Source: Polynucleobacter sp. AP-Sving-400A-A2 (GTDB lineage: Bacteria > Pseudomonadota > Gammaproteobacteria > Burkholderiales > Burkholderiaceae). Taken from it: a stretch of 64,000 nt of DNA. The translations under genes and the position numbers were made by a program. The stretch spans positions 248,001-312,000 of the forward strand of contig NZ_CP061312.1 of the NCBI RefSeq assembly GCF_018688155.1. The letters are read 5' to 3'. Below are positions 1 to 64,000 of the stretch, one piece after another (position 1 is the first letter of the stretch; each line of letters opens with the position of its first letter). A model generated the notes under the pieces. That model saw only the letters and a program-made list of their open reading frames with translations. It made no database searches and was not told the origin of the DNA.

Positions 1-1014
1 GATCCAATCATCCAGAGTTTGGCCTTTTGGTAGTTGTGGGTTAACACTTTCCGCAATTGGAATGCCGCTACCATCTTTATTTTTTGAGCGAGGATCTTTT
101 AAAACGCCATCAATCTTAGCTTCTTTAATCAATGGGCGTAGAGATCCTACTGGGCGCCCAGTGAGCTGTTCCAATACGCCACGTTTAACTACTAAATCAG
201 CTTGAGCACCAATCTCTTGGGAGTTGGCAAGATCCAATGCTGCCTGTGCCGTATTGACATCAACGATGGTGGCTAGACCGGCATCAAATTTAGCTTGTGC
301 GATCTCAAGCTGTTGCTTGATGAGGCTTTTCTTATTACGAAAAAGTTCTACGTTGTCTTGACTGGTGAGTGCATCAAAGTACGCTTGTGAGACTCTCAAG
401 ATCAGATCTTGTTGTGCCAAATAAAAACGCATGTCTGCAATTTTCGTATTGAGGTCACCTTGCTTAGAGGCCTCAAATGCCGCCACATTAAAAACGGGTT
501 GTGTGAGGGTTACGGTATAACCCTTCTGATCAAAAACGCGAGAGTTAGCCGAGTAGCTTGTTAAGGCTGATCCATTGGTTGCATGTTGGTAGTATCTAGT
601 TCCAATGGGTGCTGCGCTTGCTTGAGGCAACAAAAGAGATAAGCCTTGCCAATAGAGCTCTTTACTTGCCTGGTAGTTAAAACGTGCTGCGTTGAGGACC
701 GGATCGCTAAATGCAGCTTCCTGATATAGACGAATGAGGTCTGAAGCCTGCCCGGCGGGGTTGGCTGCACCATTTCTATTGAGGTTTGAGGGTGCATCAG
801 AAGTAGTTATAGCCTGCTTAGGGGTAAGCACCATTTGTGGGGGCATATCTAGCCCAATGAAGGCTTGAGAGCTCATTGGGGTAGGTAGAGATGGCTTTGC
901 CCCATTTGCAGCCTGCGCAAAGGTGTTGGTCGACGCCGCACTGAGTCCGAGTGCTTGGCACAAGATTAAACCTAGGATGTTGGGTTGCGAGAGACGAAAA
1001 CGGGCTGGGGTCAT
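1..1014 (-). CDS. TolC-family outer-membrane efflux protein (C-terminus beyond the window)
   Basis: The reading frame is open from an ATG at 1014 to the window edge, giving 338 codons with no stop, so the C-terminal part lies outside. The N-terminus has a signal-peptide-like stretch (ILGLILCQALGLSAA). The part from about residue 130 has the alternating helix and strand character of TolC barrels, including AGLATIVDVNTAQAALD, a segment typical of the periplasmic helical repeat. TolC proteins form the outer-membrane exit duct for type I secretion and RND efflux systems. No partner genes are visible here. About 50 low-complexity residues before the repeat are unusual but occur in this family. The family is clear; the substrate is unknown. 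Confidence 0.88.
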   Translation of the reverse strand, partial: MTPARFRLSQPNILGLILCQALGLSAASTNTFAQAANGAKPSLPTPMSSQAFIGLDMPPQMVLTPKQAITTSDAPSNLNRNGAANPAGQASDLIRLYQEAAFSDPVLNAARFNYQASKELYWQGLSLLLPQASAAPIGTRYYQHATNGSALTSYSANSRVFDQKGYTVTLTQPVFNVAAFEASKQGDLNTKIADMRFYLAQQDLILRVSQAYFDALTSQDNVELFRNKKSLIKQQLEIAQAKFDAGLATIVDVNTAQAALDLANSQEIGAQADLVVKRGVLEQLTGRPVGSLRPLIKEAKIDGVLKDPRSKNKDGSGIPIAESVNPQLPKGQTLDDWI

Positions 1015-1133
1015 CTAATTTAATTACTTTTTATGTGCCATGAAGTTTAAGGCTTATTTCAGTAAAACGCCTTAATTGAACCTCATTTTGCCAAATCCTC
1101 TGTAAGGCTTCATCTATCTATAAAATCAGGACT

Positions 1134-1979
1134 ATGGATCTAATTTTGCTAGGTAAAGCAGTAATACTGGGGGTTGTCGAGGGCTTAACGGAGTTTTTGC
1201 CAATTTCTAGTACTGGGCATCTAATTTTGGTTGGTGATTTGCTCGACTTCAATGATGAGCGTGGGAAGGCCTTCGAGGTCATTATTCAGTTTGGTGCCAT
1301 TTTGGCGGTGTGCTGGGAGTTCCGAGAAAAGCTCTGGAAGGTGGCCTCCACTATCAAAACAAGTTCGATCTCTCGCCGTTTTGTAATGAACCTACTCATT
1401 GCCTCGATTCCGGCGATGGGCTTAGCCTTCCTATTTGGTAAGTATATTAAGGCTGTGTTGTTTGCCCCCATTCCGGTTGCTAGCGCTTTTATCGTAGGGG
1501 CACTCGTAATCTTTTGGGCTGAGAAACGTCAGAAAACAGTCGCCGCGAGTAAAAACCCCATTCAGTCGGTAGATGAGCTCACCCCTTTAGATGCATTGAA
1601 GGTGGGCCTAGCGCAGTGCGCTGCTTTAATACCAGGCACCTCCCGCTCCGGAGCAACCATTATTGGCGGGATGTTATTTGGTTTACCACGCGCAGTTGCT
1701 ACGGAGTTTTCATTCTTCTTGGCTATTCCGGTTATTGGCGGGGCTACTGCCTATGAGTTGCTGAAGCTTTGGAAGAGCCCCATCTCTTTATCTGGGGACT
1801 TTACTTGGGCAATTGTTGTTGGCTTTATCGCTGCTTTTGTATCTGCTTTCATATGCGTACGTTGGCTGATTCGCTATGTGGCTGGACACAACTTTATTCC
1901 TTTTGCTTGGTATCGAATCATTTTTGGTGTACTGGTGTTACTGAGCGCATACACCGGATTAGTTGCTTGGTCACATTAA
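1134..1979 (+). CDS. uppP: Undecaprenyl-diphosphatase UppP (BacA family)
   Basis: This 281-residue polytopic membrane protein dephosphorylates undecaprenyl pyrophosphate, which recycles the lipid carrier for peptidoglycan and surface glycans. Both signature segments are present: [14 protein letters not shown] near residues 16-29 and [10 protein letters not shown] near 166-175. Length and hydrophobic pattern match the family. It is transcribed away from the TolC-type gene, with about 120 bp between the two starts. It should serve the polysaccharide island further along, although it is a general housekeeping gene. Confidence 0.96.
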
Positions 1980-2021
1980 GATAGCTCTTATCAATATTAA
2001 TAAAGGTCGACTGGAAAACTA

Positions 2022-2480
2022 ATGGATGTATCAATAGATGCAATTACGAACAATATTCAATTGGCTCTCGCCCCAGTATTTTTATTGACTGCAGTTGCTA
2101 CTTTGATTAATGCGATCTCTGCTCGTTTAGCGCGTTCAGTCGATCGTATGCGCGCTATTCAGCACCGTATTCAGGAGGGCAGCATTCAGGATCAAGTCAT
2201 GCTGGCCCACATGATGAAAGAGGCTAATGAAGCAAAGGTTCGGGGTCGTCTTTGTACTGCCGCCATTTTCTTTGACGTATTAAGTGGCGTATTTATTTCA
2301 CTTACCGTACTAGAGCTATTCTTCTTTCAGGCGGGCGCAGTTCGATCATTGCAAGCAACTTACGTTATTTGGACTTTTGTACTTGGCCTTGTCTCCTTTA
2401 TGACTTCGCTCTCAATTGTATTGGCTGAGGTGGTTTATGCCTATCGTTCGGCTGGTTGGAATACGCCTTTCCCAAAATAA
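2022..2480 (+). CDS. DUF2721-family membrane protein
   Basis: This 152-residue protein has three hydrophobic segments (about residues 12-32, 80-100 and 110-138). They are separated by a basic helical stretch with the pattern [14 protein letters not shown] that is characteristic of DUF2721 proteins. The function of the family is unknown. It lies 42 bp after uppP on the same strand and 22 bp before the trmB start, so it may be cotranscribed with both. I infer the family from the hydrophobic layout and the R/D-rich loop. Confidence 0.75.
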
Positions 2481-2502
2481 ATCTTTTAAAGATAAGTATT
2501 TC

Positions 2503-3300
2503 GTGAATATCACAAGAACAGATCGTATTCGCTCCTTTGTCCTGCGTGCGGGCCGAACTACCGGTGGACAGCAACGTGCTATTGATGAGCTGGGGCCCCA
2601 ATTTTTGATTCCGTTTCAGGAATCTGTTTTAGATTTGCCACAAGCATTTAATGGATCATCACATCCCAAGATTTTAGAGATTGGTTTTGGTATGGGTGAG
2701 ACCACTGCCAAAATTGCTGCCTTGCGTTCCTACGATGATTTCTTGGCAATTGAGGTGCATCCTCCCGGCGTAGGTGCTTTGCTGAAATTGATTGGTGAGA
2801 ATCATCTGACTAATTTGCGTTTGATTCGTCATGATGCCGTTGAGGTTCTAGAAAAAATGCTTGCCTCTAATTCTTTAGATGGCATCCACATTTATTTTGC
2901 AGATCCTTGGCATAAGAAGCGCCATCACAAGCGCAGGTTAATTCAAGCGGAGTTCGTCAAGCTATTGGTTTCTCGTTTAAAGCCCGGAGCCTATTTGCAC
3001 CTGGCAACAGATTGGCATAATTATGCGGAGCAAATGTTGTTGGTCTTAAATGCACAGCCTGACTTAGAAAATACTTCCAACGAGAAGATCAGTGTTGAAA
3101 CTTTTGCAAAGACTGATGTTGCCAGTGAGATTGAGCTTGCTAAAGAATCCTTTAAGGAATTCAAGCCCACCCTCGAACAGCTTGATGCCAAACATTCTGG
3201 ATATGTAGAGAGGCCTGCGTATAGGCCGATCACTAAGTTCGAAAACCGCGGGATTAAGTTAGGTCACGGAGTGTGGGACTTGGTTTATAGAAAGAATTAA
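2503..3300 (+). CDS. trmB: tRNA (guanine46-N7)-methyltransferase TrmB
   Basis: TrmB methylates G46 in the variable loop of tRNAs using S-adenosylmethionine. The SAM-binding motif (LEIGFGMGE) and the family signature [15 protein letters not shown] are present. The C-terminus ends in the usual conserved tail ([15 protein letters not shown]). The same frame is open from an ATG at 2416, but that start would overlap the previous gene by 65 bp and encode a hydrophobic leader foreign to the family. The GTG at 2503 gives 265 residues beginning [14 protein letters not shown], as expected, so I chose it. Confidence 0.93.
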
Positions 3301-3335
3301 AACCAATCACTAAGAGCGAGACCTCAGCTATTTGC

Positions 3336-3845
3336 TTAACCAGCCTGAATTTCAGTACTACGCAACTGTTGGGCTAGGAGATCTAATACGCCATTGACGT
3401 ATTTATGGCCATCAGTGCCACCAAAAGTTTTCGCTAATTCAACCGCTTCATTAATAGCCACTTTGTAGGGAACGGCCAAATCAATAGCCAGTTCGTATGT
3501 GCCAATCAGAAGGGCGGCATGCTCTACAGGGGATAGTTCATTAATAGGTCGATCGAGGGCTGGGGTAATGATGCCCTCAAGTTCGTCAGTGCGTTCTAGT
3601 ACGCCATTAAAAATACCCTGAAACAAATCGTGTTGACAACGGCGAAAGCCAGGATCTTCGGCTAACTGTTTGGCGATTGCCGCAGCATTCGGAAGGCTAC
3701 CTGCACGGCGCATGACCAGGCTTTGGTAAACACCTTGTAAAGCATACTCACGGGCACGACGACGTGGGGTGAGTGAGCGCTTAGGTGCGCTTGGCACACT
3801 GGGTGCGCCTGATGCTGCCTGTGGGCTAGATACGTTTTTATTCAT
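3336..3845 (-). CDS. nusB: Transcription antitermination protein NusB
   Basis: NusB binds boxA RNA with NusE (S10) and supports antitermination of rRNA operons. At 169 residues it is slightly longer than usual because of a Pro/Ser/Ala-rich N-terminal tail of about 25 residues. The RRRAREYALQGVYQ helix, the NEAVELAKTFGGTDGHKYVNGVLD segment and the all-helical core are diagnostic. It is the last gene of the ribBX-ribH-nusB operon, an order common in Proteobacteria. Confidence 0.96.
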   Translation of the reverse strand: MNKNVSSPQAASGAPSVPSAPKRSLTPRRRAREYALQGVYQSLVMRRAGSLPNAAAIAKQLAEDPGFRRCQHDLFQGIFNGVLERTDELEGIITPALDRPINELSPVEHAALLIGTYELAIDLAVPYKVAINEAVELAKTFGGTDGHKYVNGVLDLLAQQLRSTEIQAG

Positions 3846-3853
3846 CTTGGGAA

Positions 3854-4369
3854 TTACTCTTCTGAAGGATTGATTTCAAAATCAATGTCGGGAGTAAGTG
3901 CTAAAGCTAGATTGGCCATTTCAACAACTGCTCTTGCGCAATCGGCACCCTTTATTTGAACGCGAACCTGGGCTTGCTCATCCGTCTCACAGGTGAGAAC
4001 ACCATTGGCGATCGGTAACCCAGACTCAAGGCAAACACGGGTAATACCAGCACCAGATTCATTTGATACGAGTTCAAAGTGATACGTTTCACCACGGATG
4101 ATGGCGCCTAGAGCAACCAAGCCGTCGAACTCGCCTGTTTCAGCTAGCTTTTGCAGCGCAAAGGGGATTTCAAGTGCGCCTGGTACGGTGACTAGTTTGA
4201 TATCGCTTTGGGAGACGCCCAGCTTGATTAACTCTTCAATGCAAGCGGTAGTCAGCGCAACACAATGCTCTTCATTAAAACGCGCTTGCACAATACCTAT
4301 GCGCAGGTCTTGGCCATTCAGATCGGAGGCTAGAACGCCCACTGCTGATTCGTCATTGCTTGTATTCAT
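3854..4369 (-). CDS. ribH: 6,7-dimethyl-8-ribityllumazine synthase (RibH)
   Basis: Lumazine synthase condenses 5-amino-6-ribitylamino-uracil with 3,4-dihydroxy-2-butanone 4-phosphate in the penultimate step of riboflavin synthesis. Family segments include [40 protein letters not shown] (with the catalytic His) and [15 protein letters not shown]. The 171-residue length is normal. The gene ends 8 bp before nusB and starts 18 bp after the ribBX stop, so the three are one transcription unit. Confidence 0.97.
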
Positions 4370-4387
4370 ATTATTTTCTGAAATTAC

Positions 4388-5527
4388 TTATTGATTGGAT
4401 TCAAATGGGGTGTAGCCAGTTACTTCAAGCTTATATCCGGAAAGGCTGGGCACTGGAATAGGGTTGGCGAGTAAACGCATTTTGCCAACGCCGATATCTT
4501 TGAGGATTTGTGCGCCAATACCATAGCTACGAAAATCAGTTTTGCGAGCGAGTGGCTTTACTGCAGCTTCAGCATGGGTGCCATTCAATTTATGAAATTG
4601 AGCCAACCAGTCTCCATCATTAGGGGCTGCAATGCCAGAAGCATTAAGTAAAACTGCCACGCCAGAGGGTGCCGCTGCTATCTTTTGCAAAGCCTGGGCC
4701 AAAGGCCAAGAGTGCGTGCTGACGTTCGAGTCCAAGAAATCCAATACGGTGACTGGCTCATGAACGCGGACTAAGGTCTCTTCGGTCTCTGAGGGTTTGC
4801 CATGAACTAGTGCCAAGTGAATGCACGAACTTGGCGTATCGCGATAAATGATTCCCTGAAACTTACCCCAAGGAGTAGTGAATTCACGTTCACCCTCGCG
4901 CACCACAATACTCTCGTGTTGGCTACGGTATTGAATTAGGTCGGCAATACTGCCAATCTTTAATTGATGTTCTTTTGCAAACTCGAGCAAGTCTGGTAGT
5001 CGCGCCATACTGCCATCATCTTTCATGATCTCGCAAATAACGGCAGTAGGAGAGCAACCAGCTAATGCAGCTAAATCACATCCAGCCTCAGTATGACCAG
5101 AGCGAATTAATACGCCACCGGGTTGCGCCATCAATGGAAATATATGGCCTGGCTGAACTAGATCATTAGGCTTCGCATTTGCGGCAACTGCGGTCTTAAT
5201 CGTGTGGGCACGATCTGCTGCTGAAATACCAGTAGTAACACCATTGGCTGCCTCAATCGAAACAGTGAAATTGGTGCCCATCGAGGTACCGTTGTCTCTC
5301 ACCATCAAGGGTAGGTTAATTTGTTGGCAGCGCTCACGCGTTAAAGTCAGGCAAATTAAGCCACGACCATGTTTGGCCATGAAATTCACCGCCTCTGGAG
5401 TGACGTGGTCGGCAGCAAGCACTAAATCACCTTCATTCTCGCGATCTTCTTCATCGACCAGAATGACCATCTTGCCGGCTTTGAGCTCAGCAACGATTTC
5501 TTCTGTGGTGGCGAGGTTATTTTGCAT
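4388..5527 (-). CDS. ribB: 3,4-dihydroxy-2-butanone-4-phosphate synthase with a degenerate GTP cyclohydrolase II domain (RibBX type)
   Basis: The N-terminal domain (about residues 1-205) makes 3,4-dihydroxy-2-butanone 4-phosphate from ribulose 5-phosphate. It carries [15 protein letters not shown] (residues 25-39), GRGLICL and [11 protein letters not shown]. The C-terminal domain is homologous to GTP cyclohydrolase II but has only one Cys (in SSCIHLA). The zinc-binding Cys cluster and the catalytic segment of active RibA are absent. It therefore probably supplies only the RibB activity, with RibA encoded elsewhere. This architecture is known from other betaproteobacteria. I found no FMN riboswitch in the roughly 140 bp upstream. 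Confidence 0.93.
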
Positions 5528-5669
5528 AGCCTTCTATTTTAAGCTGAGGAGGGGGTTTCGGGCTTCAGCTGGGATTGTTTGGCCAATATTGGAGCAATAT
5601 CCAGTTTTTCTGACAGTGGGTACCCATGAAAGGCCTATTTTTACAACCTTCATCTCGAGAAAATGGTAT

Positions 5670-6008
5670 GTGCACTATCGAATTCAAAAATCCCCAAGCC
5701 ATTTTGATTTAAATCGAGCATCTAATGGATTCATCTTATTGGAGGTTCTGGTAGCTATGAGTCTAGTTGCAAGTAGTTGGATTAGCTTGAGCAATACCTA
5801 CCAAGGGATGATTTTGCGCTTAGGTCAGCTTCAGGAGAAAAGGGCAGAGCTCAGAAAAGAGATGGACAGGCATGAGCTCGCGATATTGACTGCTGCGCAA
5901 TTAAATAACTCAAACCAAATTTCACGAAAGTTAGCGGATGAATCTATTGGAGTGTCTCGTCGGCCTCGCCCTATCCCTAGTCTTGGTCGCGCCACTCATA
6001 AAAAATAG
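5670..6008 (+). CDS. Type IV minor prepilin, PilV-like
   Basis: A prepilin N-terminus is visible: a short polar, basic leader ending in Gly, then [10 protein letters not shown] with Glu at position +5 and a hydrophobic helix. After the helix only about 65 residues follow, so the globular part is very small. The start is uncertain: the in-frame GTG at 5670 gives a 20-residue leader and 112 residues in total. The frame is open further upstream but only as antisense to ribBX. It overlaps the next gene by 71 bp out of frame. It is the first of four pilin-like genes, resembling the fimT/pilV/pilW/pilX minor-pilin operons. Confidence 0.6.
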
Positions 6009-6564
6009 CGGTGAGTTCATCACCAAACAAATTCAGTATGAAAAATCACAGTCTCTGACTGCAGAAGCAGATCGTGCACTGGAATTAATCGGGCGCGCTA
6101 TTCGGATAGCTGGTTATCAAAATGCTCATTCAGCAATTGCATCTATAAGAAAAAATACTGCTTCGATCGATTACCTTCAAATTCAGAAAAACAATGGATA
6201 TCGAGGTTCCGATTCACTAGTGGTGAAACAGGAGATTTCTCAAGGGATTGACTTTGATTGCATTGGTAATGCCTTGTCAAAAGAGCGCACTAAAAAAAAT
6301 CTAGCGCAGCAAGGATTTTTAGTGGATCGACAAGCATCTGCACCGAAAGGAGTAAAGGTCAATGGCGGTTCTCTGATCTGCCAATCACTCGATCGTCAGG
6401 GGCGCATCCAAAACACAACCTTAATGAATGGCATTCATCATCTTTCCTTTGAAGAGCTTCCGGCTAGTATCGGCAAGGCCTTCAAGATCAAGCTGGAGAT
6501 GACTGATGGCACCTCCATTCACCAAAGGTTTGAGCGAATATTTACCACTCGTAATCTACTGTGA
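5938..6564 (+). CDS. Type IV minor pilin, PilW-like, starting without a leader peptide
   Basis: The 208-residue product begins [19 protein letters not shown], which matches the start of a mature pilin, with Glu as residue 5 counted from Met. It has no prepilin leader or cleavage Gly. An in-frame TAG at 5932-5934 prevents any upstream start. The rest fits PilW: a long helix, then a globular region with [19 protein letters not shown] and a pair of cysteines. The gene overlaps the PilV-like gene by 71 bp. It may be a real leaderless subunit, or a frameshift may have separated it from its leader. Confidence 0.65.
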
Positions 6565-6571
6565 ATCTACT

Positions 6572-6901
6572 ATGATGATTGCTTGGGTCTTATCACTACT
6601 CACGCTACTCTCTATACTGGTCATGCAGTTGGAGCGCTCAGCCGCACTTGAAGTCATGAGTATCAATACTTATTTAGAAGCTCAGAAGAGATTTATCGCT
6701 GCAGAAAAAGCTCTTCTTGAATGTGAGCAACATCTTTCTAATATCACCGTCTTAGCAAATCCTAATTGTCATATAGAGTCAGTCGGAAAAAATCTTTGGT
6801 TGATATCTAGTAAATCAAATCCTAAATTAGAGACCCTCATATTTTTGGATGAAAAAACCAATATCGCTACACGATTAAATTGGCGACAGAACTTTGAATA
6901 A
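6572..6901 (+). CDS. Small PilX-like pilus protein
   Basis: From the ATG at 6572 the product has 109 residues: an N-terminal hydrophobic helix (IAWVLSLLTLLSILVMQLE), then a soluble region with AEKALLECEQHL and two further Cys. The layout (TM helix, then a short helix containing A-E-x-A-L) resembles PilX minor pilins. No Glu+5 or cleavage Gly is evident. The frame is open from 6506 but that would overlap the previous gene and add non-family sequence. It starts 8 bp after the PilW-like stop. The assignment rests on context and layout, so it is tentative. Confidence 0.55.
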   Translation: MMIAWVLSLLTLLSILVMQLERSAALEVMSINTYLEAQKRFIAAEKALLECEQHLSNITVLANPNCHIESVGKNLWLISSKSNPKLETLIFLDEKTNIATRLNWRQNFE

Positions 6902-7442
6902 GCAGGAATATGGTTATAGCTTGTTAGAGTTGATGGCTGTTGTGTTGATCATTGCCATCATTGCAATATCGACATTACCTCTATTACATGAGCAAATGGC
7001 CGCTCGAGAAATTGACATCATTGCCAGACGTTTTATTGCGCATGCACAATTTGCAAGAGCTCAAGCATTTGTATTGGGCGTGCCTGTACGTATCACTCCG
7101 TTAAATGGAGGTCTGTGGGAAGAGGGCTGGGTGGTTAAAAATGTTTGTGATGAGCGCCAGCCAAAATCAACTTGCACTGAGAAGCACTGGATTTCTCAAG
7201 GTAATCTTGGGCAGGTATATTTCAAAGGTGGGGGTCAGCAGTTTATCGATCCTCACACAACCAAGAGGGGTATTTTGTTTAATGCTGCCGGTGCTGCCAA
7301 AACAGCCCAAGGTGGGTTTGTAGCAAATCGTCTGATATTGGGTCACAACCGAGATTCTGGGCTCGAGAGGCATCTCATACTTGGCAGCGGGGGTCGCTGG
7401 AGAATTTGTAATCCGACTCAGGACCCCAAAGCCTGTAAGTAG
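6894..7442 (+). CDS. GspH/FimT-family pseudopilin
   Basis: The protein has a standard prepilin N-terminus, NKQEYG followed by YSLLELMAVVLIIAIIA, with Gly at -1 and Glu at +5. The region after the helix (ARRFIAHAQFARAQAFVLGVPVRITP) is the typical FimT/GspH pattern, and two Cys pairs follow. The 182-residue length is normal. The start is a TTG at 6894 that overlaps the upstream stop, suggesting coupling. FimT-type pseudopilins take part in pilus priming and, in some bacteria, DNA uptake. It is last in this operon rather than first, as is more usual. Confidence 0.8.
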   Translation: MNKQEYGYSLLELMAVVLIIAIIAISTLPLLHEQMAAREIDIIARRFIAHAQFARAQAFVLGVPVRITPLNGGLWEEGWVVKNVCDERQPKSTCTEKHWISQGNLGQVYFKGGGQQFIDPHTTKRGILFNAAGAAKTAQGGFVANRLILGHNRDSGLERHLILGSGGRWRICNPTQDPKACK

Positions 7443-7489
7443 GGCGGGTAAATTTGCCGCTTTTGCCCACAATCGGTTTTAATAGACCC

Positions 7490-8605
7490 ATGTACACCGC
7501 AGTCGACCATCAATTTATGAGCCAGGCCTTAGCCGAGGCTCAAAACGCCCTTTATTTATCTAACCCCAACCCACGGGTTGGGTGCGTCATCGTGAAAGAT
7601 GGGATTGTGATTGGGCGTGGACACACCCAAAGAGTGGGCGGACCTCATGCGGAAGTTCAGGCGTTGGCTGATGTAAAGGCCAATGGTTTTGATGCTGCTG
7701 GATCAACGATTTATGTCACCTTAGAGCCCTGTAACCACATTGGTAGAACGCCGCCTTGTGTCGATGCCTTAATTGCAGCCAAGCCAACTTTGGTGATTAT
7801 GGCAATGTCAGATCCCAACCCCTTGGTTAGTGGCAAAGGACTTGAGCGATTAAAGGCTGCGGGCATTGATGTGCGTTGTGGTTTATTGGAGTCTGAAGCC
7901 CAAGCATTGAATCAGGGATTTATTTCTAGGATGACTCAAGGTTTGCCTTGGGTTCGTATGAAGATTGCTGCCAGCTTAGACGGTAAGACGGCTTTACCAA
8001 ATGGCCAAAGCCAATGGATTACCGGTCCTTTAGCTCGGGCAGATGGCCATCATTGGCGTGCTCAAGCCTGCGCCATATTGACTGGGGTAGGTACTGTCAA
8101 AGAAGATGATCCAAGTCTTGATGTACGGGATGTCAAAACCGAACGCCAGCCTTGGAGAATTATTGTGGACTCCAAGCTCGAGACGCCTCTGAATGCGAAG
8201 GTGCTGAGTAAGCCCCAAGCATCCGGTGTCATTTTGGTTTGCGCTTCATTAGATTCTCAGGAGAGTCAAGCTAAGGCAAAAGAATTTAAGGCTCTGGGTG
8301 TTGAAGTCCTTGCGATGGCTAACGCTAATGGCAAGGTAGATTTGCCAAAACTCTTTGCGTATTTAGCAAAAGAGCGCCACATGAATGAAATCCATGTCGA
8401 GGCTGGATTTAAGCTCAATGGATCCTTGCTGAGAGAAGCTTGTGTTGATGAGCTCTTGCTCTATTACGCTCCCTTCTTCATGGGTGAGGGCATTGGAATG
8501 GCCAATATCTCCTCATTAACAAATTTAGACCAAGGTCAAGATTGGCAAATCATCGATCAAACTCTGTTTGGCTCCGATCTTCGTTTGCGTCTAAACAAGA
8601 AATAG
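7490..8605 (+). CDS. ribD: Riboflavin biosynthesis deaminase/reductase RibD
   Basis: RibD is bifunctional: it deaminates 2,5-diamino-6-ribosylamino-4-pyrimidinone 5'-phosphate and reduces the ribosyl side chain. The N-terminal deaminase domain has the zinc motif HAEVQAL and PCNHIGRTPPC. The C-terminal reductase domain starts near residue 145 (WVRMKIAASLDGKTAL). The frame is open from 7454, but the ATG at 7490 gives the usual start (MYTAVDHQFMSQAL) and 371 residues. It lies directly downstream of the pilin genes and 41 bp before ribE. Confidence 0.96.
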   Translation: MYTAVDHQFMSQALAEAQNALYLSNPNPRVGCVIVKDGIVIGRGHTQRVGGPHAEVQALADVKANGFDAAGSTIYVTLEPCNHIGRTPPCVDALIAAKPTLVIMAMSDPNPLVSGKGLERLKAAGIDVRCGLLESEAQALNQGFISRMTQGLPWVRMKIAASLDGKTALPNGQSQWITGPLARADGHHWRAQACAILTGVGTVKEDDPSLDVRDVKTERQPWRIIVDSKLETPLNAKVLSKPQASGVILVCASLDSQESQAKAKEFKALGVEVLAMANANGKVDLPKLFAYLAKERHMNEIHVEAGFKLNGSLLREACVDELLLYYAPFFMGEGIGMANISSLTNLDQGQDWQIIDQTLFGSDLRLRLNKK

Positions 8606-8646
8606 CATTTCAAGAAAATTACAAAACTCCTATTTAAGATCTCACT

Positions 8647-9264
8647 ATGTTTACTGGAATTATTACGGCAGTTGGCCAAATCAAAAGCGCTCAGGCTAAG
8701 GGCGATGGTCTGCAATTAGTCATTGAAGTGCCTTCTGGGTATCTCGATGATGTTGCATTGGGTGACAGTATTGCGATTCAGGGTGCTTGTATGACAGCCA
8801 CTGAATTGACTGACACTACTTTCGCTTTAGATATCTCGCGTGAGTCTTTGAACAAGACGATTGGCTTGGATAAAGTGGGGCCAGTGAACTTGGAAAAAGC
8901 CTTGCGATTAAATGATCGCCTAGGTGGTCATTTGGTGAGCGGGCATGTGGATGGTGTTGGCAAAGTGTTGCACTTTGCAACTGTTGCTGAGGATGCTTAT
9001 GGTTCTTGGCTTCTGCAAATTGAAGCCCCGAAGACGTTGGCCCCATTCTTAGCGTACAAGGGATCAATTGTTGTTAATGGCGTTTCCTTAACGGTCAATA
9101 AAACGCAAGATCGTCAAGACGCTTGCTTAGTAGATATCAACATCATTCCCCATACACTCGAGAACACGACCTTGGGTAAGCTAAAGCAGGATGATGTTGT
9201 GAATCTAGAGGTAGATTTAATTGCGCGTTATGTTGCGCGCATGATGGAAACGCAAGCTCAGTAA
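8647..9264 (+). CDS. ribE: Riboflavin synthase alpha chain
   Basis: This enzyme dismutates two molecules of 6,7-dimethyl-8-ribityllumazine into riboflavin. The two lumazine-binding repeats are clear: MFTGIITAVGQI at the start, and GGHLVSGHVDGVG beginning the second half near residue 96. NGVSLTVN is the second-repeat motif. Length is 205 residues, as expected. With ribD and the nearby ribBX-ribH operon, all riboflavin steps except GTP cyclohydrolase II are within 5 kb. Confidence 0.97.
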   Translation: MFTGIITAVGQIKSAQAKGDGLQLVIEVPSGYLDDVALGDSIAIQGACMTATELTDTTFALDISRESLNKTIGLDKVGPVNLEKALRLNDRLGGHLVSGHVDGVGKVLHFATVAEDAYGSWLLQIEAPKTLAPFLAYKGSIVVNGVSLTVNKTQDRQDACLVDINIIPHTLENTTLGKLKQDDVVNLEVDLIARYVARMMETQAQ

Positions 9265-9276
9265 GCTTGTAGAGTT

Positions 9277-10017
9277 TTACTTCTTTTGATAGCGCGTTGG
9301 ATCACTTAAGCTAGCTTGCTTAAAGCCTACCTGTCTTAGGCGGCAAGATTCACACTCACCACACGCTTCACCCAAATCATTTGCTTGATAGCAAGAAACG
9401 GTTTGTGAGTAGTCGACGCCTAATGTGGTGCCCAGTTGAATGATTTCTGATTTGCTCATGCTGATGATCGGCGCATGAACCCGAAAGCGATTCTCATTAT
9501 TGAGCGCCTCAACTCCGGCCTTAGTCGCCAGGTTCGCCATCGTCTCAAATGAGGCAACATACTCAGGGCGGCAGTCAGGATAGCCTGAGTAGTCAACGGC
9601 ATTAGCACCATAAAAAATATCTAGACCGCCTAATGACTCAGCCCAGCCTAAAGCAAGTGATAGCAAAATCGTATTACGAGCAGGAACATAAGTGACGGGT
9701 ATTTCGAGATCTTTGCCTGGGGTAATGGGGATATCGATGGATGAGTCAGTCAGGGCCGAGCCACCAAAACGCGTGAGATCTAAATTGACTATCTCGTGAC
9801 GAATGACACCCATCTTCTTAGCGATATGTTTTGCTGCTGCCAACTCAGAAGAGTGCCGTTGACCGTAACTCACTGACAAAACATAGGGCGCGTAACCGAG
9901 GTCTTTTGCCAGAGCCAGAATCGTGCTCGAATCCAATCCACCAGAAAACAAGATGACAGCTGGCGCATTAGGTTTGCGTGGAGCGATATTCTGAAATGCA
10001 GTAGACAGCTTAGACAT
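9277..10017 (-). CDS. queC: 7-cyano-7-deazaguanine synthase QueC
   Basis: QueC converts 7-carboxy-7-deazaguanine to preQ0, with ATP and ammonia, on the way to queuosine. The PP-loop ([15 protein letters not shown]) is near residues 23-37. The C-terminal zinc-binding cysteines are in [17 protein letters not shown]. The 246-residue length is normal. It is the last gene of the Tol-Pal run and starts 26 bp after cpoB, an arrangement found in many Proteobacteria. It converges on ribE with a 12-bp gap. Confidence 0.96.
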
Positions 10018-10043
10018 AGTACGAATATATCCCTATTGGCTAC

Positions 10044-10775
10044 TTACTTTATTGCAGCGAGAAGTTTTTGCGCGTCTTTAGCTGCTTCAGTATCAGGATG
10101 CTTGCTGATAATCTCAGTAAAAGTTTTCTTGGCAGCCGCCTTATTACCACTTTCTAGTTGAGCATTTCCGAGTGTCAGCATAGCCGATGGAATGCGGGGA
10201 TGTGTTGGGTAGCGCTTAATAAGGCTTTGTAGCTGAGCAATTGCACCGGTGTAATCCTTATTTGCGTACTTGCTATTACCGCTCCAAAAGAGTGCTAGAG
10301 GTACGTATGGACTTTTAGGGTAGCGGTTCACAAAGGCTGAGAAGCCCTCATCCGCCTTCCTGAGGCTGCCTGCTTGAAAGGCTTTTAAAGCATCATCGTA
10401 GGCCTTTTTCTCGCCAGGTTGAACTGTGCCACTGATGCCTTCAATAGTTTCTGTACGGGGCTCAAAATTACCTAAGCGTGTATCAAGATCTTGATAGTAA
10501 GTCTTCTGACTTGTATTGATATCTTCGCCTTGTTTCTCCAAGTTTTCAATCTTCCCGCGAAGCTCTGCATTGTCGGATTTGAGTTTCTCAATCTGATTTT
10601 GTAAATCCATTTGCGCAGTCGCAAATGATTTACGTAATTCTAAGATGGCCTTACGTGCATCATCATCGGCAAATAGCGCCCACGCATTGTTCGAGGCGCT
10701 TAAAAAAAGAGCCGCTGCACTTAAACAAAACGCTCGTGAGAGCGTTTTTATAAAAGAGTGTGAGCGATTAGGCAT
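10044..10775 (-). CDS. cpoB: Cell division coordinator CpoB (YbgF)
   Basis: CpoB is a periplasmic partner of TolA that links outer-membrane constriction with septal peptidoglycan synthesis. The ATG at 10775 overlaps the pal stop by one base and gives 243 residues: a signal peptide ending near WALF, a coiled-coil segment (about residues 45-85), and TPR repeats with the family pattern AYDDALKAFQAGSLRKADEGF and PKSPYVPLALFWSGNSKY. An upstream in-frame ATG at 10820 would lie inside pal and lacks a signal sequence directly behind it. Confidence 0.93.
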   Translation of the reverse strand: MPNRSHSFIKTLSRAFCLSAAALFLSASNNAWALFADDDARKAILELRKSFATAQMDLQNQIEKLKSDNAELRGKIENLEKQGEDINTSQKTYYQDLDTRLGNFEPRTETIEGISGTVQPGEKKAYDDALKAFQAGSLRKADEGFSAFVNRYPKSPYVPLALFWSGNSKYANKDYTGAIAQLQSLIKRYPTHPRIPSAMLTLGNAQLESGNKAAAKKTFTEIISKHPDTEAAKDAQKLLAAIK

Positions 10776-11278
10776 TAGTTTGTAATGTAAACAATGTCGG
10801 CACGGCGATTTTCTGCCCAAGCTGCTTCGTTATCACCTTCAGCTTTTGGTTTTTCTTTACCAAAGCTCACTGCTTCCATTTGATTTTCAGAAACACCCAT
10901 CAAGTTGAGTGACTTACGCACAGCATCTGAACGACGTTGACCTAAAGCCAAGTTGTACTCTGCAGTGCCACGCTCATCGGTATTGCCTTGAATGATGATC
11001 TTTTGCTTAGGATTGGCTTTTAAGAAGCTAGCATGAGCAGAAAGTTGTTTTTGATATTTAGTTTGAACGGTGTACTCATTTAAATCAAAGTACACGCTAC
11101 GCTGGAAGAGTGGGCTGCTTGGATCATTCCATGGCTGCGAGCCAAAGTTTCCGCTACCGCCACCGTTAGCACCATCGACATCATCTAGTTTGACGCTAGA
11201 GCAAGCCGCCAAAAAAAATAGTGCTGTTACACCAACAAAGGCGAGGGTTGCGGCACGGCGTGCGATAGAAATCTTCAT
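10775..11278 (-). CDS. pal: Peptidoglycan-associated lipoprotein Pal
   Basis: Pal anchors the outer membrane to peptidoglycan and binds TolB. The signal peptide ends in a lipobox (FFLAAC, lipidated Cys at about residue 26). The OmpA-type C-terminal domain binds peptidoglycan through NTDERGTAEYNLALGQRR, with the expected Asp and Arg. The 167-residue length is normal. It is about 125 bp downstream of tolB and overlaps cpoB by one base. Confidence 0.97.
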   Translation of the reverse strand: MKISIARRAATLAFVGVTALFFLAACSSVKLDDVDGANGGGSGNFGSQPWNDPSSPLFQRSVYFDLNEYTVQTKYQKQLSAHASFLKANPKQKIIIQGNTDERGTAEYNLALGQRRSDAVRKSLNLMGVSENQMEAVSFGKEKPKAEGDNEAAWAENRRADIVYITN

Positions 11279-11402
11279 GATCTGTCCTTTTCCTACAAAC
11301 TGAGTAACTAAATAAGCTAATAGCCAATATTATGCTCCTAAGAGCTCAATATTGGCTATTTCGCCAGAAAGATCTGGCTGCCGAACTAGTGCCTAGTTAG
11401 GC

Positions 11403-12710
11403 TTAGTCCATAAATGGTCCCCAAGAGGGCTGGCGAACATCAGACCCAGGAATGCTGAGTACTTGCTTAGAGTTTCCATCTACCGATACCGCAGCCAAAA
11501 CCCGCTTACCACCCACTTTCGTGGAATACAGTACATAACGACCATTAGCTGCAAACGATGGGGACTCATCGCTAGTCCCATCGGTTAATGCTTGGGCATC
11601 GCCTGTTGCCAGATTAAGGATGTAAAGACGGAATGCGCCACCAATATTGGCGATGTAAGCAAGATACTTGCCATCTGGTGAAATGCGTGGCGAAGTTACA
11701 AAACCCTGTTTGAAAGTAATACGTTTGGCGCCTTCAACCTGTTCGCCTTCAGCGCTCATGCGATAAATCTGTGGATTGCCGCCCCGATCACTTGTGAAGT
11801 AAATGTAACGACCATCAGCTGAATATTGAGGTTCGGTGTCAATGGTGTAGCCACGGGTAAGGCGTTGCAAGCTCGTTCCATCAGCATTGATGCTGTAGAT
11901 CTGCGTGTTACCGTCTTTTGAGAGGGAGATTGCTAACTTTTTGCCATCGGGTGCCCAAGCTGGCGCACTGTTATTTCCTTTTTGGTTTGAGAGGGCAATG
12001 CGGCGGCCGGTAGCGAGTTCGTGAACATAGATGACTGGCTTACGATCTTCAAAAGAAACGTAGGCTACCTTCTTGCCATCAGGAGACCATGATGGGGAGA
12101 TGATTGGCTCGCCGCTATTCATGGCATTACGAATATTTTGACCATCCGCATCGGAGATCACTAAACGATAGCGTTTACCTTCTTTAATAACGTAAGAGAG
12201 GCGGGTTGAGAAAATACCGCGCTCACCCAATAGCTTGAGGATGATGTCATCGGCAATTTTGTGAGCTGCAGCACGCAAATTATCTGCGCTGGAATTAATA
12301 TTTAAGCCGCCAAGACTTTCGGATTTACGAACATCAAAAAGCTTATAGCGAATTTCAAATTGACCTGCGCTAGTCTGAACCACAGAGCCCACAACCAAGG
12401 CGTCTGCACCACGAGCCGCCCAAGATTTATAGTTTGGTGTGCCCTCATCACTTTCGCTGGCATTACCGTTTTCGGTATTTTTAAAGTAGCCACTGCGTGC
12501 TAAGTCTTTGCGAATGATGTTAGTCACGCTGGTTGGTAGTTTGCTCTCATCCTTAAAGCGCATCACGGCGATGGGATAGAGGGACTGGCCTACGCCGGTG
12601 ATTTCAATATTCATTTGCGCTAGCGCTGAAGAACTCAGTCCGGCCATTGATAGCACCGCTAGGGTTACTGACACTACTGATGAAAAATACTTTTTAGCAA
12701 CTTGCAACAT
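11403..12710 (-). CDS. tolB: Tol-Pal system protein TolB
   Basis: TolB is the periplasmic beta-propeller that mediates between TolA and Pal. It has an N-terminal signal peptide (cleavage near SSALAQ), an N-terminal alpha/beta domain, and WD40-like repeats such as PSWSPDGKKVAYVSFE, PAWAPDGKKLAISLS and PRISPDGKYLAYIA. The 435-residue length is typical. It begins 3 bp after the tolA stop. Confidence 0.97.
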   Translation of the reverse strand: MLQVAKKYFSSVVSVTLAVLSMAGLSSSALAQMNIEITGVGQSLYPIAVMRFKDESKLPTSVTNIIRKDLARSGYFKNTENGNASESDEGTPNYKSWAARGADALVVGSVVQTSAGQFEIRYKLFDVRKSESLGGLNINSSADNLRAAAHKIADDIILKLLGERGIFSTRLSYVIKEGKRYRLVISDADGQNIRNAMNSGEPIISPSWSPDGKKVAYVSFEDRKPVIYVHELATGRRIALSNQKGNNSAPAWAPDGKKLAISLSKDGNTQIYSINADGTSLQRLTRGYTIDTEPQYSADGRYIYFTSDRGGNPQIYRMSAEGEQVEGAKRITFKQGFVTSPRISPDGKYLAYIANIGGAFRLYILNLATGDAQALTDGTSDESPSFAANGRYVLYSTKVGGKRVLAAVSVDGNSKQVLSIPGSDVRQPSWGPFMD

Positions 12711-12713
12711 GCT

Positions 12714-13538
12714 TTAGTCCTTGGGTTTAAAGGTCAGCTTAACTTCTCTTTGAGGAATTTTGCCATTGTCATCTTTTGGCAGACTTTCTGCGCGAGTCAG
12801 CGCGAGGAGAACGGCGCGATCCCATCCTGCATTACCACTGGAGCTCACGAGATCTGTACTTAAGATTGCACCATCTGGTGCCAGATTCACTTTAACAACT
12901 GCCGCAGGGTTGCCGCTGATAGATTCTGGATTAAATACGATGAGCGGTTTGACTTTCTTAACTACTTTATCCGTCCAGCCAGGAGGCGCATTACCGCCAC
13001 CACCAACTCCGCTGCCACTAGTACCACCACTACCGCCTTCAGCGCCAGCTGCTGCGCGTAAGCGTGCCAACTGATCTGCGCGCACTTTTTCAGCGGCAGC
13101 ATTGGCTTTGGTTTCTGCAGGTGCAGCAGCTTTCGGTGCTTCAGTCTTTTTAGTCTTCTCTTTTTCTTTTTCCTTCTCCTTAGGTGGAGGAGGCTTAGTT
13201 GGAGTAACTGGTTTGGGCGTTTCTTTCACCACTTCTTTTTTAGGGGGCTCTGGTTCAACCTTCTTTTTCTTAATGGCGATGTCCGCCGCCTCTTCCTTCA
13301 TCTCGGTTTTGATTTCAGGAACGACAGGCGTTTCTACCTGCTGGCTTGCATCCCAAAGTTCAACTTCCACTCCTGAAGGAGTTGAGTTATTCCAGCTAAT
13401 ACCGATGACTAAGAAAGCAAGCAAGCCTAAGTGCACAGCTAGCGAAAAACTAAAAGCAAGTTTAGTGCTTTCGTTTTTAGTGGGGCGGCCTCGTTTAAAG
13501 TTTAATGGGCTTGAACGAAATGTTTGCGCGCTATTCAT
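12714..13538 (-). CDS. tolA: TolA, inner-membrane-anchored energy transducer
   Basis: The protein has one TM segment near residues 29-48 (FSLAVHLGLLAFLVIGISW). A long Pro/Lys/Glu-rich linker with a run of KE repeats follows, then an Ala-rich coiled stretch, a Gly-rich hinge and a TonB-like C-terminal domain (about residues 185-274). TolA carries force from TolQR to TolB/Pal. The C-terminus (VKVNLAPDGAILSTDLVSSSGN) is in the TonB/TolA C-terminal style. Length 274 residues. It lies 19 bp after tolR. Confidence 0.92.
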   Translation of the reverse strand: MNSAQTFRSSPLNFKRGRPTKNESTKLAFSFSLAVHLGLLAFLVIGISWNNSTPSGVEVELWDASQQVETPVVPEIKTEMKEEAADIAIKKKKVEPEPPKKEVVKETPKPVTPTKPPPPKEKEKEKEKTKKTEAPKAAAPAETKANAAAEKVRADQLARLRAAAGAEGGSGGTSGSGVGGGGNAPPGWTDKVVKKVKPLIVFNPESISGNPAAVVKVNLAPDGAILSTDLVSSSGNAGWDRAVLLALTRAESLPKDDNGKIPQREVKLTFKPKD

Positions 13539-13557
13539 GTATTCAATACAAAGAAGC

Positions 13558-13977
13558 TTATTGGCTCTTCACGGCAAGACCGACACGTTTCACACCATTC
13601 TCTTTAAGCTTGGACATCACCTCCATTACCACTTCATACTTAATGGATTTATCTGCAGCAAGAACAACAGGTTGCTCGGCAGATTTTTCTGCTTGTGATC
13701 TTGCAAATGCACCAAGTTCAAATTTATTTAAGGTTTGAACTGGATCACCATCTTTACGAACAATGACATTTTCATTGGCATCGATGGTTAAAAAGACGGG
13801 TGGCAATGATTGCACTTTTGCACCACCTACTGTTGGTAAATTAACGACGCCAGGATTGACCATTGGTGCAGTCACCATAAAGATGACCAGCAATACCAAC
13901 ATCACATCAATATAGGGAACCACATTAATGTCGGACATTGCCCGACGTTTGGAGGATCTTCTCAGTGAACCGGCCAT
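13558..13977 (-). CDS. tolR: TolR, Tol-Pal proton-motive-force subunit
   Basis: TolR is an ExbD/TolR-family single-pass protein that forms the proton-driven motor with TolQ. The TM helix carries the essential Asp in INVVPYIDVMLVLLVIFMVT. The periplasmic region ends with the usual mixed alpha/beta pattern. The 139-residue length is normal. The gene begins 2 bp after tolQ. Confidence 0.96.
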   Translation of the reverse strand: MAGSLRRSSKRRAMSDINVVPYIDVMLVLLVIFMVTAPMVNPGVVNLPTVGGAKVQSLPPVFLTIDANENVIVRKDGDPVQTLNKFELGAFARSQAEKSAEQPVVLAADKSIKYEVVMEVMSKLKENGVKRVGLAVKSQ

Positions 13978-13979
13978 GT

Positions 13980-14636
13980 TTATTTGCCCGAAGCTTGACG
14001 TTGCAAGATGTTGGTGAATTCTTCAATGAAAGTTTCAAAACGAATTGCTAAGCGATCCACATCCGTTGCTGCGCGGTTATAAGCAACCACCGCAGGGATA
14101 GCAGCAAAGAGGCCAATAGCAGTAGCCACCAGTGCTTCAGCAATGCCTGGGGCAACTGCCGCCAAGGTCGCGTTTTGTACGTTAGCCAGGCCACGGAAGG
14201 CATGCATGATGCCCCAAACGGTGCCAAAGAGGCCGATATAAGGTGAGACTGAGCCCACGGAGGCTAAGAACGGTAGATTGGCTTCTAGCATGTCCATTTC
14301 GCGCTGGTAGGTGGCTTTCATGGCGCGGCGGGCGGCATCGATTTCACGAACTTTCATGAACTCCTGCATACCTGCTTCAAAGATATGCTCTAAAACGGCA
14401 TCGCTGCGGGTATTGCGCTGGGCCGCCTCCAAGAGGGTATTCAGGTCACCCCCAGACCAAAAGTCCCGCTCAAAACGCTCGGTATCTTGTCTGACGCCAC
14501 GCAAAATGGCAGTTTTCTTAAAAATGATGGTCCAAGAAGCTACAGACATGCTTAGTAATAACATCATTACCAACTGGACTAATAGGCTGGCATTTAGGAC
14601 AAGAGAGAGAAATGAGAGGTCTTGAGTAGGTGTCAT
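13980..14636 (-). CDS. tolQ: TolQ, Tol-Pal motor subunit
   Basis: This MotA/TolQ/ExbB-family protein of 218 residues has three TM segments: about residues 12-38, 127-150 (GSVSPYIGLFGTVWGIMHAF) and 162-188 (GIAEALVATAIGLFAAIPAV). It is the first gene of tolQRAB-pal-cpoB-queC. The usual ybgC thioesterase gene upstream is absent here, where glyA is divergently placed instead. Confidence 0.96.
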   Translation of the reverse strand: MTPTQDLSFLSLVLNASLLVQLVMMLLLSMSVASWTIIFKKTAILRGVRQDTERFERDFWSGGDLNTLLEAAQRNTRSDAVLEHIFEAGMQEFMKVREIDAARRAMKATYQREMDMLEANLPFLASVGSVSPYIGLFGTVWGIMHAFRGLANVQNATLAAVAPGIAEALVATAIGLFAAIPAVVAYNRAATDVDRLAIRFETFIEEFTNILQRQASGK

Positions 14637-14707
14637 GGTGGATTTTTGTATGATGTAGGTTGATTTTACTTAGTTAATTCACTCAGCAATACAACTTCAT
14701 CAGGATT

Positions 14708-15958
14708 ATGACCATGTTTGACCGCCAAAATACCCTAGCCAAAACCGATCCAGAATTGTGGGCATCGATTCAGAATGAAAATAAGCGTCAAGAAGACCAT
14801 ATCGAATTGATTGCTTCTGAGAACTATGCCTCACCAGCAGTGATGCAGGCGCAGGGCTCTCAGCTCACTAATAAGTACGCTGAAGGCTACCCAGGTAAGC
14901 GTTATTACGGCGGTTGTGAGTTTGTAGATGTGGCTGAGAAGTTGGCGATTGATCGAGTGAAGGCTTTGTATGGTGCTGAGGCGGCGAACGTTCAGCCGCA
15001 TTGCGGCGCATCCGCAAACCAAGCGGTATTTTTGGCTTTCCTAAAACCTGGCGATACCTTCATGGGAATGAGTTTGGCTGAAGGCGGTCACTTGACCCAT
15101 GGTATGGCCTTGAATATGAGTGGTAAGTGGTTTAACCCTATTTCTTATGGTCTTGATAAAAACGAAGCGATCGATTACGAACAAATGGAGCGTTTAGCTC
15201 GTGAGCACAAACCTAAATTGATTATTGCTGGTGCATCTGCTTACTCTCTCGTGATCGATTGGGAGCGCATTGGTAAGTTGGCTAAAGAAGTCGGCGCCAT
15301 TTTTATGGTGGACATGGCGCATTACTCTGGTTTGATTGCTGCTGGTGTGTATCCAAATCCAGTACCGCATGCGGACATCGTTACCTCCACAACACACAAG
15401 AGTTTGCGCGGCCCTCGTGGCGGCATCATCTTGATGAAAGCTGAGCACGAGAAAGCAATTAACTCTGCAGTATTTCCAGGTTTACAAGGCGGTCCATTAA
15501 TGCACGTGATCGCAGCTAAGGCGACAGCCTTTAAAGAAGCGCAAGAGCCTAGTTTTATTGAGTATCAAAAACAAGTGATTGCAAACGCAAAAGCATTGGC
15601 TGAGACTTTGATTTCACGTGGCCTGCGAATTGTTTCTGGTGGGACAGATTCTCATGTGATGTTAGTGGATTTGCGCGCTAAGAAGATGACTGGTAAAGAA
15701 GCTGAGCGTGTATTGGGTGAGGCGCACATAACTTGCAATAAGAACGGCATTCCGAATGACCCAGAAAAGCCAATGGTCACAAGTGGTATTCGTTTAGGTT
15801 CTCCTGCAATGACTACGCGCGGCTTTAAAGAGGCGGAAGCACGTCAAGTGGGGAATTTCATTGCAGACGTTTTGGATAATCCAAATGATGCTGACAATAT
15901 CGCTAAGGTTCGTGCGCAAGTTGCTGAGTTGACTAAGCGTTTCCCTGTTTACGGCTAA
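14708..15958 (+). CDS. glyA: Serine hydroxymethyltransferase GlyA
   Basis: GlyA converts serine and tetrahydrofolate to glycine and 5,10-methylene-THF using PLP. The PLP-lysine motif is [13 protein letters not shown] near residue 229. Other signatures are [25 protein letters not shown] and [16 protein letters not shown]. Length is 416 residues. It is transcribed divergently from tolQ and followed by nrdR, the usual betaproteobacterial order. Confidence 0.98.
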
Positions 15959-15999
15959 TACAAATAACTAGCCAAACTAAAACATAAAGAAGAACTACA

Positions 16000-16446
16000 T
16001 TGCGCTGCCCTTTCTGCCATAACGACGATACTCAGGTACTAGATACCCGGGTATCGGACGAAGGCGATACCATTCGCCGTCGTCGCCGTTGTGCAAAGTG
16101 CGATAAACGATTTACGACTTACGAGCGTGTAGAGCTAGTACTACCAGCAATCGTCAAGAAGAACGGAAGTCGTGTTGAATACAGTCATGAGAAGTTGGTT
16201 AGCTCAGTCAAGCTAGCATTACGCAAACGACCCGTCTCATCTGATTCTGTAGATGAAGCGATTGCTCGTATTGAAGAGAAGTTACTCAGCCTCGGCGAAA
16301 AAGAAATCCCCAGTGAGCGTGTTGGTGAACTAGTGATGCGCGAACTCAAGCGTCTAGATAAGGTAGCCTACATCCGCTTTGCATCTGTATACAGAAGTTT
16401 TGCAGATATTGAATCTTTTGAGAGTGCGCTGAAAGAACTGAAATAA
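16000..16446 (+). CDS. nrdR: Transcriptional repressor NrdR
   Basis: NrdR represses ribonucleotide reductase genes in response to dATP/ATP. The N-terminal zinc ribbon ([15 protein letters not shown] then [12 protein letters not shown]) and the ATP-cone domain (about residues 49-139) are complete. It starts with TTG at 16000, since the protein must begin at MRCPFC. The 148-residue length is normal. A strong hairpin follows downstream. Confidence 0.97.
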
Positions 16447-16480
16447 GAATGGCTTTAAAGAAGTAGAGAATTCATTAAAC

Positions 16481-16508
16481 AAAAAAGGACTGCATTGCAG
16501 TCCTTTTT
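16481..16508. terminator. Bidirectional Rho-independent terminator between nrdR and adk
   Basis: An inverted repeat, AAAAAGGACTGCA paired with TGCAGTCCTTTTT, forms a GC-centred stem flanked by an A-run on one side and a T-run on the other. Nothing separates the arms beyond the turn. It lies between the converging nrdR and adk genes, so it can stop transcription from both directions. Confidence 0.88.
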
Positions 16509-16525
16509 GCTTTTACAGGTAAAAA

Positions 16526-17212
<687 letters not shown>

Positions 17213-17295
17213 TCATTGTCCCGTATTTTTTCGGGATCTTTTGTTGTCAATTCCTAGGATTATCCCCGAGAACCCCTGAATGATCTGATTCCGGG

Positions 17296-18060
17296 CTAGC
17301 TGACCAAGATACGGCGTACCCGCTCGAGGTCTTCAGCTGTATCAACCCCAGCCGGCGGGGCTTCGCTGGCGGTATGAACGGCGATACGGTAGCCATTCCA
17401 GAGGGCGCGGAGCTGTTCTAGAGCTTCAGCTTGCTCAGGTGGCGCCGGTTCAAGGCGGGTGTAAGCCTGCAGAAAGTCGGCCCGGTAGGCGTAGATACCT
17501 AAATGACGTAAATGGGTGACGGCTTGCTCAGAGTTTGGATCCCGCACAAAAGGAATGGTGGATCTAGAGAAGTAGAGCGCCTCATTAGAGCGGTTGAGGA
17601 CTACTTTGACTACGTTAGGGTTATTAATTTCCGCGGTATCAACAATCGGGACTGCCACAGTTGAAATCGCACACGTAACATTGTCGGCCAAAGTTTGAGC
17701 AACTTGATTAATCAACTCTGGCGGAATAAGGGGTTCATCGCCTTGCACGTTCACAATTAAAGTATCTGCTGGTAGTTTTAGTAGTTGAGCTACTTCTGCA
17801 ATGCGGTCTGTGCCAGTAGGGTGATCTGCACTGGTCAATAAACACTCAATACGATATTGATCACACACTGCCTGAATTTCTGTTGAGTCGGTTGCTACTA
17901 CGACGCTTTGGGCATTGGATTGTTGCGCACGTTGAGCCACACGAATTACCATGGGCTTGCCACCAATATCAGCTAGGGGCTTTCTAGGCAGCCGAGTAGA
18001 CCCAAGTCTTGCAGGAATAACAACCAAAAACTCAGGAGGCTTGGAGGTGTTATTACTCAT
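17296..18060 (-). CDS. kdsB: 3-deoxy-manno-octulosonate cytidylyltransferase KdsB
   Basis: KdsB activates Kdo as CMP-Kdo for the LPS inner core. The nucleotidyltransferase signature VIPARLGSTRLPRKPL is at the N-terminus, with NVQGDEPLI near residues 104-112 and the C-terminal VDTAEDLERVR. The 254-residue length is normal. It lies just downstream of a Trm112-like gene and lpxK, so LPS core genes are clustered here. Confidence 0.97.
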   Translation of the reverse strand: MSNNTSKPPEFLVVIPARLGSTRLPRKPLADIGGKPMVIRVAQRAQQSNAQSVVVATDSTEIQAVCDQYRIECLLTSADHPTGTDRIAEVAQLLKLPADTLIVNVQGDEPLIPPELINQVAQTLADNVTCAISTVAVPIVDTAEINNPNVVKVVLNRSNEALYFSRSTIPFVRDPNSEQAVTHLRHLGIYAYRADFLQAYTRLEPAPPEQAEALEQLRALWNGYRIAVHTASEAPPAGVDTAEDLERVRRILVS

Positions 18061-18085
18061 TAGATTGCTTGTGCTGGGTCAGTGT

Positions 18086-18265
18086 TTAGTTGATTTCATC
18101 AGCAGAAAGGCTACGGGCTTCATCAACCAGCATGACAGGGATGTCATTACGAATAGGGTAGGCTAAGCGATCCGCTTTGCAGATGAGCTCGTGTTTTTCT
18201 GCATCTAAATGCAAAGTACTTTTGCACAAGGGGCAGACCAAAATCTCTAATAAGCGCTTGTCCAT
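18086..18265 (-). CDS. Trm112/YcaR-family small zinc protein
   Basis: A 59-residue protein from the ATG at 18265 begins [20 protein letters not shown]. It contains one CPLC pair and a third Cys in [13 protein letters not shown]. It ends in the conserved [11 protein letters not shown]. This is the YcaR/Trm112-like family that commonly sits between lpxK and kdsB in Gram-negative bacteria. Its role there is unclear; it may be a small zinc-binding accessory factor. It is 19 bp from the end of lpxK. Confidence 0.92.
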
Positions 18266-18284
18266 ATTTGATCTTTGCTATCTT

Positions 18285-19385
18285 TTATAAAGTGTATTGA
18301 TTTGGATCGGGTCTTTGCAAAATCGACTGCAACCAATCTGCTAATGTATTTGGAATCTCTAAACTCATTGGAACTACCCAAATGCGTTCATCTTGTACTG
18401 AGGTGCATTTTACGGCATCCTTTTCAGTAATGAGGATGCACTCAGCATTAATTGCAGAGAAAAATTCTGGGGTGTATTTGGCATGATCAGGCAAACCAAT
18501 ACATTTGCCTGCAATCCCCTGTTTCAGTAAGTCATTAAAAAAGCGTTGTGGATTGCCAATTGCAGCGACAGCGGTAATCTTATTTGGAATATAGGTATCA
18601 GCAATTGAGAATAAAGATTGTGTATTGCTTGGATGATTCAGTTGATAGGGTGCACCCAGTTGGCTGCTCAATGTAAAAGCACGTCGCCCTAAAAAATATT
18701 CATCAATATGATTGGATGGTGTCATAGCTCCAGTCATTAAAGTGGCATCTCGCTCGCGTGATGCAGGCTCACGTAAAGGACCGGCAGGTAGCAAGAAGCC
18801 ATTACCTTCACCACGTTGATCGCGCACTACAAATTCAATATCACGACCCCCTTCGCGAGCAGGCCAGCGCAGCAGACTTCGATGCTGCAAGCCATCATCG
18901 CTGATAATGACGTTCACCGAAGGATCCTGCTTTAGTAAAGACTGAATGCTGAGAGTTCGTTTGGGATGAACCCAAATCGGAAACTGATTGTTTGTGCGCT
19001 GAGCAATTAAGACAGGTTCATCGCCAACATCTGCAGGATTGGAATCACTTGTTACTTGGCGGGGTGCGCTTAATGCAGATGCACCATAACCTCTACTAAT
19101 AATCCCAGGCTTCCAACCCATGCGTGCGACTCGTTCTGCTAATGCAATCACGATGGGCGTTTTACCTGTGCCGCCAACTCGGATGTTGCCAACAATAATG
19201 ATCGGAACCGGCACTGTTTTGCGTCTTCCTAAGTTCAGCTCATCCACTGAATCTAAAGCTTGATTTACCCAACCATAAACCTTAGATAAAGGCCAAAGCA
19301 CAAGGCTGATTGGCCCGCGGCTTTCCCAAAACCGAGGAGCCTTATTAAAGAAAGAAGTTTTTTTTGGGGATGACATTAAAGGCAA
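18285..19385 (-). CDS. lpxK: Tetraacyldisaccharide 4'-kinase LpxK
   Basis: LpxK phosphorylates the lipid A disaccharide precursor at the inner membrane. The Walker A region is near residue 70 (GNIRVGGTGKTPIVIALAE), followed by SRGYG and DDGLQH, all family hallmarks. Length is 366 residues from the first ATG; a second in-frame ATG lies three codons on. It is 32 bp downstream of exbD, as in many betaproteobacteria. Confidence 0.96.
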   Translation of the reverse strand: MPLMSSPKKTSFFNKAPRFWESRGPISLVLWPLSKVYGWVNQALDSVDELNLGRRKTVPVPIIIVGNIRVGGTGKTPIVIALAERVARMGWKPGIISRGYGASALSAPRQVTSDSNPADVGDEPVLIAQRTNNQFPIWVHPKRTLSIQSLLKQDPSVNVIISDDGLQHRSLLRWPAREGGRDIEFVVRDQRGEGNGFLLPAGPLREPASRERDATLMTGAMTPSNHIDEYFLGRRAFTLSSQLGAPYQLNHPSNTQSLFSIADTYIPNKITAVAAIGNPQRFFNDLLKQGIAGKCIGLPDHAKYTPEFFSAINAECILITEKDAVKCTSVQDERIWVVPMSLEIPNTLADWLQSILQRPDPNQYTL

Positions 19386-19417
19386 TTTATTGAGTTCAAT
19401 GTTTCGGGTGTGATTGA

Positions 19418-19864
19418 TTATTTCTTGGTAGTTTGACTGCTAAATACGATATTAGCTAGGTTGGCATCACGCGCTGCTTCTAAGGCGCTCATGACTGCTT
19501 GGTGGGGGGCTTTAGCATCGGCATCGATATTGACTTGGATGGCATTGTCTTCGTTGAGTACATTGAGGCTATTGCTCAGTTGACTACGATCAGTCACCTT
19601 GCCGTTGATTGTAAAGCGCCCATCACGACTGACTGCAATATGAATTTGTTTCACCTCCGACTGACTTGCTGCGCCATTCGCAGTAGGTAGGATGATGGCT
19701 AACTCTTGGTAGCGGGTAAATGTAGTGGAGATCATCAGAAAGATCAGCACTACTAACAACACATCAATAAAAGGAATGAGGTTAATCTCAGGCTCTACCG
19801 GAGCTGTCCTTACCCCTAGTGAAAATTGACCTCGATGCTGAAGCTTATTTTCTAACCAACTCAT
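19418..19864 (-). CDS. exbD: ExbD/TolR-family biopolymer transport protein
   Basis: The 148-residue protein has one TM helix with the essential Asp in LIPFIDVLLVVLIFLM and a periplasmic domain. It works with the upstream ExbB-type protein as a proton-driven motor. This is a second motor pair besides TolQR. It overlaps exbB by 4 bp, indicating coupling. No TonB gene is adjacent, so the partner is unknown. Confidence 0.93.
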   Translation of the reverse strand: MSWLENKLQHRGQFSLGVRTAPVEPEINLIPFIDVLLVVLIFLMISTTFTRYQELAIILPTANGAASQSEVKQIHIAVSRDGRFTINGKVTDRSQLSNSLNVLNEDNAIQVNIDADAKAPHQAVMSALEAARDANLANIVFSSQTTKK

Positions 19865-20493
19865 TTTGTATCCGCAGAATATGGATAGAGTTTTTTAAAT
19901 AATTGACGGGTAAATTCTTCGCATTCATGTTGACGTTGATTTGCCATTGCACGCAGACCCCGCCATGCAGCTAGAGCAGGAATCGCAATCAACAATCCAA
20001 AAGCGGTGTTGTACAGAGCAATAGAGATGCCGTGCGCTAGTTGTTGAGGGCTGCCAACGCCCTGACTGCCAAAGATTTCAATCATGCCGACAACGGTTCC
20101 AAAGAGTCCCAAGAGGGGGGCAATGGTTGCGATAGTGGCCAAGACACCAAGATAGCGCTCTAGCCTTAACCAAGTGGACTGAGCGCTGGCTTGTAATTCT
20201 TCCAAGGCGGAGTCTGCAGAGTTTCCAGAGGCTTTTTCACGAAGGATGCAGGCAAAGAGGCTACCAACGGGGGAAAGTTGGCCGACAGCACTAATTTCAG
20301 ATTCTGAGACTGTTTTTTGCTGGAAAATGGCATTTGCCAGTCCAAATGCCGTTGCTAAGCTGCCCTTAGGAAAAAGGTGAATTTGGCGCAAATACCAAGT
20401 ACGCTCAATGACAATAGCCAAACCGACAATGGAGATGATTAGAAGAGGCCAGATCGGCCAGCCTGCAGACAGTAAGATTGAGTACATAAGCAC
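19861..20493 (-). CDS. exbB: ExbB/TolQ-family proton channel protein
   Basis: This is a 210-residue MotA/TolQ/ExbB-type membrane protein with three TM segments: LLSAGWPIWPLLIISIVGLA, YLGVLATIATIAPLLGLFG and ISIALYNTAFGLLIAIPALA. The GTVVGMIEIF motif follows the second helix. It is the first gene of an operon that continues through exbD, lpxK, the Trm112-like gene, kdsB and adk. Confidence 0.93.
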   Translation of the reverse strand: MLMYSILLSAGWPIWPLLIISIVGLAIVIERTWYLRQIHLFPKGSLATAFGLANAIFQQKTVSESEISAVGQLSPVGSLFACILREKASGNSADSALEELQASAQSTWLRLERYLGVLATIATIAPLLGLFGTVVGMIEIFGSQGVGSPQQLAHGISIALYNTAFGLLIAIPALAAWRGLRAMANQRQHECEEFTRQLFKKLYPYSADTK

Positions 20494-20801
20494 AGTACTT
20501 TAGCTGAATCAATAACCCGTTTTCACAAAGCTAGCCTGTGGATAACTCTGTGCAAAACTTTTTAGCAAATGTGTTGTAAGTCCTTGATTAATGGTCAAAG
20601 TAGCAAATATTAAGAGAAACCTATTAAAATTGGCTTGAAGAATTATTTATATAAATCAATAGCTTGCGTTTGTTTTGTTGGATTTATGAGACGTTTTGGG
20701 TCAGTAATTACTTACTTTTAAGTATTAGGCTCAGGGCGTATTAGCTTCTGTGGATATTTATTGACCCATAAGCCCAGTAGTCATGTAGAAAAAGAGAAAA
20801 A
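20494..20801. other. 308-bp AT-rich intergenic region between exbB and xseA
   Basis: This divergent spacer must hold the promoters for both flanking genes. I see no convincing ORF. TGTGGATAA at 20537-20545 is an exact match to a DnaA box (TTATCCACA on the other strand), and TGTGGATAT at 20749-20757 matches at 8 of 9 positions. No clear -35/-10 pair stood out by eye. Confidence 0.4.
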
Positions 20802-22016
20802 ATGTCTGAAATATCAAGGGAAATTCTGAGTGTTGGCGATCTTAACCGCGCCATTGCTAGCTCTCTGGAGGAGCGCTTCGATACCGTTTGGGTGAGCGGG
20901 GAGATCTCCAATTTTAAGGCCTATGACAGCGGGCATTGGTACTTTTCCCTAAAAGATGAAGAGGGTCAGATTCGTTGCGTGATGTTCCGAGGACGTAATG
21001 GGCAGGTCGGATTTATGCCTCAATCGGGAGATTTGGTGGAAGTTGCTGCTAATCTGGGATTTTATGTTCCGCGTGGGGACATTCAGCTGACGGTGCAAAG
21101 CATGCGCCGTGCTGGCATGGGCGGTCTTTATGAAGCATTTTTAAAGCTCAAAGCCAAGCTCGCCAAAGAAGGCTTATTTGATCTTGAGAATAAGCGTCCT
21201 ATTCCAACTCATCCGAGAGCAATTGGCATTGTTACCTCACCGCAGGCAGCAGCTCTAAAAGATGTCTTAAGTACGCTTGCTAGAAGAGCTCCGCATATAC
21301 CGGTTGTGATTTACCCAACCTTGGTCCAAGGACCAGATGCACCTGCCGGAATTATTTCTGCACTGAAGGCTGCCGAAAAAGAAAATGCTGTTGATGTGAT
21401 TTTGTTGGTGCGTGGTGGTGGCAGCATTGAAGACCTCTGGGCATTTAATGATGAGAAGTTGGCTTACGCAATTGCGCAGTCACCCATTCCAATCGTGAGT
21501 GGGGTTGGGCATGAGACGGATGTCACGATTGCAGACTTTGTCGCTGACTTGCGAGCACCAACTCCTACGGGCGCGGCAGAATTGGCAGCGCCACGACGTG
21601 ATCAAATGCTACAAGAGTTAGACGCCATCATGCAAGCACTGCTGCAAAGAGTGAGTCAGCGAGTAGAGCGTGAAGCGCAAACCCTAGATCAATTGGCCTT
21701 ACGTCTGAGTCATGCCTTACCCAACCCAGACCGCATGCGAGAGCAAATTAGTGGTTGGCAGAAGCGACTCAACCAAGCTTGGTTAGTCAGGGTTGAGAAT
21801 TGGAAACGTGATCAAGGCCATTTCCATTCTCAATTAGAAATGCTCAACCCGCAAAGAACTTTAGAGCGTGGTTACGCGGTGATATTAAGCAAGGAAGAGC
21901 AAGCAATGCATGCAGTTCGCAATCCGAGTGAGCTCAATACTGAGAATGCGTTTCAGGTGCGCTTAGCCCAAGGCCAAGTAGAGGTTGAGTTTGCAAGGGT
22001 TGAAGCAGAGAAGTAA
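20802..22016 (+). CDS. xseA: Exodeoxyribonuclease VII large subunit
   Basis: XseA is the catalytic subunit of exonuclease VII, which degrades single-stranded DNA from both ends. The OB-fold N-terminus (FDTVWVSGEISNFK, GHWYFSLKDEEGQIRCVMF) and the catalytic domain (GIVTSPQAAALKDVL, RGGGSIEDLWAFNDE, SGVGHETDVTIADFVAD) are complete. Length 404 residues. It converges on murB with only 2 bp between the stop codons. The small subunit gene xseB is not in this window. Confidence 0.97.
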   Translation: MSEISREILSVGDLNRAIASSLEERFDTVWVSGEISNFKAYDSGHWYFSLKDEEGQIRCVMFRGRNGQVGFMPQSGDLVEVAANLGFYVPRGDIQLTVQSMRRAGMGGLYEAFLKLKAKLAKEGLFDLENKRPIPTHPRAIGIVTSPQAAALKDVLSTLARRAPHIPVVIYPTLVQGPDAPAGIISALKAAEKENAVDVILLVRGGGSIEDLWAFNDEKLAYAIAQSPIPIVSGVGHETDVTIADFVADLRAPTPTGAAELAAPRRDQMLQELDAIMQALLQRVSQRVEREAQTLDQLALRLSHALPNPDRMREQISGWQKRLNQAWLVRVENWKRDQGHFHSQLEMLNPQRTLERGYAVILSKEEQAMHAVRNPSELNTENAFQVRLAQGQVEVEFARVEAEK

Positions 22017-22018
22017 AG

Positions 22019-23059
22019 CTACAGAATATTTGGCTCAATCTCTAGCTGTACTCCGAATTTACCCAACACCTCTTCTTGAATATTTTTTGCTAAACCCAGG
22101 ATATCTGTTGATGTCCCGCCGCCATGATTGACTAAGACTAGTGCTTGTTTTTCATAAACACCTACACGGCCAATCCGCTTGCCTTTAAAGCCGCATTGAT
22201 CAATTAGCCATCCAGCTGCCAACTTTCGTGTTCCGGAGGCATCGGGGTAAGACACGAGATTCGGGAATTCTTTAATTAATTGCTCATATTGTTGGTTACC
22301 AACAATCGGATTCTGAAAGAAGCTGCCGGCATTGCCAATTAGTGCAGGGTTCGGCAATTTCTTAGACCGGATAGTGCACACGGCATCAAAAATTTGCTTT
22401 GCACTTGGGTTGTAGTTTGACTCAGTAAATTGCCTTGCTAGATCGGCGTACTGTAATCGTGCCTGCCAAGCCTTAGGGATTTTAAAAACAACCTTTGTCA
22501 CGATAAATCGATTGGGATTTTGCTTGAAGTAGCTATCGCGATAGGCAAACTGACATGCCTCTTGCGGGAGGGTGACAAAGGCATGGGCCGCAGAATCAAA
22601 TGCTTCGATGCTGTCGATATATTCCCCGACTTCAACGCCGTAGGCTCCAATATTTTGAATGGGCGCGGCGCCAACGGTACCTGGTATCAGTGCAAGATTC
22701 TCAAATCCTGGGAGATTGCGCTCTAGAGTCCAGGAAACTAATTCATGCCAATTAACGCCGGCACCCACCTCAAGCCATGAGTAGGCGTCATCCGATTTAA
22801 CAAGCTCTTGACCAGAAATATTGATGAGTAGAGTTGCTCCAGGCAAGGACTCTGGAAGAATGACATTGCTGCCACCACCCAATACACGCCAGGCTAGTTT
22901 TTTATCCTCGAGCTCTTGAATTAAGGCTGGTAACTGGTCCGCGGATGTGATCTCGTAGGCCAATTCCGCCGTGGAATCTAGACCAAAGCTATTCCGGTGC
23001 TTGAGCCCCAGATTGGGGGTCAATTTTGCTGGATTGGACGCATTTTTCGCGGAGTTCAT
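22019..23059 (-). CDS. murB: UDP-N-acetylenolpyruvoylglucosamine reductase MurB
   Basis: MurB reduces UDP-GlcNAc-enolpyruvate to UDP-MurNAc with NADPH and FAD. The FAD segments (VLGGGSNVILPE, ALIPGTVGAAPIQNIGAYGVE) and the C-terminal GSFFQNPIV and AGWLIDQCGFKG are present, with the catalytic Ser in NAGSFF. Length 346 residues, type I form. Confidence 0.97.
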   Translation of the reverse strand: MNSAKNASNPAKLTPNLGLKHRNSFGLDSTAELAYEITSADQLPALIQELEDKKLAWRVLGGGSNVILPESLPGATLLINISGQELVKSDDAYSWLEVGAGVNWHELVSWTLERNLPGFENLALIPGTVGAAPIQNIGAYGVEVGEYIDSIEAFDSAAHAFVTLPQEACQFAYRDSYFKQNPNRFIVTKVVFKIPKAWQARLQYADLARQFTESNYNPSAKQIFDAVCTIRSKKLPNPALIGNAGSFFQNPIVGNQQYEQLIKEFPNLVSYPDASGTRKLAAGWLIDQCGFKGKRIGRVGVYEKQALVLVNHGGGTSTDILGLAKNIQEEVLGKFGVQLEIEPNIL

Positions 23060-23176
23060 GCCACAATCTTATTCGTGTTCGAGTTTCTGTTCGTAATTTA
23101 TGGAAAAACTTGAAAAGTAACAATGCAATGATTGAATTTGCAGAATTGATTACCCAGATTATTTAAGGAGTTTGAG

Positions 23177-23662
23177 ATGCCCTCATTTGACGTAGTGTGT
23201 GAGCCAGACATGATTGAGTTGAAAAACGCGATCGAGCAATCCAATAAAGAGATTACCAATCGTTTTGACTTCAAGGGCTCTGATAGCCGAGTTGAACAAA
23301 AAGATGAGATTTTGATCTTGTTCGGTGATGACGACTTTAAGTTAGGTCAAGTTCGCGATGTGCTTTACGGCAAGATGGCTAAACGCAATGTGGATGTGCG
23401 CTACCTCAAAGACGACAAAAAAGAGACGATTGGTAGCGATAAGCGCAAGCAAACCATGAAGATCCAAAAAGGCATTACTGCAGAGTTAGCTAAAAAAGTA
23501 GTGCGCATCATTAAAGATAGCAAGATCAAAGTGCAGGCGAGTATTCAGGGTGACGCTGTACGCGTAACGGGTACTAAGCGCGATGATTTGCAAGAAACCA
23601 TGGCTATGCTAAAGAAAGAAGTAACTGAAGCGCCATTGGGCTTTAACAACTTCCGTGACTAA
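23177..23662 (+). CDS. YajQ-family nucleotide-binding protein
   Basis: The 161-residue protein begins [20 protein letters not shown] and has RFDFKGSDS, the standard YajQ/DUF520 start. It ends in [10 protein letters not shown] as expected. Members bind nucleotides, and some bind cyclic-di-GMP. A good Shine-Dalgarno (TAAGGAG) lies 7 bp before the start. The xerD start overlaps its stop. Confidence 0.95.
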
Positions 23663-24578
23663 AGATGTGCTTCAGATTGCGCCAGCAAGCCAGGAAGCTA
23701 TAGAGCGCTTCTGCGATGCTTGTTGGCTTGAGGATGGGCTGGCGAAAAATAGCTTGTATGCGTATCAGCGAGATCTATTACTCCTGGCGCAGTGGCTTCA
23801 AAAAGACTCGGGCGCGGATTTGTATGTAGTAACCGAGAAAGATCTCACTGCCTACATTGCGCATCGCCGTGCCGACAAAGCTACTACTGCAAATCGAAGG
23901 CTTACAGTATTCAAGCGTTTTTATCGTCATGCTTTGCGCATGAATTTAGTAAAAAGTGATCCTTGCATTGGTTTGCGGGCAGCTAAGCAAGCATTGCGTT
24001 TTCCTAACACACTCAGTGAGGATCAGGTGACTTCGTTACTCAAGGCCCCCGATGTCGAAACTGCCTTGGGGCTGCGTGATCGCACCATGCTTGAGTTGAT
24101 GTATGCCAGTGGCCTGCGCGTTTCTGAGATTGTTTCTTTAAAGACCGTTGCCTTGAGTTTAAATGAAGGTGTCATTCGGGTTGTTAATGGCAAGGGTGGT
24201 AAGGAGCGTTTAGTACCTTTTGGTGGTGAGGCGGGGCAGTGGTTACGTCGCTATCTTGCCGATTCCAGAACACCATTGCTTGAGGGCAAAACCACTGATG
24301 CGGTATTTGTGGGACGTCATACCGGCACAGGTTTAACTCGCCAAGCATTTTGGGCTCTGATTAAGCGCTATGCCACGATTGCCAATATCCCAGTAGCCTT
24401 ATCTCCACATACCTTGCGCCATGCTTTTGCTACCCATTTGCTAAATCACGGGGCCGATTTAAGGGTAGTACAACTACTTTTGGGGCATGCTGACATATCT
24501 ACTACCCAGATCTATACCCATGTAGCCAGAGAGCGCCTCAAATCGATTCATCAGCAACATCATCCTAGAGGTGCTTGA
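23655..24578 (+). CDS. xerD: Tyrosine recombinase XerD
   Basis: XerD resolves chromosome dimers with XerC at dif. The N-terminal SAM-like domain and the C-terminal catalytic domain are intact. The catalytic set is visible: R155 (GLRVSEI), K180 (NGKGGKER), H252 and R255 ([11 protein letters not shown]), H278 ([11 protein letters not shown]) and Y287 (IYTHV). It starts with GTG at 23655 and overlaps yajQ by 8 bp. No attachment sites or phage genes are near, so it is a housekeeping gene and not a mobile integrase. Confidence 0.95.
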
Positions 24579-24657
24579 GAAGATTGGTTTGGTTGTTTGG
24601 ATGATCAGCTCAGGTGCTCAAAAAATAATATCTACGATAAGTGTTTAAGATATCAGT

Positions 24658-25293
24658 ATGAATTTCACTTTAGATCTTTTACTTATTCCAATTGCCTATT
24701 TCATCGGATCGATTTCGTTTGCGGTGGTGGTGAGTAAGTGCATGCGTTTGCCCGACCCCCATTCTTATGGGTCTGGCAATCCAGGCGCCACCAATGTTCT
24801 GAGAACTGGTAATAAGCTTGCTGCTGTTTTGACTTTGATTGGAGATGCGCTAAAAGGTTTTTTTGCTGTGATGCTTGCCAGAATCCTTCTGGGTGATGAG
24901 TCGTTGACCTCTACCTTAAGTTCTTGGTTGTTATGCGGCGTAGTGCTGGCGGTTTTCTTGGGACATTTGTTCCCGGCGTTTCATGGCTTTAAGGGTGGCA
25001 AGGGTGTTGCTACTGCTTGTGGCATTTTGTTTGGTATTAATTGGATTCTTGGCTTAGCTACATTGGGTACTTGGATTATTGTGGCGACATTCATGCGCTA
25101 CTCATCTTTAGCTGCTTTAGCTGCAGCAGTATTTGGCCCCATCTATTTTGTGTTTTTGTTTGGTTTTCAACCGATGGGTATTGCCCTATTAGTAGTTTGC
25201 TTGCTCTTGATTTGGCGTCACCGCAGCAATATCAAAAACCTGATGAATGGCACTGAGTCGCGCATTGGCTCAAAGAAGAAAGTCCAATCATGA
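24658..25293 (+). CDS. plsY: Glycerol-3-phosphate acyltransferase PlsY
   Basis: PlsY transfers the acyl group from acyl-phosphate to glycerol 3-phosphate, the first step of phospholipid synthesis. Signature loops are [28 protein letters not shown] and [14 protein letters not shown]. Length 211 residues with about five TM segments. It overlaps the following MAPEG gene by 4 bp. Confidence 0.97.
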
Positions 25294-25661
25294 CCATTGC
25301 TTATTGGTGTGTTCTCTTTATGGGTTTACTTCCCATCGTTGCCGCCGGCATTGCAAAAAAAGGATTTGAGGGCTATGACAATGCCGCCCCTCGCCAATGG
25401 TTAGCAAAACAAACTGGATATCGGGCGCGCGCTAATGCAGCCCAAGCAAACCTCTTTGAGTCTCTCCCGCTATTTTTTGCCGCAGTCATCATTGCAGTCA
25501 TAGCAGATACGCCTCAACATAGAGTGGATCTACTGGCACTGGGTTTCGTTATTGCCAGAATCACTTACTTAGTTTGCTATCTTGCTGATTGGCCTACAAG
25601 CAGATCTATCGTTTGGCTTGCTGGCTTAGCTTGCATAGTAGCGATCTTCTTACAAATCTAA
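25290..25661 (+). CDS. MAPEG-family membrane protein
   Basis: The 123-residue protein has four hydrophobic segments and the MAPEG pattern [25 protein letters not shown], followed by [21 protein letters not shown]. The family includes glutathione-dependent membrane enzymes, but bacterial members of this size are mostly uncharacterised. It overlaps plsY by 4 bp, so it is probably cotranscribed. Confidence 0.88.
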
Positions 25662-25700
25662 TCGCAGCAAAATAATTTAGAAATCACGAGACAAACATTA

Positions 25701-26534
25701 ATGGCAATTAAAAAGATAAGCACTAAAAACCTTACCAAAAATTCTACCAACACTAAGCCTGCAAGCAAGGCAGCAACAAAAGTAGTTAAGAAGGTGGTGC
25801 AGAGTACTGCTACTAAGACCCCAGCAAAGAAGGTGGCTGCCAAGATGAGTGATGCTGCAGGCACACCATTGTCTGTGGTGATCCGTCGTCGCATCGAGGC
25901 TCAGAGGGCACGCTTTCATGCGAATGACAATATTTCTGCATTTATTAAGCCGGGTGAGTTAGAGGGCTTGGTGGATGAGGTTGCAGAAAAAATGCAGGCA
26001 GTATTAGAAAGTTTGGTGATCGATACAGAGAGTGATCACAATACTAAAAACACCAGCCAACGTGTTGCCAAGATGTTTGTTAAAGAAGTATTTAATGGTC
26101 GCTATATTGAGCAACCAACACTCACGAAATTTCCTAATGTCAGCCGACTAAATGAGTTGATGATCATTGGCCCAATAACGGTTCGTAGTGCGTGCTCACA
26201 CCATCTGTGCCCGATCATGGGTCGCATCTGGATTGGTGTCTTGCCAAGCAAAGAATCTGCACTGATTGGCTTGTCGAAATACTCGCGCCTAACTGAATGG
26301 GTAATGTGTCGCCCACAAATTCAGGAGGAGGCAGTTGTGGAATTGGCGGATATGCTCGAGAAAAAAATCAAGCCTGTCGGCGTTGCTATCGTGATGGATG
26401 CGGATCACTTTTGTATGCAATGGCGCGGTGTTAAGGATCGCGATTCGAAGATGGTCAATAGTGTGATGCGTGGAGCGTTCTTAAAAGACTCTAATTTGCG
26501 TAGAGAGTTTTTATCTCTTTTAGAAAAGAGATAG
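25701..26534 (+). CDS. folE: GTP cyclohydrolase I with a basic Lys/Ala/Thr-rich N-terminal tail
   Basis: FolE opens the guanine ring of GTP to give dihydroneopterin triphosphate for folate. The zinc ligands are in CSHHLC (C165, H168) and in HFCMQWRG (C238). The enzyme core runs from about residue 58 to 277. The first 50 residues, ending at AKKVAAKM, are rich in Lys, Ala and Thr, resembling histone H1-like tails, and are not part of the usual FolE fold. If the true start were the Met at residue 49 (about 25845), the protein would have 229 residues. The open frame and the AAT-spaced start at 25701 make the long form plausible. Confidence 0.93.
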   Translation: MAIKKISTKNLTKNSTNTKPASKAATKVVKKVVQSTATKTPAKKVAAKMSDAAGTPLSVVIRRRIEAQRARFHANDNISAFIKPGELEGLVDEVAEKMQAVLESLVIDTESDHNTKNTSQRVAKMFVKEVFNGRYIEQPTLTKFPNVSRLNELMIIGPITVRSACSHHLCPIMGRIWIGVLPSKESALIGLSKYSRLTEWVMCRPQIQEEAVVELADMLEKKIKPVGVAIVMDADHFCMQWRGVKDRDSKMVNSVMRGAFLKDSNLRREFLSLLEKR

Positions 26535-26566
26535 GGATTAATCTAAGCCCAACGATCTACCGCTAA

Positions 26567-26806
26567 ATGAAAAGGTATCTCTTGTCCCAGCCTAAGATGC
26601 GATTTTTGAGTATTTGCTTGGTTATCACTTCTATCTTTGGCTGTGGATCAATGATCTATCCAGATGCGAATGTCGATCCCTCAAAGAACAATCGGGCTAC
26701 TTTCAAGCAGGATGCAATTGATTGTGCAACAGCGTATCCCGTTGTTGACTCAGGCGCACACATCAAACAGAGAATTGGCTGTATGAATCTCAAGGGTTGG
26801 CGCTGA
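26567..26806 (+). CDS. Small putative lipoprotein
   Basis: The 79-residue product has a hydrophobic signal (FLSICLVITSIF) followed by GCGS, a reasonable lipobox with the modified Cys at about residue 26. The mature part has two further Cys and the pattern KQDAIDCATAY...IGCMNLKGW, suggesting a disulfide. An internal Met at residue 11 could also be the start. I do not recognise the family beyond a general short outer-membrane lipoprotein. The gene follows folE by 32 bp. Confidence 0.6.
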   Translation: MKRYLLSQPKMRFLSICLVITSIFGCGSMIYPDANVDPSKNNRATFKQDAIDCATAYPVVDSGAHIKQRIGCMNLKGWR

Positions 26807-26941
26807 TGCGCCACTGAGAACAGTTCTCAACAAAATAATCAATTAAATCATAAGCTTACACTGCCTATGGTCGAGTAATTTGATCTACTCTAAGATGAAC
26901 TTAGATGCAATCTTTGTTCTATCTCACCCTCTGGAGTCCAT

Positions 26942-27250
26942 ATGAAAAATAGCCGTCGCCAATTTATGATTTTGTCCGCTGCCGGTGCCTGCACTTTAGC
27001 CTTGAACGGTAAAGTTCAAGCTCAAGCCATAGTTGCTGAAACGGATCCACAAGCTGCTGCATTGGGTTATAAAGCAAACGCTACTACTGTAGATAAAGCC
27101 AAGTATCCAAAGTACGCCGCTGGTCAGGTTTGCAGTAATTGTGCTTTGTACCAAGGTAAAGCTGATTCAGCTGCTGGTGGCTGCTCTTTGTTTGGCGCTA
27201 AGCAAGTTGCCGGCAAAGGCTGGTGCTCTGCTTACGCTAAGAAGGCTTAA
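26942..27250 (+). CDS. High-potential iron-sulfur protein (HiPIP) with Tat signal
   Basis: HiPIPs carry one [4Fe-4S] cluster and move electrons in the periplasm. The N-terminus has a twin-arginine motif (NSRRQFMIL) followed by a hydrophobic stretch and cleavage near VQAQA. The four cluster cysteines are C64, C67, C81 and C95, with the typical spacing in CSNCALY and GKGWCSAY. Length 102 residues. A hairpin terminator follows directly. Confidence 0.95.
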   Translation: MKNSRRQFMILSAAGACTLALNGKVQAQAIVAETDPQAAALGYKANATTVDKAKYPKYAAGQVCSNCALYQGKADSAAGGCSLFGAKQVAGKGWCSAYAKKA

Positions 27251-27273
27251 TGGCCATTGATTTATAAGACTTC

Positions 27274-27304
27274 AAAAAGGCCGCTTGTTTAAGCGGCCTT
27301 TTTA
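27274..27304 (+). terminator. Rho-independent terminator after the HiPIP gene
   Basis: AAAAAGGCCGCTT pairs with AAGCGGCCTTTTT around a short GTTT loop. A T-run follows on the plus strand and the preceding A-run provides the same on the minus strand. It can therefore also end the minus-strand acyltransferase gene that stops at 27311. Confidence 0.9.
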
Positions 27305-27310
27305 ATGGCA

Positions 27311-29221
27311 TTACCTCTCAAAAATGGGGTTAAACATTTTTCGAACTTTCTGTGTTCCGTATATGGATAGATGATTACTGTCTGAAAAGTAGCTTCCCTG
27401 CTCATCTGCGAAGTTGCAATGCTCTTGATCGCACAGTACCTCGTGGGGCAAGATCAGTCTGTCTTGTAGTTGGCGTGACAAAGAGCTTATCAGGGCCTTG
27501 AATTGACTATCAAATGAGGCTCTCGTGACGGAAGAGTTTTCAATAGCATTCCCGAACTTAATATTTCTGCTCGCCACTGATGCAAAGTCAAAATTAGGAA
27601 TAGCGATTGGACCAACCAAGTAGATGGTTTTTCCTGTCTTCGCTAAATTATCCATCAGCATCATGATTGATTTTTCTCTATAGGTGAAATTGGGGTCTGA
27701 AATTAATTCCCCTGATTTATCAACTAAGTCATTTGAATACCAAGTCATCGCAATGATGACAGTTTTTAGATTTCTATCCTTTTTTATGGCTTGAATATTT
27801 ATCTCAGCCATCTTTAGGCATTCTGTAGAAATATTCAGATCGATTGTTGGCAGGCAGCCATTGAGTGGAATAATTAGGCCAGCCTGATGATGTGTGTTGA
27901 GAGACTCAATAATTGCTGGTGCATACATCTGGGCATGTGAGTTGCCAAGAAGCGCCAATGAGGGAGACTCTTTTATATCGCCAATTAAGCAGCTACGAGA
28001 TGCGCCATAAAGTCGGTAGTTGCTTGGGGGGCACCGGTAGTTTGAGTCAATGGCATTGGCAAATGAATTTGCAAGATCAGCATCTCTACTTGGCAGGCCT
28101 TTTAATGCCAGTATGGTTGACGCATACGCAACTAGTAGGCAGTAGATAGAGAGAATTGCAAGCAATGTAGTTCTGGTGGGGATTGAACTCCTAAATGGAT
28201 TTTCAATATATTTCCAGCTCAAATACGATATGAGGATAGTTGCTAGCAATGCGCTCATCAATATATATAAAGGCACGCTATCTACATAGATGTACTTTAG
28301 AAAGACTAAAATTGGCCAATGCCATAGGTAGAGCGAAAAAGAGCATAGCCCCACTAGTCGCACTGGTTTTGTAATTAGATAACGAAGAAGTAGCGAGTTA
28401 CCACTTAATTTGTTCCAAAGAATGAGGCCCGTGCCTAGAGTCAATAGAGTTGCACTCGGAATTGGAGATAGCGGGTTTATGAAATTAATAGCAATAAGCG
28501 CTAGTCCCGCCATGAACAAAAAGTTCAGGCGTGTCGAATTTTCCGGTCGAATAGTTGGTAGTAGTGCAAAACAACCACCGATTGCAAATTGCCAAATGCG
28601 CGTTGGGAGTAAAAAGAATGCTGGGTTTGAGCCACCAATATGCGTGAGATAAATATTAGCGCCATATGAAGATATGGCTATTAATAGCAGTGCCAATATT
28701 TTTAGTGATTGGGGTCTAACAAATCTAATGATGATGATTAATATTGCTGGGAAGAGTAGATAAAATTGCTCTTCCACACCTAGGGACCACATGTGAAGCA
28801 AAGGCTTTAATTCATCGCTGGTTGAGAAATATCCACCCGTTCTCCAAAAATAAATATTGGCAATAAAACTCAGTGTTGCAATTTGACTCTTTGCATACCT
28901 CTCTAGATCTGGGGCAAGCAATATAAAAGTGGCGGCAATTGAGCTAGCAATAAGCATGGCTAGCATCGCTGGCAAAATCCTTCTAATCCTCTTTAGATAG
29001 AACGAGGAAAATCGGAATTCTTTCTTTGCTGCTTGCCTACCAATTAAAAGAGTAATGAGGTATCCGGAAATGACAAAAAACAAGTCAACACCAAGATATC
29101 CAGATGGCAGGGCACTTGGGAAGAAGTGAAATACGATTACCGCCGATACCGCTAGCGCTCTAAGCCCGTCAATTTCTTTTCGGTGATGTAAGTCCAGTTG
29201 ATTAGTGGCTTGGCTAGTCAT
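27311..29221 (-). CDS. OafA/YrhL-type membrane acyltransferase with C-terminal SGNH domain
   Basis: The N-terminal half (about residues 1-375) is an Acyltransferase_3 domain with ten or so TM helices, the conserved GLRALAVSAVIVFHFF near the start, and FYLKRIRRILPAM. The C-terminal half is an SGNH-hydrolase-like domain with GNSHAQMY near residue 423 and DSNHLSIYG near the end. Such proteins O-acetylate LPS, exopolysaccharide or peptidoglycan. It sits at the left edge of the polysaccharide island, so surface-glycan acylation is likely. Length 636 residues. Confidence 0.9.
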   Translation of the reverse strand: MTSQATNQLDLHHRKEIDGLRALAVSAVIVFHFFPSALPSGYLGVDLFFVISGYLITLLIGRQAAKKEFRFSSFYLKRIRRILPAMLAMLIASSIAATFILLAPDLERYAKSQIATLSFIANIYFWRTGGYFSTSDELKPLLHMWSLGVEEQFYLLFPAILIIIIRFVRPQSLKILALLLIAISSYGANIYLTHIGGSNPAFFLLPTRIWQFAIGGCFALLPTIRPENSTRLNFLFMAGLALIAINFINPLSPIPSATLLTLGTGLILWNKLSGNSLLLRYLITKPVRLVGLCSFSLYLWHWPILVFLKYIYVDSVPLYILMSALLATILISYLSWKYIENPFRSSIPTRTTLLAILSIYCLLVAYASTILALKGLPSRDADLANSFANAIDSNYRCPPSNYRLYGASRSCLIGDIKESPSLALLGNSHAQMYAPAIIESLNTHHQAGLIIPLNGCLPTIDLNISTECLKMAEINIQAIKKDRNLKTVIIAMTWYSNDLVDKSGELISDPNFTYREKSIMMLMDNLAKTGKTIYLVGPIAIPNFDFASVASRNIKFGNAIENSSVTRASFDSQFKALISSLSRQLQDRLILPHEVLCDQEHCNFADEQGSYFSDSNHLSIYGTQKVRKMFNPIFER

Positions 29222-29354
29222 CTGTTGATTTTAAGGTAGACCAAACCACTTTATTGGCCATCTATCTGCATGCGCTTATGATTGAAAAGAAAACCCTATT
29301 GATTACCCTTGATCCCTTATCTTCTTTAAGTGCTGGCAATTAATTAACTTAGTG

Positions 29355-29894
29355 ATGCGACTATCCCGTAAGCAACTCATAAAAAATCTTGCCTTTTATC
29401 TTGGCGGTGATCAGCCTTTTGTCTCTTAGTTGGAGTGGATACGCTCTGTATTTGGGGAATTTTTAGGACTTTTGTTAGTGATCACTATCGATTAGCCCCT
29501 TTATGAGCATGGTGGTATTGACGAATGGCTAATGGAGTCTCTGGGCGCAAGTGCACTGCTAGTATTTGCCTTACCTCAGAGTTCAATGGCTCAGCCGTGG
29601 GCTGTTATTGCTGGGAATACCCTATCGGCATTGGTTGGCATCTCGATATTCCGCTTTGTAAATGAGCCTCTGTTAGCAATGCCTTTGGCGGCCAGCCTAT
29701 CCATCCTGGGGATGCTTGCATTGCGTTGTTTGCACCCGCTCGCCGTCACAGTAGCCCTAATGGGTGTTTTGAGCCAGATTAACCATTATCAATATGCTTT
29801 TTTCCCAGTGATGGTGGATTCCATTCTATTAATATTGGCTGGGACTATCTATAGTAATTTAACTGGAAAGCCTTACCCAAATAGGCCAAATTAA
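29355..29894 (+). pseudogene. Decayed HPP-family membrane protein (two in-frame TAG stops)
   Basis: Reading from the ATG at 29355, the frame runs through a plausible HPP-family N-terminus, but TAG stops occur at 29427-29429 and 29493-29495. It then continues as an open 120-residue stretch from 29532 with GASALLVFALP, AQPWAVIAGNTLSALVG and a C-terminal TGKPYPNR. The parts before, between and after the stops are all in one frame and all family-like. The name-giving HPP motif is also eroded: HPLAVTVAL instead of HPPxGAT-type sequence. The open 3' part could in theory be translated from 29532, but it would lack the first TM helix. Confidence 0.78.
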
Positions 29895-29911
29895 GCCTGA
29901 TCGTGGATATA

Positions 29912-29932
29912 AAGCCTATAAAATCAAGGCTT
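29912..29932 (+). other. Short hairpin upstream of manC
   Basis: AAGCCT and AGGCTT are 9 bases apart and followed by ATTTA. It lies between the HPP remnant and manC. It could be a weak terminator for the remnant, or a chance palindrome. The stem is only 6 bp. Confidence 0.3.
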
Positions 29933-29968
29933 ATTTACAAAAAACATAAAGGTTTAAATTAGGCGCCC

Positions 29969-31507
29969 ATGACGACTTCCCAGTCATCTACCTCGACTTC
30001 AGTCTTACCTATCATATTGTGTGGTGGCTCGGGTACTCGCCTCTGGCCCTTATCGAGATCGGGCTTTCCAAAGCAGTTTTTAGTATTGTCTGGCGATGAT
30101 TCGGGCAAGAGCTTATTTCAGCAAGCAATTGAAAGAATTAATGCAATCGGGTCTGCCAATGATTTTGAGCTCGGCCCCACTCTAATTGTTACCAACGAAG
30201 AACATCGTTTTTTGGCTCTCGATCAACTACGAGAACTAAAGGGGGTTCAGGCAAATTTACTGCTTGAGCCTATGGGGCGCAACACGGCGCCGGCGCTTAC
30301 ATTGGCAGCCTTTCAGGCACAAGACTTTGCGGCAAATGCTAGCCCTCAGAAGGGTGATCCAATTTTAGTGATTACGCCTGCCGATCAGACCATTCGCAAT
30401 CAACCAAGCTTTATTAAGTCCTTACAGAATTGCATTGCAACCGTTGAGGCTGACCAATCAAAAAAAACAATTGCCATCTTAGGTGTCACGCCATGCGCCC
30501 CCGAAACAGGCTATGGATACATCAAACGTCAAGGCGATGCTGGTATTCATGGCGAGTTTGATGTGGAGAGATTTATTGAGAAGCCCGATGTCAGTACTGC
30601 TGAGGCTTATTTAAAAGAAGGTGACTATCTTTGGAATAGCGGCATGTTTGTATTGCGTGCTAGCACCTGGCTTGCTGCATTACAAGAATTCAGGCCTGAT
30701 ATTTATATCGCCACTGAGAGTGCTTGGGGTGCGAGGGCGATTGATCAGGCTGGTGACGTTGCTTTTATTAGGCCAGGTGCTGAAATTTTTAAGACAGTTC
30801 CTAGTGAGTCAATTGACTACGCGGTAATTGAGAGGTGTGCGAGCTCAAATGAACTGAATCATTTTTCCGTCAAGATGGTGGAGTTGGATGCCGGCTGGAA
30901 TGACTTGGGTGCATGGAACGCTGTATGGCAAGTTGGCAATCAGGATGAGAATGCTAATGTCATTACCGGTGATGTCATTGTGGATGATGTAAAAAATTCT
31001 TTGATTTATTCCAGCAGTAGGTTGGTTAGTGCTGTTGGAGTTGATGATCTGATTATTGTGGAGACTGCAGATGCAGTTCTAGTTGCTAATAGAAGAAGTA
31101 GTCAGGCTGTAAAGTCGGTTGTTGAGCTTCTTCAGTCCCAGCAGCGAGAAGAGAAAAATTTACACAGAAAAGTCTCAAGACCATGGGGCTGGTATGACAG
31201 TATTGATCAGGGTGATCGCTTCAAAGTAAAGCGAATCCAGGTAAAGCCTGGAGCAAGTCTTTCCTTACAGATGCATGAGCATCGGGCTGAACATTGGGTG
31301 GTTGTTAAGGGTGTAGCTGAGATTACCAATGGCGATCAGGTAATGACATTGACTGAAAATCAAAGTACTTACATTCCCAAAGGGCAAACCCATCGCTTAG
31401 CTAATCCAGGTAAAGATCCCTTAGAAATTATTGAGGTGCAATCGGGCGCTTATTTAGGTGAAGATGATATTGTGCGATTTGAGGATATATATGGGCGGTC
31501 GAAATAA
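29969..31507 (+). CDS. manC: Mannose-1-phosphate guanylyltransferase / mannose-6-phosphate isomerase
   Basis: The bifunctional type II enzyme makes GDP-mannose. The N-terminal pyrophosphorylase domain has GGSGTRLWPLSRSGFPKQF (residues 19-37) and FIEKPD near residue 195. The C-terminal cupin (about 390-512) is the isomerase, with QMHEHRAEHWVVVKG. The 512-residue length is slightly longer than usual because of a Ser/Thr-rich start. It opens the GDP-sugar block and overlaps the next gene by one base. Confidence 0.96.
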   Translation: MTTSQSSTSTSVLPIILCGGSGTRLWPLSRSGFPKQFLVLSGDDSGKSLFQQAIERINAIGSANDFELGPTLIVTNEEHRFLALDQLRELKGVQANLLLEPMGRNTAPALTLAAFQAQDFAANASPQKGDPILVITPADQTIRNQPSFIKSLQNCIATVEADQSKKTIAILGVTPCAPETGYGYIKRQGDAGIHGEFDVERFIEKPDVSTAEAYLKEGDYLWNSGMFVLRASTWLAALQEFRPDIYIATESAWGARAIDQAGDVAFIRPGAEIFKTVPSESIDYAVIERCASSNELNHFSVKMVELDAGWNDLGAWNAVWQVGNQDENANVITGDVIVDDVKNSLIYSSSRLVSAVGVDDLIIVETADAVLVANRRSSQAVKSVVELLQSQQREEKNLHRKVSRPWGWYDSIDQGDRFKVKRIQVKPGASLSLQMHEHRAEHWVVVKGVAEITNGDQVMTLTENQSTYIPKGQTHRLANPGKDPLEIIEVQSGAYLGEDDIVRFEDIYGRSK

Positions 31508-32481
31508 TGACTAGTACTGAAAACTTTGGCTCTCGTACAGCCTTAATTTGCGGTGTAAGTGGTCAAGACGGTAGCTACTTAGCAGAATTACTCTTAAAAA
31601 AGGGATACAAAGTTTTCGGCACCTCCAGAGATGCTCAAGGCTCGTCTTTTTCAAATTTACATACGCTTAGATTAAGGTCCGATATTGAGTGCCTATCCAT
31701 GGTGCCGGAAGACTTTAGAAGTGTTTTGGTAGCATTGAGGAAAAGCAATCCTGATGAAATTTATTATCTTGCTGGCCAATCTTCAGTTGGCCTCTCCTTT
31801 GATCAGCCTGCGGAAACAATTCAAAGCATTACCTTGGGTATGTTGAACATTCTGGAGGGTTGCAGAATGTTAGATCATGACATTAGGCTTTACCATGCTG
31901 GATCTGGTGAATGTTTTGGCGATACTGGCGGCATTCCTGCTAATGAGTCAACCCCGTTCCATCCGATGAGTCCATATGCAGTTGCCAAGTCCTCCGCATA
32001 TTGGTTGGTGAATAATTATAGGGATGCCTATAATTTGTTCGCTTGCACTGGAGTTTTGTTTAATCACGAGTCGCCTTTGCGCCCCGAGCGTTTTGTTACT
32101 CAAAAGATTGTGCGTTCAGTAAAACGTATTGCAGAAGGCAGTCGTGAAAAATTAAGACTAGGACGTCTAGATATTGCAAGAGACTGGGGTTGGGCACCAG
32201 AGTATGTCGAGGCAATGTGGTTGATGTTGCAGCAAGATAAACCACAAGATTTTGTCATAGCTACTGGCTCTACTATTACCTTGGAAGAGTTTGTGGCTGT
32301 AGCCTTTGAGCAGGCTGGTTTGGATTGGAGGGACCATGTTCTCCAGGATCCTAATTTATTTCGCCCAACAGATTTGGGTGTAGGTCGTGCCGATCCCGCA
32401 AGTGCTTTGCAAAAACTGGGGTGGCGTGCATCTATAAGCGGTGTCGATGTCGCTAGAAAAATGTTCCAAGCACTAGTTTAA
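31507..32481 (+). CDS. GDP-mannose 4,6-dehydratase-like SDR enzyme
   Basis: This 324-residue extended SDR has the Gmd-type N-terminus [19 protein letters not shown]. Its active site has SGECFG (Ser and Glu retained) and [12 protein letters not shown] (catalytic Tyr and Lys). It is about 50 residues shorter than the classical Gmd encoded next to it, lacking the C-terminal insertion. It probably makes GDP-4-keto-6-deoxymannose or acts on a related NDP-sugar. A reductase role (Rmd-like) is less likely given the SxE pair. Confidence 0.85.
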
Positions 32482-32513
32482 GTTACAAAAATTTTCGATA
32501 TAAAGATGATGAT

Positions 32514-33644
32514 ATGAAAAACAAACAAAAGACCGCCCTTGTGACTGGAATTACTGGCCAAGACGGCTCCTATTTGGCTGAGTTTTTATTGGAAAAGGGA
32601 TACGTTGTTCATGGTATCAAGCGTCGCGCTTCATCTTTTAACACCGATCGCATTGATCATCTGTATCAAGATCCCCACGTTAACCACCCAGATTTGATAT
32701 TGCATTATGGTGATTTAACTGACACCAGTAATTTAGTGAGCATTATTCAGCAAACTCAGCCTGATGAAATTTATAACTTAGGCGCTCAGAGCCATGTGGC
32801 AGTTTCTTTTGAATCGCCGGAGTACACGGCTGATGTCGATGCAATGGGTCCACTTCGTATGCTGGAGGCTATCCGGATCTTGGGTTTGGAAAAGAAAACT
32901 CGGTTCTATCAAGCTTCTACCTCCGAGCTGTATGGTTTGGTACAAGAAACCCCCCAAAAGGAGAGTACCCCCTTCTACCCTAGGAGCCCGTATGCAGTAG
33001 CCAAGCTTTATGCGTACTGGATTACGGTCAATTATCGTGAGGCATACGGCATGTATGCGTGTAACGGCATCCTCTTTAATCATGAGTCGAAGCGACGTGG
33101 TGAAACTTTTGTAACGCGAAAGGTAACGCGTGGACTAGCCAACATTGCTCAAGGGTTAGAAAAATGTCTTTATATGGGCAATATTGATGCTCTTCGGGAT
33201 TGGGGGCATGCAAAGGATTATGTCCGTATGCAATGGTTGATGTTGCAACAAGAAAAGCCTGAAGATTTTGTCATTGCCACGGGTATTCAGTTTACCGTTA
33301 GGGAGTTTATTGTTCGCAGTGCAAAGTTGCTCGGTATTACCCTAAGGTTTGAGGGGGTTGCCGAGCAAGAGAAGGCGGTGGTTGTTCAAATCGATGGAAA
33401 TAAAGCACCCGCTTTGAAGGTTGGGGATGTGATTGTGCAAATTGATCCTCGCTACTATCGCCCGACCGAGGTCGAGACACTTTTGGGAGATCCATCAAAG
33501 GCAAAAGAAAAGCTTGGATGGATTCCTGAGATTACTCTGGATGAGATGATTCAAGAGATGATCGAAAATGATTTGGATAAGGCTAGACAACATGCCTTAC
33601 TTAACAAGCATGGATATTCAGTATCTGTCGGTAAAGAAAACTGA
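32514..33644 (+). CDS. gmd: GDP-mannose 4,6-dehydratase
   Basis: Gmd converts GDP-mannose to GDP-4-keto-6-deoxymannose. Key segments are [47 protein letters not shown] (Ser/Glu pair) and [12 protein letters not shown]. The C-terminal half carries the family insertion that includes [17 protein letters not shown]. Length 376 residues. It sits between the shorter Gmd-like gene and fcl. Confidence 0.97.
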
Positions 33645-33662
33645 TTGCCCTAAGTTAAATAT

Positions 33663-34661
33663 ATGACATCCAACTTACACCAAAAGATTTACGTGGCCGG
33701 TCATCGAGGCATGGTTGGATCAGCCATTGTCAGAAATTTACAAGCTAAGGGCTATCTTAATATCCTGACAAGAACACATGCTGAGTTGGATTTAACAAAT
33801 CAGCTAATGGTAGAAAATTTCTTTAAGCAAGAAAAGCCTGATCAAGTTTACTTAGCTGCCGCAAGGGTGGGCGGGATCCACGCTAACAATACCTTCCCAG
33901 CCGAATTTATCTATGAGAATTTGATGGTTCAGAGTAATGTGATTCATCAATCTTTTATGAGTGGCGTCAAAAAGCTATTATTTTTAGGTTCGAGCTGCAT
34001 CTACCCTAAGTTGGCACCACAACCAATGAATGAGGCTGCCTTACTCACAGGTAAGTTGGAGCCTACGAATGAGCCTTATGCCATTGCAAAGATTGCAGGA
34101 ATTAAGATGTGTGAAAGCTACAACCGTCAGTTTGGAATTTCGCACAACATTGACTACCGATCGGTAATGCCAACAAATTTATATGGCCCCGGTGATAACT
34201 ATCACCCTGAAAATAGCCACGTTATTCCTGCTCTTATTAGGCGGTTTCATGAAGCTAAAGTAAATAAATTTCCGGAAGTTGTAATTTGGGGAACTGGGTC
34301 CCCAAGGCGTGAGTTTTTATACGTTGATGATATGGCTGCAGCATCTGTATTTGTGATGGAGTTGGATAAGTCGGTATATGACCAACATACTGAACCAATG
34401 CAAAGTCATATTAATGTTGGCTCTGGTTCTGATATCACCATTGCGGAGTTAGCTGAGGCTATTTCTAAAGCTGTAGGTTTTAAGGGGGAGATTCAATTTG
34501 ATCCAGAAAAGCCTGATGGCGCACCACGAAAGTGGATGGATAGTTCGAAGTTGGCCGCCTGGGGGTGGGAGCCGAAAATACCTTTAGATATTGGAGTGCC
34601 AATTACTTACGCCGCTTTTTTAAAAAATTCTCCATATTGTGGCTTCGTTGAAGCTCTATAG
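33663..34661 (+). CDS. fcl: GDP-L-fucose synthase
   Basis: Fcl epimerises and reduces GDP-4-keto-6-deoxymannose to GDP-L-fucose using NADPH. It has the Rossmann start [27 protein letters not shown] and [16 protein letters not shown], with the catalytic Ser, Tyr and Lys. Length 332 residues. With manC and gmd it completes a GDP-fucose route. Confidence 0.97.
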
Positions 34662-34732
34662 CAGGTACTTAAGCTTAATTTACTTGCAAAAAATTCATCA
34701 GATTGCTGATTTAGTTAACTCAAGAGATTATT

Positions 34733-36253
34733 ATGCTCATCAATATTATTCAATATCTTGAAAATTCAATTAAGAGGCACCCTCAAAAGATTGCGGTTCA
34801 GCAGGGAGATGTCTTAATTACCTTTTATGAATTAGGGGTGAGATCAAAATCTATCGCAAGAAAAATACTTGAGAGAACTTGTGAAATAAACAAACCCATA
34901 GCCGTCTTTTTGCCAAAATCAGTCTCGTCTGTATTGGGAGATTTAGGCATCACTTATAGTGGCAATGCTTATATGAATTTAGATGTAAGAGCTCCTGATG
35001 AGCGATTAAGTGCAATTCTTCATCACATACAACCAGCACTCCTGATAACTGATAATGCAAATTATCACAGAGCAAAAAAATTGTATTCCAACGAACTGGT
35101 GTTGAATATTGATGATATGAATTTCAATGAAGGGGTTGAGGTTCTTGAGAAAAATGTAGTCGATTTCATAATTGATCAAGACCCTTACTGCATCATCAAT
35201 ACTTCCGGATCAACCGGCACTCCGAAATCTGTAGTGTTGAATCACAAAAGCTTTATAGATTTTATAGAATGGTCTGTGGAAAAATTTAAATTTGATGAGG
35301 GCATCAAAATAGGATCTTTATCCCCATGCATTTTTGACATATACACCTACGAAATATGTTTAATGTGCGCTAAAGGGGTTACCTTATATTTGATTCCAGA
35401 GGAATACTCCACATTCCCGGTAAAAATTATCAACTATCTTGAGGATGAGGGTATTAACTTCATTTTTTGGGTGCCAACAATCATGGTGAATATTGCAAAT
35501 TTTGACTTGCTGGGTGAGAGGCGCTTGAAATTGGATGTAGTTTGGTTTGCGGGAGAGGTTTTCCCTACAAAGCAGTTTAATTATTGGCGAGGAAAGCTCC
35601 CAACAACTACCTTTGTAAATATGTATGGCCCGATTGAAATTACATTGGATTGCACCTATTTTATTGTGAATAGAGAAATCGAGGATGATGAGCCGATTCC
35701 AATTGGGATCGCTTGTCAAAATACCGATGTAATTATTTTGAATGAATTTAATCGACAGGTGAAATCGGCAAATGAAGAAGGGGAGTTATGTGTTCGTGGA
35801 ACCTCTCTGGCTATGGGCTATTACAACAATCCCGAGGGCACTAAAAGTGCGTTCGTACAAAATCCATTAAACAAAAGCTATCCGGAGTTAATTTACAGAA
35901 CCGGTGATTTAGTTACGCTAAACGGCTTTGGTGAAATTGTCTATAAGGGTAGGAAAGATACCCTAATTAAGCACTTAGGATACAGGATTGAATTGGGAGA
36001 GATAGAGCATGTTTGCGTAAATGTGCTAAAAATAGTGCTTAACTGTTGTGCGCTATACAGGGAGAGTGAGAAAAGGATTGTGTTGATCTATGAGTCTGAT
36101 GTTGAGCTTGAAGATAAGGTTCTCAGGACTGCTTTAGCGCGAGTGCTTCCTAGATATATGGTCCCCCATATTTATATCCACAAAAAACAGTTACCAATGA
36201 ATCCAAACGGGAAGATTGATCGCTTGAGAATCAAAGAGGGTGAATTAAGTTGA
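34733..36253 (+). CDS. Stand-alone amino-acid adenylation protein (NRPS A-domain family)
   Basis: The 506-residue protein is a complete AMP-forming adenylation domain: TSGSTGTPKS (residues 157-166), FD at 201-202 followed by IYTYE, MYGPIE (297-302), YRTGDL (388-393), GRKD (406-409) and NGKIDR (492-497). The Asp of the FD motif normally holds the substrate alpha-amino group, which suggests an amino acid. No condensation, carrier or thioesterase domain is fused. It starts a coupled run: the next gene overlaps by 4 bp, then comes a separate carrier protein. The likely role is to load an amino acid onto that carrier. The substrate is unknown. Confidence 0.9.
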   Translation: MLINIIQYLENSIKRHPQKIAVQQGDVLITFYELGVRSKSIARKILERTCEINKPIAVFLPKSVSSVLGDLGITYSGNAYMNLDVRAPDERLSAILHHIQPALLITDNANYHRAKKLYSNELVLNIDDMNFNEGVEVLEKNVVDFIIDQDPYCIINTSGSTGTPKSVVLNHKSFIDFIEWSVEKFKFDEGIKIGSLSPCIFDIYTYEICLMCAKGVTLYLIPEEYSTFPVKIINYLEDEGINFIFWVPTIMVNIANFDLLGERRLKLDVVWFAGEVFPTKQFNYWRGKLPTTTFVNMYGPIEITLDCTYFIVNREIEDDEPIPIGIACQNTDVIILNEFNRQVKSANEEGELCVRGTSLAMGYYNNPEGTKSAFVQNPLNKSYPELIYRTGDLVTLNGFGEIVYKGRKDTLIKHLGYRIELGEIEHVCVNVLKIVLNCCALYRESEKRIVLIYESDVELEDKVLRTALARVLPRYMVPHIYIHKKQLPMNPNGKIDRLRIKEGELS

Positions 36254-37083
36254 AAATAGTATTTTGTGGTGAGGATCGATTCAGTGCTGTAGTGTTGGAC
36301 TCACTCGGAAAAGGTCCACATAGCGTGGAGCTGGCCATCTCTCCTTGGTATGAGAATTTTATTTATAAAAAGATGGAGCGCAGCGCATCTCTCTTAGGTG
36401 TTAAATACATGCGCTTTAAAGACATTAAATCATTTGAATTTGAGTCTGAGTTACGAAATATTCGTCCTGATTTGCTAATCACCTGCCATTTTCAAAAAGT
36501 ATTGCCAAAGGAAATTATTGACATTCCAAATTTTGGCTGCATAAACCTTCACCCCTCCTTATTGCCGAGGTATCGTGGAATGAGTCCTCAGCACTGGCCA
36601 ATTATTAATGGAGATTTTGAAACGGGTATTACGATCCACTATATTGATGAGGGGGTAGATACTGGAAACATTCTTGTCCAAGAGACGGTCTATTTGGACG
36701 GTGAATGCTATGTAGCAGACTTGCAAAATAAAATGATGGAAATGTATCCCAGAATGATTGCGAGAGCAATTGAGTTAGTTGCCTCTGGAAATCTGGGCTC
36801 CAAGCAAAATAATGTAGGGTCCTCGTACTATGGAAGATTAAAAATTCAAGACGTAACGATCAAAACTGAGGTGGGGGTGGAGGCGGCCCATGGGATGATT
36901 CGAGCGGCTTCCAGACCATATTTTGGCGCTAGATTTGAAGATCTTATTATCTGGAAAGCTAAAATAGCCTCTGATAATATTAACAATACTTATCTCAATC
37001 TAGGGTTAAATAAAGTGGGGGCTGATTACTATTTAAAGCTAAAGGATGGGAACATTTTATTAGAAAGTTTCGATATATTATGA
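36250..37083 (+). CDS. Formyltransferase (Fmt-type fold)
   Basis: This 277-residue protein has the N10-formyl-THF-dependent transferase core: N99 and H101 in INLHPSLLPRYRG, and D137 in DEGVDTG, which are the catalytic Asn-His-Asp. A C-terminal domain of about 90 residues follows, as in Fmt or ArnA-like enzymes. It is too divergent and too badly placed to be housekeeping Fmt. It starts with TTG overlapping the adenylation gene and ends overlapping the carrier protein by 4 bp. It may formylate an aminoacyl-carrier intermediate, as the F domain of LgrA does, or a sugar amine. The first is favoured by position. Confidence 0.87.
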   Translation: MKIVFCGEDRFSAVVLDSLGKGPHSVELAISPWYENFIYKKMERSASLLGVKYMRFKDIKSFEFESELRNIRPDLLITCHFQKVLPKEIIDIPNFGCINLHPSLLPRYRGMSPQHWPIINGDFETGITIHYIDEGVDTGNILVQETVYLDGECYVADLQNKMMEMYPRMIARAIELVASGNLGSKQNNVGSSYYGRLKIQDVTIKTEVGVEAAHGMIRAASRPYFGARFEDLIIWKAKIASDNINNTYLNLGLNKVGADYYLKLKDGNILLESFDIL

Positions 37084-37316
37084 ATGAAATAAAAAATAAG
37101 ATTCATCAAATCCTCCTAAGTATTAGGCCGGATTTGGTTTTTGATGAAAATGTCAACTATATTGATGATGGCTATTTTGATTCATTTGATATCGTTACCA
37201 TTGTGAGTGAATTAGAGATGATGTTTGGTATAAAAATATCTGGCTTAGATGTTCTTCCTGAGAATTTTAATAATACTGAGAAAATTATAAGATTGGTAGA
37301 GAGAACAATGAAATGA
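37080..37316 (+). CDS. Acyl/peptidyl carrier protein
   Basis: The 78-residue helical protein has the phosphopantetheine site in YFDSFDIVTIV, with Ser35 as the attachment residue. The DSF rather than DSL form is seen in stand-alone carriers of amino-acid pathways. Its start overlaps the formyltransferase stop (ATGA) and its stop overlaps the KAS III start. It should carry the activated amino acid from the upstream adenylation protein. I saw no phosphopantetheinyl transferase in this window. Confidence 0.88.
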   Translation: MNEIKNKIHQILLSIRPDLVFDENVNYIDDGYFDSFDIVTIVSELEMMFGIKISGLDVLPENFNNTEKIIRLVERTMK

Positions 37317-38380
37317 TTTTTGAGTATGCTGATAAATATATCTCTGGAGTACTAACTATTTTGCCAAAAAATAGCGTTAACTTTAAAGATGAGTTAGCTA
37401 ACTATGCATTTTCTGAAAAGCAATCCTTGAAGCTTGCGAGCATAATGGGGTTGGATAAAAGGAGGGTGGCAATTCCTGGAACTTGCTCATCAGATCTATG
37501 TTTGGCTGGACTACTTTATTTGATTGATAAAAAGTTGCTTGATAGGGATGAAATTGACGCTCTACTTTTTGTTAGTCAAACTCCGGACTATCAGATGCCC
37601 CCTACTAGTAACTTGCTGCATGGAAAATTGGGTTTGAGCAGCAATGTGGTTTGTTTGGATATCAATCAAGGTTGCGCTGGATTTATAGTTGGCTTAATAC
37701 AGGCCTTTCAATTGCTTGACCAAAAGAAGGTTAATCAGGTTGTGCTTTTGAATGTGGATGTTCTCAGTCCGAAAGTTTCACCTGATGATAGAAATAGCGC
37801 CCCATTGATTGGGGATGCCGCCTCCATAACAATTATCAAAAAGAATAATGGATTGAATGCTGCGATAATTGCATCATTAAAAATGGATGGTAAAGGTGCA
37901 ATGGCCTTAAATATCCCCGCTGGATTGGCTAGAATGCCTTATTCCCCTGAAACTGAAGTTATGTATCGAGACGATAGTGGGAATTCTAGAAGTCTAAATC
38001 ATCTTGTTATGCATGGGGACCAGGTATTTAACTTTGTTATGAACAGTGTGCCACCTCTGGTTCGTGAAATTCTCGAGGAGTCTGGCGAGACGATTGATTC
38101 AATTGATAAATTTATTTTCCACCAGCCAAATAAATTTATGCTTGAAAAATTAGCTGATGAATTGTCTATTGAGTATGCAAAGCTTCCCTCTAATACGGTC
38201 GGCTTGTATGGGAATTCAAGTGGCGCAACGATTCCGGTTACATTAGTACATAATTTCTCCAAACAATTATTAAGTGAAACTATGAAAATATGTTTTTGTG
38301 GCTTTGGTGTTGGTCTTGCGTGGGGAGCGACAATTTTAAATGTCGGTAAATTAGATTTTTGCGAAATGTTGGAGGTGTAA
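37313..38380 (+). CDS. 3-oxoacyl-ACP synthase III (FabH)-family condensing enzyme
   Basis: The 355-residue thiolase-fold protein has the KAS III triad: C121 in NQGCAGFIVGL, H270 in FHQPNKFMLEKL and N301 in LYGNSSGATIPVTL. FabH-type enzymes condense a primed acyl unit with malonyl-ACP to a 3-oxoacyl-ACP. It lies between two carrier-protein genes, with a 4-bp overlap upstream and a 1-bp overlap downstream. It may condense the product on the first carrier with a malonyl unit on the second. It is less similar to housekeeping FabH around the primer pocket. Confidence 0.9.
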   Translation: MIFEYADKYISGVLTILPKNSVNFKDELANYAFSEKQSLKLASIMGLDKRRVAIPGTCSSDLCLAGLLYLIDKKLLDRDEIDALLFVSQTPDYQMPPTSNLLHGKLGLSSNVVCLDINQGCAGFIVGLIQAFQLLDQKKVNQVVLLNVDVLSPKVSPDDRNSAPLIGDAASITIIKKNNGLNAAIIASLKMDGKGAMALNIPAGLARMPYSPETEVMYRDDSGNSRSLNHLVMHGDQVFNFVMNSVPPLVREILEESGETIDSIDKFIFHQPNKFMLEKLADELSIEYAKLPSNTVGLYGNSSGATIPVTLVHNFSKQLLSETMKICFCGFGVGLAWGATILNVGKLDFCEMLEV

Positions 38381-38601
38381 TGGAATTTTTTCTTAGTAAG
38401 TTGGCTGATTTGTTGGAGGTTGATGAACTCTCCCCATCGGATAATTTTTGTAATTTTGACGCTTGGGATTCTTTGACAATCCTGTCAATTATCGCTTGGT
38501 GTAAAGCTGACTACAACATAAGCTTGACATCAAAGGAAATCATAGAATTACAGAGCCCTGAAAAACTGTTTGCTTTCATAAGCTCAAAAAGTCAAAATTA
38601 A
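38380..38601 (+). CDS. Second acyl carrier protein
   Basis: The ATG at 38380 overlaps the KAS III stop (TAATG) and has GGAGGT 4 bp upstream, so it is the start. The 73-residue product has the site FDAWDSLTIL with Ser31. An open frame begins earlier at 38359 but that part is antisense to good spacing. It probably carries the malonyl or beta-keto intermediate handled by the reductases that follow. Confidence 0.86.
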   Translation: MEFFLSKLADLLEVDELSPSDNFCNFDAWDSLTILSIIAWCKADYNISLTSKEIIELQSPEKLFAFISSKSQN

Positions 38602-38602
38602 G

Positions 38603-39358
38603 ATGGAGTCCCCCACCTTTAGCGGTAAGAATGTTCTAGTTACAGGTGCTGGCTCTGGTATAGGTAGGCAGATTTCGCTCGATTTAGCTAGCTTGGGCGC
38701 ATTTATTTATCTGCTGGATATCAATAAGGATGGGTTATGTGAAACGGCGAAATTATGTAAGAGTGAAAAAATCAAGATTATTCATGCCGATCTCTGCGAG
38801 TTTGGTGCTCTTGAGGATATTTTGATTGCGGCATTAGAGGGTGAGCGTTTGGATGGGCTTGTTCATTGTGCTGGAGTATCTCAATTATCCCCCCTAAAAT
38901 CACTAGACATGGATAGGGCGCTTAATACGTATCTTATAAATAGCCATGCAGCCATTTTTTTGTCAAAATTTTGCTCTTCATATAGGGTGATCTCAAAATT
39001 AGGCGCCTCATTTGTATTTATATCTTCAATATATGGACAAGTTGGATCAGCTGCAAATTCGGCGTATGCAATGTCAAAATCCGCCATTACAGGGCTCGTC
39101 AAATCTTTAGCAATAGAATTGGCGCCAAAAAAGATTAGAGTAAATTCTATCGTTCCTGGATTTATTGAAACGTCAATGCTAAATAAGCTGTCCGAAAATT
39201 TTGACGCCGAATACGTTGATAGATTGAGAGCGCTTCACCCCCTTGGGTTGGGTGGGGTTTCTGATGTTTCTAACGCCATCGTATTTCTACTATCACAAAA
39301 ATCAAGATGGATAACAGGATCTGAGCTTGTAGTAGACGGGGGCTATACAGCGCAATGA
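38603..39358 (+). CDS. SDR-family oxidoreductase (FabG-like), first of two
   Basis: The classical SDR of 251 residues has TGAGSGIG (residues 14-21) for NAD(P), CAGVSQLSP, the catalytic Ser in VFISSIYGQ and the YAMSK pair. It ends SRWITGSELVVDGG. FabG-like SDRs reduce 3-oxoacyl-ACP to 3-hydroxyacyl-ACP. Its place after KAS III and the carrier protein fits that reaction. It overlaps the next SDR by 4 bp. Confidence 0.88.
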   Translation: MESPTFSGKNVLVTGAGSGIGRQISLDLASLGAFIYLLDINKDGLCETAKLCKSEKIKIIHADLCEFGALEDILIAALEGERLDGLVHCAGVSQLSPLKSLDMDRALNTYLINSHAAIFLSKFCSSYRVISKLGASFVFISSIYGQVGSAANSAYAMSKSAITGLVKSLAIELAPKKIRVNSIVPGFIETSMLNKLSENFDAEYVDRLRALHPLGLGGVSDVSNAIVFLLSQKSRWITGSELVVDGGYTAQ

Positions 39359-40104
39359 GTTTAATTAAATTTACATTGGTAACTGGAGCAACTTCAGGAA
39401 TCGGCAGGGAGGTGATCCACCGATTACAAGATGATAGCAGGCTTATAATTCATGGAAGAGATCTACAAAAATTACAAAATATCCAATCCGAATTGAAGCG
39501 TCCTGATGATCACTTGATCTGGAATCATGATTTGGTGAATACGGTGAATGTCGAGCAGTCAATTTCTGATCTGCTTACGTTAAATAACATTACTGTTGAT
39601 AAATTTGTTCATAGCGCTGGGATTATGCAGTTAAAGCCTCTTAAGATGCTTAACCACTTGGATTTCTCTGAAATTTTTAATATTAATGTGGTTTCTGCTG
39701 CGCTAATTGTTAAATCCTTGGCATCCCAAAAAGTTAACTCTAGTAATCTCAGATCAGCTGTTTTTATTTCAAGTAATTTAAGTGGTTCAGGTGCTAAAGC
39801 ATTAAGTAGCTACGGTGCCTCAAAATCTGCATTAGATGGATTAATGGCGTGCCTATCTGTTGAATTAGCGCCAAAAGTTAGAATTAACTCGGTGCTTCCT
39901 GGTGCAATTTATACCGCTATGACATCCAGCATTTTGGGGGATGAGGATAAAAAAAATAGGATGGAGGCAGCTTATCCGCTAGGATTGGGGTTAACAACCG
40001 ATATAGCTGATACTGTTGCCTTTTTATTGTCCGATAAATCTAGGTGGATAACTGGACAAAAAGTTGTTGTTGATGGTGGCAGATCAATCAATCTAACGGG
40101 TTAA
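39355..40104 (+). CDS. SDR-family oxidoreductase (FabG-like), second of two
   Basis: This 249-residue SDR has TGATSGIG, SAGIMQLKPL, an active-site Ser in VFISSNLSG and YGASK. Its C-terminus (SRWITGQKVVVDGG) mirrors that of the neighbouring SDR, and both share the unusual PLGLG segment before the last helix. The pair may be an old duplication with separate roles, for example reduction and dehydration-type steps. The specific substrate cannot be read from the sequence. Confidence 0.87.
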   Translation: MSLIKFTLVTGATSGIGREVIHRLQDDSRLIIHGRDLQKLQNIQSELKRPDDHLIWNHDLVNTVNVEQSISDLLTLNNITVDKFVHSAGIMQLKPLKMLNHLDFSEIFNINVVSAALIVKSLASQKVNSSNLRSAVFISSNLSGSGAKALSSYGASKSALDGLMACLSVELAPKVRINSVLPGAIYTAMTSSILGDEDKKNRMEAAYPLGLGLTTDIADTVAFLLSDKSRWITGQKVVVDGGRSINLTG

Positions 40105-40107
40105 AAA

Positions 40108-40752
40108 ATGAGTCAAAAAGGGTTGATAGTTGTAGGTAGTGGGGCTCTCGCAGCTGAGTGCGTTGAAACTATTAAGTGCTTTGATGATTTGGAAGTTGAG
40201 GGCTATTTAGATGATGGTGGTTATGAAAACTACCAAAACAATAAAGCAAGGTATGGCTACAAGGAAGAGTATTTAGGCACAACTTTTGAATATAAATTCA
40301 AAGAAAGTCAGAATGTGCTGGTTGCATTCTCTACAGGTAAGAAGCGGGAATTTTTTCAGACGTTACTTGGTAAAAAAGTCAATCTAGAAAACCTAATACA
40401 CCCGAGTGTAAAAATTCCTGACTCAGTGAAAATGGGTGTTGGCAATATAGTAGGTCAGAATGTCGTTATTGGCCCAAATGTAAAAATTGGGGATGGAAAT
40501 GTATTTACCGCTTACAGCTTCATAAGCCATGATTGTCAAATTGATAGTTACAATTTTTTTTCTACTGCTGGATTGGCGGGCGGGGTAATTGTTGGAAGTT
40601 CAAATTTTTTTGGCATTAGATCAACCGTAATTCCAAAAATTAGAATTGGAGATGAAAACACCATTCAAGCTGGCATGGTGATTGATAAGAATGTTGAAAA
40701 TGGCAGCACTATTTTTTACAAATACAAAGAAAGTATAATTATAATTAGCTAA
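40108..40752 (+). CDS. NeuD/PglD/VioB-family sugar N/O-acyltransferase
   Basis: The 214-residue protein has the NeuD architecture: an N-terminal Rossmann-like half (LIVVGSGALAAECVETI) and a left-handed beta-helix of hexapeptide repeats (about residues 95-200). The likely catalytic His is H141 in SHDCQIDSYN. Family members acylate the C4 amine of UDP-, dTDP- or GDP-linked 4-amino-6-deoxy sugars (PglD, VioB, PerB) or sialic acid (NeuD). Its place after the carrier-protein block suggests it may use an unusual acyl donor. It begins 3 bp after the second SDR. Confidence 0.86.
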   Translation: MSQKGLIVVGSGALAAECVETIKCFDDLEVEGYLDDGGYENYQNNKARYGYKEEYLGTTFEYKFKESQNVLVAFSTGKKREFFQTLLGKKVNLENLIHPSVKIPDSVKMGVGNIVGQNVVIGPNVKIGDGNVFTAYSFISHDCQIDSYNFFSTAGLAGGVIVGSSNFFGIRSTVIPKIRIGDENTIQAGMVIDKNVENGSTIFYKYKESIIIIS

Positions 40753-41003
40753 TTGCACCTGGCTATATTGTAATTGTATATAGATTTTTATTTGCCTTCC
40801 AATGCCTTAATGGTAAAGCCAAAGTGGGCGACTTTAAAAGATAAAATTTAGGGGTTGGTTGAATTTATATATATATGTATTGATGTGCCGTTACTTCTAC
40901 TTCAATTAACCAGGGGGGATGTTTTTTTTGCCCATCCACTGCCCGTTCTCTTAAGGCAGCATTGCACTTAGCTTGCTCCAGTTGCCTGACAATAATATAA
41001 TTC
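40753..41003. other. 251-bp AT-rich gap between the acyltransferase and aminotransferase genes
   Basis: This is the first real gap after 34.7 kb, so a promoter for the aminotransferase may lie here, but I see no clear one. On the minus strand a short reading frame starts near 41005 and reaches 40865 (MNYIIVRQLEQAKC...). It looks protein-like in composition but I do not recognise it. It might be a remnant of an older gene. Confidence 0.3.
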
Positions 41004-42125
41004 ATGATGAGTAGAATTCTAGTTACCAAACCATTTCTTCCGCCTTTGGACGAATTTATGCCATATCTACAAGAGATTTGGAATAGTGGCGTCATAACAA
41101 ATGGTGGAAAATTTCATCAAGAGCTAGAAGATGAGCTAGCTAGATATTTGGGTGTCAGCAACATTTCATTATTTTCTAATGGAACGATTGCTTTAATTAC
41201 TGCTTTGCAGGCCCTGGGAATTAGGGGGGAAGTTATTACTACACCTTATTCATTTGTTGCAACTGCACATTCATTGCTTTGGAATAATATTAAGCCAGTA
41301 TTCGTAGATGTTGATCCAAAAACTTTAAATTTGGACCCACAAAAGATTGAAGATGCAATTACATCCAATACAACTGCGATTCTCCCCGTCCATTGCTATG
41401 GGAATCCATGCGATGTCGAAAATATCGAATTAATTGCTAAAAAGCATAATCTAAAAGTAATTTACGATGCAGCCCACGCATTTGGAGTGCAGTGTCATTG
41501 CGGGAGCATTCTCAATCATGGCGATCTATCAATTCTCAGTTTTCACGCTACCAAGGTATTTAATACATTTGAAGGTGGGGCAATAATTTCAAAAGATTTG
41601 GAAATGAAGCAAAAAATTGATCAATTAAAAAACTTTGGTTTTGTTGATGAGCTAACCGTTACAACTGCCGGCATCAATGGCAAGATGAGTGAAATTAATG
41701 CAGCTTTTGGATTGCTGCAACTTAAGTATGTAGATAAGGTCATTCAGCAGCGCAAGCTAATTGATGCTGCGTACAGGAAAAAATTATCTGGAATAAGCGG
41801 CATGCGCTGCCTTGATGCAAGTGAAGCGTCGGTTGCAAATTATTCATACTTTCCGATACTTGTTGAGCAAAATGCTGAAATAGACAGAGATTCCCTATAT
41901 CAAAAGCTAAAAGATAAAGAGATTTATTCAAGACGGTATTTTTATCCTTTAATTAGCAAATTCCCCATGTATTCTGGATTACCATCTGCAAGGGATGAGA
42001 ACTTAAAGCATGCAATTCAGGCTGCAGCTCAGGTGCTTTGTTTGCCTATTTATCCAGAGCTTACCATTGACCAACAAGATTTTATTTGTAATGTCATTCT
42101 AGAGGAATTAGGAAATACTAAATGA
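41004..42125 (+). CDS. DegT/DnrJ/EryC1-family sugar aminotransferase
   Basis: The PLP-dependent enzyme of 373 residues (or 372 from the second Met) has the Schiff-base lysine K184 in SFHATKVFNTFEGG and the PLP-binding D155 in YDAAHAFG. It resembles VioA, PerA and FdtB enzymes that place an amino group at C4 or C3 of 4- or 3-keto-6-deoxysugars. The upstream Gmd enzymes make GDP-4-keto-6-deoxymannose, so GDP-perosamine is a reasonable product. A dTDP-linked substrate cannot be excluded, though rml genes are absent here. It overlaps the next gene by 4 bp. Confidence 0.88.
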   Translation: MMSRILVTKPFLPPLDEFMPYLQEIWNSGVITNGGKFHQELEDELARYLGVSNISLFSNGTIALITALQALGIRGEVITTPYSFVATAHSLLWNNIKPVFVDVDPKTLNLDPQKIEDAITSNTTAILPVHCYGNPCDVENIELIAKKHNLKVIYDAAHAFGVQCHCGSILNHGDLSILSFHATKVFNTFEGGAIISKDLEMKQKIDQLKNFGFVDELTVTTAGINGKMSEINAAFGLLQLKYVDKVIQQRKLIDAAYRKKLSGISGMRCLDASEASVANYSYFPILVEQNAEIDRDSLYQKLKDKEIYSRRYFYPLISKFPMYSGLPSARDENLKHAIQAAAQVLCLPIYPELTIDQQDFICNVILEELGNTK

Positions 42126-42913
42126 AATTTAATGCTCCAATTAAGTTCATGAATGAGGCAATTAACTCGGGCGCTTTAGATGCAAGGGTACTCAATATGG
42201 AAGTTCTCGATTATTTCGGTATGTATGTTCTGCGTAAAGCAATCGATAGCAAAACTATTGAGCGCTACTATCGTGAATATAAGAGTTATCAAAATTCAGA
42301 TCATTTCAATCGTACTAATTTTCATTTAACCGAGGTTGGGGTCGAGGACGGCAATCCATTGAGGGAGATTTTAAAGAATGCCCAATTATTGAAATCCATT
42401 GAAAAATTCTTTTTGGGTAATGTTGGGTTATATAACTTTAGAATTGTTAAGAAGGATGCGGAAGATTTTTCCCCGGTTTTCTTGCATCAAGATGTCGGTT
42501 ATCATAAGGGCGGGTTTGAACGCTACTCATTATTTATACCGCTGACAAGGTGTTGGGTTGAAAACGGCGGTCTAAAACTATATCCAGGAACGCATAAGTT
42601 TGGATATTTGGGTGATGTTGGGGAGATTAGAGATTTTTTACCAGCAGCCTATCCGCGCCTAACGCCTGAATTGTTTCCAGGCGATATTTTATTTATGCAT
42701 TCTGCACTTTGGCATTCGTCCGGCGAAAATTTAAGTGGCGAGGAGCGAGTGTACCTCGATGTTCATATTCAGGATGCAAATGAACCATCAAGTTCTCAGA
42801 CGTTAACTGGAGCAAGTGATGGCCAGTGGATTTTGAATTTGAGCCATGATGAAATTTTTTCTAATTCTAGATCTCAAAAATTAAAAGCTCTCTATCAGAA
42901 AATTCAGGAATAA
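42122..42913 (+). CDS. Phytanoyl-CoA dioxygenase (PhyH)-family protein
   Basis: The 263-residue protein has the Fe(II) site HQD (H122, D124) in FLHQDVGYHKGG and the distal HSALWHSSGENL (His198 most likely), followed by R209, which should bind 2-oxoglutarate. The family hydroxylates diverse small molecules and carrier-bound substrates. It overlaps the aminotransferase gene by 4 bp, so it may modify the sugar or its acyl group. The substrate is unknown. Confidence 0.83.
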   Translation: MKFNAPIKFMNEAINSGALDARVLNMEVLDYFGMYVLRKAIDSKTIERYYREYKSYQNSDHFNRTNFHLTEVGVEDGNPLREILKNAQLLKSIEKFFLGNVGLYNFRIVKKDAEDFSPVFLHQDVGYHKGGFERYSLFIPLTRCWVENGGLKLYPGTHKFGYLGDVGEIRDFLPAAYPRLTPELFPGDILFMHSALWHSSGENLSGEERVYLDVHIQDANEPSSSQTLTGASDGQWILNLSHDEIFSNSRSQKLKALYQKIQE

Positions 42914-43129
42914 CTCGAGCCTGCCCCATCTCCAAAATCCCCTAATAATTTAAATCAACTTATAAAGATAAGGGGAATGGAGCTAAAAAAATGCATAGGC
43001 TCCTTATTTCTCAACCAAGCTGCATGTATCTCATCACATCTATTGACATTATTAAAGCGCATATAAGTTGTGAATATTGCTAAAATTGTGAAGCATACTT
43101 AAACGCCAAATTAAGATAAAAAGACCAGA

Positions 43130-44890
43130 TTGCATACTTTAAACGCGCTAAAATTCTTTTTGTGTAACTTAAGCTACGGAAGAAAAAAACAGTTAATTCT
43201 ATTGGTTGCGCTAAATGTAACCTCTTCTGCTTTTGAGCTAATTAGCATTGGTGCTATTGGACCATTGATGCTTGCATTAATGAGTCCCGACATTCCCTTT
43301 GGGTATATTTCAAAAATAAATATCGCCTATTACTTCAATATTACGGCAGCCAAAGATATTGTTCTTCCAATAGTTATTTGTTTTATTTTATTGGTTTCCA
43401 TGTCCGGTTTAGTTAGAATTCTAGCCTTGTATGCGGGTACAAAGTTCTCTTTTTCACTTGGAGCTGAAATAAGCACAGCCTGCTTCAGAGCGTATTTACA
43501 CAAACCTTATATCAATATTATTGACGATCACAGCAGTGAAATAATAAACAATATTTTTGTAAATGTTAATTTACTTATTTATCAAGTAATAAATCCTCTT
43601 ACATTAATTTTTAGTGGATTATCTCTAATTATCTCACTATGTTTATTGATTATTTTTATATATCCCTTTAATTCTATACTTGCATTTCTTTTCTTATTCA
43701 TCATATACATATCTATCTATATGATGAATAAGAAAAAATTTATAGATAATGGCCAACGGCTAAATGCTGAGTCCACCAAAACATTAAAGGCCTTGCAGGA
43801 AGCGATCGGTGGAATAAGGGACATAATAATCGACAGCAGCCAAAATACTTTTCTACGCATTCATGCTGCTGCAGATTCAACCCTTAGAGAGGTTCAGGGG
43901 AACAGTCAATTCATTAGCGCGGTACCGAGGGTTGCGGTTGAGGTAGTCGCAATAATTTCAATAGCAATTATTGGCTATTTTTTATCAAATGGTGCCGAAA
44001 TGATTCTTGCTCTTCCCACCCTTGCCGTCCTTGTCATGATTGGGCAAAGATTATTGCCCTCTTTGCAGCAATGCTACATAGCAGTAAATTCAATAAACGG
44101 CACGCTACTGCCATTAATCAAAATAAATGAACTATTAAAACTCAATAGAGAAATTGCAAATGATGATAAAGTGAGTTCGCCTCTTAAATTCAGCGGGTCA
44201 ATTAAATTAAATAATATCGAATTAAAGCTTGGAAAGTTAGATCAGGTAATTTTATCGGACATTAATCTTGAAATTTTTAAAGGCGAAAGAATTGGAATAA
44301 TTGGCAAGACTGGCTCAGGAAAAAGTACGCTTGTCGATGTCATAATGGGTCTATTGTTACCAACAAGTGGTAAGGTTGAGATAGACTCTGTTGCGCTTAA
44401 TTCGAAAAATATTAAGTCTTGGCGGTCAATAGTTGCCCATGTACCACAATCAATATTTTTAACCGATGGCTCAATTAAAGAGAATATTACTTTCGGAATT
44501 CCTGAGTCTGAAATCTCAGTCGAAAAAGTCTTAAGTTCTGCAAAGCAGGCGGAGTTAATGGATTTTATTGATGTTGCTCCTGCTGGTATTGATGCAATGA
44601 TTGGCGAGCGAGGTGCGTTTCTTTCTGGTGGACAAAAACAAAGGGTTGGAATAGCACGCGCTCTTTATAAAAGTTCACAGATTTTAATTTTTGATGAGGC
44701 AACAAGTGCTTTAGATTCTAGCGTTGAAAATTCTGTTATGAATTGCATTTACTCTCTAGATATGTGCTTTACTATTATTGTTATTGCCCATAGATTGTCA
44801 ACATTGAGGGGTTGTAGCCGAATTATAGAAATGGAGCGAGGGCGGGTGAAGAGGATTGGAACATATGCGGAAATGATTGAGAAGAAATGA
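43130..44890 (+). CDS. One-piece ABC exporter, PglK/MsbA-like
   Basis: The 586-residue protein fuses a six-helix TM domain (about residues 1-330) with an ATPase. Walker A GKTGSGKST is near residue 393, the signature LSGGQKQRVGIARAL near 498, and Walker B ILIFDEATSAL follows. PglK-type proteins flip lipid-linked oligosaccharides. The start is a TTG at 43130; no ATG lies in the early part. A 216-bp gap precedes it. In an island that also has Wzm/Wzt it gives a second transport route. Confidence 0.87.
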   Translation: MHTLNALKFFLCNLSYGRKKQLILLVALNVTSSAFELISIGAIGPLMLALMSPDIPFGYISKINIAYYFNITAAKDIVLPIVICFILLVSMSGLVRILALYAGTKFSFSLGAEISTACFRAYLHKPYINIIDDHSSEIINNIFVNVNLLIYQVINPLTLIFSGLSLIISLCLLIIFIYPFNSILAFLFLFIIYISIYMMNKKKFIDNGQRLNAESTKTLKALQEAIGGIRDIIIDSSQNTFLRIHAAADSTLREVQGNSQFISAVPRVAVEVVAIISIAIIGYFLSNGAEMILALPTLAVLVMIGQRLLPSLQQCYIAVNSINGTLLPLIKINELLKLNREIANDDKVSSPLKFSGSIKLNNIELKLGKLDQVILSDINLEIFKGERIGIIGKTGSGKSTLVDVIMGLLLPTSGKVEIDSVALNSKNIKSWRSIVAHVPQSIFLTDGSIKENITFGIPESEISVEKVLSSAKQAELMDFIDVAPAGIDAMIGERGAFLSGGQKQRVGIARALYKSSQILIFDEATSALDSSVENSVMNCIYSLDMCFTIIVIAHRLSTLRGCSRIIEMERGRVKRIGTYAEMIEKK

Positions 44891-45867
44891 GTGATCAAGA
44901 TAGTGAACATCGCTTTGCTCCGATAGTTATTCATACCTATATAAGAATTGATCATCTTAAAAATACTATTGAATCGCTTTTGCAAAATGATTTAGCTGGA
45001 TTGACGGATTTATTTATTGCATCAGATGCACCTAGGAGTGACGTCGATAAACCTGATGTTTGCCTTTTACGGGAGTATATTAAATCGATAAGTGGATTTA
45101 AATCGGTAACTGCAATATTTCGAGAGGAAAATTTAGGGGCTTATGATAATTCTAGGCTTTTAGTAGATGAGGTGTTTAAAAAGGCTGAAAGTTTAATTTC
45201 TATCGAAGATGATACTATCGTTGGTAGGGGATTTCTTAGGTATATTAATGATGGACTTGCCCTCTATAAGGGGGATGAAAGTGTCTTTGCTATTTGCGGG
45301 TATCTCGATAAATCTGTATCTATAAACTCCTCTACTGATGCCGTGCTACTTCCTGGTTTTGCAGCTTGGGGTTATGGCATTTGGAAGGATAGATTTTATG
45401 AGGTTCCAAAATTTGAAGACCTGGCTGCTGAATTCTTGTGGAATCCAAAATTATTTTTAAGAATGAATCTGAATAGGCCTGATTTACTTCAGGGTGCTAG
45501 GGCAGTATCCAATGGCTTAGTTGCTGCTGATTTTGCATTTTTACTCCACATGATTAAAACAAAGAAAAGATGCCTATTTCCATCATATTCTCTTGTTCGT
45601 AATATGGGTAATGATGGAACGGGAGAGAATTGCATGTTTGACCTTACCTATGAAAGTCAGCCCTATAATAAAGAAAAGATGATTCATGTCGGCCTAGATA
45701 AAACGAGGCATTATTATCCCAATAACCCATTCTTCTCTTCGTTGGGGGGGTGGAATGCATTAATTATTAATTTAATTAAATTCATTGCTATGGTAATTTT
45801 TGGGGAGCGATTCTTTAAGAATGCTTCAAGCCTTAAGGGCTCTATAAAACAGATGAAATTCAAGTAA
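44887..45867 (+). CDS. GT-A fold glycosyltransferase-like protein
   Basis: The 326-residue product begins with PIVIHTYIRIDHLKNTIESLLQN, a start close to family 2 enzymes. LISIEDDTIVGRGFLRYIND contains an acidic pair that can serve as the DxD-type metal site. The middle has PGFAAWGYGIWKDRF. Similar proteins in O-antigen clusters are annotated as glycosyltransferases or HlpA-like. It overlaps the ABC exporter by 4 bp. Donor and acceptor are unknown. Confidence 0.75.
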   Translation: MSDQDSEHRFAPIVIHTYIRIDHLKNTIESLLQNDLAGLTDLFIASDAPRSDVDKPDVCLLREYIKSISGFKSVTAIFREENLGAYDNSRLLVDEVFKKAESLISIEDDTIVGRGFLRYINDGLALYKGDESVFAICGYLDKSVSINSSTDAVLLPGFAAWGYGIWKDRFYEVPKFEDLAAEFLWNPKLFLRMNLNRPDLLQGARAVSNGLVAADFAFLLHMIKTKKRCLFPSYSLVRNMGNDGTGENCMFDLTYESQPYNKEKMIHVGLDKTRHYYPNNPFFSSLGGWNALIINLIKFIAMVIFGERFFKNASSLKGSIKQMKFK

Positions 45868-45887
45868 CAATCCCATTAAATTTTTAA

Positions 45888-46682
45888 ATGCATGCAACTA
45901 AGATAAAAACTTGCCCAGTTTGTAAAAATTTAATGAAATTTACTTTTCAATCAACTGTATTGAAGAAATACAAGGTGGATTATTTTGAGTGTAATGAGTG
46001 CGGATTGTTGCAAACTGAAGCTCCTCATTGGCTTGATGAAGCATACGACAATGCGATAGCTATTGCTGATACGGGTCTTGTGATGAGGAACATCTCGCTT
46101 GCATCTAAGTTGGCAGTGTTGATCTATGACGAGCTCGATCCGTCCGCATATTATCTTGACATTGCTGGAGGTTACGGCATGCTAGCGAGAATAATGCGAG
46201 ATTATGGTTTTAATTACTTTTGGAGTGATAAGTATTGTGAGAATCTTCTGGCTCGTGGCTTCGAGGCAGATGTTGAAAAGCATTCTTACCTGGCGTTAAC
46301 GGCTTTTGAGGTTTTAGAGCACATCCATGATCCTCTAGCATTCATCAGCGAGCAAATTAATCAATACAACTGTAAAACCCTCATTTTCACAACCGAGCTG
46401 TATTCTGGCCCCAAAGCCCCACCCATTGATTGGTGGTATTACACATTTAGCACCGGCCAGCATATTTCCTTTTACAAGAAAGAAACGCTTGAAAAAATTG
46501 GAAAAGTTTTAAATCTTAATTTTTATAGCATCAATGGAATTCATATAATAAGTGATAAAAAGTTTCACCTCAATAGAACTTTAAAAGTCAGAATGGGTAG
46601 ATTTTCTTATATATTTGCAGCGCTAATTCGTCGAAAATTAGGTGGGCTTACCATCTCTGATCATCTTAAGTTGGCGAGATAG
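45888..46682 (+). CDS. SAM-dependent methyltransferase with N-terminal zinc ribbon
   Basis: Four cysteines at residues 9, 12, 35 and 38 (CPVC...CNEC) form a zinc ribbon. A methyltransferase domain follows with YLDIAGGYGMLARIM, and FEVLEHIHDP as the post-motif region. The layout is that of sugar C- or O-methyltransferases in surface polysaccharide loci. The 264-residue length is short because the usual C-terminal domain is missing. It starts 21 bp after the previous gene. Confidence 0.82.
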   Translation: MHATKIKTCPVCKNLMKFTFQSTVLKKYKVDYFECNECGLLQTEAPHWLDEAYDNAIAIADTGLVMRNISLASKLAVLIYDELDPSAYYLDIAGGYGMLARIMRDYGFNYFWSDKYCENLLARGFEADVEKHSYLALTAFEVLEHIHDPLAFISEQINQYNCKTLIFTTELYSGPKAPPIDWWYYTFSTGQHISFYKKETLEKIGKVLNLNFYSINGIHIISDKKFHLNRTLKVRMGRFSYIFAALIRRKLGGLTISDHLKLAR

Positions 46683-46720
46683 GGTAGTTTTTAGAGTGTT
46701 TTTCTCAATCTACTAGTAAG

Positions 46721-47833
46721 GTGAATTTGAAAGTAGCTTACGACCATCAAATTTTCTACCAGCAACCCTTTGGTGGTATTTCTCGTTACTTTACAAATCT
46801 AGCTTCTCAAATTCTTGAGGCGGGTGAAGCGGTCAATATTTTTAGTCCGATCTATTGCAATCGTTACCTGGGATCTTTGCCTGAAAATATTGTTCGGGGG
46901 CATTACATCGCAAAATATCCACCGAAAACAATAAGGCTGGTAAATGCTTATAACAATGTCATTTCTAAGCATCAAATTGGAGCGTGGAAACCCGATTTAC
47001 TACATGAAACCTATTACTCAAGGGCGAGCCTGGCTCCAAAAAAATGCGCTATCGTTACCACCGTATACGATATGATCCATGAAATTTTTAAAGAAGATTT
47101 TTCTGATGGCGGTAGAACATCTAGATTAAAGCTTGAGTCAATAAATCGGGCTGATCACATAATATGCATTTCTGAAAGCACAAAAAAGGATTTGATCGAG
47201 ATATTTAATGTGCCCCACCATAAAGTTTCGGTTGTTCTATTAGGCTTTGACCAACTCTCTCAAAATCCTCATCTGAAGGGAAGCGCTGCCGATTCTTATG
47301 CTCCATACTTGTTGTACGTAGGATCTCGAGCCGGGTATAAAAACTTCACTGGTTTTGTTGAGGCTGTCGCCTCATCGGAAGGCTTAATGTCCGATATCAA
47401 TATTATTTGTTTTGGCGGCGGATCCTTTGATGAGAATGAAACTACCCTCTTTAAGCAGATGGGCTTTAAAGAGGGACAAATTCTTCAGATAAGTGGGGGT
47501 GATGAGCTGCTTGGATCTTTCTATAGGGGGGCTAAAGCTTTCGTATGCCCTTCTTTATATGAAGGATTTGGGATTCCACCGCTTGAGGCGATGGCTAATA
47601 ATTGCCCTGTAATATGTAGTAATACGAGCTCTATCCCAGAGGTTGTCGGAGGCGCCGGAAAATATTTCAATCCGAGTGATGTCGGTGATATGTATAGGTC
47701 AATCGAGAGTGTTGTTTACGATGAGTCTATGATGCAGGAGCTTAAAATGTTGGGTGCTGAGCGTTTGCAAAATTTTTCTTGGAAAAAATGTGCCGATCAA
47801 ACCCTTGCAATTTATAAGCAGTTGGTCTCTTAG
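46721..47833 (+). CDS. Family 4 glycosyltransferase (GT-B)
   Basis: The 370-residue protein has a GT-B fold: N-terminal VAYDHQIFYQQPFGGISRYF, then the C-terminal donor domain with LYVGSRAGYKN, and the EX7E motif in YEGFGIPPLEAMANNCPVI. It retains its likely nucleotide-binding region. The start is a GTG at 46721; a TTG two codons on is also possible. Probably a mannosyl- or other hexosyltransferase in glycan assembly. Confidence 0.88.
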   Translation: MNLKVAYDHQIFYQQPFGGISRYFTNLASQILEAGEAVNIFSPIYCNRYLGSLPENIVRGHYIAKYPPKTIRLVNAYNNVISKHQIGAWKPDLLHETYYSRASLAPKKCAIVTTVYDMIHEIFKEDFSDGGRTSRLKLESINRADHIICISESTKKDLIEIFNVPHHKVSVVLLGFDQLSQNPHLKGSAADSYAPYLLYVGSRAGYKNFTGFVEAVASSEGLMSDINIICFGGGSFDENETTLFKQMGFKEGQILQISGGDELLGSFYRGAKAFVCPSLYEGFGIPPLEAMANNCPVICSNTSSIPEVVGGAGKYFNPSDVGDMYRSIESVVYDESMMQELKMLGAERLQNFSWKKCADQTLAIYKQLVS

Positions 47834-47888
47834 CCCCAACCGAATTGCAGCCCTACCTTATTAGGTTTTAAATGGTTATCCCTTCAAT

Positions 47889-48383
47889 ATGATTAGACAT
47901 ATAGTTAATATTTTCTTATGGTTTCTTCCGCCAACAAGATTATTTCTGTTGCGAAATTTTCTCCTAAAGATTGCCGGTATTAGATTGGGTCGAAACGTTA
48001 GATTTTGTGGGCGCTCCTGGATTTACGGCCGAGGGGATTTACTTATTAGTCACGACACTTGGATTAGTCCAGGTGCAATTATTTTCACTCATGAGAGTGT
48101 AGCTATCAATATTGGCTCTCAGTGCGATATTGGGCCGGGCGTAGAGTTCATCACCGGCAGTCATGATATTGGCACCTCGCTTAGACGTGCCGGAAATGGG
48201 TTTGCAAAAGCAATCACTGTGGAAGATGGGGTTTGGATCGGAGCTAAGAGCATTATCTTAGGTGGAGTCACTATTGGATCTGGATCAATCATTGCGGCTG
48301 GTTCTTTGGTTAGATCTGATGTGCCACCCAATTCATTGGTTGCTGGAGTTCCAGCAGTAGTTAAGCGATCTCTGCCTCTATGA
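47889..48383 (+). CDS. WcaF/WbbJ-type hexapeptide acetyltransferase
   Basis: The 164-residue protein has an amphipathic N-terminal helix (FLWFLPPTRLFLLRNFLLKIAG) and a left-handed beta-helix with TGSHDIGTS, EDGVWIGAKSIILGG and the terminal GVPAVVKR. These features are typical of serine/sugar O-acetyltransferases acting in exopolysaccharide synthesis. It overlaps the next gene by 4 bp. Confidence 0.87.
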   Translation: MIRHIVNIFLWFLPPTRLFLLRNFLLKIAGIRLGRNVRFCGRSWIYGRGDLLISHDTWISPGAIIFTHESVAINIGSQCDIGPGVEFITGSHDIGTSLRRAGNGFAKAITVEDGVWIGAKSIILGGVTIGSGSIIAAGSLVRSDVPPNSLVAGVPAVVKRSLPL

Positions 48384-49552
48384 CAAAGAGGGTGGTTTTC
48401 ATGTGCAATGCTTTGGATGACTTGACTCGTTCAGAGCGGGGAATATCAACTGATAGCCCAGCTGCCACAAGAAAAATAATCTTAATGTGCAAAGCTTTAC
48501 GTCTTGCCGGCGTGAGGCCAATCATTTTGAGCATGGGTCGAGGGGGATCAATGTCGGAGTGGAAAAGTTTTTCAAGTGTAGTGCGAAGAGTTGATGGCTT
48601 GCCATTGCTATACATTCCGTTTACATCAATTCCAATTCTATCCCAGCTGTTGTCGGCCTTTGCATTGATGTATGTTGTCTGTAAGCTGCGTCTTAGAAGG
48701 ATTAAGCACCTCATTTTTTATAATCGTATGGAGGCATTTCTTCCATCGCTGTTGGCGAGCTCAGTATTAAGGTTTAAAAATATCCTTGACCTTGAGGATG
48801 GCGAAGTCCGTAGGAGTAGGCGTCTCCTAAGTTGTGGTTTTGCAAGGATGATCACCTGCACATTTGATGTCTTATGCGATCGCGCTTTACTTGCCTGTTC
48901 TGCACTTAAACAGGCCACCTCAATACGCCCCATACTTTGTTACTACGGTGCTATATTTAAATTTCACCAAAAAATTAAGTTTGATCCTAAAGTTATAACG
49001 GTACTGATGAGTGGGACTTTAAGCAAGGAGACAGGTTCCAATTTATTAATCGATACTATTCGAATGATTGCCTCTAGCGAGACGCCGCGGCTGAAAAATA
49101 TTCGGTTTGAAATCACCGGTAAAGGCGAGTCGCTTGATGAATTTGTGAAATTAGCAAGAACTACAGTCGTTCCTGAAATAGTGGTTCATGGGCGTCTTAC
49201 TGACTTAGATTACGCTGAAGTCCTGAATAGGGCTGATGTTGGTTTATCTCTTAAGTTGAATGAGGGCCCTTACGCAAATACTACCTTCCCCTCAAAAGTG
49301 ATTGAGTATGCAGCTGCAGGATTATTAATTGTGACTACGGATATTAGCGATGTTCGCACTATTTTTGGGGATGGTGCGCTGTATTTAAATCAAGACAATC
49401 CTCTAGAGCTTATCCGGCATCTTGAGTTTATTGCGGCTAACCCAAATGAAGTATTCATGATTGCAAAGACTGGCCAACAAGCCGTTCAAGAAATTTGCTC
49501 GCCAAAATTGGTTGGCAATATATTGCAGAAGTTTATCTTTGGAGGGGCTTGA
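48380..49552 (+). CDS. GT-B glycosyltransferase
   Basis: The 390-residue product starts KRVVFMCNALDDLTRSERGISTDSPAATRK and has a Rossmann-like C-terminal half with VLMSGTLSKETGSNLL, ITGKGESLDEFV and a donor-site region LSLKLNEGPYANTTFPSKVIEYAAAG, whose two Glu resemble an EX7E-type pair. The acceptor domain is divergent. It shares a TGATG overlap with the next gene. Confidence 0.82.
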   Translation: MTKRVVFMCNALDDLTRSERGISTDSPAATRKIILMCKALRLAGVRPIILSMGRGGSMSEWKSFSSVVRRVDGLPLLYIPFTSIPILSQLLSAFALMYVVCKLRLRRIKHLIFYNRMEAFLPSLLASSVLRFKNILDLEDGEVRRSRRLLSCGFARMITCTFDVLCDRALLACSALKQATSIRPILCYYGAIFKFHQKIKFDPKVITVLMSGTLSKETGSNLLIDTIRMIASSETPRLKNIRFEITGKGESLDEFVKLARTTVVPEIVVHGRLTDLDYAEVLNRADVGLSLKLNEGPYANTTFPSKVIEYAAAGLLIVTTDISDVRTIFGDGALYLNQDNPLELIRHLEFIAANPNEVFMIAKTGQQAVQEICSPKLVGNILQKFIFGGA

Positions 49553-50712
49553 TGACTAAGGCCCCGATCGTAACCTGGCAAGTAGTTTTAACGGATCATC
49601 AAGCGTTTACTTATGAGGCTCTTGCAGATTCAGCTGGAGTCAAGGTGTTATCCCATGTCGTAGTGCTGGAGGATGAGGCCAGAAAAAAGCAAGGCTGGCT
49701 TGATCTTCAGGTTAAATCACTTTCTAGATTTTTAATTCCCCGCAATAATTTCTTTAAATATTGTTTTGGCGTTATTCGGGATCATCAAAACTCTATTCAC
49801 ATATTTGCTGCGCCATTCTCAGACTGGAGATTTATTCCATGCATGCTCTATGCAGCCTGGTTAAATGTTGAGTACTTCATTATCTCTGAGCCATATTCTC
49901 CGGAATCGGAGGGATATTTAAGTGACACCTCTTTAGTAATGGGACAAATTAAGGCGCTCCTTCGTCCTAAACTGTATAGGTTGTATGGACTACTTTTGAG
50001 AAGATCTGTTACGGGGATATTTGCAATATCTCGCCTCGCCCTTTTTCAGTTTCAAGTACTTGGCTTTCCAGCGTCCAAGTTATTTCCATTTGGATATTTT
50101 GTTCCAGGCCAATTTGGATCTAAGGATGAAGAGAGATTTAGATTGCATCGACAGCCCCACTCTAGTATTAATGCTATTTTTGTTGGAAGTTTAATTAGGA
50201 GAAAGGGCGTTGATTTACTCATCGATGTAAGTAAAGCCCTATTGGCCCGGGGCTCCAGAATTTCTATTGATGTTTATGGTCCAGAGAGTAAGGATATGCC
50301 CCTCTTGAATTTCCCAAACCTGAGCTATAAAGGAGCAATACCCTTTGGAATGGCTCAGAAAGAGATGGCTCAATATGACTTGGTGATTGTTCCAAGTCGT
50401 CATGATGGCTGGGGTGTTGCAGTTAATGAGGCTATTCTTGCTGGCACCCCTGTTGTTTGTAGCGACCAGGTTGGGGCTGGTACTCTGGTTAATAAGTTTG
50501 CCTGCGGCCTTGAATTTAAGTCAGGAGATCATCACGCTCTTCTTGAGATCTTGAGGAAGATCGAAGATGATCCTGAGCTATTAAATTCCTTAAGCGAACG
50601 AGCTATTAGTAACCGAGAGCGTATTGAGCCAAAGATTGCTGCTAAATACATGCTTTCAGTATTTGAATCTTCACCATCAAGAAGGGCGATGATTGATTCG
50701 CCTTGGTACTGA
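49552..50712 (+). CDS. GT-B glycosyltransferase (family 4)
   Basis: The ATG at 49552 overlaps the previous stop and has GGAGG 7 bp upstream, giving 386 residues beginning MTKAPIVTWQ. An upstream in-frame start would lie within the previous gene. The C-terminal half has NAIFVGSLIRRKGVDLLIDV and the EX7E region VPSRHDGWGVAVNEAILAG. It is followed by another glycosyltransferase 1 bp on. Confidence 0.85.
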   Translation: MTKAPIVTWQVVLTDHQAFTYEALADSAGVKVLSHVVVLEDEARKKQGWLDLQVKSLSRFLIPRNNFFKYCFGVIRDHQNSIHIFAAPFSDWRFIPCMLYAAWLNVEYFIISEPYSPESEGYLSDTSLVMGQIKALLRPKLYRLYGLLLRRSVTGIFAISRLALFQFQVLGFPASKLFPFGYFVPGQFGSKDEERFRLHRQPHSSINAIFVGSLIRRKGVDLLIDVSKALLARGSRISIDVYGPESKDMPLLNFPNLSYKGAIPFGMAQKEMAQYDLVIVPSRHDGWGVAVNEAILAGTPVVCSDQVGAGTLVNKFACGLEFKSGDHHALLEILRKIEDDPELLNSLSERAISNRERIEPKIAAKYMLSVFESSPSRRAMIDSPWY

Positions 50713-50713
50713 A

Positions 50714-51823
50714 ATGCACTCCACAACTTCACCCAAACGATCCATCAGGATCCACCTTACGAATGTAACTGGAACGGGAGCAAGTCAACTCTTAGAATCC
50801 CTGCTTCCCGCCTTAGTTGATTCTGAGCAAGCGCATGTTACGCAAATTTATCTACCAGATACGGGGATTTTGTCTGGATTTTCATTGGTATCTGAGAGTG
50901 TCATCATTAAACAATACCGACGATTTCTTCCAAAGGCTATTTCAAGATTTTTAGAGTGCACATTATTTGCCTATAAATTTAACGACTCAACCCCTATATT
51001 GGTTCTGGGCGATCTCCCCTTGAGAGTTCAGTGTAGACAAACCCTATTTGTGCAAACCCCGCATTTAATTTCCTCCAAAATTTTTGCGTGGCATCCGAAG
51101 GAGTGGAAGTATTTAATAACAAGATTCATTTTCCGTCTGAATATGAATAGGGTAAGCACCTTCATTGTCCAAACAGACATAATGAAGACCTCTTTAATTG
51201 CTTCTTATCCATCAATAAAGGACAGGGTTAGAATTATTTCCCATCCGCCACCTCGATGGCTTTTAGACTGCAAAATACCAGAGCGGCATCGTAAGGCTGA
51301 GATTCGCAATTTGAGACTCATTTATCCTGCTGCAGAATATCCTCACAAGAATCATTCCCTGTTGAGTCAAATTGATGTTGCTGAATCTAGGTTATGGCCT
51401 GTTGAGGAGCTACATCTCACGATTAGGGAGATTGTGAATCCAGCACCCAGTATTGGCTGGGTCCAATGCGTTGGCCATCTTTCACCTGCTGAAATGATTC
51501 ATGCATATGGAAGTGTTGATGGAATCCTATTCCTCTCAAAAAAAGAGAGCTTGGGTTTTCCTCTGGTAGAAGCCATGTTCTTTGGCTTGCCAGTCATCTG
51601 CCCTGATTTGCCATACGCTAGAACGCTATGTGGTGATCAGGGAATTTACTTCGACCCCGTTAGTGTTGAGTCTTTACGAGCCGCTTTGATGGAATTAAAG
51701 GGGTTGTTATCTGATAATTGGAGGCCAGATTGGAGTGGGCAGCTTAGAGGCATTCCAAAAGATTGGGACGGTGTTGCATCCAAAATTTTAGATTTAGCCA
51801 TTAATCCACTGGCCGTTGATTGA
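50714..51823 (+). CDS. GT-B glycosyltransferase
   Basis: The ATG at 50714 gives 369 residues. The same frame is open from a TTG at 50693 inside the previous gene. The C-terminal domain has LIYPAAEYPHKNHSLL, and FLSKKESLGFPLVEAMFFG, which carries the two Glu of the donor site. The N-terminal half is weakly conserved. It probably adds one residue to the glycan. The start of the next gene overlaps or abuts its stop. Confidence 0.8.
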   Translation: MHSTTSPKRSIRIHLTNVTGTGASQLLESLLPALVDSEQAHVTQIYLPDTGILSGFSLVSESVIIKQYRRFLPKAISRFLECTLFAYKFNDSTPILVLGDLPLRVQCRQTLFVQTPHLISSKIFAWHPKEWKYLITRFIFRLNMNRVSTFIVQTDIMKTSLIASYPSIKDRVRIISHPPPRWLLDCKIPERHRKAEIRNLRLIYPAAEYPHKNHSLLSQIDVAESRLWPVEELHLTIREIVNPAPSIGWVQCVGHLSPAEMIHAYGSVDGILFLSKKESLGFPLVEAMFFGLPVICPDLPYARTLCGDQGIYFDPVSVESLRAALMELKGLLSDNWRPDWSGQLRGIPKDWDGVASKILDLAINPLAVD

Positions 51824-51825
51824 AA

Positions 51826-52587
51826 ATGTCGAATATTAAAATATCAATAATTACTGTAGTACGAAATCGCATAAAGGTGATCGGCCAAGCCATCTCAAGT
51901 GTTCAAAGTCAAGATTGCCAGAATATAGAGCATGTAATTATTGACGGCGCATCTACCGATGGAACTCTGGAGCTTATTCAGAAATTGGTTGGAGAAAAAA
52001 CAGTTCTTATTAGTGAGCCGGATGGCGGTATATACGATGCTCTTAATAAAGGGATTGTAAATTCAACTGGCGATGTTATTGGTGTACTCCATTCTGACGA
52101 TTATTTTTCGGATGGGTTGGTGATTTCCCAAGTGGCAAAGCTATTTGAAGATCCATCAATAGATATTGTTTACGGTGACTTGGATTATGTTTCCAGCATC
52201 GATTCGGATAAGATTATCCGCCACTGGTTAGCGGGAGAGTTTTCACAGAAAAAGCTTTCATGGGGCTGGATGCCGCCTCATCCAACGGTATTTATTCGAC
52301 GTTCCATTATTGAGGCATATGGGGCTTACGATACTGGCTATCGAATTTCTGGTGATTATGACTCCTTACTCCGTTACTTTGGGCGCGGTAAAGCTAGGGC
52401 GATATACCTAAAGCGCGTTTTAGTAAAAATGCGTGTTGGTGGTGAAAGCAATAGATCCCTCAGGCAAATTATGAGAAAAATGGTTGAAGACTATCGTGCG
52501 TTGCGTCAAAACAGGGTTGGTGGTTTTGGTGCCTTGATTTGGAAAAATATTAGCAAGGTTGGTCAAATTCTCAAATCTGCTAAATGA
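51826..52587 (+). CDS. Family 2 glycosyltransferase (WcaA-like)
   Basis: The GT-A domain starts ISIITVVRNRIKVIGQAISS, with DGASTDGT and HSDDYF as the metal-binding region, and GWMPPHPTVFIRR near the middle. Length is 253 residues from the ATG at 51826, or 255 from a TTG at 51820 that overlaps the upstream stop. The DGGIYDALNKG segment is typical of the colanic-acid WcaA group. Confidence 0.87.
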   Translation: MSNIKISIITVVRNRIKVIGQAISSVQSQDCQNIEHVIIDGASTDGTLELIQKLVGEKTVLISEPDGGIYDALNKGIVNSTGDVIGVLHSDDYFSDGLVISQVAKLFEDPSIDIVYGDLDYVSSIDSDKIIRHWLAGEFSQKKLSWGWMPPHPTVFIRRSIIEAYGAYDTGYRISGDYDSLLRYFGRGKARAIYLKRVLVKMRVGGESNRSLRQIMRKMVEDYRALRQNRVGGFGALIWKNISKVGQILKSAK

Positions 52588-52836
52588 TTTATTTGTAAGC
52601 AGCAGAGTAATGAGGTCGTGTCCCAGAGTGCTAGACTGCATTAGCGCTTCTATCCTCTAAATTAGGGGGGCTCCTGAGAATTTGTGCGGATAAAGACTAA
52701 ATTTATACTCCAATCCTTATAATTGGCATATATGGATAGGATCAAATCTCTGTAGAGTAGATTTTGTTGCCAATAAATTGGTCAATGTTGGGTAAAATCA
52801 TCGTAAATAACCGATCTAATTAAGAAAAATTCTCAT
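52588..52836. other. 249-bp gap between two glycosyltransferase genes
   Basis: No ORF longer than about 20 codons and no strong hairpin is visible. Being the first gap since 47.9 kb it may hold a promoter for the export genes beyond it, but no canonical -35/-10 pair was identified by eye. Confidence 0.3.
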
Positions 52837-53775
52837 TTGGGCCCTCTTTCTGATGCCTCTTTGATGGCAATACTGCTGTGTACATATAACGGGGCACGGT
52901 TTTTGGCTGAGCAGCTTGATTCTTTGGAAAGTCAGACCCACCGAAATTGGGTCGTTATCGCCAGTGATGATGGCTCTACCGACCAAACCCTAGAAATATT
53001 GCAGCAATATCAAGCCAAATGGCCTGTCGGGAAATTGACGATTCGTAGTGGTCCGCAAAAGGGGTTTTGCCAGAATTTTTTATCCCTTGCCTGTGATCCT
53101 GAAATTAAGACTGACTACTACGCATTTTGTGACCAAGACGACGTGTGGTTGCCCGAAAAGCTAGAAGTTGCGCTTGAAAATATTGTTAGCAATCAATCTG
53201 ATGATGTAGCTTACCTCTATTGTGGCCGCACTAATTACGTTACCGAGAATCTAGAACCGTGCGGCATGTCGCCACTGTTTGTATTTCCGCCAAGCTTTAG
53301 AAACGCTTTAGTGCAAAGTATTGCTGGTGGTAATACGATGGTCTTTAATATTGCTACAAAAAATTTAATTGAAAAAGTGGGAGTGGTTGATGTGCCATCA
53401 CATGATTGGTGGGTATATCAGTTAATTAGCGCCTCCAATGGAATTATTTATTATGATCCCGCTCCTCAATTGCTATATCGCCAGCACAAAAATACTTTAG
53501 TTGGCGGAAATACTTCTATCGCCTCAAGGCTACAGAGAACTTGGTTGGTATTGACGGGAAGGTTTAAGGAGTGGAATCAAAAAAATGTATCTGCACTAAT
53601 TACCTGCGAGTCAATTATTGCACCCCAAAATTTAGATGTGCTTTACTTCTTTAAAAAAATGAGAGAAGCAAAACTCAAAGACCGCTTTAGGCTCATAGAA
53701 GTTTGTGGTCTCTACCGCCAAACAAAAAAAGACACACTCAACCTTTACTTAGCAACTTTGATCAATAAAATTTAA
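52837..53775 (+). CDS. Family 2 glycosyltransferase (rhamnosyltransferase-like)
   Basis: The domain starts MAILLCTYNGARFLAEQLDSL, with SDDGSTDQT and FCDQDDVWLPEK as the metal site. It matches the group that includes many rhamnosyltransferases. The start is uncertain: a TTG at 52837 gives 312 residues and an ATG at 52864 gives 303. Neither has a good ribosome-binding site. It ends 2 bp before the Wzm-type permease. Confidence 0.87.
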   Translation: MGPLSDASLMAILLCTYNGARFLAEQLDSLESQTHRNWVVIASDDGSTDQTLEILQQYQAKWPVGKLTIRSGPQKGFCQNFLSLACDPEIKTDYYAFCDQDDVWLPEKLEVALENIVSNQSDDVAYLYCGRTNYVTENLEPCGMSPLFVFPPSFRNALVQSIAGGNTMVFNIATKNLIEKVGVVDVPSHDWWVYQLISASNGIIYYDPAPQLLYRQHKNTLVGGNTSIASRLQRTWLVLTGRFKEWNQKNVSALITCESIIAPQNLDVLYFFKKMREAKLKDRFRLIEVCGLYRQTKKDTLNLYLATLINKI

Positions 53776-53777
53776 TA

Positions 53778-54560
53778 ATGCAAATTAATAAAGAGATGGC
53801 AGAATTAATTAAATATTGGCCTGTAATGTGGCAGCTGGTTTCACAGCAGCTAATCCTCAAGTATCGAAGGACTGTTTTTGGGTATTTATGGACATTAATT
53901 AACCCCCTCATCACTATGTCCATTACCGCCTTTGTATTTTCCTCTTTATTTCAAATGGAGTTGAAATCTTATGTTGTCTATCTCTTTTCTGGATTGATAG
54001 TCTGGAACTGTTTTAGTGGGATAGTGACTCAAACCAGCGGAGCATTTATTGCAAATGAAGCATTAATTAAGAAAATATATTTACCCAAAATAATTTTCCC
54101 TTTAGGCCAATCTTTTGGGGTGCTTATTGACTGCTTCTTTAATTTTTTGGCCATGTATCTTATTGTTTTATTTATGAATCCTGTTGCAACAAGCGCTATT
54201 CTTTTTATTCCGATTGCGTATTTAATACTATTTATTTTCTCTTTTGGAATTGCTTTGTCTATGAGTATTGCAACAATATTTTTCAGAGATTTGCAATACA
54301 TTCTCTCAATTTTGATGCAGGGCTGGTTCTTTTTGACACCGGTGATGTATAAGGTTGATGGTGTCTCAGAAAAAGCTGCAATTTTAATTAATGCCAATCC
54401 AGTAACCCCTTTTATTGAATTGTTCAGGGCCCCTATTTATCTTCATGAGCTTCCTAGCGAAGCGATTATCTTTATCTGCAGTCTTTATGCATTTGTTTCT
54501 ATGATTCTTGGGGTATTCGTATTTAATCGATATAAAAATATCATTGTTTATAGACTTTAG
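53778..54560 (+). CDS. Polysaccharide ABC transporter permease, Wzm type
   Basis: The 260-residue integral membrane protein has six TM segments and the ABC-2 family start KYRRTVFGYLWTLINPLITM, with LYGLIV-like first helices and MYKVDGVSEKAAILINANPVTPFIELFR near the end. With the ATPase that follows it should export a finished polysaccharide to the periplasm. Confidence 0.93.
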   Translation: MQINKEMAELIKYWPVMWQLVSQQLILKYRRTVFGYLWTLINPLITMSITAFVFSSLFQMELKSYVVYLFSGLIVWNCFSGIVTQTSGAFIANEALIKKIYLPKIIFPLGQSFGVLIDCFFNFLAMYLIVLFMNPVATSAILFIPIAYLILFIFSFGIALSMSIATIFFRDLQYILSILMQGWFFLTPVMYKVDGVSEKAAILINANPVTPFIELFRAPIYLHELPSEAIIFICSLYAFVSMILGVFVFNRYKNIIVYRL

Positions 54561-54562
54561 AG

Positions 54563-55303
54563 ATGTCACATATCAGAATTAACGACCTTTCGATCCAGTT
54601 CAAAATTTATCACAATCGAACCCCTTCCTTGAAGGAGTCTTTTGCAAACATCTTTAATCGAAAAATGATGATTGGCGCTGAGGATTTTTTTGCCCTTAAG
54701 AATGTATCGCTGGAGATTAATTCGGGTGAAAGAGTTGGCATTATTGGAGCGAACGGAGCTGGAAAAAGTACTTTGTTAAAAGCCCTTTGTCGTATATATG
54801 AGCCATCTAGTGGGTGGATTGCCGTCCATGGAAATATTGCTCCATTATTGGAGGTTGGTGCTGGATTTCATCCTGAATTTACAGGTAGGGAAAATCTATT
54901 CTTTAATGGCTCAATACTGGGGTTTTCTAAGTCGGATTTAAAAAATTACGAAGAGCAAATTATTAAATTTGCAGAGATTGAGCAATTCATTGATACGCCA
55001 GTGAAATATTATTCGACAGGCATATATTTGAGGTTAGCATTTTCGATCGCCACTGCTGTTCAGCCCGACATTTTGGTTCTTGATGAATTATTTGCTGGTG
55101 GTGATGCGAGCTTTATTAAAAAAGCAACTGAGAGAATGAATCAAATGATAAATAAATCAAATATTATGGTGATGGTTTCGCATGATCCAAGTTTGTTGAT
55201 GCAGTTTTGTGATCGAGTAATTTGTATTGAGCATGGCGTAGTTGTCGATGATGGCGCATCAAAAGTTGTTATCGATCAGTATCTCAAAAGATCATTGGGT
55301 TGA
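54563..55303 (+). CDS. Polysaccharide ABC transporter ATPase, Wzt type (no C-terminal extension)
   Basis: The 246-residue ATPase has Walker A GANGAGKST (near residues 62-70), the signature region YYSTGIYLRLAFSIA and Walker B ILVLDELFAGGD. It ends just after the ATPase domain, so it lacks the carbohydrate-binding domain seen in the O8/O9a-type Wzt. Such short forms are used in KpsT-like capsule export and in some O-antigen systems. It follows the permease by 2 bp. Confidence 0.92.
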   Translation: MSHIRINDLSIQFKIYHNRTPSLKESFANIFNRKMMIGAEDFFALKNVSLEINSGERVGIIGANGAGKSTLLKALCRIYEPSSGWIAVHGNIAPLLEVGAGFHPEFTGRENLFFNGSILGFSKSDLKNYEEQIIKFAEIEQFIDTPVKYYSTGIYLRLAFSIATAVQPDILVLDELFAGGDASFIKKATERMNQMINKSNIMVMVSHDPSLLMQFCDRVICIEHGVVVDDGASKVVIDQYLKRSLG

Positions 55304-55305
55304 TT

Positions 55306-56091
55306 ATGATTAATATAATAAACGTAGAGGCCTCCCTCAAAAATTTTAAAGGGGCTATCCCTTTTGATCACTGCATAGTTGATAATTTTTTTACAGAATA
55401 TTTTGCAAGAAAAATATCAGATGAGTATCTTGATTATGACTCTGATAAATGGTTTTGCTACCAGAATCCAATTGAGGATAAAAAAGCATTAAATGACTGG
55501 AACGCTTTTCCACCAACTACATATAAAAGTTTTTTTAGACTACAGTCAGATGAATTTGTGCAGTTATTGTCAGCCGCCGTTGGAGAGAGGCTTTATGTTG
55601 ATCATGGGCTTCATGGTGGTGGATGGCACATCCATAGCACCGGCGGAATTTTAAACCCTCATTTGGATTACTCCATTCACCCCAAAGTGGGTCTACAAAG
55701 GCGGTTAAACATCATTATTTATCTCTCAAAAGAGTTGGACCCTAAGAATCATGGCGGACATCTGGGTTTGTGGGGTCATGATCCTTCAACCAATAGGCCT
55801 AAGAGCTTGGAGAGAGAGATCGAACCCTTATTTAATCGCGCCGTTATTTTTGATACTACTCAAAATTCTTGGCATGGAATGAGTAGGCCACTGACTCAAC
55901 CAGCTGGAATTTATCGAAAAAGTTTGGCAATTTATTATCTTTGTCAGCCTGCCAGTAATGCATCACAAGTCGGCCGCGCATTATTTGCTCCCCGAGAGAA
56001 TCAAATGAACAATTCTGAGGTAGAGGAAATTATTCGTTTACGGTCTGATGTAGATACATCATCTCAAGTTTATATAGCGAAAGAAAAATAA
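55306..56091 (+). CDS. 2OG-Fe(II) oxygenase-family protein
   Basis: The product has a double-stranded beta-helix core with HLDYSIHP (iron His and Asp near residues 119-121), RRLNIIIYLS and a distal WHGMSRPL His. It has about 261 residues from the ATG at 55306 (a TTG at 55300 is also open). Family members hydroxylate peptides or sugars. Its place after Wzt suggests it modifies the exported glycan or its terminal residue. It overlaps the next gene by one base. Confidence 0.8.
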   Translation: MINIINVEASLKNFKGAIPFDHCIVDNFFTEYFARKISDEYLDYDSDKWFCYQNPIEDKKALNDWNAFPPTTYKSFFRLQSDEFVQLLSAAVGERLYVDHGLHGGGWHIHSTGGILNPHLDYSIHPKVGLQRRLNIIIYLSKELDPKNHGGHLGLWGHDPSTNRPKSLEREIEPLFNRAVIFDTTQNSWHGMSRPLTQPAGIYRKSLAIYYLCQPASNASQVGRALFAPRENQMNNSEVEEIIRLRSDVDTSSQVYIAKEK

Positions 56092-57236
56092 TGAATTTTG
56101 TAAAACAAATAATGCGTACATTATTTCGTTTGATATTTGATGCTTTTCATAAGATGGGGGACTTATTTAACCCTAAGCTCCACTCTAAAAAGATGAGAGT
56201 TTCAAATATTATTGACGGTAAAAAATTGCATAATAAAACTTCCGTTGCAATTTTTGTGATTTATCAGAATGGACCTATACCATTTTACGTAAAAAACGTA
56301 CTTAATATTTTGAATTCGCTACATGTAAACGTTGTTGTTACGGTAAATGACGATATAGGTAGTGAGCAAATTAATTGGCTAGTTGAGAACTGTCATTTAT
56401 GTATTTTGCGGAAAAATTTTGGGAGAGATTTTGGTGCATACAAGGATGCAATTGATATCCTTGATCTTAAGTCATATCAGAAGCTGCTTCTTATCAATGA
56501 TTCATTGATTTACTTTTCTAAAAATCTAAATACTCTTTTTAAGAATTTTATTGATAGTCCTAGAATGCTTGTAGCCCTCACTGAAAACTTTGATAGGTTT
56601 TGGCACGCTCAGACACATTTTTTAGGATTAGATAAAAATATATTTTTATCTAATAAATTCAAAAAGTTTTGGAGTGAATATAGACCTTTTAATTCCAGGC
56701 CACATTCTATTGTTAATGGTGAAATTAAATTCTCTAGGGATGTTTTAAGTTTTTATGCAGAAGATAGAGAAGTTTATTATGGAGTAGATAAGATTATTCA
56801 AGCTTTTTCTGTTGAGGATGCTTTTACGGAAGATGGAAGTAGAGTTCTCTTGGATCTGCTTCCAGATATGGGAGATGAAAGATCTGAATTGATTGAGTTT
56901 ATGAACGGGCGTATGCAATTTACAACAGACTCAGATCCAAAAACTATTATTGATTTGGAAAAAATTGCGATTAACCGATCTTTAGCTGCAGCTGAAAAAA
57001 TTAATTCTTCCCATTCTTTGGGGCTTCTCGCGCCTTTTGTAACCTCTACTTGCATCTTAAAACGAGATTTAGTTTTCAGGGGTACCTTTTCTTTAAATCA
57101 AATTGGTGGCGCTTTTAAAATAATGCGAGTTGATTACAGCGAGGCTCAAAATGCAATCAGAGAAATGGTGGCTAAGGGGTCTGTTTCAAAAACTAATCTC
57201 TATTTCCGGCTGAAGGCTTCTTGTGGGCTTGTATAA
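56091..57236 (+). CDS. Rhamnan synthesis protein F (RgpF)-like glycosyltransferase
   Basis: The 381-residue protein has VAIFVIYQNGPIPFYVKNVL, the diagnostic RKNFGRDFGAYKDAI, LLINDSLIYF and a long C-terminal region. RgpF-like proteins take part in rhamnose-containing polysaccharides and are found next to Wzm/Wzt genes. The catalytic activity is not established for most members. One base overlaps the upstream gene. Confidence 0.85.
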   Translation: MNFVKQIMRTLFRLIFDAFHKMGDLFNPKLHSKKMRVSNIIDGKKLHNKTSVAIFVIYQNGPIPFYVKNVLNILNSLHVNVVVTVNDDIGSEQINWLVENCHLCILRKNFGRDFGAYKDAIDILDLKSYQKLLLINDSLIYFSKNLNTLFKNFIDSPRMLVALTENFDRFWHAQTHFLGLDKNIFLSNKFKKFWSEYRPFNSRPHSIVNGEIKFSRDVLSFYAEDREVYYGVDKIIQAFSVEDAFTEDGSRVLLDLLPDMGDERSELIEFMNGRMQFTTDSDPKTIIDLEKIAINRSLAAAEKINSSHSLGLLAPFVTSTCILKRDLVFRGTFSLNQIGGAFKIMRVDYSEAQNAIREMVAKGSVSKTNLYFRLKASCGLV

Positions 57237-57281
57237 ATTATTTTTTACTTAGCAACAGCTCTAAACTTAAGGAGGGTCGGC

Positions 57282-58265
57282 ATGCTTGTGGATGATTGCG
57301 AATTCATTGTTGATTCAGTTTCAAAATTTCATTCATATGTATTTATTGAGGGCTGGTTCCATTCAAGCAAGGGCGATAAATTGATAGATTTATCAATTCA
57401 TGGATGCAATGTCAATTCGGTTAAAAAAACAATAGGGTTCGATTATGGCGGAGTTCTTTCGGAGCTTGGGCCGAGCCTAGGTTTTCGGATTGAAGTTTTT
57501 TTTGATGAGGTTCCCGATGACTTGCTTGATTCAACCCTCTCATTCATGAGATCTTCTGGACTTGTAATTAATGCTTCTTTATCCGAACTTTGTTCGGATA
57601 GATTAGCAAGATCACATGGGAATACCCTTGGTGAGAAATTTAACTTATGCCTCAATAATATCGCTTCAAAAAATGCTTATAGACCCAAAGTTTTAGATAT
57701 TGGCGGGAGGGCTAGAAGTGGCTTGGATCGATCAAAGGCTTTTCCTGGTTGTGATGTCACTGTGATTGATATATTGCCTGGAGATAACGTTGATGTAGTT
57801 GGAGATGCGCATGAGCTGAGTAGTTGTTTCTCTGAAGGTTATTTTGACGCTGTGTATTCTGTCTCGGTGTTTGAGCACCTTTTGATGCCTTGGAAAGTGA
57901 TTTTGGAGATTAACAAGGTTTTAAAAAGAGATGGCGTAGGATTTATTTTTACTCACCAAACAATTGGAATGCATGATCTACCGTGGGATTTTTTTAGATT
58001 TTCAGACTCAGCTTGGGACAGTTTGTTTAATAAATTTACAGGTTTTGAAATTTTAGATAGGAGTCTTGATTACCCTACTTATGTTATTCCATTCATTTTG
58101 CGCCCAGATAAATTTACAGCTGAAAAGTCTGCTGGGTTTGAAGGTTCAAGTATTTTATTTAAGAAGACCTCTGATTCTTTCTTATCATGGAACGTAAAAG
58201 TAAATGATATTGTTAAAACGCAATATCCAGAGGATGTTGATAATACAACCTATGGTCTAATTTAA
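57282..58265 (+). CDS. Methyltransferase with an N-terminal region of unknown function
   Basis: Residues 1-105 are a beta-rich region with no family I recognise (VDSVSKFHSYVFIEGWF). A class I methyltransferase domain follows, with VLDIGGRARSGLD, the acidic loop VIDILPGDNVDVVGDAHEL and VSVFEHLLMPWKVI. It has a strong ribosome-binding site (AAGGAGG) before the ATG at 57282. The place after Wzt and RgpF suggests methylation of a glycan residue or chain end. Length 327 residues. Confidence 0.82.
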   Translation: MLVDDCEFIVDSVSKFHSYVFIEGWFHSSKGDKLIDLSIHGCNVNSVKKTIGFDYGGVLSELGPSLGFRIEVFFDEVPDDLLDSTLSFMRSSGLVINASLSELCSDRLARSHGNTLGEKFNLCLNNIASKNAYRPKVLDIGGRARSGLDRSKAFPGCDVTVIDILPGDNVDVVGDAHELSSCFSEGYFDAVYSVSVFEHLLMPWKVILEINKVLKRDGVGFIFTHQTIGMHDLPWDFFRFSDSAWDSLFNKFTGFEILDRSLDYPTYVIPFILRPDKFTAEKSAGFEGSSILFKKTSDSFLSWNVKVNDIVKTQYPEDVDNTTYGLI

Positions 58266-58371
58266 TTTGGTTAGTTCTAGGTGGCGCATCACGGTATCTG
58301 TTTTAGACCACCGACTCTTATTCATAATCATAGGCTTTTTTGATCAAGCCAAGAGCTGATAATGGGCTCTA

Positions 58372-58554
58372 ATGGTGCTTAAGAAAAGTCATCTTGATTT
58401 AGATGAAATGCAATCTTTTAAGAAAGACTTGTCAGCAATATTCAAACGCTTGCAATCTTTGCTAAGTTCTCTTGGTGTTAAAGATTCATCCATCTCGGGC
58501 ACGGTTGGGACTCGCTACCAACATGGTGCGGAAACTCCTCCTATGAGGATATGA
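58372..58554 (+). CDS. Possible small protein, unknown
   Basis: A 60-residue frame begins MVLKKSHLDLDEMQSFKKDL and continues as a helical, Leu/Ser-rich segment, with a Gly/Thr-rich end. No ribosome-binding site is obvious. I do not recognise it, and it may be spurious or a gene remnant. The frame does not continue into the next short ORF. Confidence 0.3.
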   Translation: MVLKKSHLDLDEMQSFKKDLSAIFKRLQSLLSSLGVKDSSISGTVGTRYQHGAETPPMRI

Positions 58555-58592
58555 CTGACTAATTGATGGAGTAACTACAAGGTGAGATTTGG

Positions 58593-58814
58593 GTGATTCA
58601 GAATCAAGAGCGTTTCATTAAAGTGCGTCTGCAAAATCGAGATAAACGTTTGGTCGAATATTTAAATCTCAATCGCTCGCAAAGAGTCGCTCAATATTTG
58701 GAGCGCGCTTACTTTAAAACTTTAGAAGAGCTACGCCGTCAAATTGAGTGGCGCAAAAAGCAAGGGGTGATTGATGTCCATATAAAGTTAGCGCCTAAAA
58801 GTATCAAGCATTAG
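58593..58814 (+). CDS. Small basic protein, unknown function
   Basis: The 73-residue frame starts with GTG and has a strongly helical, charged composition (RLQNRDKRLVEYLNLNRSQRVAQYLERAYFKTLEELRRQIEWRKKQG). It looks like a true protein in composition and has a GGTGAG-like site upstream. No family is recognised. It lies alone between the island and the minus-strand WecA-type gene. Confidence 0.45.
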   Translation: MIQNQERFIKVRLQNRDKRLVEYLNLNRSQRVAQYLERAYFKTLEELRRQIEWRKKQGVIDVHIKLAPKSIKH

Positions 58815-59052
58815 GAAAGCGTAATTTAGACAAAATTTCAGGTAAAAATCGCATATTTACAGAAATGATTCATTCTTAATTGGTTAACCGAAAAGCCTGA
58901 TGTTGCTATTCAATATTCTCTATTTCTCGATAGTTTATTGACGTAAAAGTAGGGTAAAAAATCACCTCTTTTTCAAGATTAAAAGTGACCTAAGAATTGT
59001 TGATTTGTTATTGAATAGAACGATGTAAGAAGGCTAATACTCCTCGGCAAAC

Positions 59053-60147
59053 TTATCTTCTAATAATTAGGCATTCTGGCGCCTTGTAGCGCACTATAGC
59101 CCAATAGAGCCAAGCGTAAGATATTGCAAAGAGCATTGCAAATCCCTTTAGCGCAAGGTGATAGCGCCAGAACAGCACCGCAGGAATAGCGCCCAAAAGG
59201 CAGAGCAGCCAAAGATAGGGTGATGTCATTGAATTTCTATGGATCTGGGTTTGTTGATCCTGATCGCTATTGTCCCAGCGCACTATTCGGCGATAAATGA
59301 GTTGATGCAGATGAAGAGCATCTGGCATGCCAGGATGAACGCGCTTCAGAATCACTCTTCGGTAAATGGTGAAGAGTGTTTCAAAAATAGGGTAAATGCA
59401 AAGTAATAGCGGAAACCATTTGGATACTTCTGGATGTCTTGCTGTTAAGAGGACTGAGAGTTCCGCAATCCAAAAACCTACTAGGTAAGCCCCGCCATCG
59501 CCCAAGAAAATGAGACCGCGTGGATAGTTCCAAACCAGAAAACCCAATAAGGCACCAATCATAGCTAGTGCTGCAATCATGATTTGGGTATCGCCAACCT
59601 GAAAAGCCACATAAGTCAGGCCACCAAGAATGATAATTGCCACCATGCTCGATAAACCGTTGTAGCCATCAATAATGTTAAAGGCATTTGCCACTCCTGC
59701 AACTGCAAAGCAGGTAATTCCAATGGCCAGTGCTGGGTAGGCAAGCATTAAGTTATCAATGCCCAAAATCTGGACTGAGGTTAGCCAGCCTCCCAAGAGG
59801 TGACCAGCAATTGCAGCGGCAATGAAGCTTGCAATCAGGCGAGCCTTAACGCCCACTTTTTTTGTAATGTCTTCGAGAAACCCAAACAGAAAGGCTGGTA
59901 GTGATGATGCAATTAAGAGTAAACCAAAATTACCAACGGCTTCATTCTCAAAGCGCCGAACTATTAGTGAGACGATCAGCCCAAGTAGGATTCCAAGGCC
60001 ACCAATTCTTGGAACTATATGACTATGAAATTTTTGTATTGCGGTAGTGTCAGAGTCGGCACTAAATTTGGAATGCAAATGGCTGCTACGAATCACCAAA
60101 AAAGTGATTAATACGGATGCAAGAAAAGAGACGGCTAAAACACTCAT
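59053..60147 (-). CDS. WecA/MraY-family undecaprenyl-phosphate sugar-1-phosphate transferase
   Basis: The 364-residue polytopic protein has the family motifs NAFNIIDGYNGLSSM, GDGGAYLVGFWIAELSV and HLHQLIYRR, where the His-rich loop is near residue 280. These enzymes attach a sugar phosphate to undecaprenyl phosphate and start polysaccharide chains. It is transcribed towards the island and is a good candidate for the initiating enzyme, since no other is seen. The sugar is not determinable from sequence. Confidence 0.9.
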   Translation of the reverse strand: MSVLAVSFLASVLITFLVIRSSHLHSKFSADSDTTAIQKFHSHIVPRIGGLGILLGLIVSLIVRRFENEAVGNFGLLLIASSLPAFLFGFLEDITKKVGVKARLIASFIAAAIAGHLLGGWLTSVQILGIDNLMLAYPALAIGITCFAVAGVANAFNIIDGYNGLSSMVAIIILGGLTYVAFQVGDTQIMIAALAMIGALLGFLVWNYPRGLIFLGDGGAYLVGFWIAELSVLLTARHPEVSKWFPLLLCIYPIFETLFTIYRRVILKRVHPGMPDALHLHQLIYRRIVRWDNSDQDQQTQIHRNSMTSPYLWLLCLLGAIPAVLFWRYHLALKGFAMLFAISYAWLYWAIVRYKAPECLIIRR

Positions 60148-60224
60148 ACTTCCTTAATTATAAAATTTATAACTTTTGATGAACCAATTTTAATCTATCG
60201 TAGCAGCCTCGCTTGGTTTGGGGC

Positions 60225-61244
60225 TTAAGGCACCAAACTCAAAAACAAAAACTCAAAGAAGATAATCAAGTGCACCACGCCCTGCAATAGGGTAGTTCTG
60301 CCAATTGCCAGGGTTAGTGCTCCAATGAAGAATGACAGATACATTAGGGTCATATTCAGGCTACTGATGCCCAGGCTTAGGGGTAGGTTAAAAACAATCG
60401 CAATGGTTGCCACTGTGGGAATGGTGAGCCCAATGCTTGCTAATGCCGACCCCAGCGCCAAGTTCAAACTACTTTGCAATCTATTGGCTCTAGCAGCCCT
60501 GACTGCTGCATAGCCTTCTGGCAGCAATACCAGCATCGCAATGGCGATTCCCACTACCGTCTTTGGTGCACCTGCCGCTTTAACTCCAGCCTCAATTGCT
60601 GGGTTGAGCGCTTCCGCCAGCCCCACAACCACGATGAGTGAGGTTAATAACAGAGCTGCGCTGACAGCTGTTTTGAGATTGCTGGGTTTATCAGCATGCG
60701 TCTCACTGTTGGTTTTATTTCCCTCCTTCTTCGGAAGGTAGTAGTCACGATGACTGACTGTCTGGAAAAATAAGAAGGCGATATAAAGTGCAAAACAAGC
60801 AATACCTGCAAAAGCAAGCTGGCTCTTGGTGAAATCAGGCCCAGGCGTACTGGTTGTGACAATTGGCATGACCAAGATAAAGGTCGCCATAGCGGTTAGA
60901 ACGGCCAACGCTGAATTGGTACCCTCATTACGGAAAGACATCTCATGATGTTTAAATCCGCCCATAAAGATACAGAGGCCAATTACTCCATTAACTACGA
61001 TCATGACTGTAGCAAAGACAGCATCACGGGCAATAAATTCAGAACCCTCATGACCCGATAGCATCATGGCGATGATGAGAGAGACTTCAATAATTGTGAC
61101 GCTAATCGAAAGCACTAGAGTTCCGTATGGCTCACCTGTTTTGTGTGCAATGACTTCTGCATGATGAACGGCTGAGAGCACTGCGCCGAACAGAGTGATG
61201 CCCATTAAGACGATGAACCAAGTTTGGCTAAGAAGATTTGTCAT
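60225..61244 (-). CDS. chaA: ChaA-type calcium/cation:proton antiporter
   Basis: The 339-residue membrane protein has about eleven TM segments and two CaCA-type repeats: GEPYGTLVLSISVTIIEVSLI near residue 37, and the second with LPEGYAAVRAARANRLQSSLNLALG near residue 243. The acidic residues in these helices are expected for ion exchange. ChaA exports Na+, K+ or Ca2+ in exchange for H+. It is not clearly linked to its neighbours. Confidence 0.9.
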   Translation of the reverse strand: MTNLLSQTWFIVLMGITLFGAVLSAVHHAEVIAHKTGEPYGTLVLSISVTIIEVSLIIAMMLSGHEGSEFIARDAVFATVMIVVNGVIGLCIFMGGFKHHEMSFRNEGTNSALAVLTAMATFILVMPIVTTSTPGPDFTKSQLAFAGIACFALYIAFLFFQTVSHRDYYLPKKEGNKTNSETHADKPSNLKTAVSAALLLTSLIVVVGLAEALNPAIEAGVKAAGAPKTVVGIAIAMLVLLPEGYAAVRAARANRLQSSLNLALGSALASIGLTIPTVATIAIVFNLPLSLGISSLNMTLMYLSFFIGALTLAIGRTTLLQGVVHLIIFFEFLFLSLVP

Positions 61245-61319
61245 TTATCTAGAGGGTGCGGTGCTTAATTTCAGGTTAAGCTAGAGGATGGTTAAACACT
61301 GATAGTGTAAAAGGTTTGC

Positions 61320-61694
61320 ATGTATATTAATACGAAGGCAGTCGTCTTATTTGGCCATGGTGCCCGTGATACACGTTGGCGCGAGCCGTTTGATCGTTTG
61401 GCCACTCTTTGGAAGGCTCAACACCCCAAGGTTATGGTGGAATTAGCCTTTCTGGAACTCATGCAACCCAGTCTTGAGGAAGCCATCTCATCCTTGTGGA
61501 CTGCTGGCGCTACCGAAGTCGTAGTGGTACCTGTTTTTTTTGGTCAGGGTGGTCATTTACGCAATGACTTCCCGGTGCTACTGTCATCCTGTCAGGAGAA
61601 GTTTCCTGGGGTTAAATTAAGCACAACGCCTGCTGTCGGGGAGGATGGCGCTGTCTTGCAAGCCATCATCGATTTTGGCGCTAGAGCTCTCTAG
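61320..61694 (+). CDS. cbiX: CbiX-type sirohydrochlorin chelatase (short form)
   Basis: The 124-residue single-domain protein has GHGARDTRWREPF near the start and VVVVPVFFGQGGHLRND, which contribute the metal-site His residues. The small CbiX/SirB family inserts cobalt or iron into sirohydrochlorin. It sits beside cobA and sulfite reductase genes, so iron insertion for siroheme is more likely than cobalamin synthesis. Its last 78 bp overlap the end of cobA on the opposite strand. Confidence 0.88.
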   Translation: MYINTKAVVLFGHGARDTRWREPFDRLATLWKAQHPKVMVELAFLELMQPSLEEAISSLWTAGATEVVVVPVFFGQGGHLRNDFPVLLSSCQEKFPGVKLSTTPAVGEDGAVLQAIIDFGARAL

Positions 61695-62459
61695 TGCATC
61701 GGTTTGAGTAGTGGCTTGCTGATGCTCCCTTAGGGCTTGACCAACCATGATAAGTGCAGGCGAGGCACTATCAAACCAGTTATTGGCCTTGCCGTTAGCT
61801 AATTCACCTAGTGTGCTTGACCAGTGACGCTCATTCTTGGTGCTGACCGCTTCTAGAATATGAACTGGAGTTTGATTGGTGTGTTGGGAGTTGCTTCCAA
61901 TTAATTGTTTGGCAATATTGCTAGCATCTTTGCGGCCCATGTAATACACCACAGTATCTGCACTTGGGTTTTGCAAGGGTTGGCTCTTGTTCTCCTCCGC
62001 TTCATCAGCTTGCGCCAAAGTCACAAAAGCAACACTTCTACTAACGCCACGTAATGTCAGTGATTGCTGGATAGCTGCTGCACCTGCTAGGGCAGCAGTA
62101 ATGCCTGGCACCACTTGGACTTCAATGTGATGCTGTTTGAGCGCTTGAATTTCTTCATCAGCGCGACCAAACATCATGGGGTCGCCACCTTTAAGCCTAA
62201 CAATGATTTGGTGTTTCTGTGCCGCATCGATTAAGCGCTTATTAATGAAGTGCTGCGCTGAAGATAGCTTGCCACAACGTTTGCCTACAGGCACTTTAAT
62301 GGCTTGAGGGCATAGCTCCAGCATGGCTGGATCAACTAATGCATCATGAAAAACAATATCGGCCTGCTCTAGGAGTTTGGCGCCGCGCACGGTAATCAGG
62401 TCAGCGGCACCAGGACCTGCGCCAACTAAATAGACTTTGCCGAGGGTAACGTTTTTCAT
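61617..62459 (-). CDS. cobA: Uroporphyrinogen-III C-methyltransferase (CobA/SUMT)
   Basis: The enzyme methylates uroporphyrinogen III twice to precorrin-2. Signature parts are VYLVGAGPGAADLITVRGAKLLE, VRLKGGDPMMFGRADEEI and VPGITAALAGAAAIQ. Length is 280 residues. The last 25 or so, beyond the usual end, run across the cbiX 3' end. It overlaps the DUF934 gene by 4 bp. No CysG-type dehydrogenase is attached, so precorrin-2 oxidation must be elsewhere. Confidence 0.95.
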   Translation of the reverse strand: MKNVTLGKVYLVGAGPGAADLITVRGAKLLEQADIVFHDALVDPAMLELCPQAIKVPVGKRCGKLSSAQHFINKRLIDAAQKHQIIVRLKGGDPMMFGRADEEIQALKQHHIEVQVVPGITAALAGAAAIQQSLTLRGVSRSVAFVTLAQADEAEENKSQPLQNPSADTVVYYMGRKDASNIAKQLIGSNSQHTNQTPVHILEAVSTKNERHWSSTLGELANGKANNWFDSASPALIMVGQALREHQQATTQTDALESSSAKIDDGLQDSAILPDSRRCA

Positions 62460-63004
62460 GATGCTGCAATAGTGGCGCGTTGATCGCGCCAGCTGTTTTG
62501 CGTGACTACTGAGAAGAGATCAAATTGTTTAAGGGCAACATCCAGATTTTGATCTGCACGTAGCTCAAAAGCATCAAATCCTACTCGTGCACCTTGTAAG
62601 AGCTGATCAATAAGGACATCACCAATTGCACGGATTTCACCTTGCCATGCAAAGCGATCCCTCAGTAGTGCTGCAGTACTAAAGCTTCTACCATCCCTAA
62701 AAATAGGAAAATGAGCGCCAACTACTGGCCATAGTGATTTGCCAGCTTCAATGATGTCAGCATGTTTCAGAATGTCATCATCTGCTGAAAACCAAACACC
62801 AATCTCACCTTGATTTGCGCGATGGATGATGTCAGGATTTTTATAGCGCGTGATCCACCAATGAAATGGCCCCAGTACCTTATGCATTCCATGCTCTAGG
62901 TCCGGAATGCCACCTTCGTCATGTTCACCATCCCATACCTGCCATTCATTGGGGATAAGAGAGGGCTTGCCATCTTTTGGAAAAGAAATAATTTGTTTAT
63001 TCAT
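62456..63004 (-). CDS. DUF934 protein (sulfite-reductase accessory)
   Basis: The 182-residue protein has the DUF934 core FPIFRDGRSFSTAALLRDRF followed by WQGEIRAIGDVLIDQLLQG. These proteins are regularly encoded next to the sulfite reductase hemoprotein and cobA in betaproteobacteria. The role is not known. It is 18 bp downstream of cysI and overlaps cobA by 4 bp, giving a cysI-DUF934-cobA operon. Confidence 0.9.
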   Translation of the reverse strand: MNKQIISFPKDGKPSLIPNEWQVWDGEHDEGGIPDLEHGMHKVLGPFHWWITRYKNPDIIHRANQGEIGVWFSADDDILKHADIIEAGKSLWPVVGAHFPIFRDGRSFSTAALLRDRFAWQGEIRAIGDVLIDQLLQGARVGFDAFELRADQNLDVALKQFDLFSVVTQNSWRDQRATIAAS

Positions 63005-63022
63005 ATACTTATTTTTTGATGG

Positions 63023-64000
63023 CTAGGCTATCGCACCTTTGCTTGATTCTTTGGAGTGTTTACCATTGTTCCTATAGGCGGCCTCTTTAAAGGGTGCCAC
63101 TCCCAGGCGACGATAAGTATCGATAAAAGGTTCGTCTGCTGTACGCTGCTCGACATAGGTATTGATCAGGCTACTCATCACATCCGGAATCTCATTGGCA
63201 TAGAAAGAAGGGCCAATCACTTTGCCAATAGAAGCATCGTTACCTTGGTCGCCACCTAGGGTGATCTGGTACCACTCCTCACCATCTTTATCGACACCGA
63301 GAACGCCAATATTTCCAACGTGATGATGACCGCAGGAGTTAATGCAACCAGAGATATTTAAAGTGATATCACCCAAGTCGTGCAGGTAATCCAAATCATC
63401 AAAACGTTCTTGAATGGCTTTGGCAATCGGCAGTGATTTGGCATTAGCCAATGAGCAGAAATCACCACCAGGGCAAGCAATGATGTCAGTTAGTAGGCCA
63501 ATATTAGGTAAGACCAAGTTGTAATTTTTAGCTGCACGCCAAAGATTCAATAGCTCAGCTTGCTCAACATCTGCCAATACTAGATTTTGCTCATGGGTAA
63601 CGCGCAGTTCGCCAAAGCTATATTGGTCTGCTAAGTCGGCAATGGCATTCATTTGGGTGCTGGTGGCATCGCCAGGAGCTGCAGAGCCATGAGGCTTTAG
63701 TGAGAGTATGGCCGAAGCGTATCCAGGCACTTGATGTGGCTTTACGTTACGCTCTAGCCAGCGAGTAAACCCAATTTTCTCACTAGAGTTGAGTTTGGAG
63801 TCAGCATGGGATTGCAATTGTTCATTGCTCAATGCTGTAAGAGCTCTGTAGTTCGGCTTAGTGAAGTGCTTAGCGACGCGCTCCCACTCAGCTTGAGTGA
63901 AATTATCTTTACTCTGCTTAATATCGTTATGAAGTTGATTCCACTCACCTTCAACCTGGCGAGCAAACTCTTCTGGACCCAAGGCTTTCACCAAAATCTT
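63023..64000 (-). CDS. cysI: Sulfite reductase hemoprotein, C-terminal part (N-terminus outside the window)
   Basis: The frame is open to the window edge. The first visible residues (KILVKALGPEEFA) continue upstream, so the start is not in this window. The siroheme/4Fe-4S cysteines are seen in ACPGGDFCSLANAK and ISGCINSCGHHHVGNIG, both in the C-terminal half. The enzyme reduces sulfite to sulfide, or nitrite to ammonium in related forms. The link to cobA and cbiX favours sulfite. Confidence 0.93.
   Translation of the reverse strand, partial: KILVKALGPEEFARQVEGEWNQLHNDIKQSKDNFTQAEWERVAKHFTKPNYRALTALSNEQLQSHADSKLNSSEKIGFTRWLERNVKPHQVPGYASAILSLKPHGSAAPGDATSTQMNAIADLADQYSFGELRVTHEQNLVLADVEQAELLNLWRAAKNYNLVLPNIGLLTDIIACPGGDFCSLANAKSLPIAKAIQERFDDLDYLHDLGDITLNISGCINSCGHHHVGNIGVLGVDKDGEEWYQITLGGDQGNDASIGKVIGPSFYANEIPDVMSSLINTYVEQRTADEPFIDTYRRLGVAPFKEAAYRNNGKHSKESSKGAIA

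Follow-up and report, generated by a model that had tools for sequence, protein, structure and literature searches.

What does a bacterial polysaccharide locus make with an amino-acid adenylation protein (A), a formyltransferase (F), two carrier proteins (CP1 and CP2) and a type III ketoacyl synthase (KAS III), all encoded side by side? The question is raised by a 64,000-nucleotide stretch of the Polynucleobacter sp. AP-Sving-400A-A2 genome (NZ_CP061312.1, positions 248,001 to 312,000), here called the window. The answer that we consider probable is a hybrid system of dissociated (type II) enzymes, which would join a formylating non-ribosomal peptide synthetase (NRPS) start to a polyketide extension and supply a surface sugar with an N-acyl group.

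Composition and borders of the cassette

The initial annotation placed five separate genes, overlapping by 1-4 bp, within 34733..38601. All five reading frames are open and intact there, and three of the overlaps are of 4 bp; that between KAS III and CP2 is of 1 bp with the CP2 start at 38380. The CP2 frame (38359-38601) is also open from a TTG at 38359, and the ATG at 38380, which yields Ser31 and the 1-bp overlap, is the more likely start. The five genes stand, but the span was too short, because the unit reaches at least 40752 and takes in two short-chain reductases (SDRs) and a NeuD-type acyltransferase, genes that point to the likely destination of the module. It probably extends as far as the DegT gene, which ends at 42125. 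The full cassette is A, F, CP1, KAS III, CP2, one or two SDRs and the N-acyltransferase (Table 1). Among the context genes, the Pfam assignment covers 31507-32481, and ManC, the GMD gene at 32514 and Fcl were named by eye.

Table 1. Genes of the cassette and its sugar context, in window positions
Feature	Position	Strand	Description
GDP-mannose genes (ManC, two GMD-type dehydratases, Fcl)	29969..34661	+	possible 4-keto sugar source
A	34733..36253	+	stand-alone amino-acid adenylation protein, 506 aa
F	36250..37083	+	Fmt/ArnA-fold formyltransferase, 277 aa, TTG start; probable N-capping enzyme
CP1	37080..37316	+	DltC-like carrier protein, Ser35; probable aminoacyl carrier
KAS III	37313..38380	+	C121/H270/N301
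CP2	38380..38601	+	second carrier protein, Ser31 counted from ATG 38380
SDR1	38603..39358	+	short-chain reductase, probable ketoreductase
SDR2	39355..40104	+	second short-chain reductase
NeuD/PglD/PerB-type hexapeptide N-acyltransferase	40108..40752	+	probable acyl transfer from CP2 to sugar amine
DegT sugar aminotransferase	41004..42125	+	sole DegT of the locus

The description of A as a separate NRPS-type adenylation protein agrees with its matches to the Pfam AMP-binding profile (181 bits) and to the amino-acid adenylation model TIGR01733 (296 bits, slightly below the cut-off of 317.4), and with its pocket positions. The pocket code, read off by motif alignment, is DIYFWAMLDK, which to our knowledge fits no described specificity; that of another locus with the cassette, L043, is quite unlike it (DAKLMSLSVK). 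Both Asp235 and Lys517, as for the selection of alpha-amino acids, are present in the window protein, in what we take to be the standard numbering, with positions placed via the core motifs. Because Asp235 is kept in all 11 complete A proteins from 12 loci with KAS III, an amino acid is the expected substrate, and not a fatty or aryl acid, the case named initially as speaking against the reading. At a guess, the amino acid loaded is small and neutral.

F matches Formyl_trans_N at 108 bits, and its residues N99, H101 and D137, taken initially as the mark of an Fmt-fold transferase, are invariant in all eight aligned sequences. It scores 94 bits with ArnA, 92 with Fmt, 80 with WbkC and 59 with the F domain of linear gramicidin synthetase LgrA. 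The best fold matches of its model are Fmt and ArnA (TM to ArnA mostly 0.88-0.91), no LgrA entry is among the best 50 fold matches listed, and it carries a C-terminal domain, as in ArnA. In a tree, F forms a family apart from the Fmt and ArnA-like proteins of E. coli and of the organism itself; three F matches from the same order (30-31% identity) group with Fmt and were dropped.

CP1 is without a Pfam match and reaches 29 bits with the DltC model (cut-off 68), and CP2 matches PP-binding at 28.5 bits. The carrier serine is present in every aligned homologue, as Ser35 in 14 of 14 CP1 and Ser31 in 12 of 12 CP2 sequences, so that no carrier of these families without a modifiable serine was met with (the CP2 of L063, below the phmmer threshold, was identified by eye).

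KAS III matches ACP_syn_III_C at 73 bits, and C121, H270 and N301, pointed out earlier, are invariant in eight of eight aligned sequences. Its predicted model has the thiolase fold (pLDDT 82, with two stretches below 50). The nearest solved relatives are the Burkholderia KAS III structures 4efi and 3gwa (195 and 163 bits; 30-33% identity), which are also the best fold matches. The enzyme is without the Trp32 and Arg36 of FabH. The Trp32 position, presumably CoA-stacking and the mark of a CoA primer, is Trp in the FabH of E. coli and of the organism itself and Lys or Arg in all eight cassette KAS III proteins. To judge from the alignment, this would fit a primer that is bound to a carrier; the entire KAS III subfamily may share the loss of Trp32.

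Recurrence of the cassette and exchange of the probable capping gene

The cassette was found in Bacteroidota, Treponema, Neomarinimicrobiota and one gammaproteobacterium, and the sugar genes differ among the loci. Because it occurs in one of 121 searched Polynucleobacter genomes and sits in a low-GC stretch, it was probably acquired in this genus. Searching with F gave seven loci (L011-L017, where F is present by construction) from four phylum-level lineages. A lies beside or near F in all seven (divergently in L014, 2 kb away in L015), and CP1, KAS III, CP2 and an SDR are present in all six whose contig continues past F. The five families whose co-occurrence the initial annotation had proposed to check are together in these six. 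Correlations between the distances of A, F, KAS III, SDR2 and CP1, taken over 7-11 loci, give r values of 0.67-0.86, which are reached by 1-32 of 2000 permutations. Matches in mobile elements were not taken as relatives: plasmid F matches show 27-30% identity in the best ten of 405 (all 405 below 60%), viral-contig F loci at most 40% in the best 80 of 206 and over part of F only, and phage A matches at most 39.5% in the best ten of 38 (all 38 below 60%).

In close relatives, the slot that F occupies between A and CP1 is taken by a GNAT acetyltransferase, and the remaining gene order is the same or nearly the same. This natural exchange is the strongest support for the pathway proposed below. 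L102 has the window order with GNAT instead of F, and L101 has the complete order of the window (A-F-CP1-KAS III-CP2-SDR1-SDR2-NeuD), interrupted by one gene for a metallo-beta-lactamase (MBL)-fold protein. In a tree built from A, KAS III and CP1, with F and GNAT left out, F-type L101 pairs with GNAT-type L103 (support 1.0), L012 with L102 (0.757), and L015, which has both F and GNAT, with L063 (1.0). These sister pairs suggest repeated exchange in one slot; a simple either-or cap leaves L015 unaccounted for. The nearest curated model for the GNATs of L102 and L103 is RimI (34 and 30 bits, against a cut-off of 86), which presumably acts on an alpha-amine, and the GNAT-slot relatives probably cap the amine with acetyl.

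GNATs are also able to act on sugar amines, so the exchange alone leaves standing a different role for F, that of a sugar-nucleotide N-formyltransferase of the WbkC/ArnA kind acting on the DegT product, with A, the carriers and KAS III serving something else. F is equally near to ArnA and Fmt in sequence and fold, and the locus combines a GDP-mannose 4,6-dehydratase with DegT, as N-formyl-perosamine loci do. However, F stands apart in the tree from the Fmt and ArnA-like proteins of E. coli and of the organism itself, overlaps both of its neighbours, A and CP1, by 4 bp, and has A as its companion in all seven F-query loci despite their differing sugar genes; moreover, formylation would use up the sole DegT-made amine and leave NeuD and the cassette without an obvious target. 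We regard this role as improbable.

The capping genes also accompany KAS III where F was not the query. Searches with A alone gave five KAS III loci (L043, L063, L101, L102 and L103), all with F or a slot-type GNAT, whereas the other seven of the 12 KAS III loci (that of the window and six from the F query) have F by construction. Neither gene is present in 21 of the 22 A loci without KAS III, which are non-independent in that 15 of the 22 come from Spirochaetota/Treponema-family searches; the exception, L077, has a weak F-like match (1e-13) 1.4 kb from A. GNATs were counted only if similar to those of the slot. Other GNAT-type genes lie near some of the loci without KAS III, in L072 by eye 1 kb from A. 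The comparison set was of 37 loci, with A matches lacking a long flank excluded; the 21 short loci so excluded (L024, L025, L027-L042, L056, L097 and L098, four being short versions of L077-L080) contain neither KAS III nor F nor a slot-type GNAT in their about 4.5 kb. In L013, L064 and L100 the contig stops directly behind A or the following gene, and these three were omitted from the KAS III comparison. Several A matches were judged to belong to other families: L074-L080 (340-474 bits), the stand-alone L025, L027-L033, L037 and L038, and the multidomain L024, L034-L036 and L039-L042.

This association weighs against two products, with A, F and CP1 making an N-formyl-aminoacyl group, and KAS III, CP2 and the SDRs a 3-hydroxyacyl group from acetyl-CoA, for separate amines or joined together. 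Such groups do exist: N-formyl-L-alanyl in the Vibrio anguillarum O2 O-antigen (PMC10059132, in the part available), and N-[(R)-3-hydroxybutyryl]-L-alanyl and 3-hydroxybutyryl on O-antigens (PMC3210612, likewise). GNAT could join the two in GNAT-type loci, but capping enzymes hardly occur without KAS III, the window locus has one NeuD-type N-acyltransferase and one DegT, and KAS III is without Trp32 and Arg36. F, for its part, belongs to a family that is not known to transfer hydroxyacyl groups. Two products therefore seem unlikely.

A proposed pathway and its meaning

A stand-alone A/F/carrier start with KAS III extension, as first suggested, remains the best fit to the conserved cassette, the exchange of F and GNAT, and the link of capping to KAS III. 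From the observed gene order, conservation, intact catalytic residues and F-for-GNAT exchange we infer each reaction, the order of steps, the malonyl extender, the amino acid and the sugar. A would adenylate a small amino acid and load it onto CP1, and F would transfer formyl from formyl-tetrahydrofolate to the alpha-amine of the CP1-bound amino acid. KAS III would then condense the N-formyl-aminoacyl primer from CP1 with malonyl on CP2, malonyl being presumably supplied by FabD in trans, as no dedicated malonyl transferase was seen. The 3-oxo product would be reduced by SDR1/SDR2, DegT would put a 4-amine on a 4-keto-6-deoxy sugar, and the NeuD-type enzyme would transfer the CP2-bound 4-(formylamino)-3-hydroxyacyl group to that amine.

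SDR2 was matched in 10 and SDR1 in seven of the 12 KAS III loci; two SDRs for one ketone are one more than needed. At least one SDR is present in all 12, which points to reduction and away from formyl as a temporary protecting group, or a capped keto intermediate that closes into a ring such as an oxazole. For such an outcome speak the formyl-glycyl starters that lead to oxazoles in conglobatin and oxazolomycin (PMC4504003, in the part available) and an MBL-fold hydrolase in six of the 12 loci; there is no MBL gene near the window A, and no cyclodehydratase-like gene was noticed by eye among the listed open reading frames. We consider either outcome very unlikely.

As to the acyl donor of the NeuD-type enzymes, which may be acyl-carrier or acyl-CoA, the C-terminal GNPA(K/R) motif, with its CoA role, is absent in the window, L101, L102 and L103 and kept in L015 and L043. 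The best solved match of the window DegT is 2po3, presumably DesI, followed by perosamine synthetases. As it is the sole DegT in the locus, and the second strong DegT that the genome has lies elsewhere, beside an ArnA-like gene, one new sugar amine is expected here, for NeuD. The sugar step is not fixed, because the L101 DegT is only 28% identical to that of the window, and amines of GlcNAc-type sugars are possible alternative targets. A second hexapeptide gene (47889-48383) looks O-acetyltransferase-like by eye.

More broadly, we lean slightly towards a portable type II peptide-polyketide cassette, spread over several phyla, that builds N-capped 4-amino-3-hydroxyacyl groups out of an amino acid and malonyl and puts them on surface sugars, with an exchangeable cap, either a folate-derived formyl or a CoA-derived acetyl group. 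If so, neighbouring lineages would vary a surface epitope by a one-gene swap between an Fmt-like enzyme and a GNAT. It would be a new route for decorating bacterial glycans, bringing formylated amino-acid starters and ketosynthase extension, usual in antibiotic megasynthases, to surface sugars, and it predicts a class of glycan substituent detectable by NMR. The free-standing enzymes for aminoacyl loading, capping and extension would be easier to study than megasynthases, and the natural pair of F and GNAT offers a test of why a free alpha-amine needs masking before carbon-carbon extension.

Comparison with known systems

Our literature search found no dissociated version of such chemistry in a glycan locus; a possible Campylobacter flagellin-locus parallel (Cj1303-Cj1308) gave nothing useful there and is not relied on. 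The D-alanine activation by DltA/DltC is alike in its stand-alone A and small separate carrier, but the window A scores 267 and 257 bits with the DltA models, far below their cut-offs of 476 and 559.85, the latter that of an NCBIfam equivalog, and no MBOAT gene was noticed by eye in the listed window stretch. Sugar N-formylation of the ArnA/WbkC kind would go without amino-acid activation genes, whereas A is present in seven of seven F-query loci.

In the O-antigen locus of Flavobacterium psychrophilum, wfpC-G encode a carrier, two ketoacyl synthases, a reductase and a PglD homologue, whose predicted task is to pass the carrier-bound acyl group on to the 4-amine of a sugar (PMC6519341, in the part available). 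Compared by description, the window likewise combines carrier, ketoacyl synthase, reductase, PglD-like transferase and sugar aminotransferase. The product there is 3,5-dihydroxyhexanoyl, and the part of that paper available to us names no amino-acid adenylation, formyltransferase or aminoacyl carrier.

The start module of LgrA, with A, formyltransferase and carrier, formylates a carrier-bound starter (PMC4504003, as far as available). The window, too, has an amino-acid A, an Asn-His-Asp formyltransferase and a carrier with Ser, so that the comparison made initially stands in its logic; it fails in the type of F, which is nearer to Fmt/ArnA and has a C-terminal domain. Moreover, the three are separate open reading frames in the window and one polypeptide in LgrA, and KAS III follows in place of a condensation domain. 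A modular precedent for the chemistry is proposed for conglobatin and oxazolomycin, where a formyl-glycyl-carrier starter passes to a ketosynthase for malonyl extension, with ring closure before or after condensation left open for conglobatin (PMC4504003, same part). Those are modular megasynthases with free oxazole products, whereas the window has discrete enzymes and reductases within a glycan locus.

Distribution and genomic setting of the cassette

The five genes that the initial annotation had described, encoding an adenylation protein (A), an Fmt-fold formyltransferase (F), a carrier protein (CP1), a KAS III and a second carrier (CP2), are indeed all intact, run in one direction and overlap by 1-4 bp. 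Directly 3' of them lie two short-chain reductase (SDR) genes, a NeuD-type hexapeptide transferase gene, a DegT aminotransferase gene and a PhyH-like gene. The cassette exists and is conserved in other bacteria. Scanning a collection of genomes from 84,980 species with F gave seven loci (four from Bacteroidota, one each from Neomarinimicrobiota, Treponema and a gammaproteobacterium), and the co-occurrence of the five families recurs there: A adjoins or is near F in all seven, and CP1, KAS III, CP2 and at least one SDR are found in all six whose contig continues past F. Most of these six have the gene order of the window, the exceptions being L014, in which A is divergent, and L015, in which the genes are rearranged. 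Within one cassette, L012, there are two KAS III genes (3164-5533), as if for two rounds of extension.

The neighbours of L017 resemble by eye a Pse pathway (aminotransferase, PseF-, PseG- and PseH-like genes); Pfam identifies a NeuB-family gene nearby and gave no match for the PseG-like gene. L014 and L016 adjoin a DegT gene, a sugar-dehydratase-like gene and an Antibiotic_NAT-type acyltransferase; the last was called by Pfam in L014 and L017, and in L016 from its resemblance to the L017 gene. Given these surroundings, the cassette is tied to amino-sugar loci, though apparently not to a single sugar.

In the window's own genome (2.03 Mb, single contig), the low GC content of the cassette (0.379) is common to the whole variable locus (0.386 for the remainder, to 58265); the values are 0.456 for positions 1-29968, 0.440 for the GDP-mannose genes and 0.462 beyond the locus. 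When 121 genomes of the genus were searched with the A alignment, A was found in this genome alone. At E<=1e-30, F matched four of 399 genomes of the order, namely its own gene and three others, which were rejected as cassette F proteins (30-31% identity, grouping with Fmt in a formyltransferase tree). The stretch was probably acquired by the genome. Further genes of the locus are listed in the table; the two non-haem iron oxygenases could possibly hydroxylate the acyl group or the sugar.

Additional genes of the polysaccharide locus in the window
Feature	Position	Basis
GDP-mannose 4,6-dehydratase-type gene 1	31507-32481	Pfam
GDP-mannose 4,6-dehydratase-type gene 2, different from gene 1 and next in the row	32514-33644	by eye
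Non-haem iron oxygenases, two genes (PhyH and 2OG-Fe(II) families)	42122-42913 and 55300-56091	

Proposed capping and extension, and the exchange of F for a GNAT

To the loci found with F we added loci found with A, by alignment searches in overlapping groups of 395, 121, 344, 369, 178 and 165 genomes. In the resulting comparison set of 37 loci, KAS III (counted if within 8 kb of A) is present in 12, and every one of these carries a putative cap gene: F in seven, a GNAT of the type found between A and CP1 in four, and both in one. For seven of the 12, the window and six loci retrieved with F, the presence of F follows from how they were chosen; all five found through A alone also have F or such a GNAT. 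Among the 25 loci without KAS III, three are truncated by the end of their contig: L013, which has F, L064, which has a GNAT, and L100. The other 22, of which 15 stem from searches of one phylum, include 21 without F or a GNAT, GNATs being counted only where they resemble those between A and CP1; the remaining one, L077, has a different A family and a weak F-like match. A further 21 A matches with short flanks, four of which represent loci that the comparison already includes in longer form, likewise show neither KAS III nor F nor a GNAT of this type. Because the putative cap genes accompany KAS III and are nearly absent from A loci without it, amino-acid loading by itself does not require a cap, whereas extension seems to. 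The 21 loci that have neither F nor such a GNAT include L065, with A and CP1, and loci of Treponema-family genomes in which A and CP1 come with genes that look MBOAT- and DltD-like by eye.

Other arrangements of A were also seen. In L065 (8324-10931), where gene calls rest on likeness to L017 genes, a carrier, A and an Antibiotic_NAT-like transferase are adjacent near a NeuB-like gene, with no KAS III, F or GNAT of this type, an arrangement suggestive of aminoacyl transfer straight to a sugar amine. In ten Treponema-family loci (L066-L073, L108, L109), an A relative with the code DVK(I/V)(M/L)SLCNK accompanies a DltC-like carrier, the two being separated in most cases by a PLP enzyme that resembles LysA and alanine racemase (Orn_Arg_deC by Pfam in L066, by eye in the rest), and several adjoin MBOAT- and DltD-like genes; the set appears to be a Dlt-like system that brings along an enzyme for making its amino acid. 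Four 'Bacteriophage sp.' records that lack annotation and derive from human faeces (MT837917, MT837966, MT837947 and MT836540) encode A-like proteins with 36-39.5% identity to the window A.

The place between A and CP1 can be occupied by either putative cap gene. L101 reads A-F-CP1-KAS III-CP2-SDR1-SDR2-MBL-NeuD-DegT, and L102 reads A-GNAT-CP1-KAS III-CP2-SDR1-SDR2-MBL-NeuD; a GNAT also holds this position in L103, L043 and L063. Pfam supports the GNAT fold in these four loci and in L015, and among curated models RimI comes closest to those of L102 and L103, at a score far under the cut-off; the GNATs are probably acetyltransferases. In a tree of A, KAS III and CP1 from 11 loci, F and GNAT loci are sisters: L101 (F) with L103 (GNAT; support 1.0), L012 (F) with L102 (GNAT; 0.757), and L015 (both) with L063 (GNAT; 1.0). 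Both genes of the Treponema locus L015 (8947-10724) are apparently intact. Since two unrelated acyltransferases interchange in a fixed place between an amino-acid loader and its carrier, they are best explained as masking the same amine. The exchange by itself also fits the masking of a sugar amine by both, which may be the case. This natural swap makes the proposal, in which a capped amino acid on CP1 would be extended onto CP2, directly testable. An MBL-fold hydrolase (GloB-like) lies by the cassette in six of the 12 KAS III loci (L011, L017, L043, L101, L102, L103), that of L101 with weak likeness to solanimycin SolJ; none was found near A in the window.

The enzymes and the amine that is probably acylated

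The active-site residues assigned initially are invariant in all eight aligned sequences of F and of KAS III, and the modifiable serines persist in 14/14 CP1 and 12/12 CP2 sequences. Asp235 and Lys517 are kept in the 11 complete A proteins of the KAS III loci (that of L011 is cut). The A pocket reads DI(Y/H/F)FWA(L/M)LDK in the window, L012, L017, L063 and L101-L103, DNLF(I/L)ALVDK in L014 and L016, DHFFWALVDK in L015 and DAKLMSLSVK in L043; the bulky Phe/Trp residues lining it point to a small substrate. F scores best with ArnA (94 bits) and Fmt (92), followed by WbkC (80) and LgrA (59). Its model (pLDDT 89) matches Fmt and ArnA from end to end (TM about 0.9), whereas the match to WbkC covers 227-236 columns. 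In the formyltransferase tree, the cassette F proteins separate from the Fmt and ArnA-like proteins of this genome and of E. coli. KAS III (model pLDDT 82; nearest solved structures 4efi and 3gwa) retains Cys-His-Asn and Arg151, and carries Lys/Arg instead of Trp at FabH position 32 in all eight cassette sequences. Both SDR kinds have the Tyr-x3-Lys motif (15 aligned). The genome encodes one AcpS-family phosphopantetheinyl transferase, which would prime both carriers.

The NeuD-type protein weakly matches structures of PerB (54 bits) and PglD (51 bits). Its conserved His is present in 6/6 proteins; the C-terminus is altered in the window and L101-L103, and GNPA(K/R) is retained in L015 and L043. 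For DegT, two strong genes and three weak matches (23-37 bits) were found in the genome. Because one strong DegT gene lies in the cassette locus and the other elsewhere, at 1458027 adjoining an ArnA-like formyltransferase, DegT would make one new sugar amine here. If the NeuD-type enzyme, its natural acyltransferase, takes that amine, none of this kind is left for F, which argues for F acting on the carrier-bound amino acid; action on the amines of GlcNAc-type sugars is possible. The DegT of the window shares 59% and 57% identity with the A-adjoining DegT proteins of L100 and L103, respectively, and 28% with the L101 protein, so that the sugar step accompanies the cassette in some loci only. 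Use of the cassette on amino sugars is strongly suggested by genomic context. An N-formyl-aminoacyl group as the KAS III primer is the best reading, and a somewhat probable one.

Comparison with known systems

Parts of the scheme have counterparts. For conglobatin, the glycyl-carrier that starts the polyketide chain is the proposed substrate of an F domain, with ring closure before or after malonyl condensation left undecided there, and linear gramicidin is not extended without formylation (PMC4504003). In F. psychrophilum, a PglD homologue is predicted to take an acyl group built by a ketosynthase off its carrier and place it on the 4-amine of a sugar (PMC6519341). The Vibrio anguillarum O2 antigen bears an N-formyl-L-alanyl group (PMC10059132), and marine O-antigens have many acyl variants (PMC3210612). 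A word search of open-licence PMC papers found none uniting a formylated amino-acid start, ketosynthase extension and carrier-to-sugar transfer in one glycan cassette. As proposed, the cassette presents known kinds of chemistry in a novel combination.
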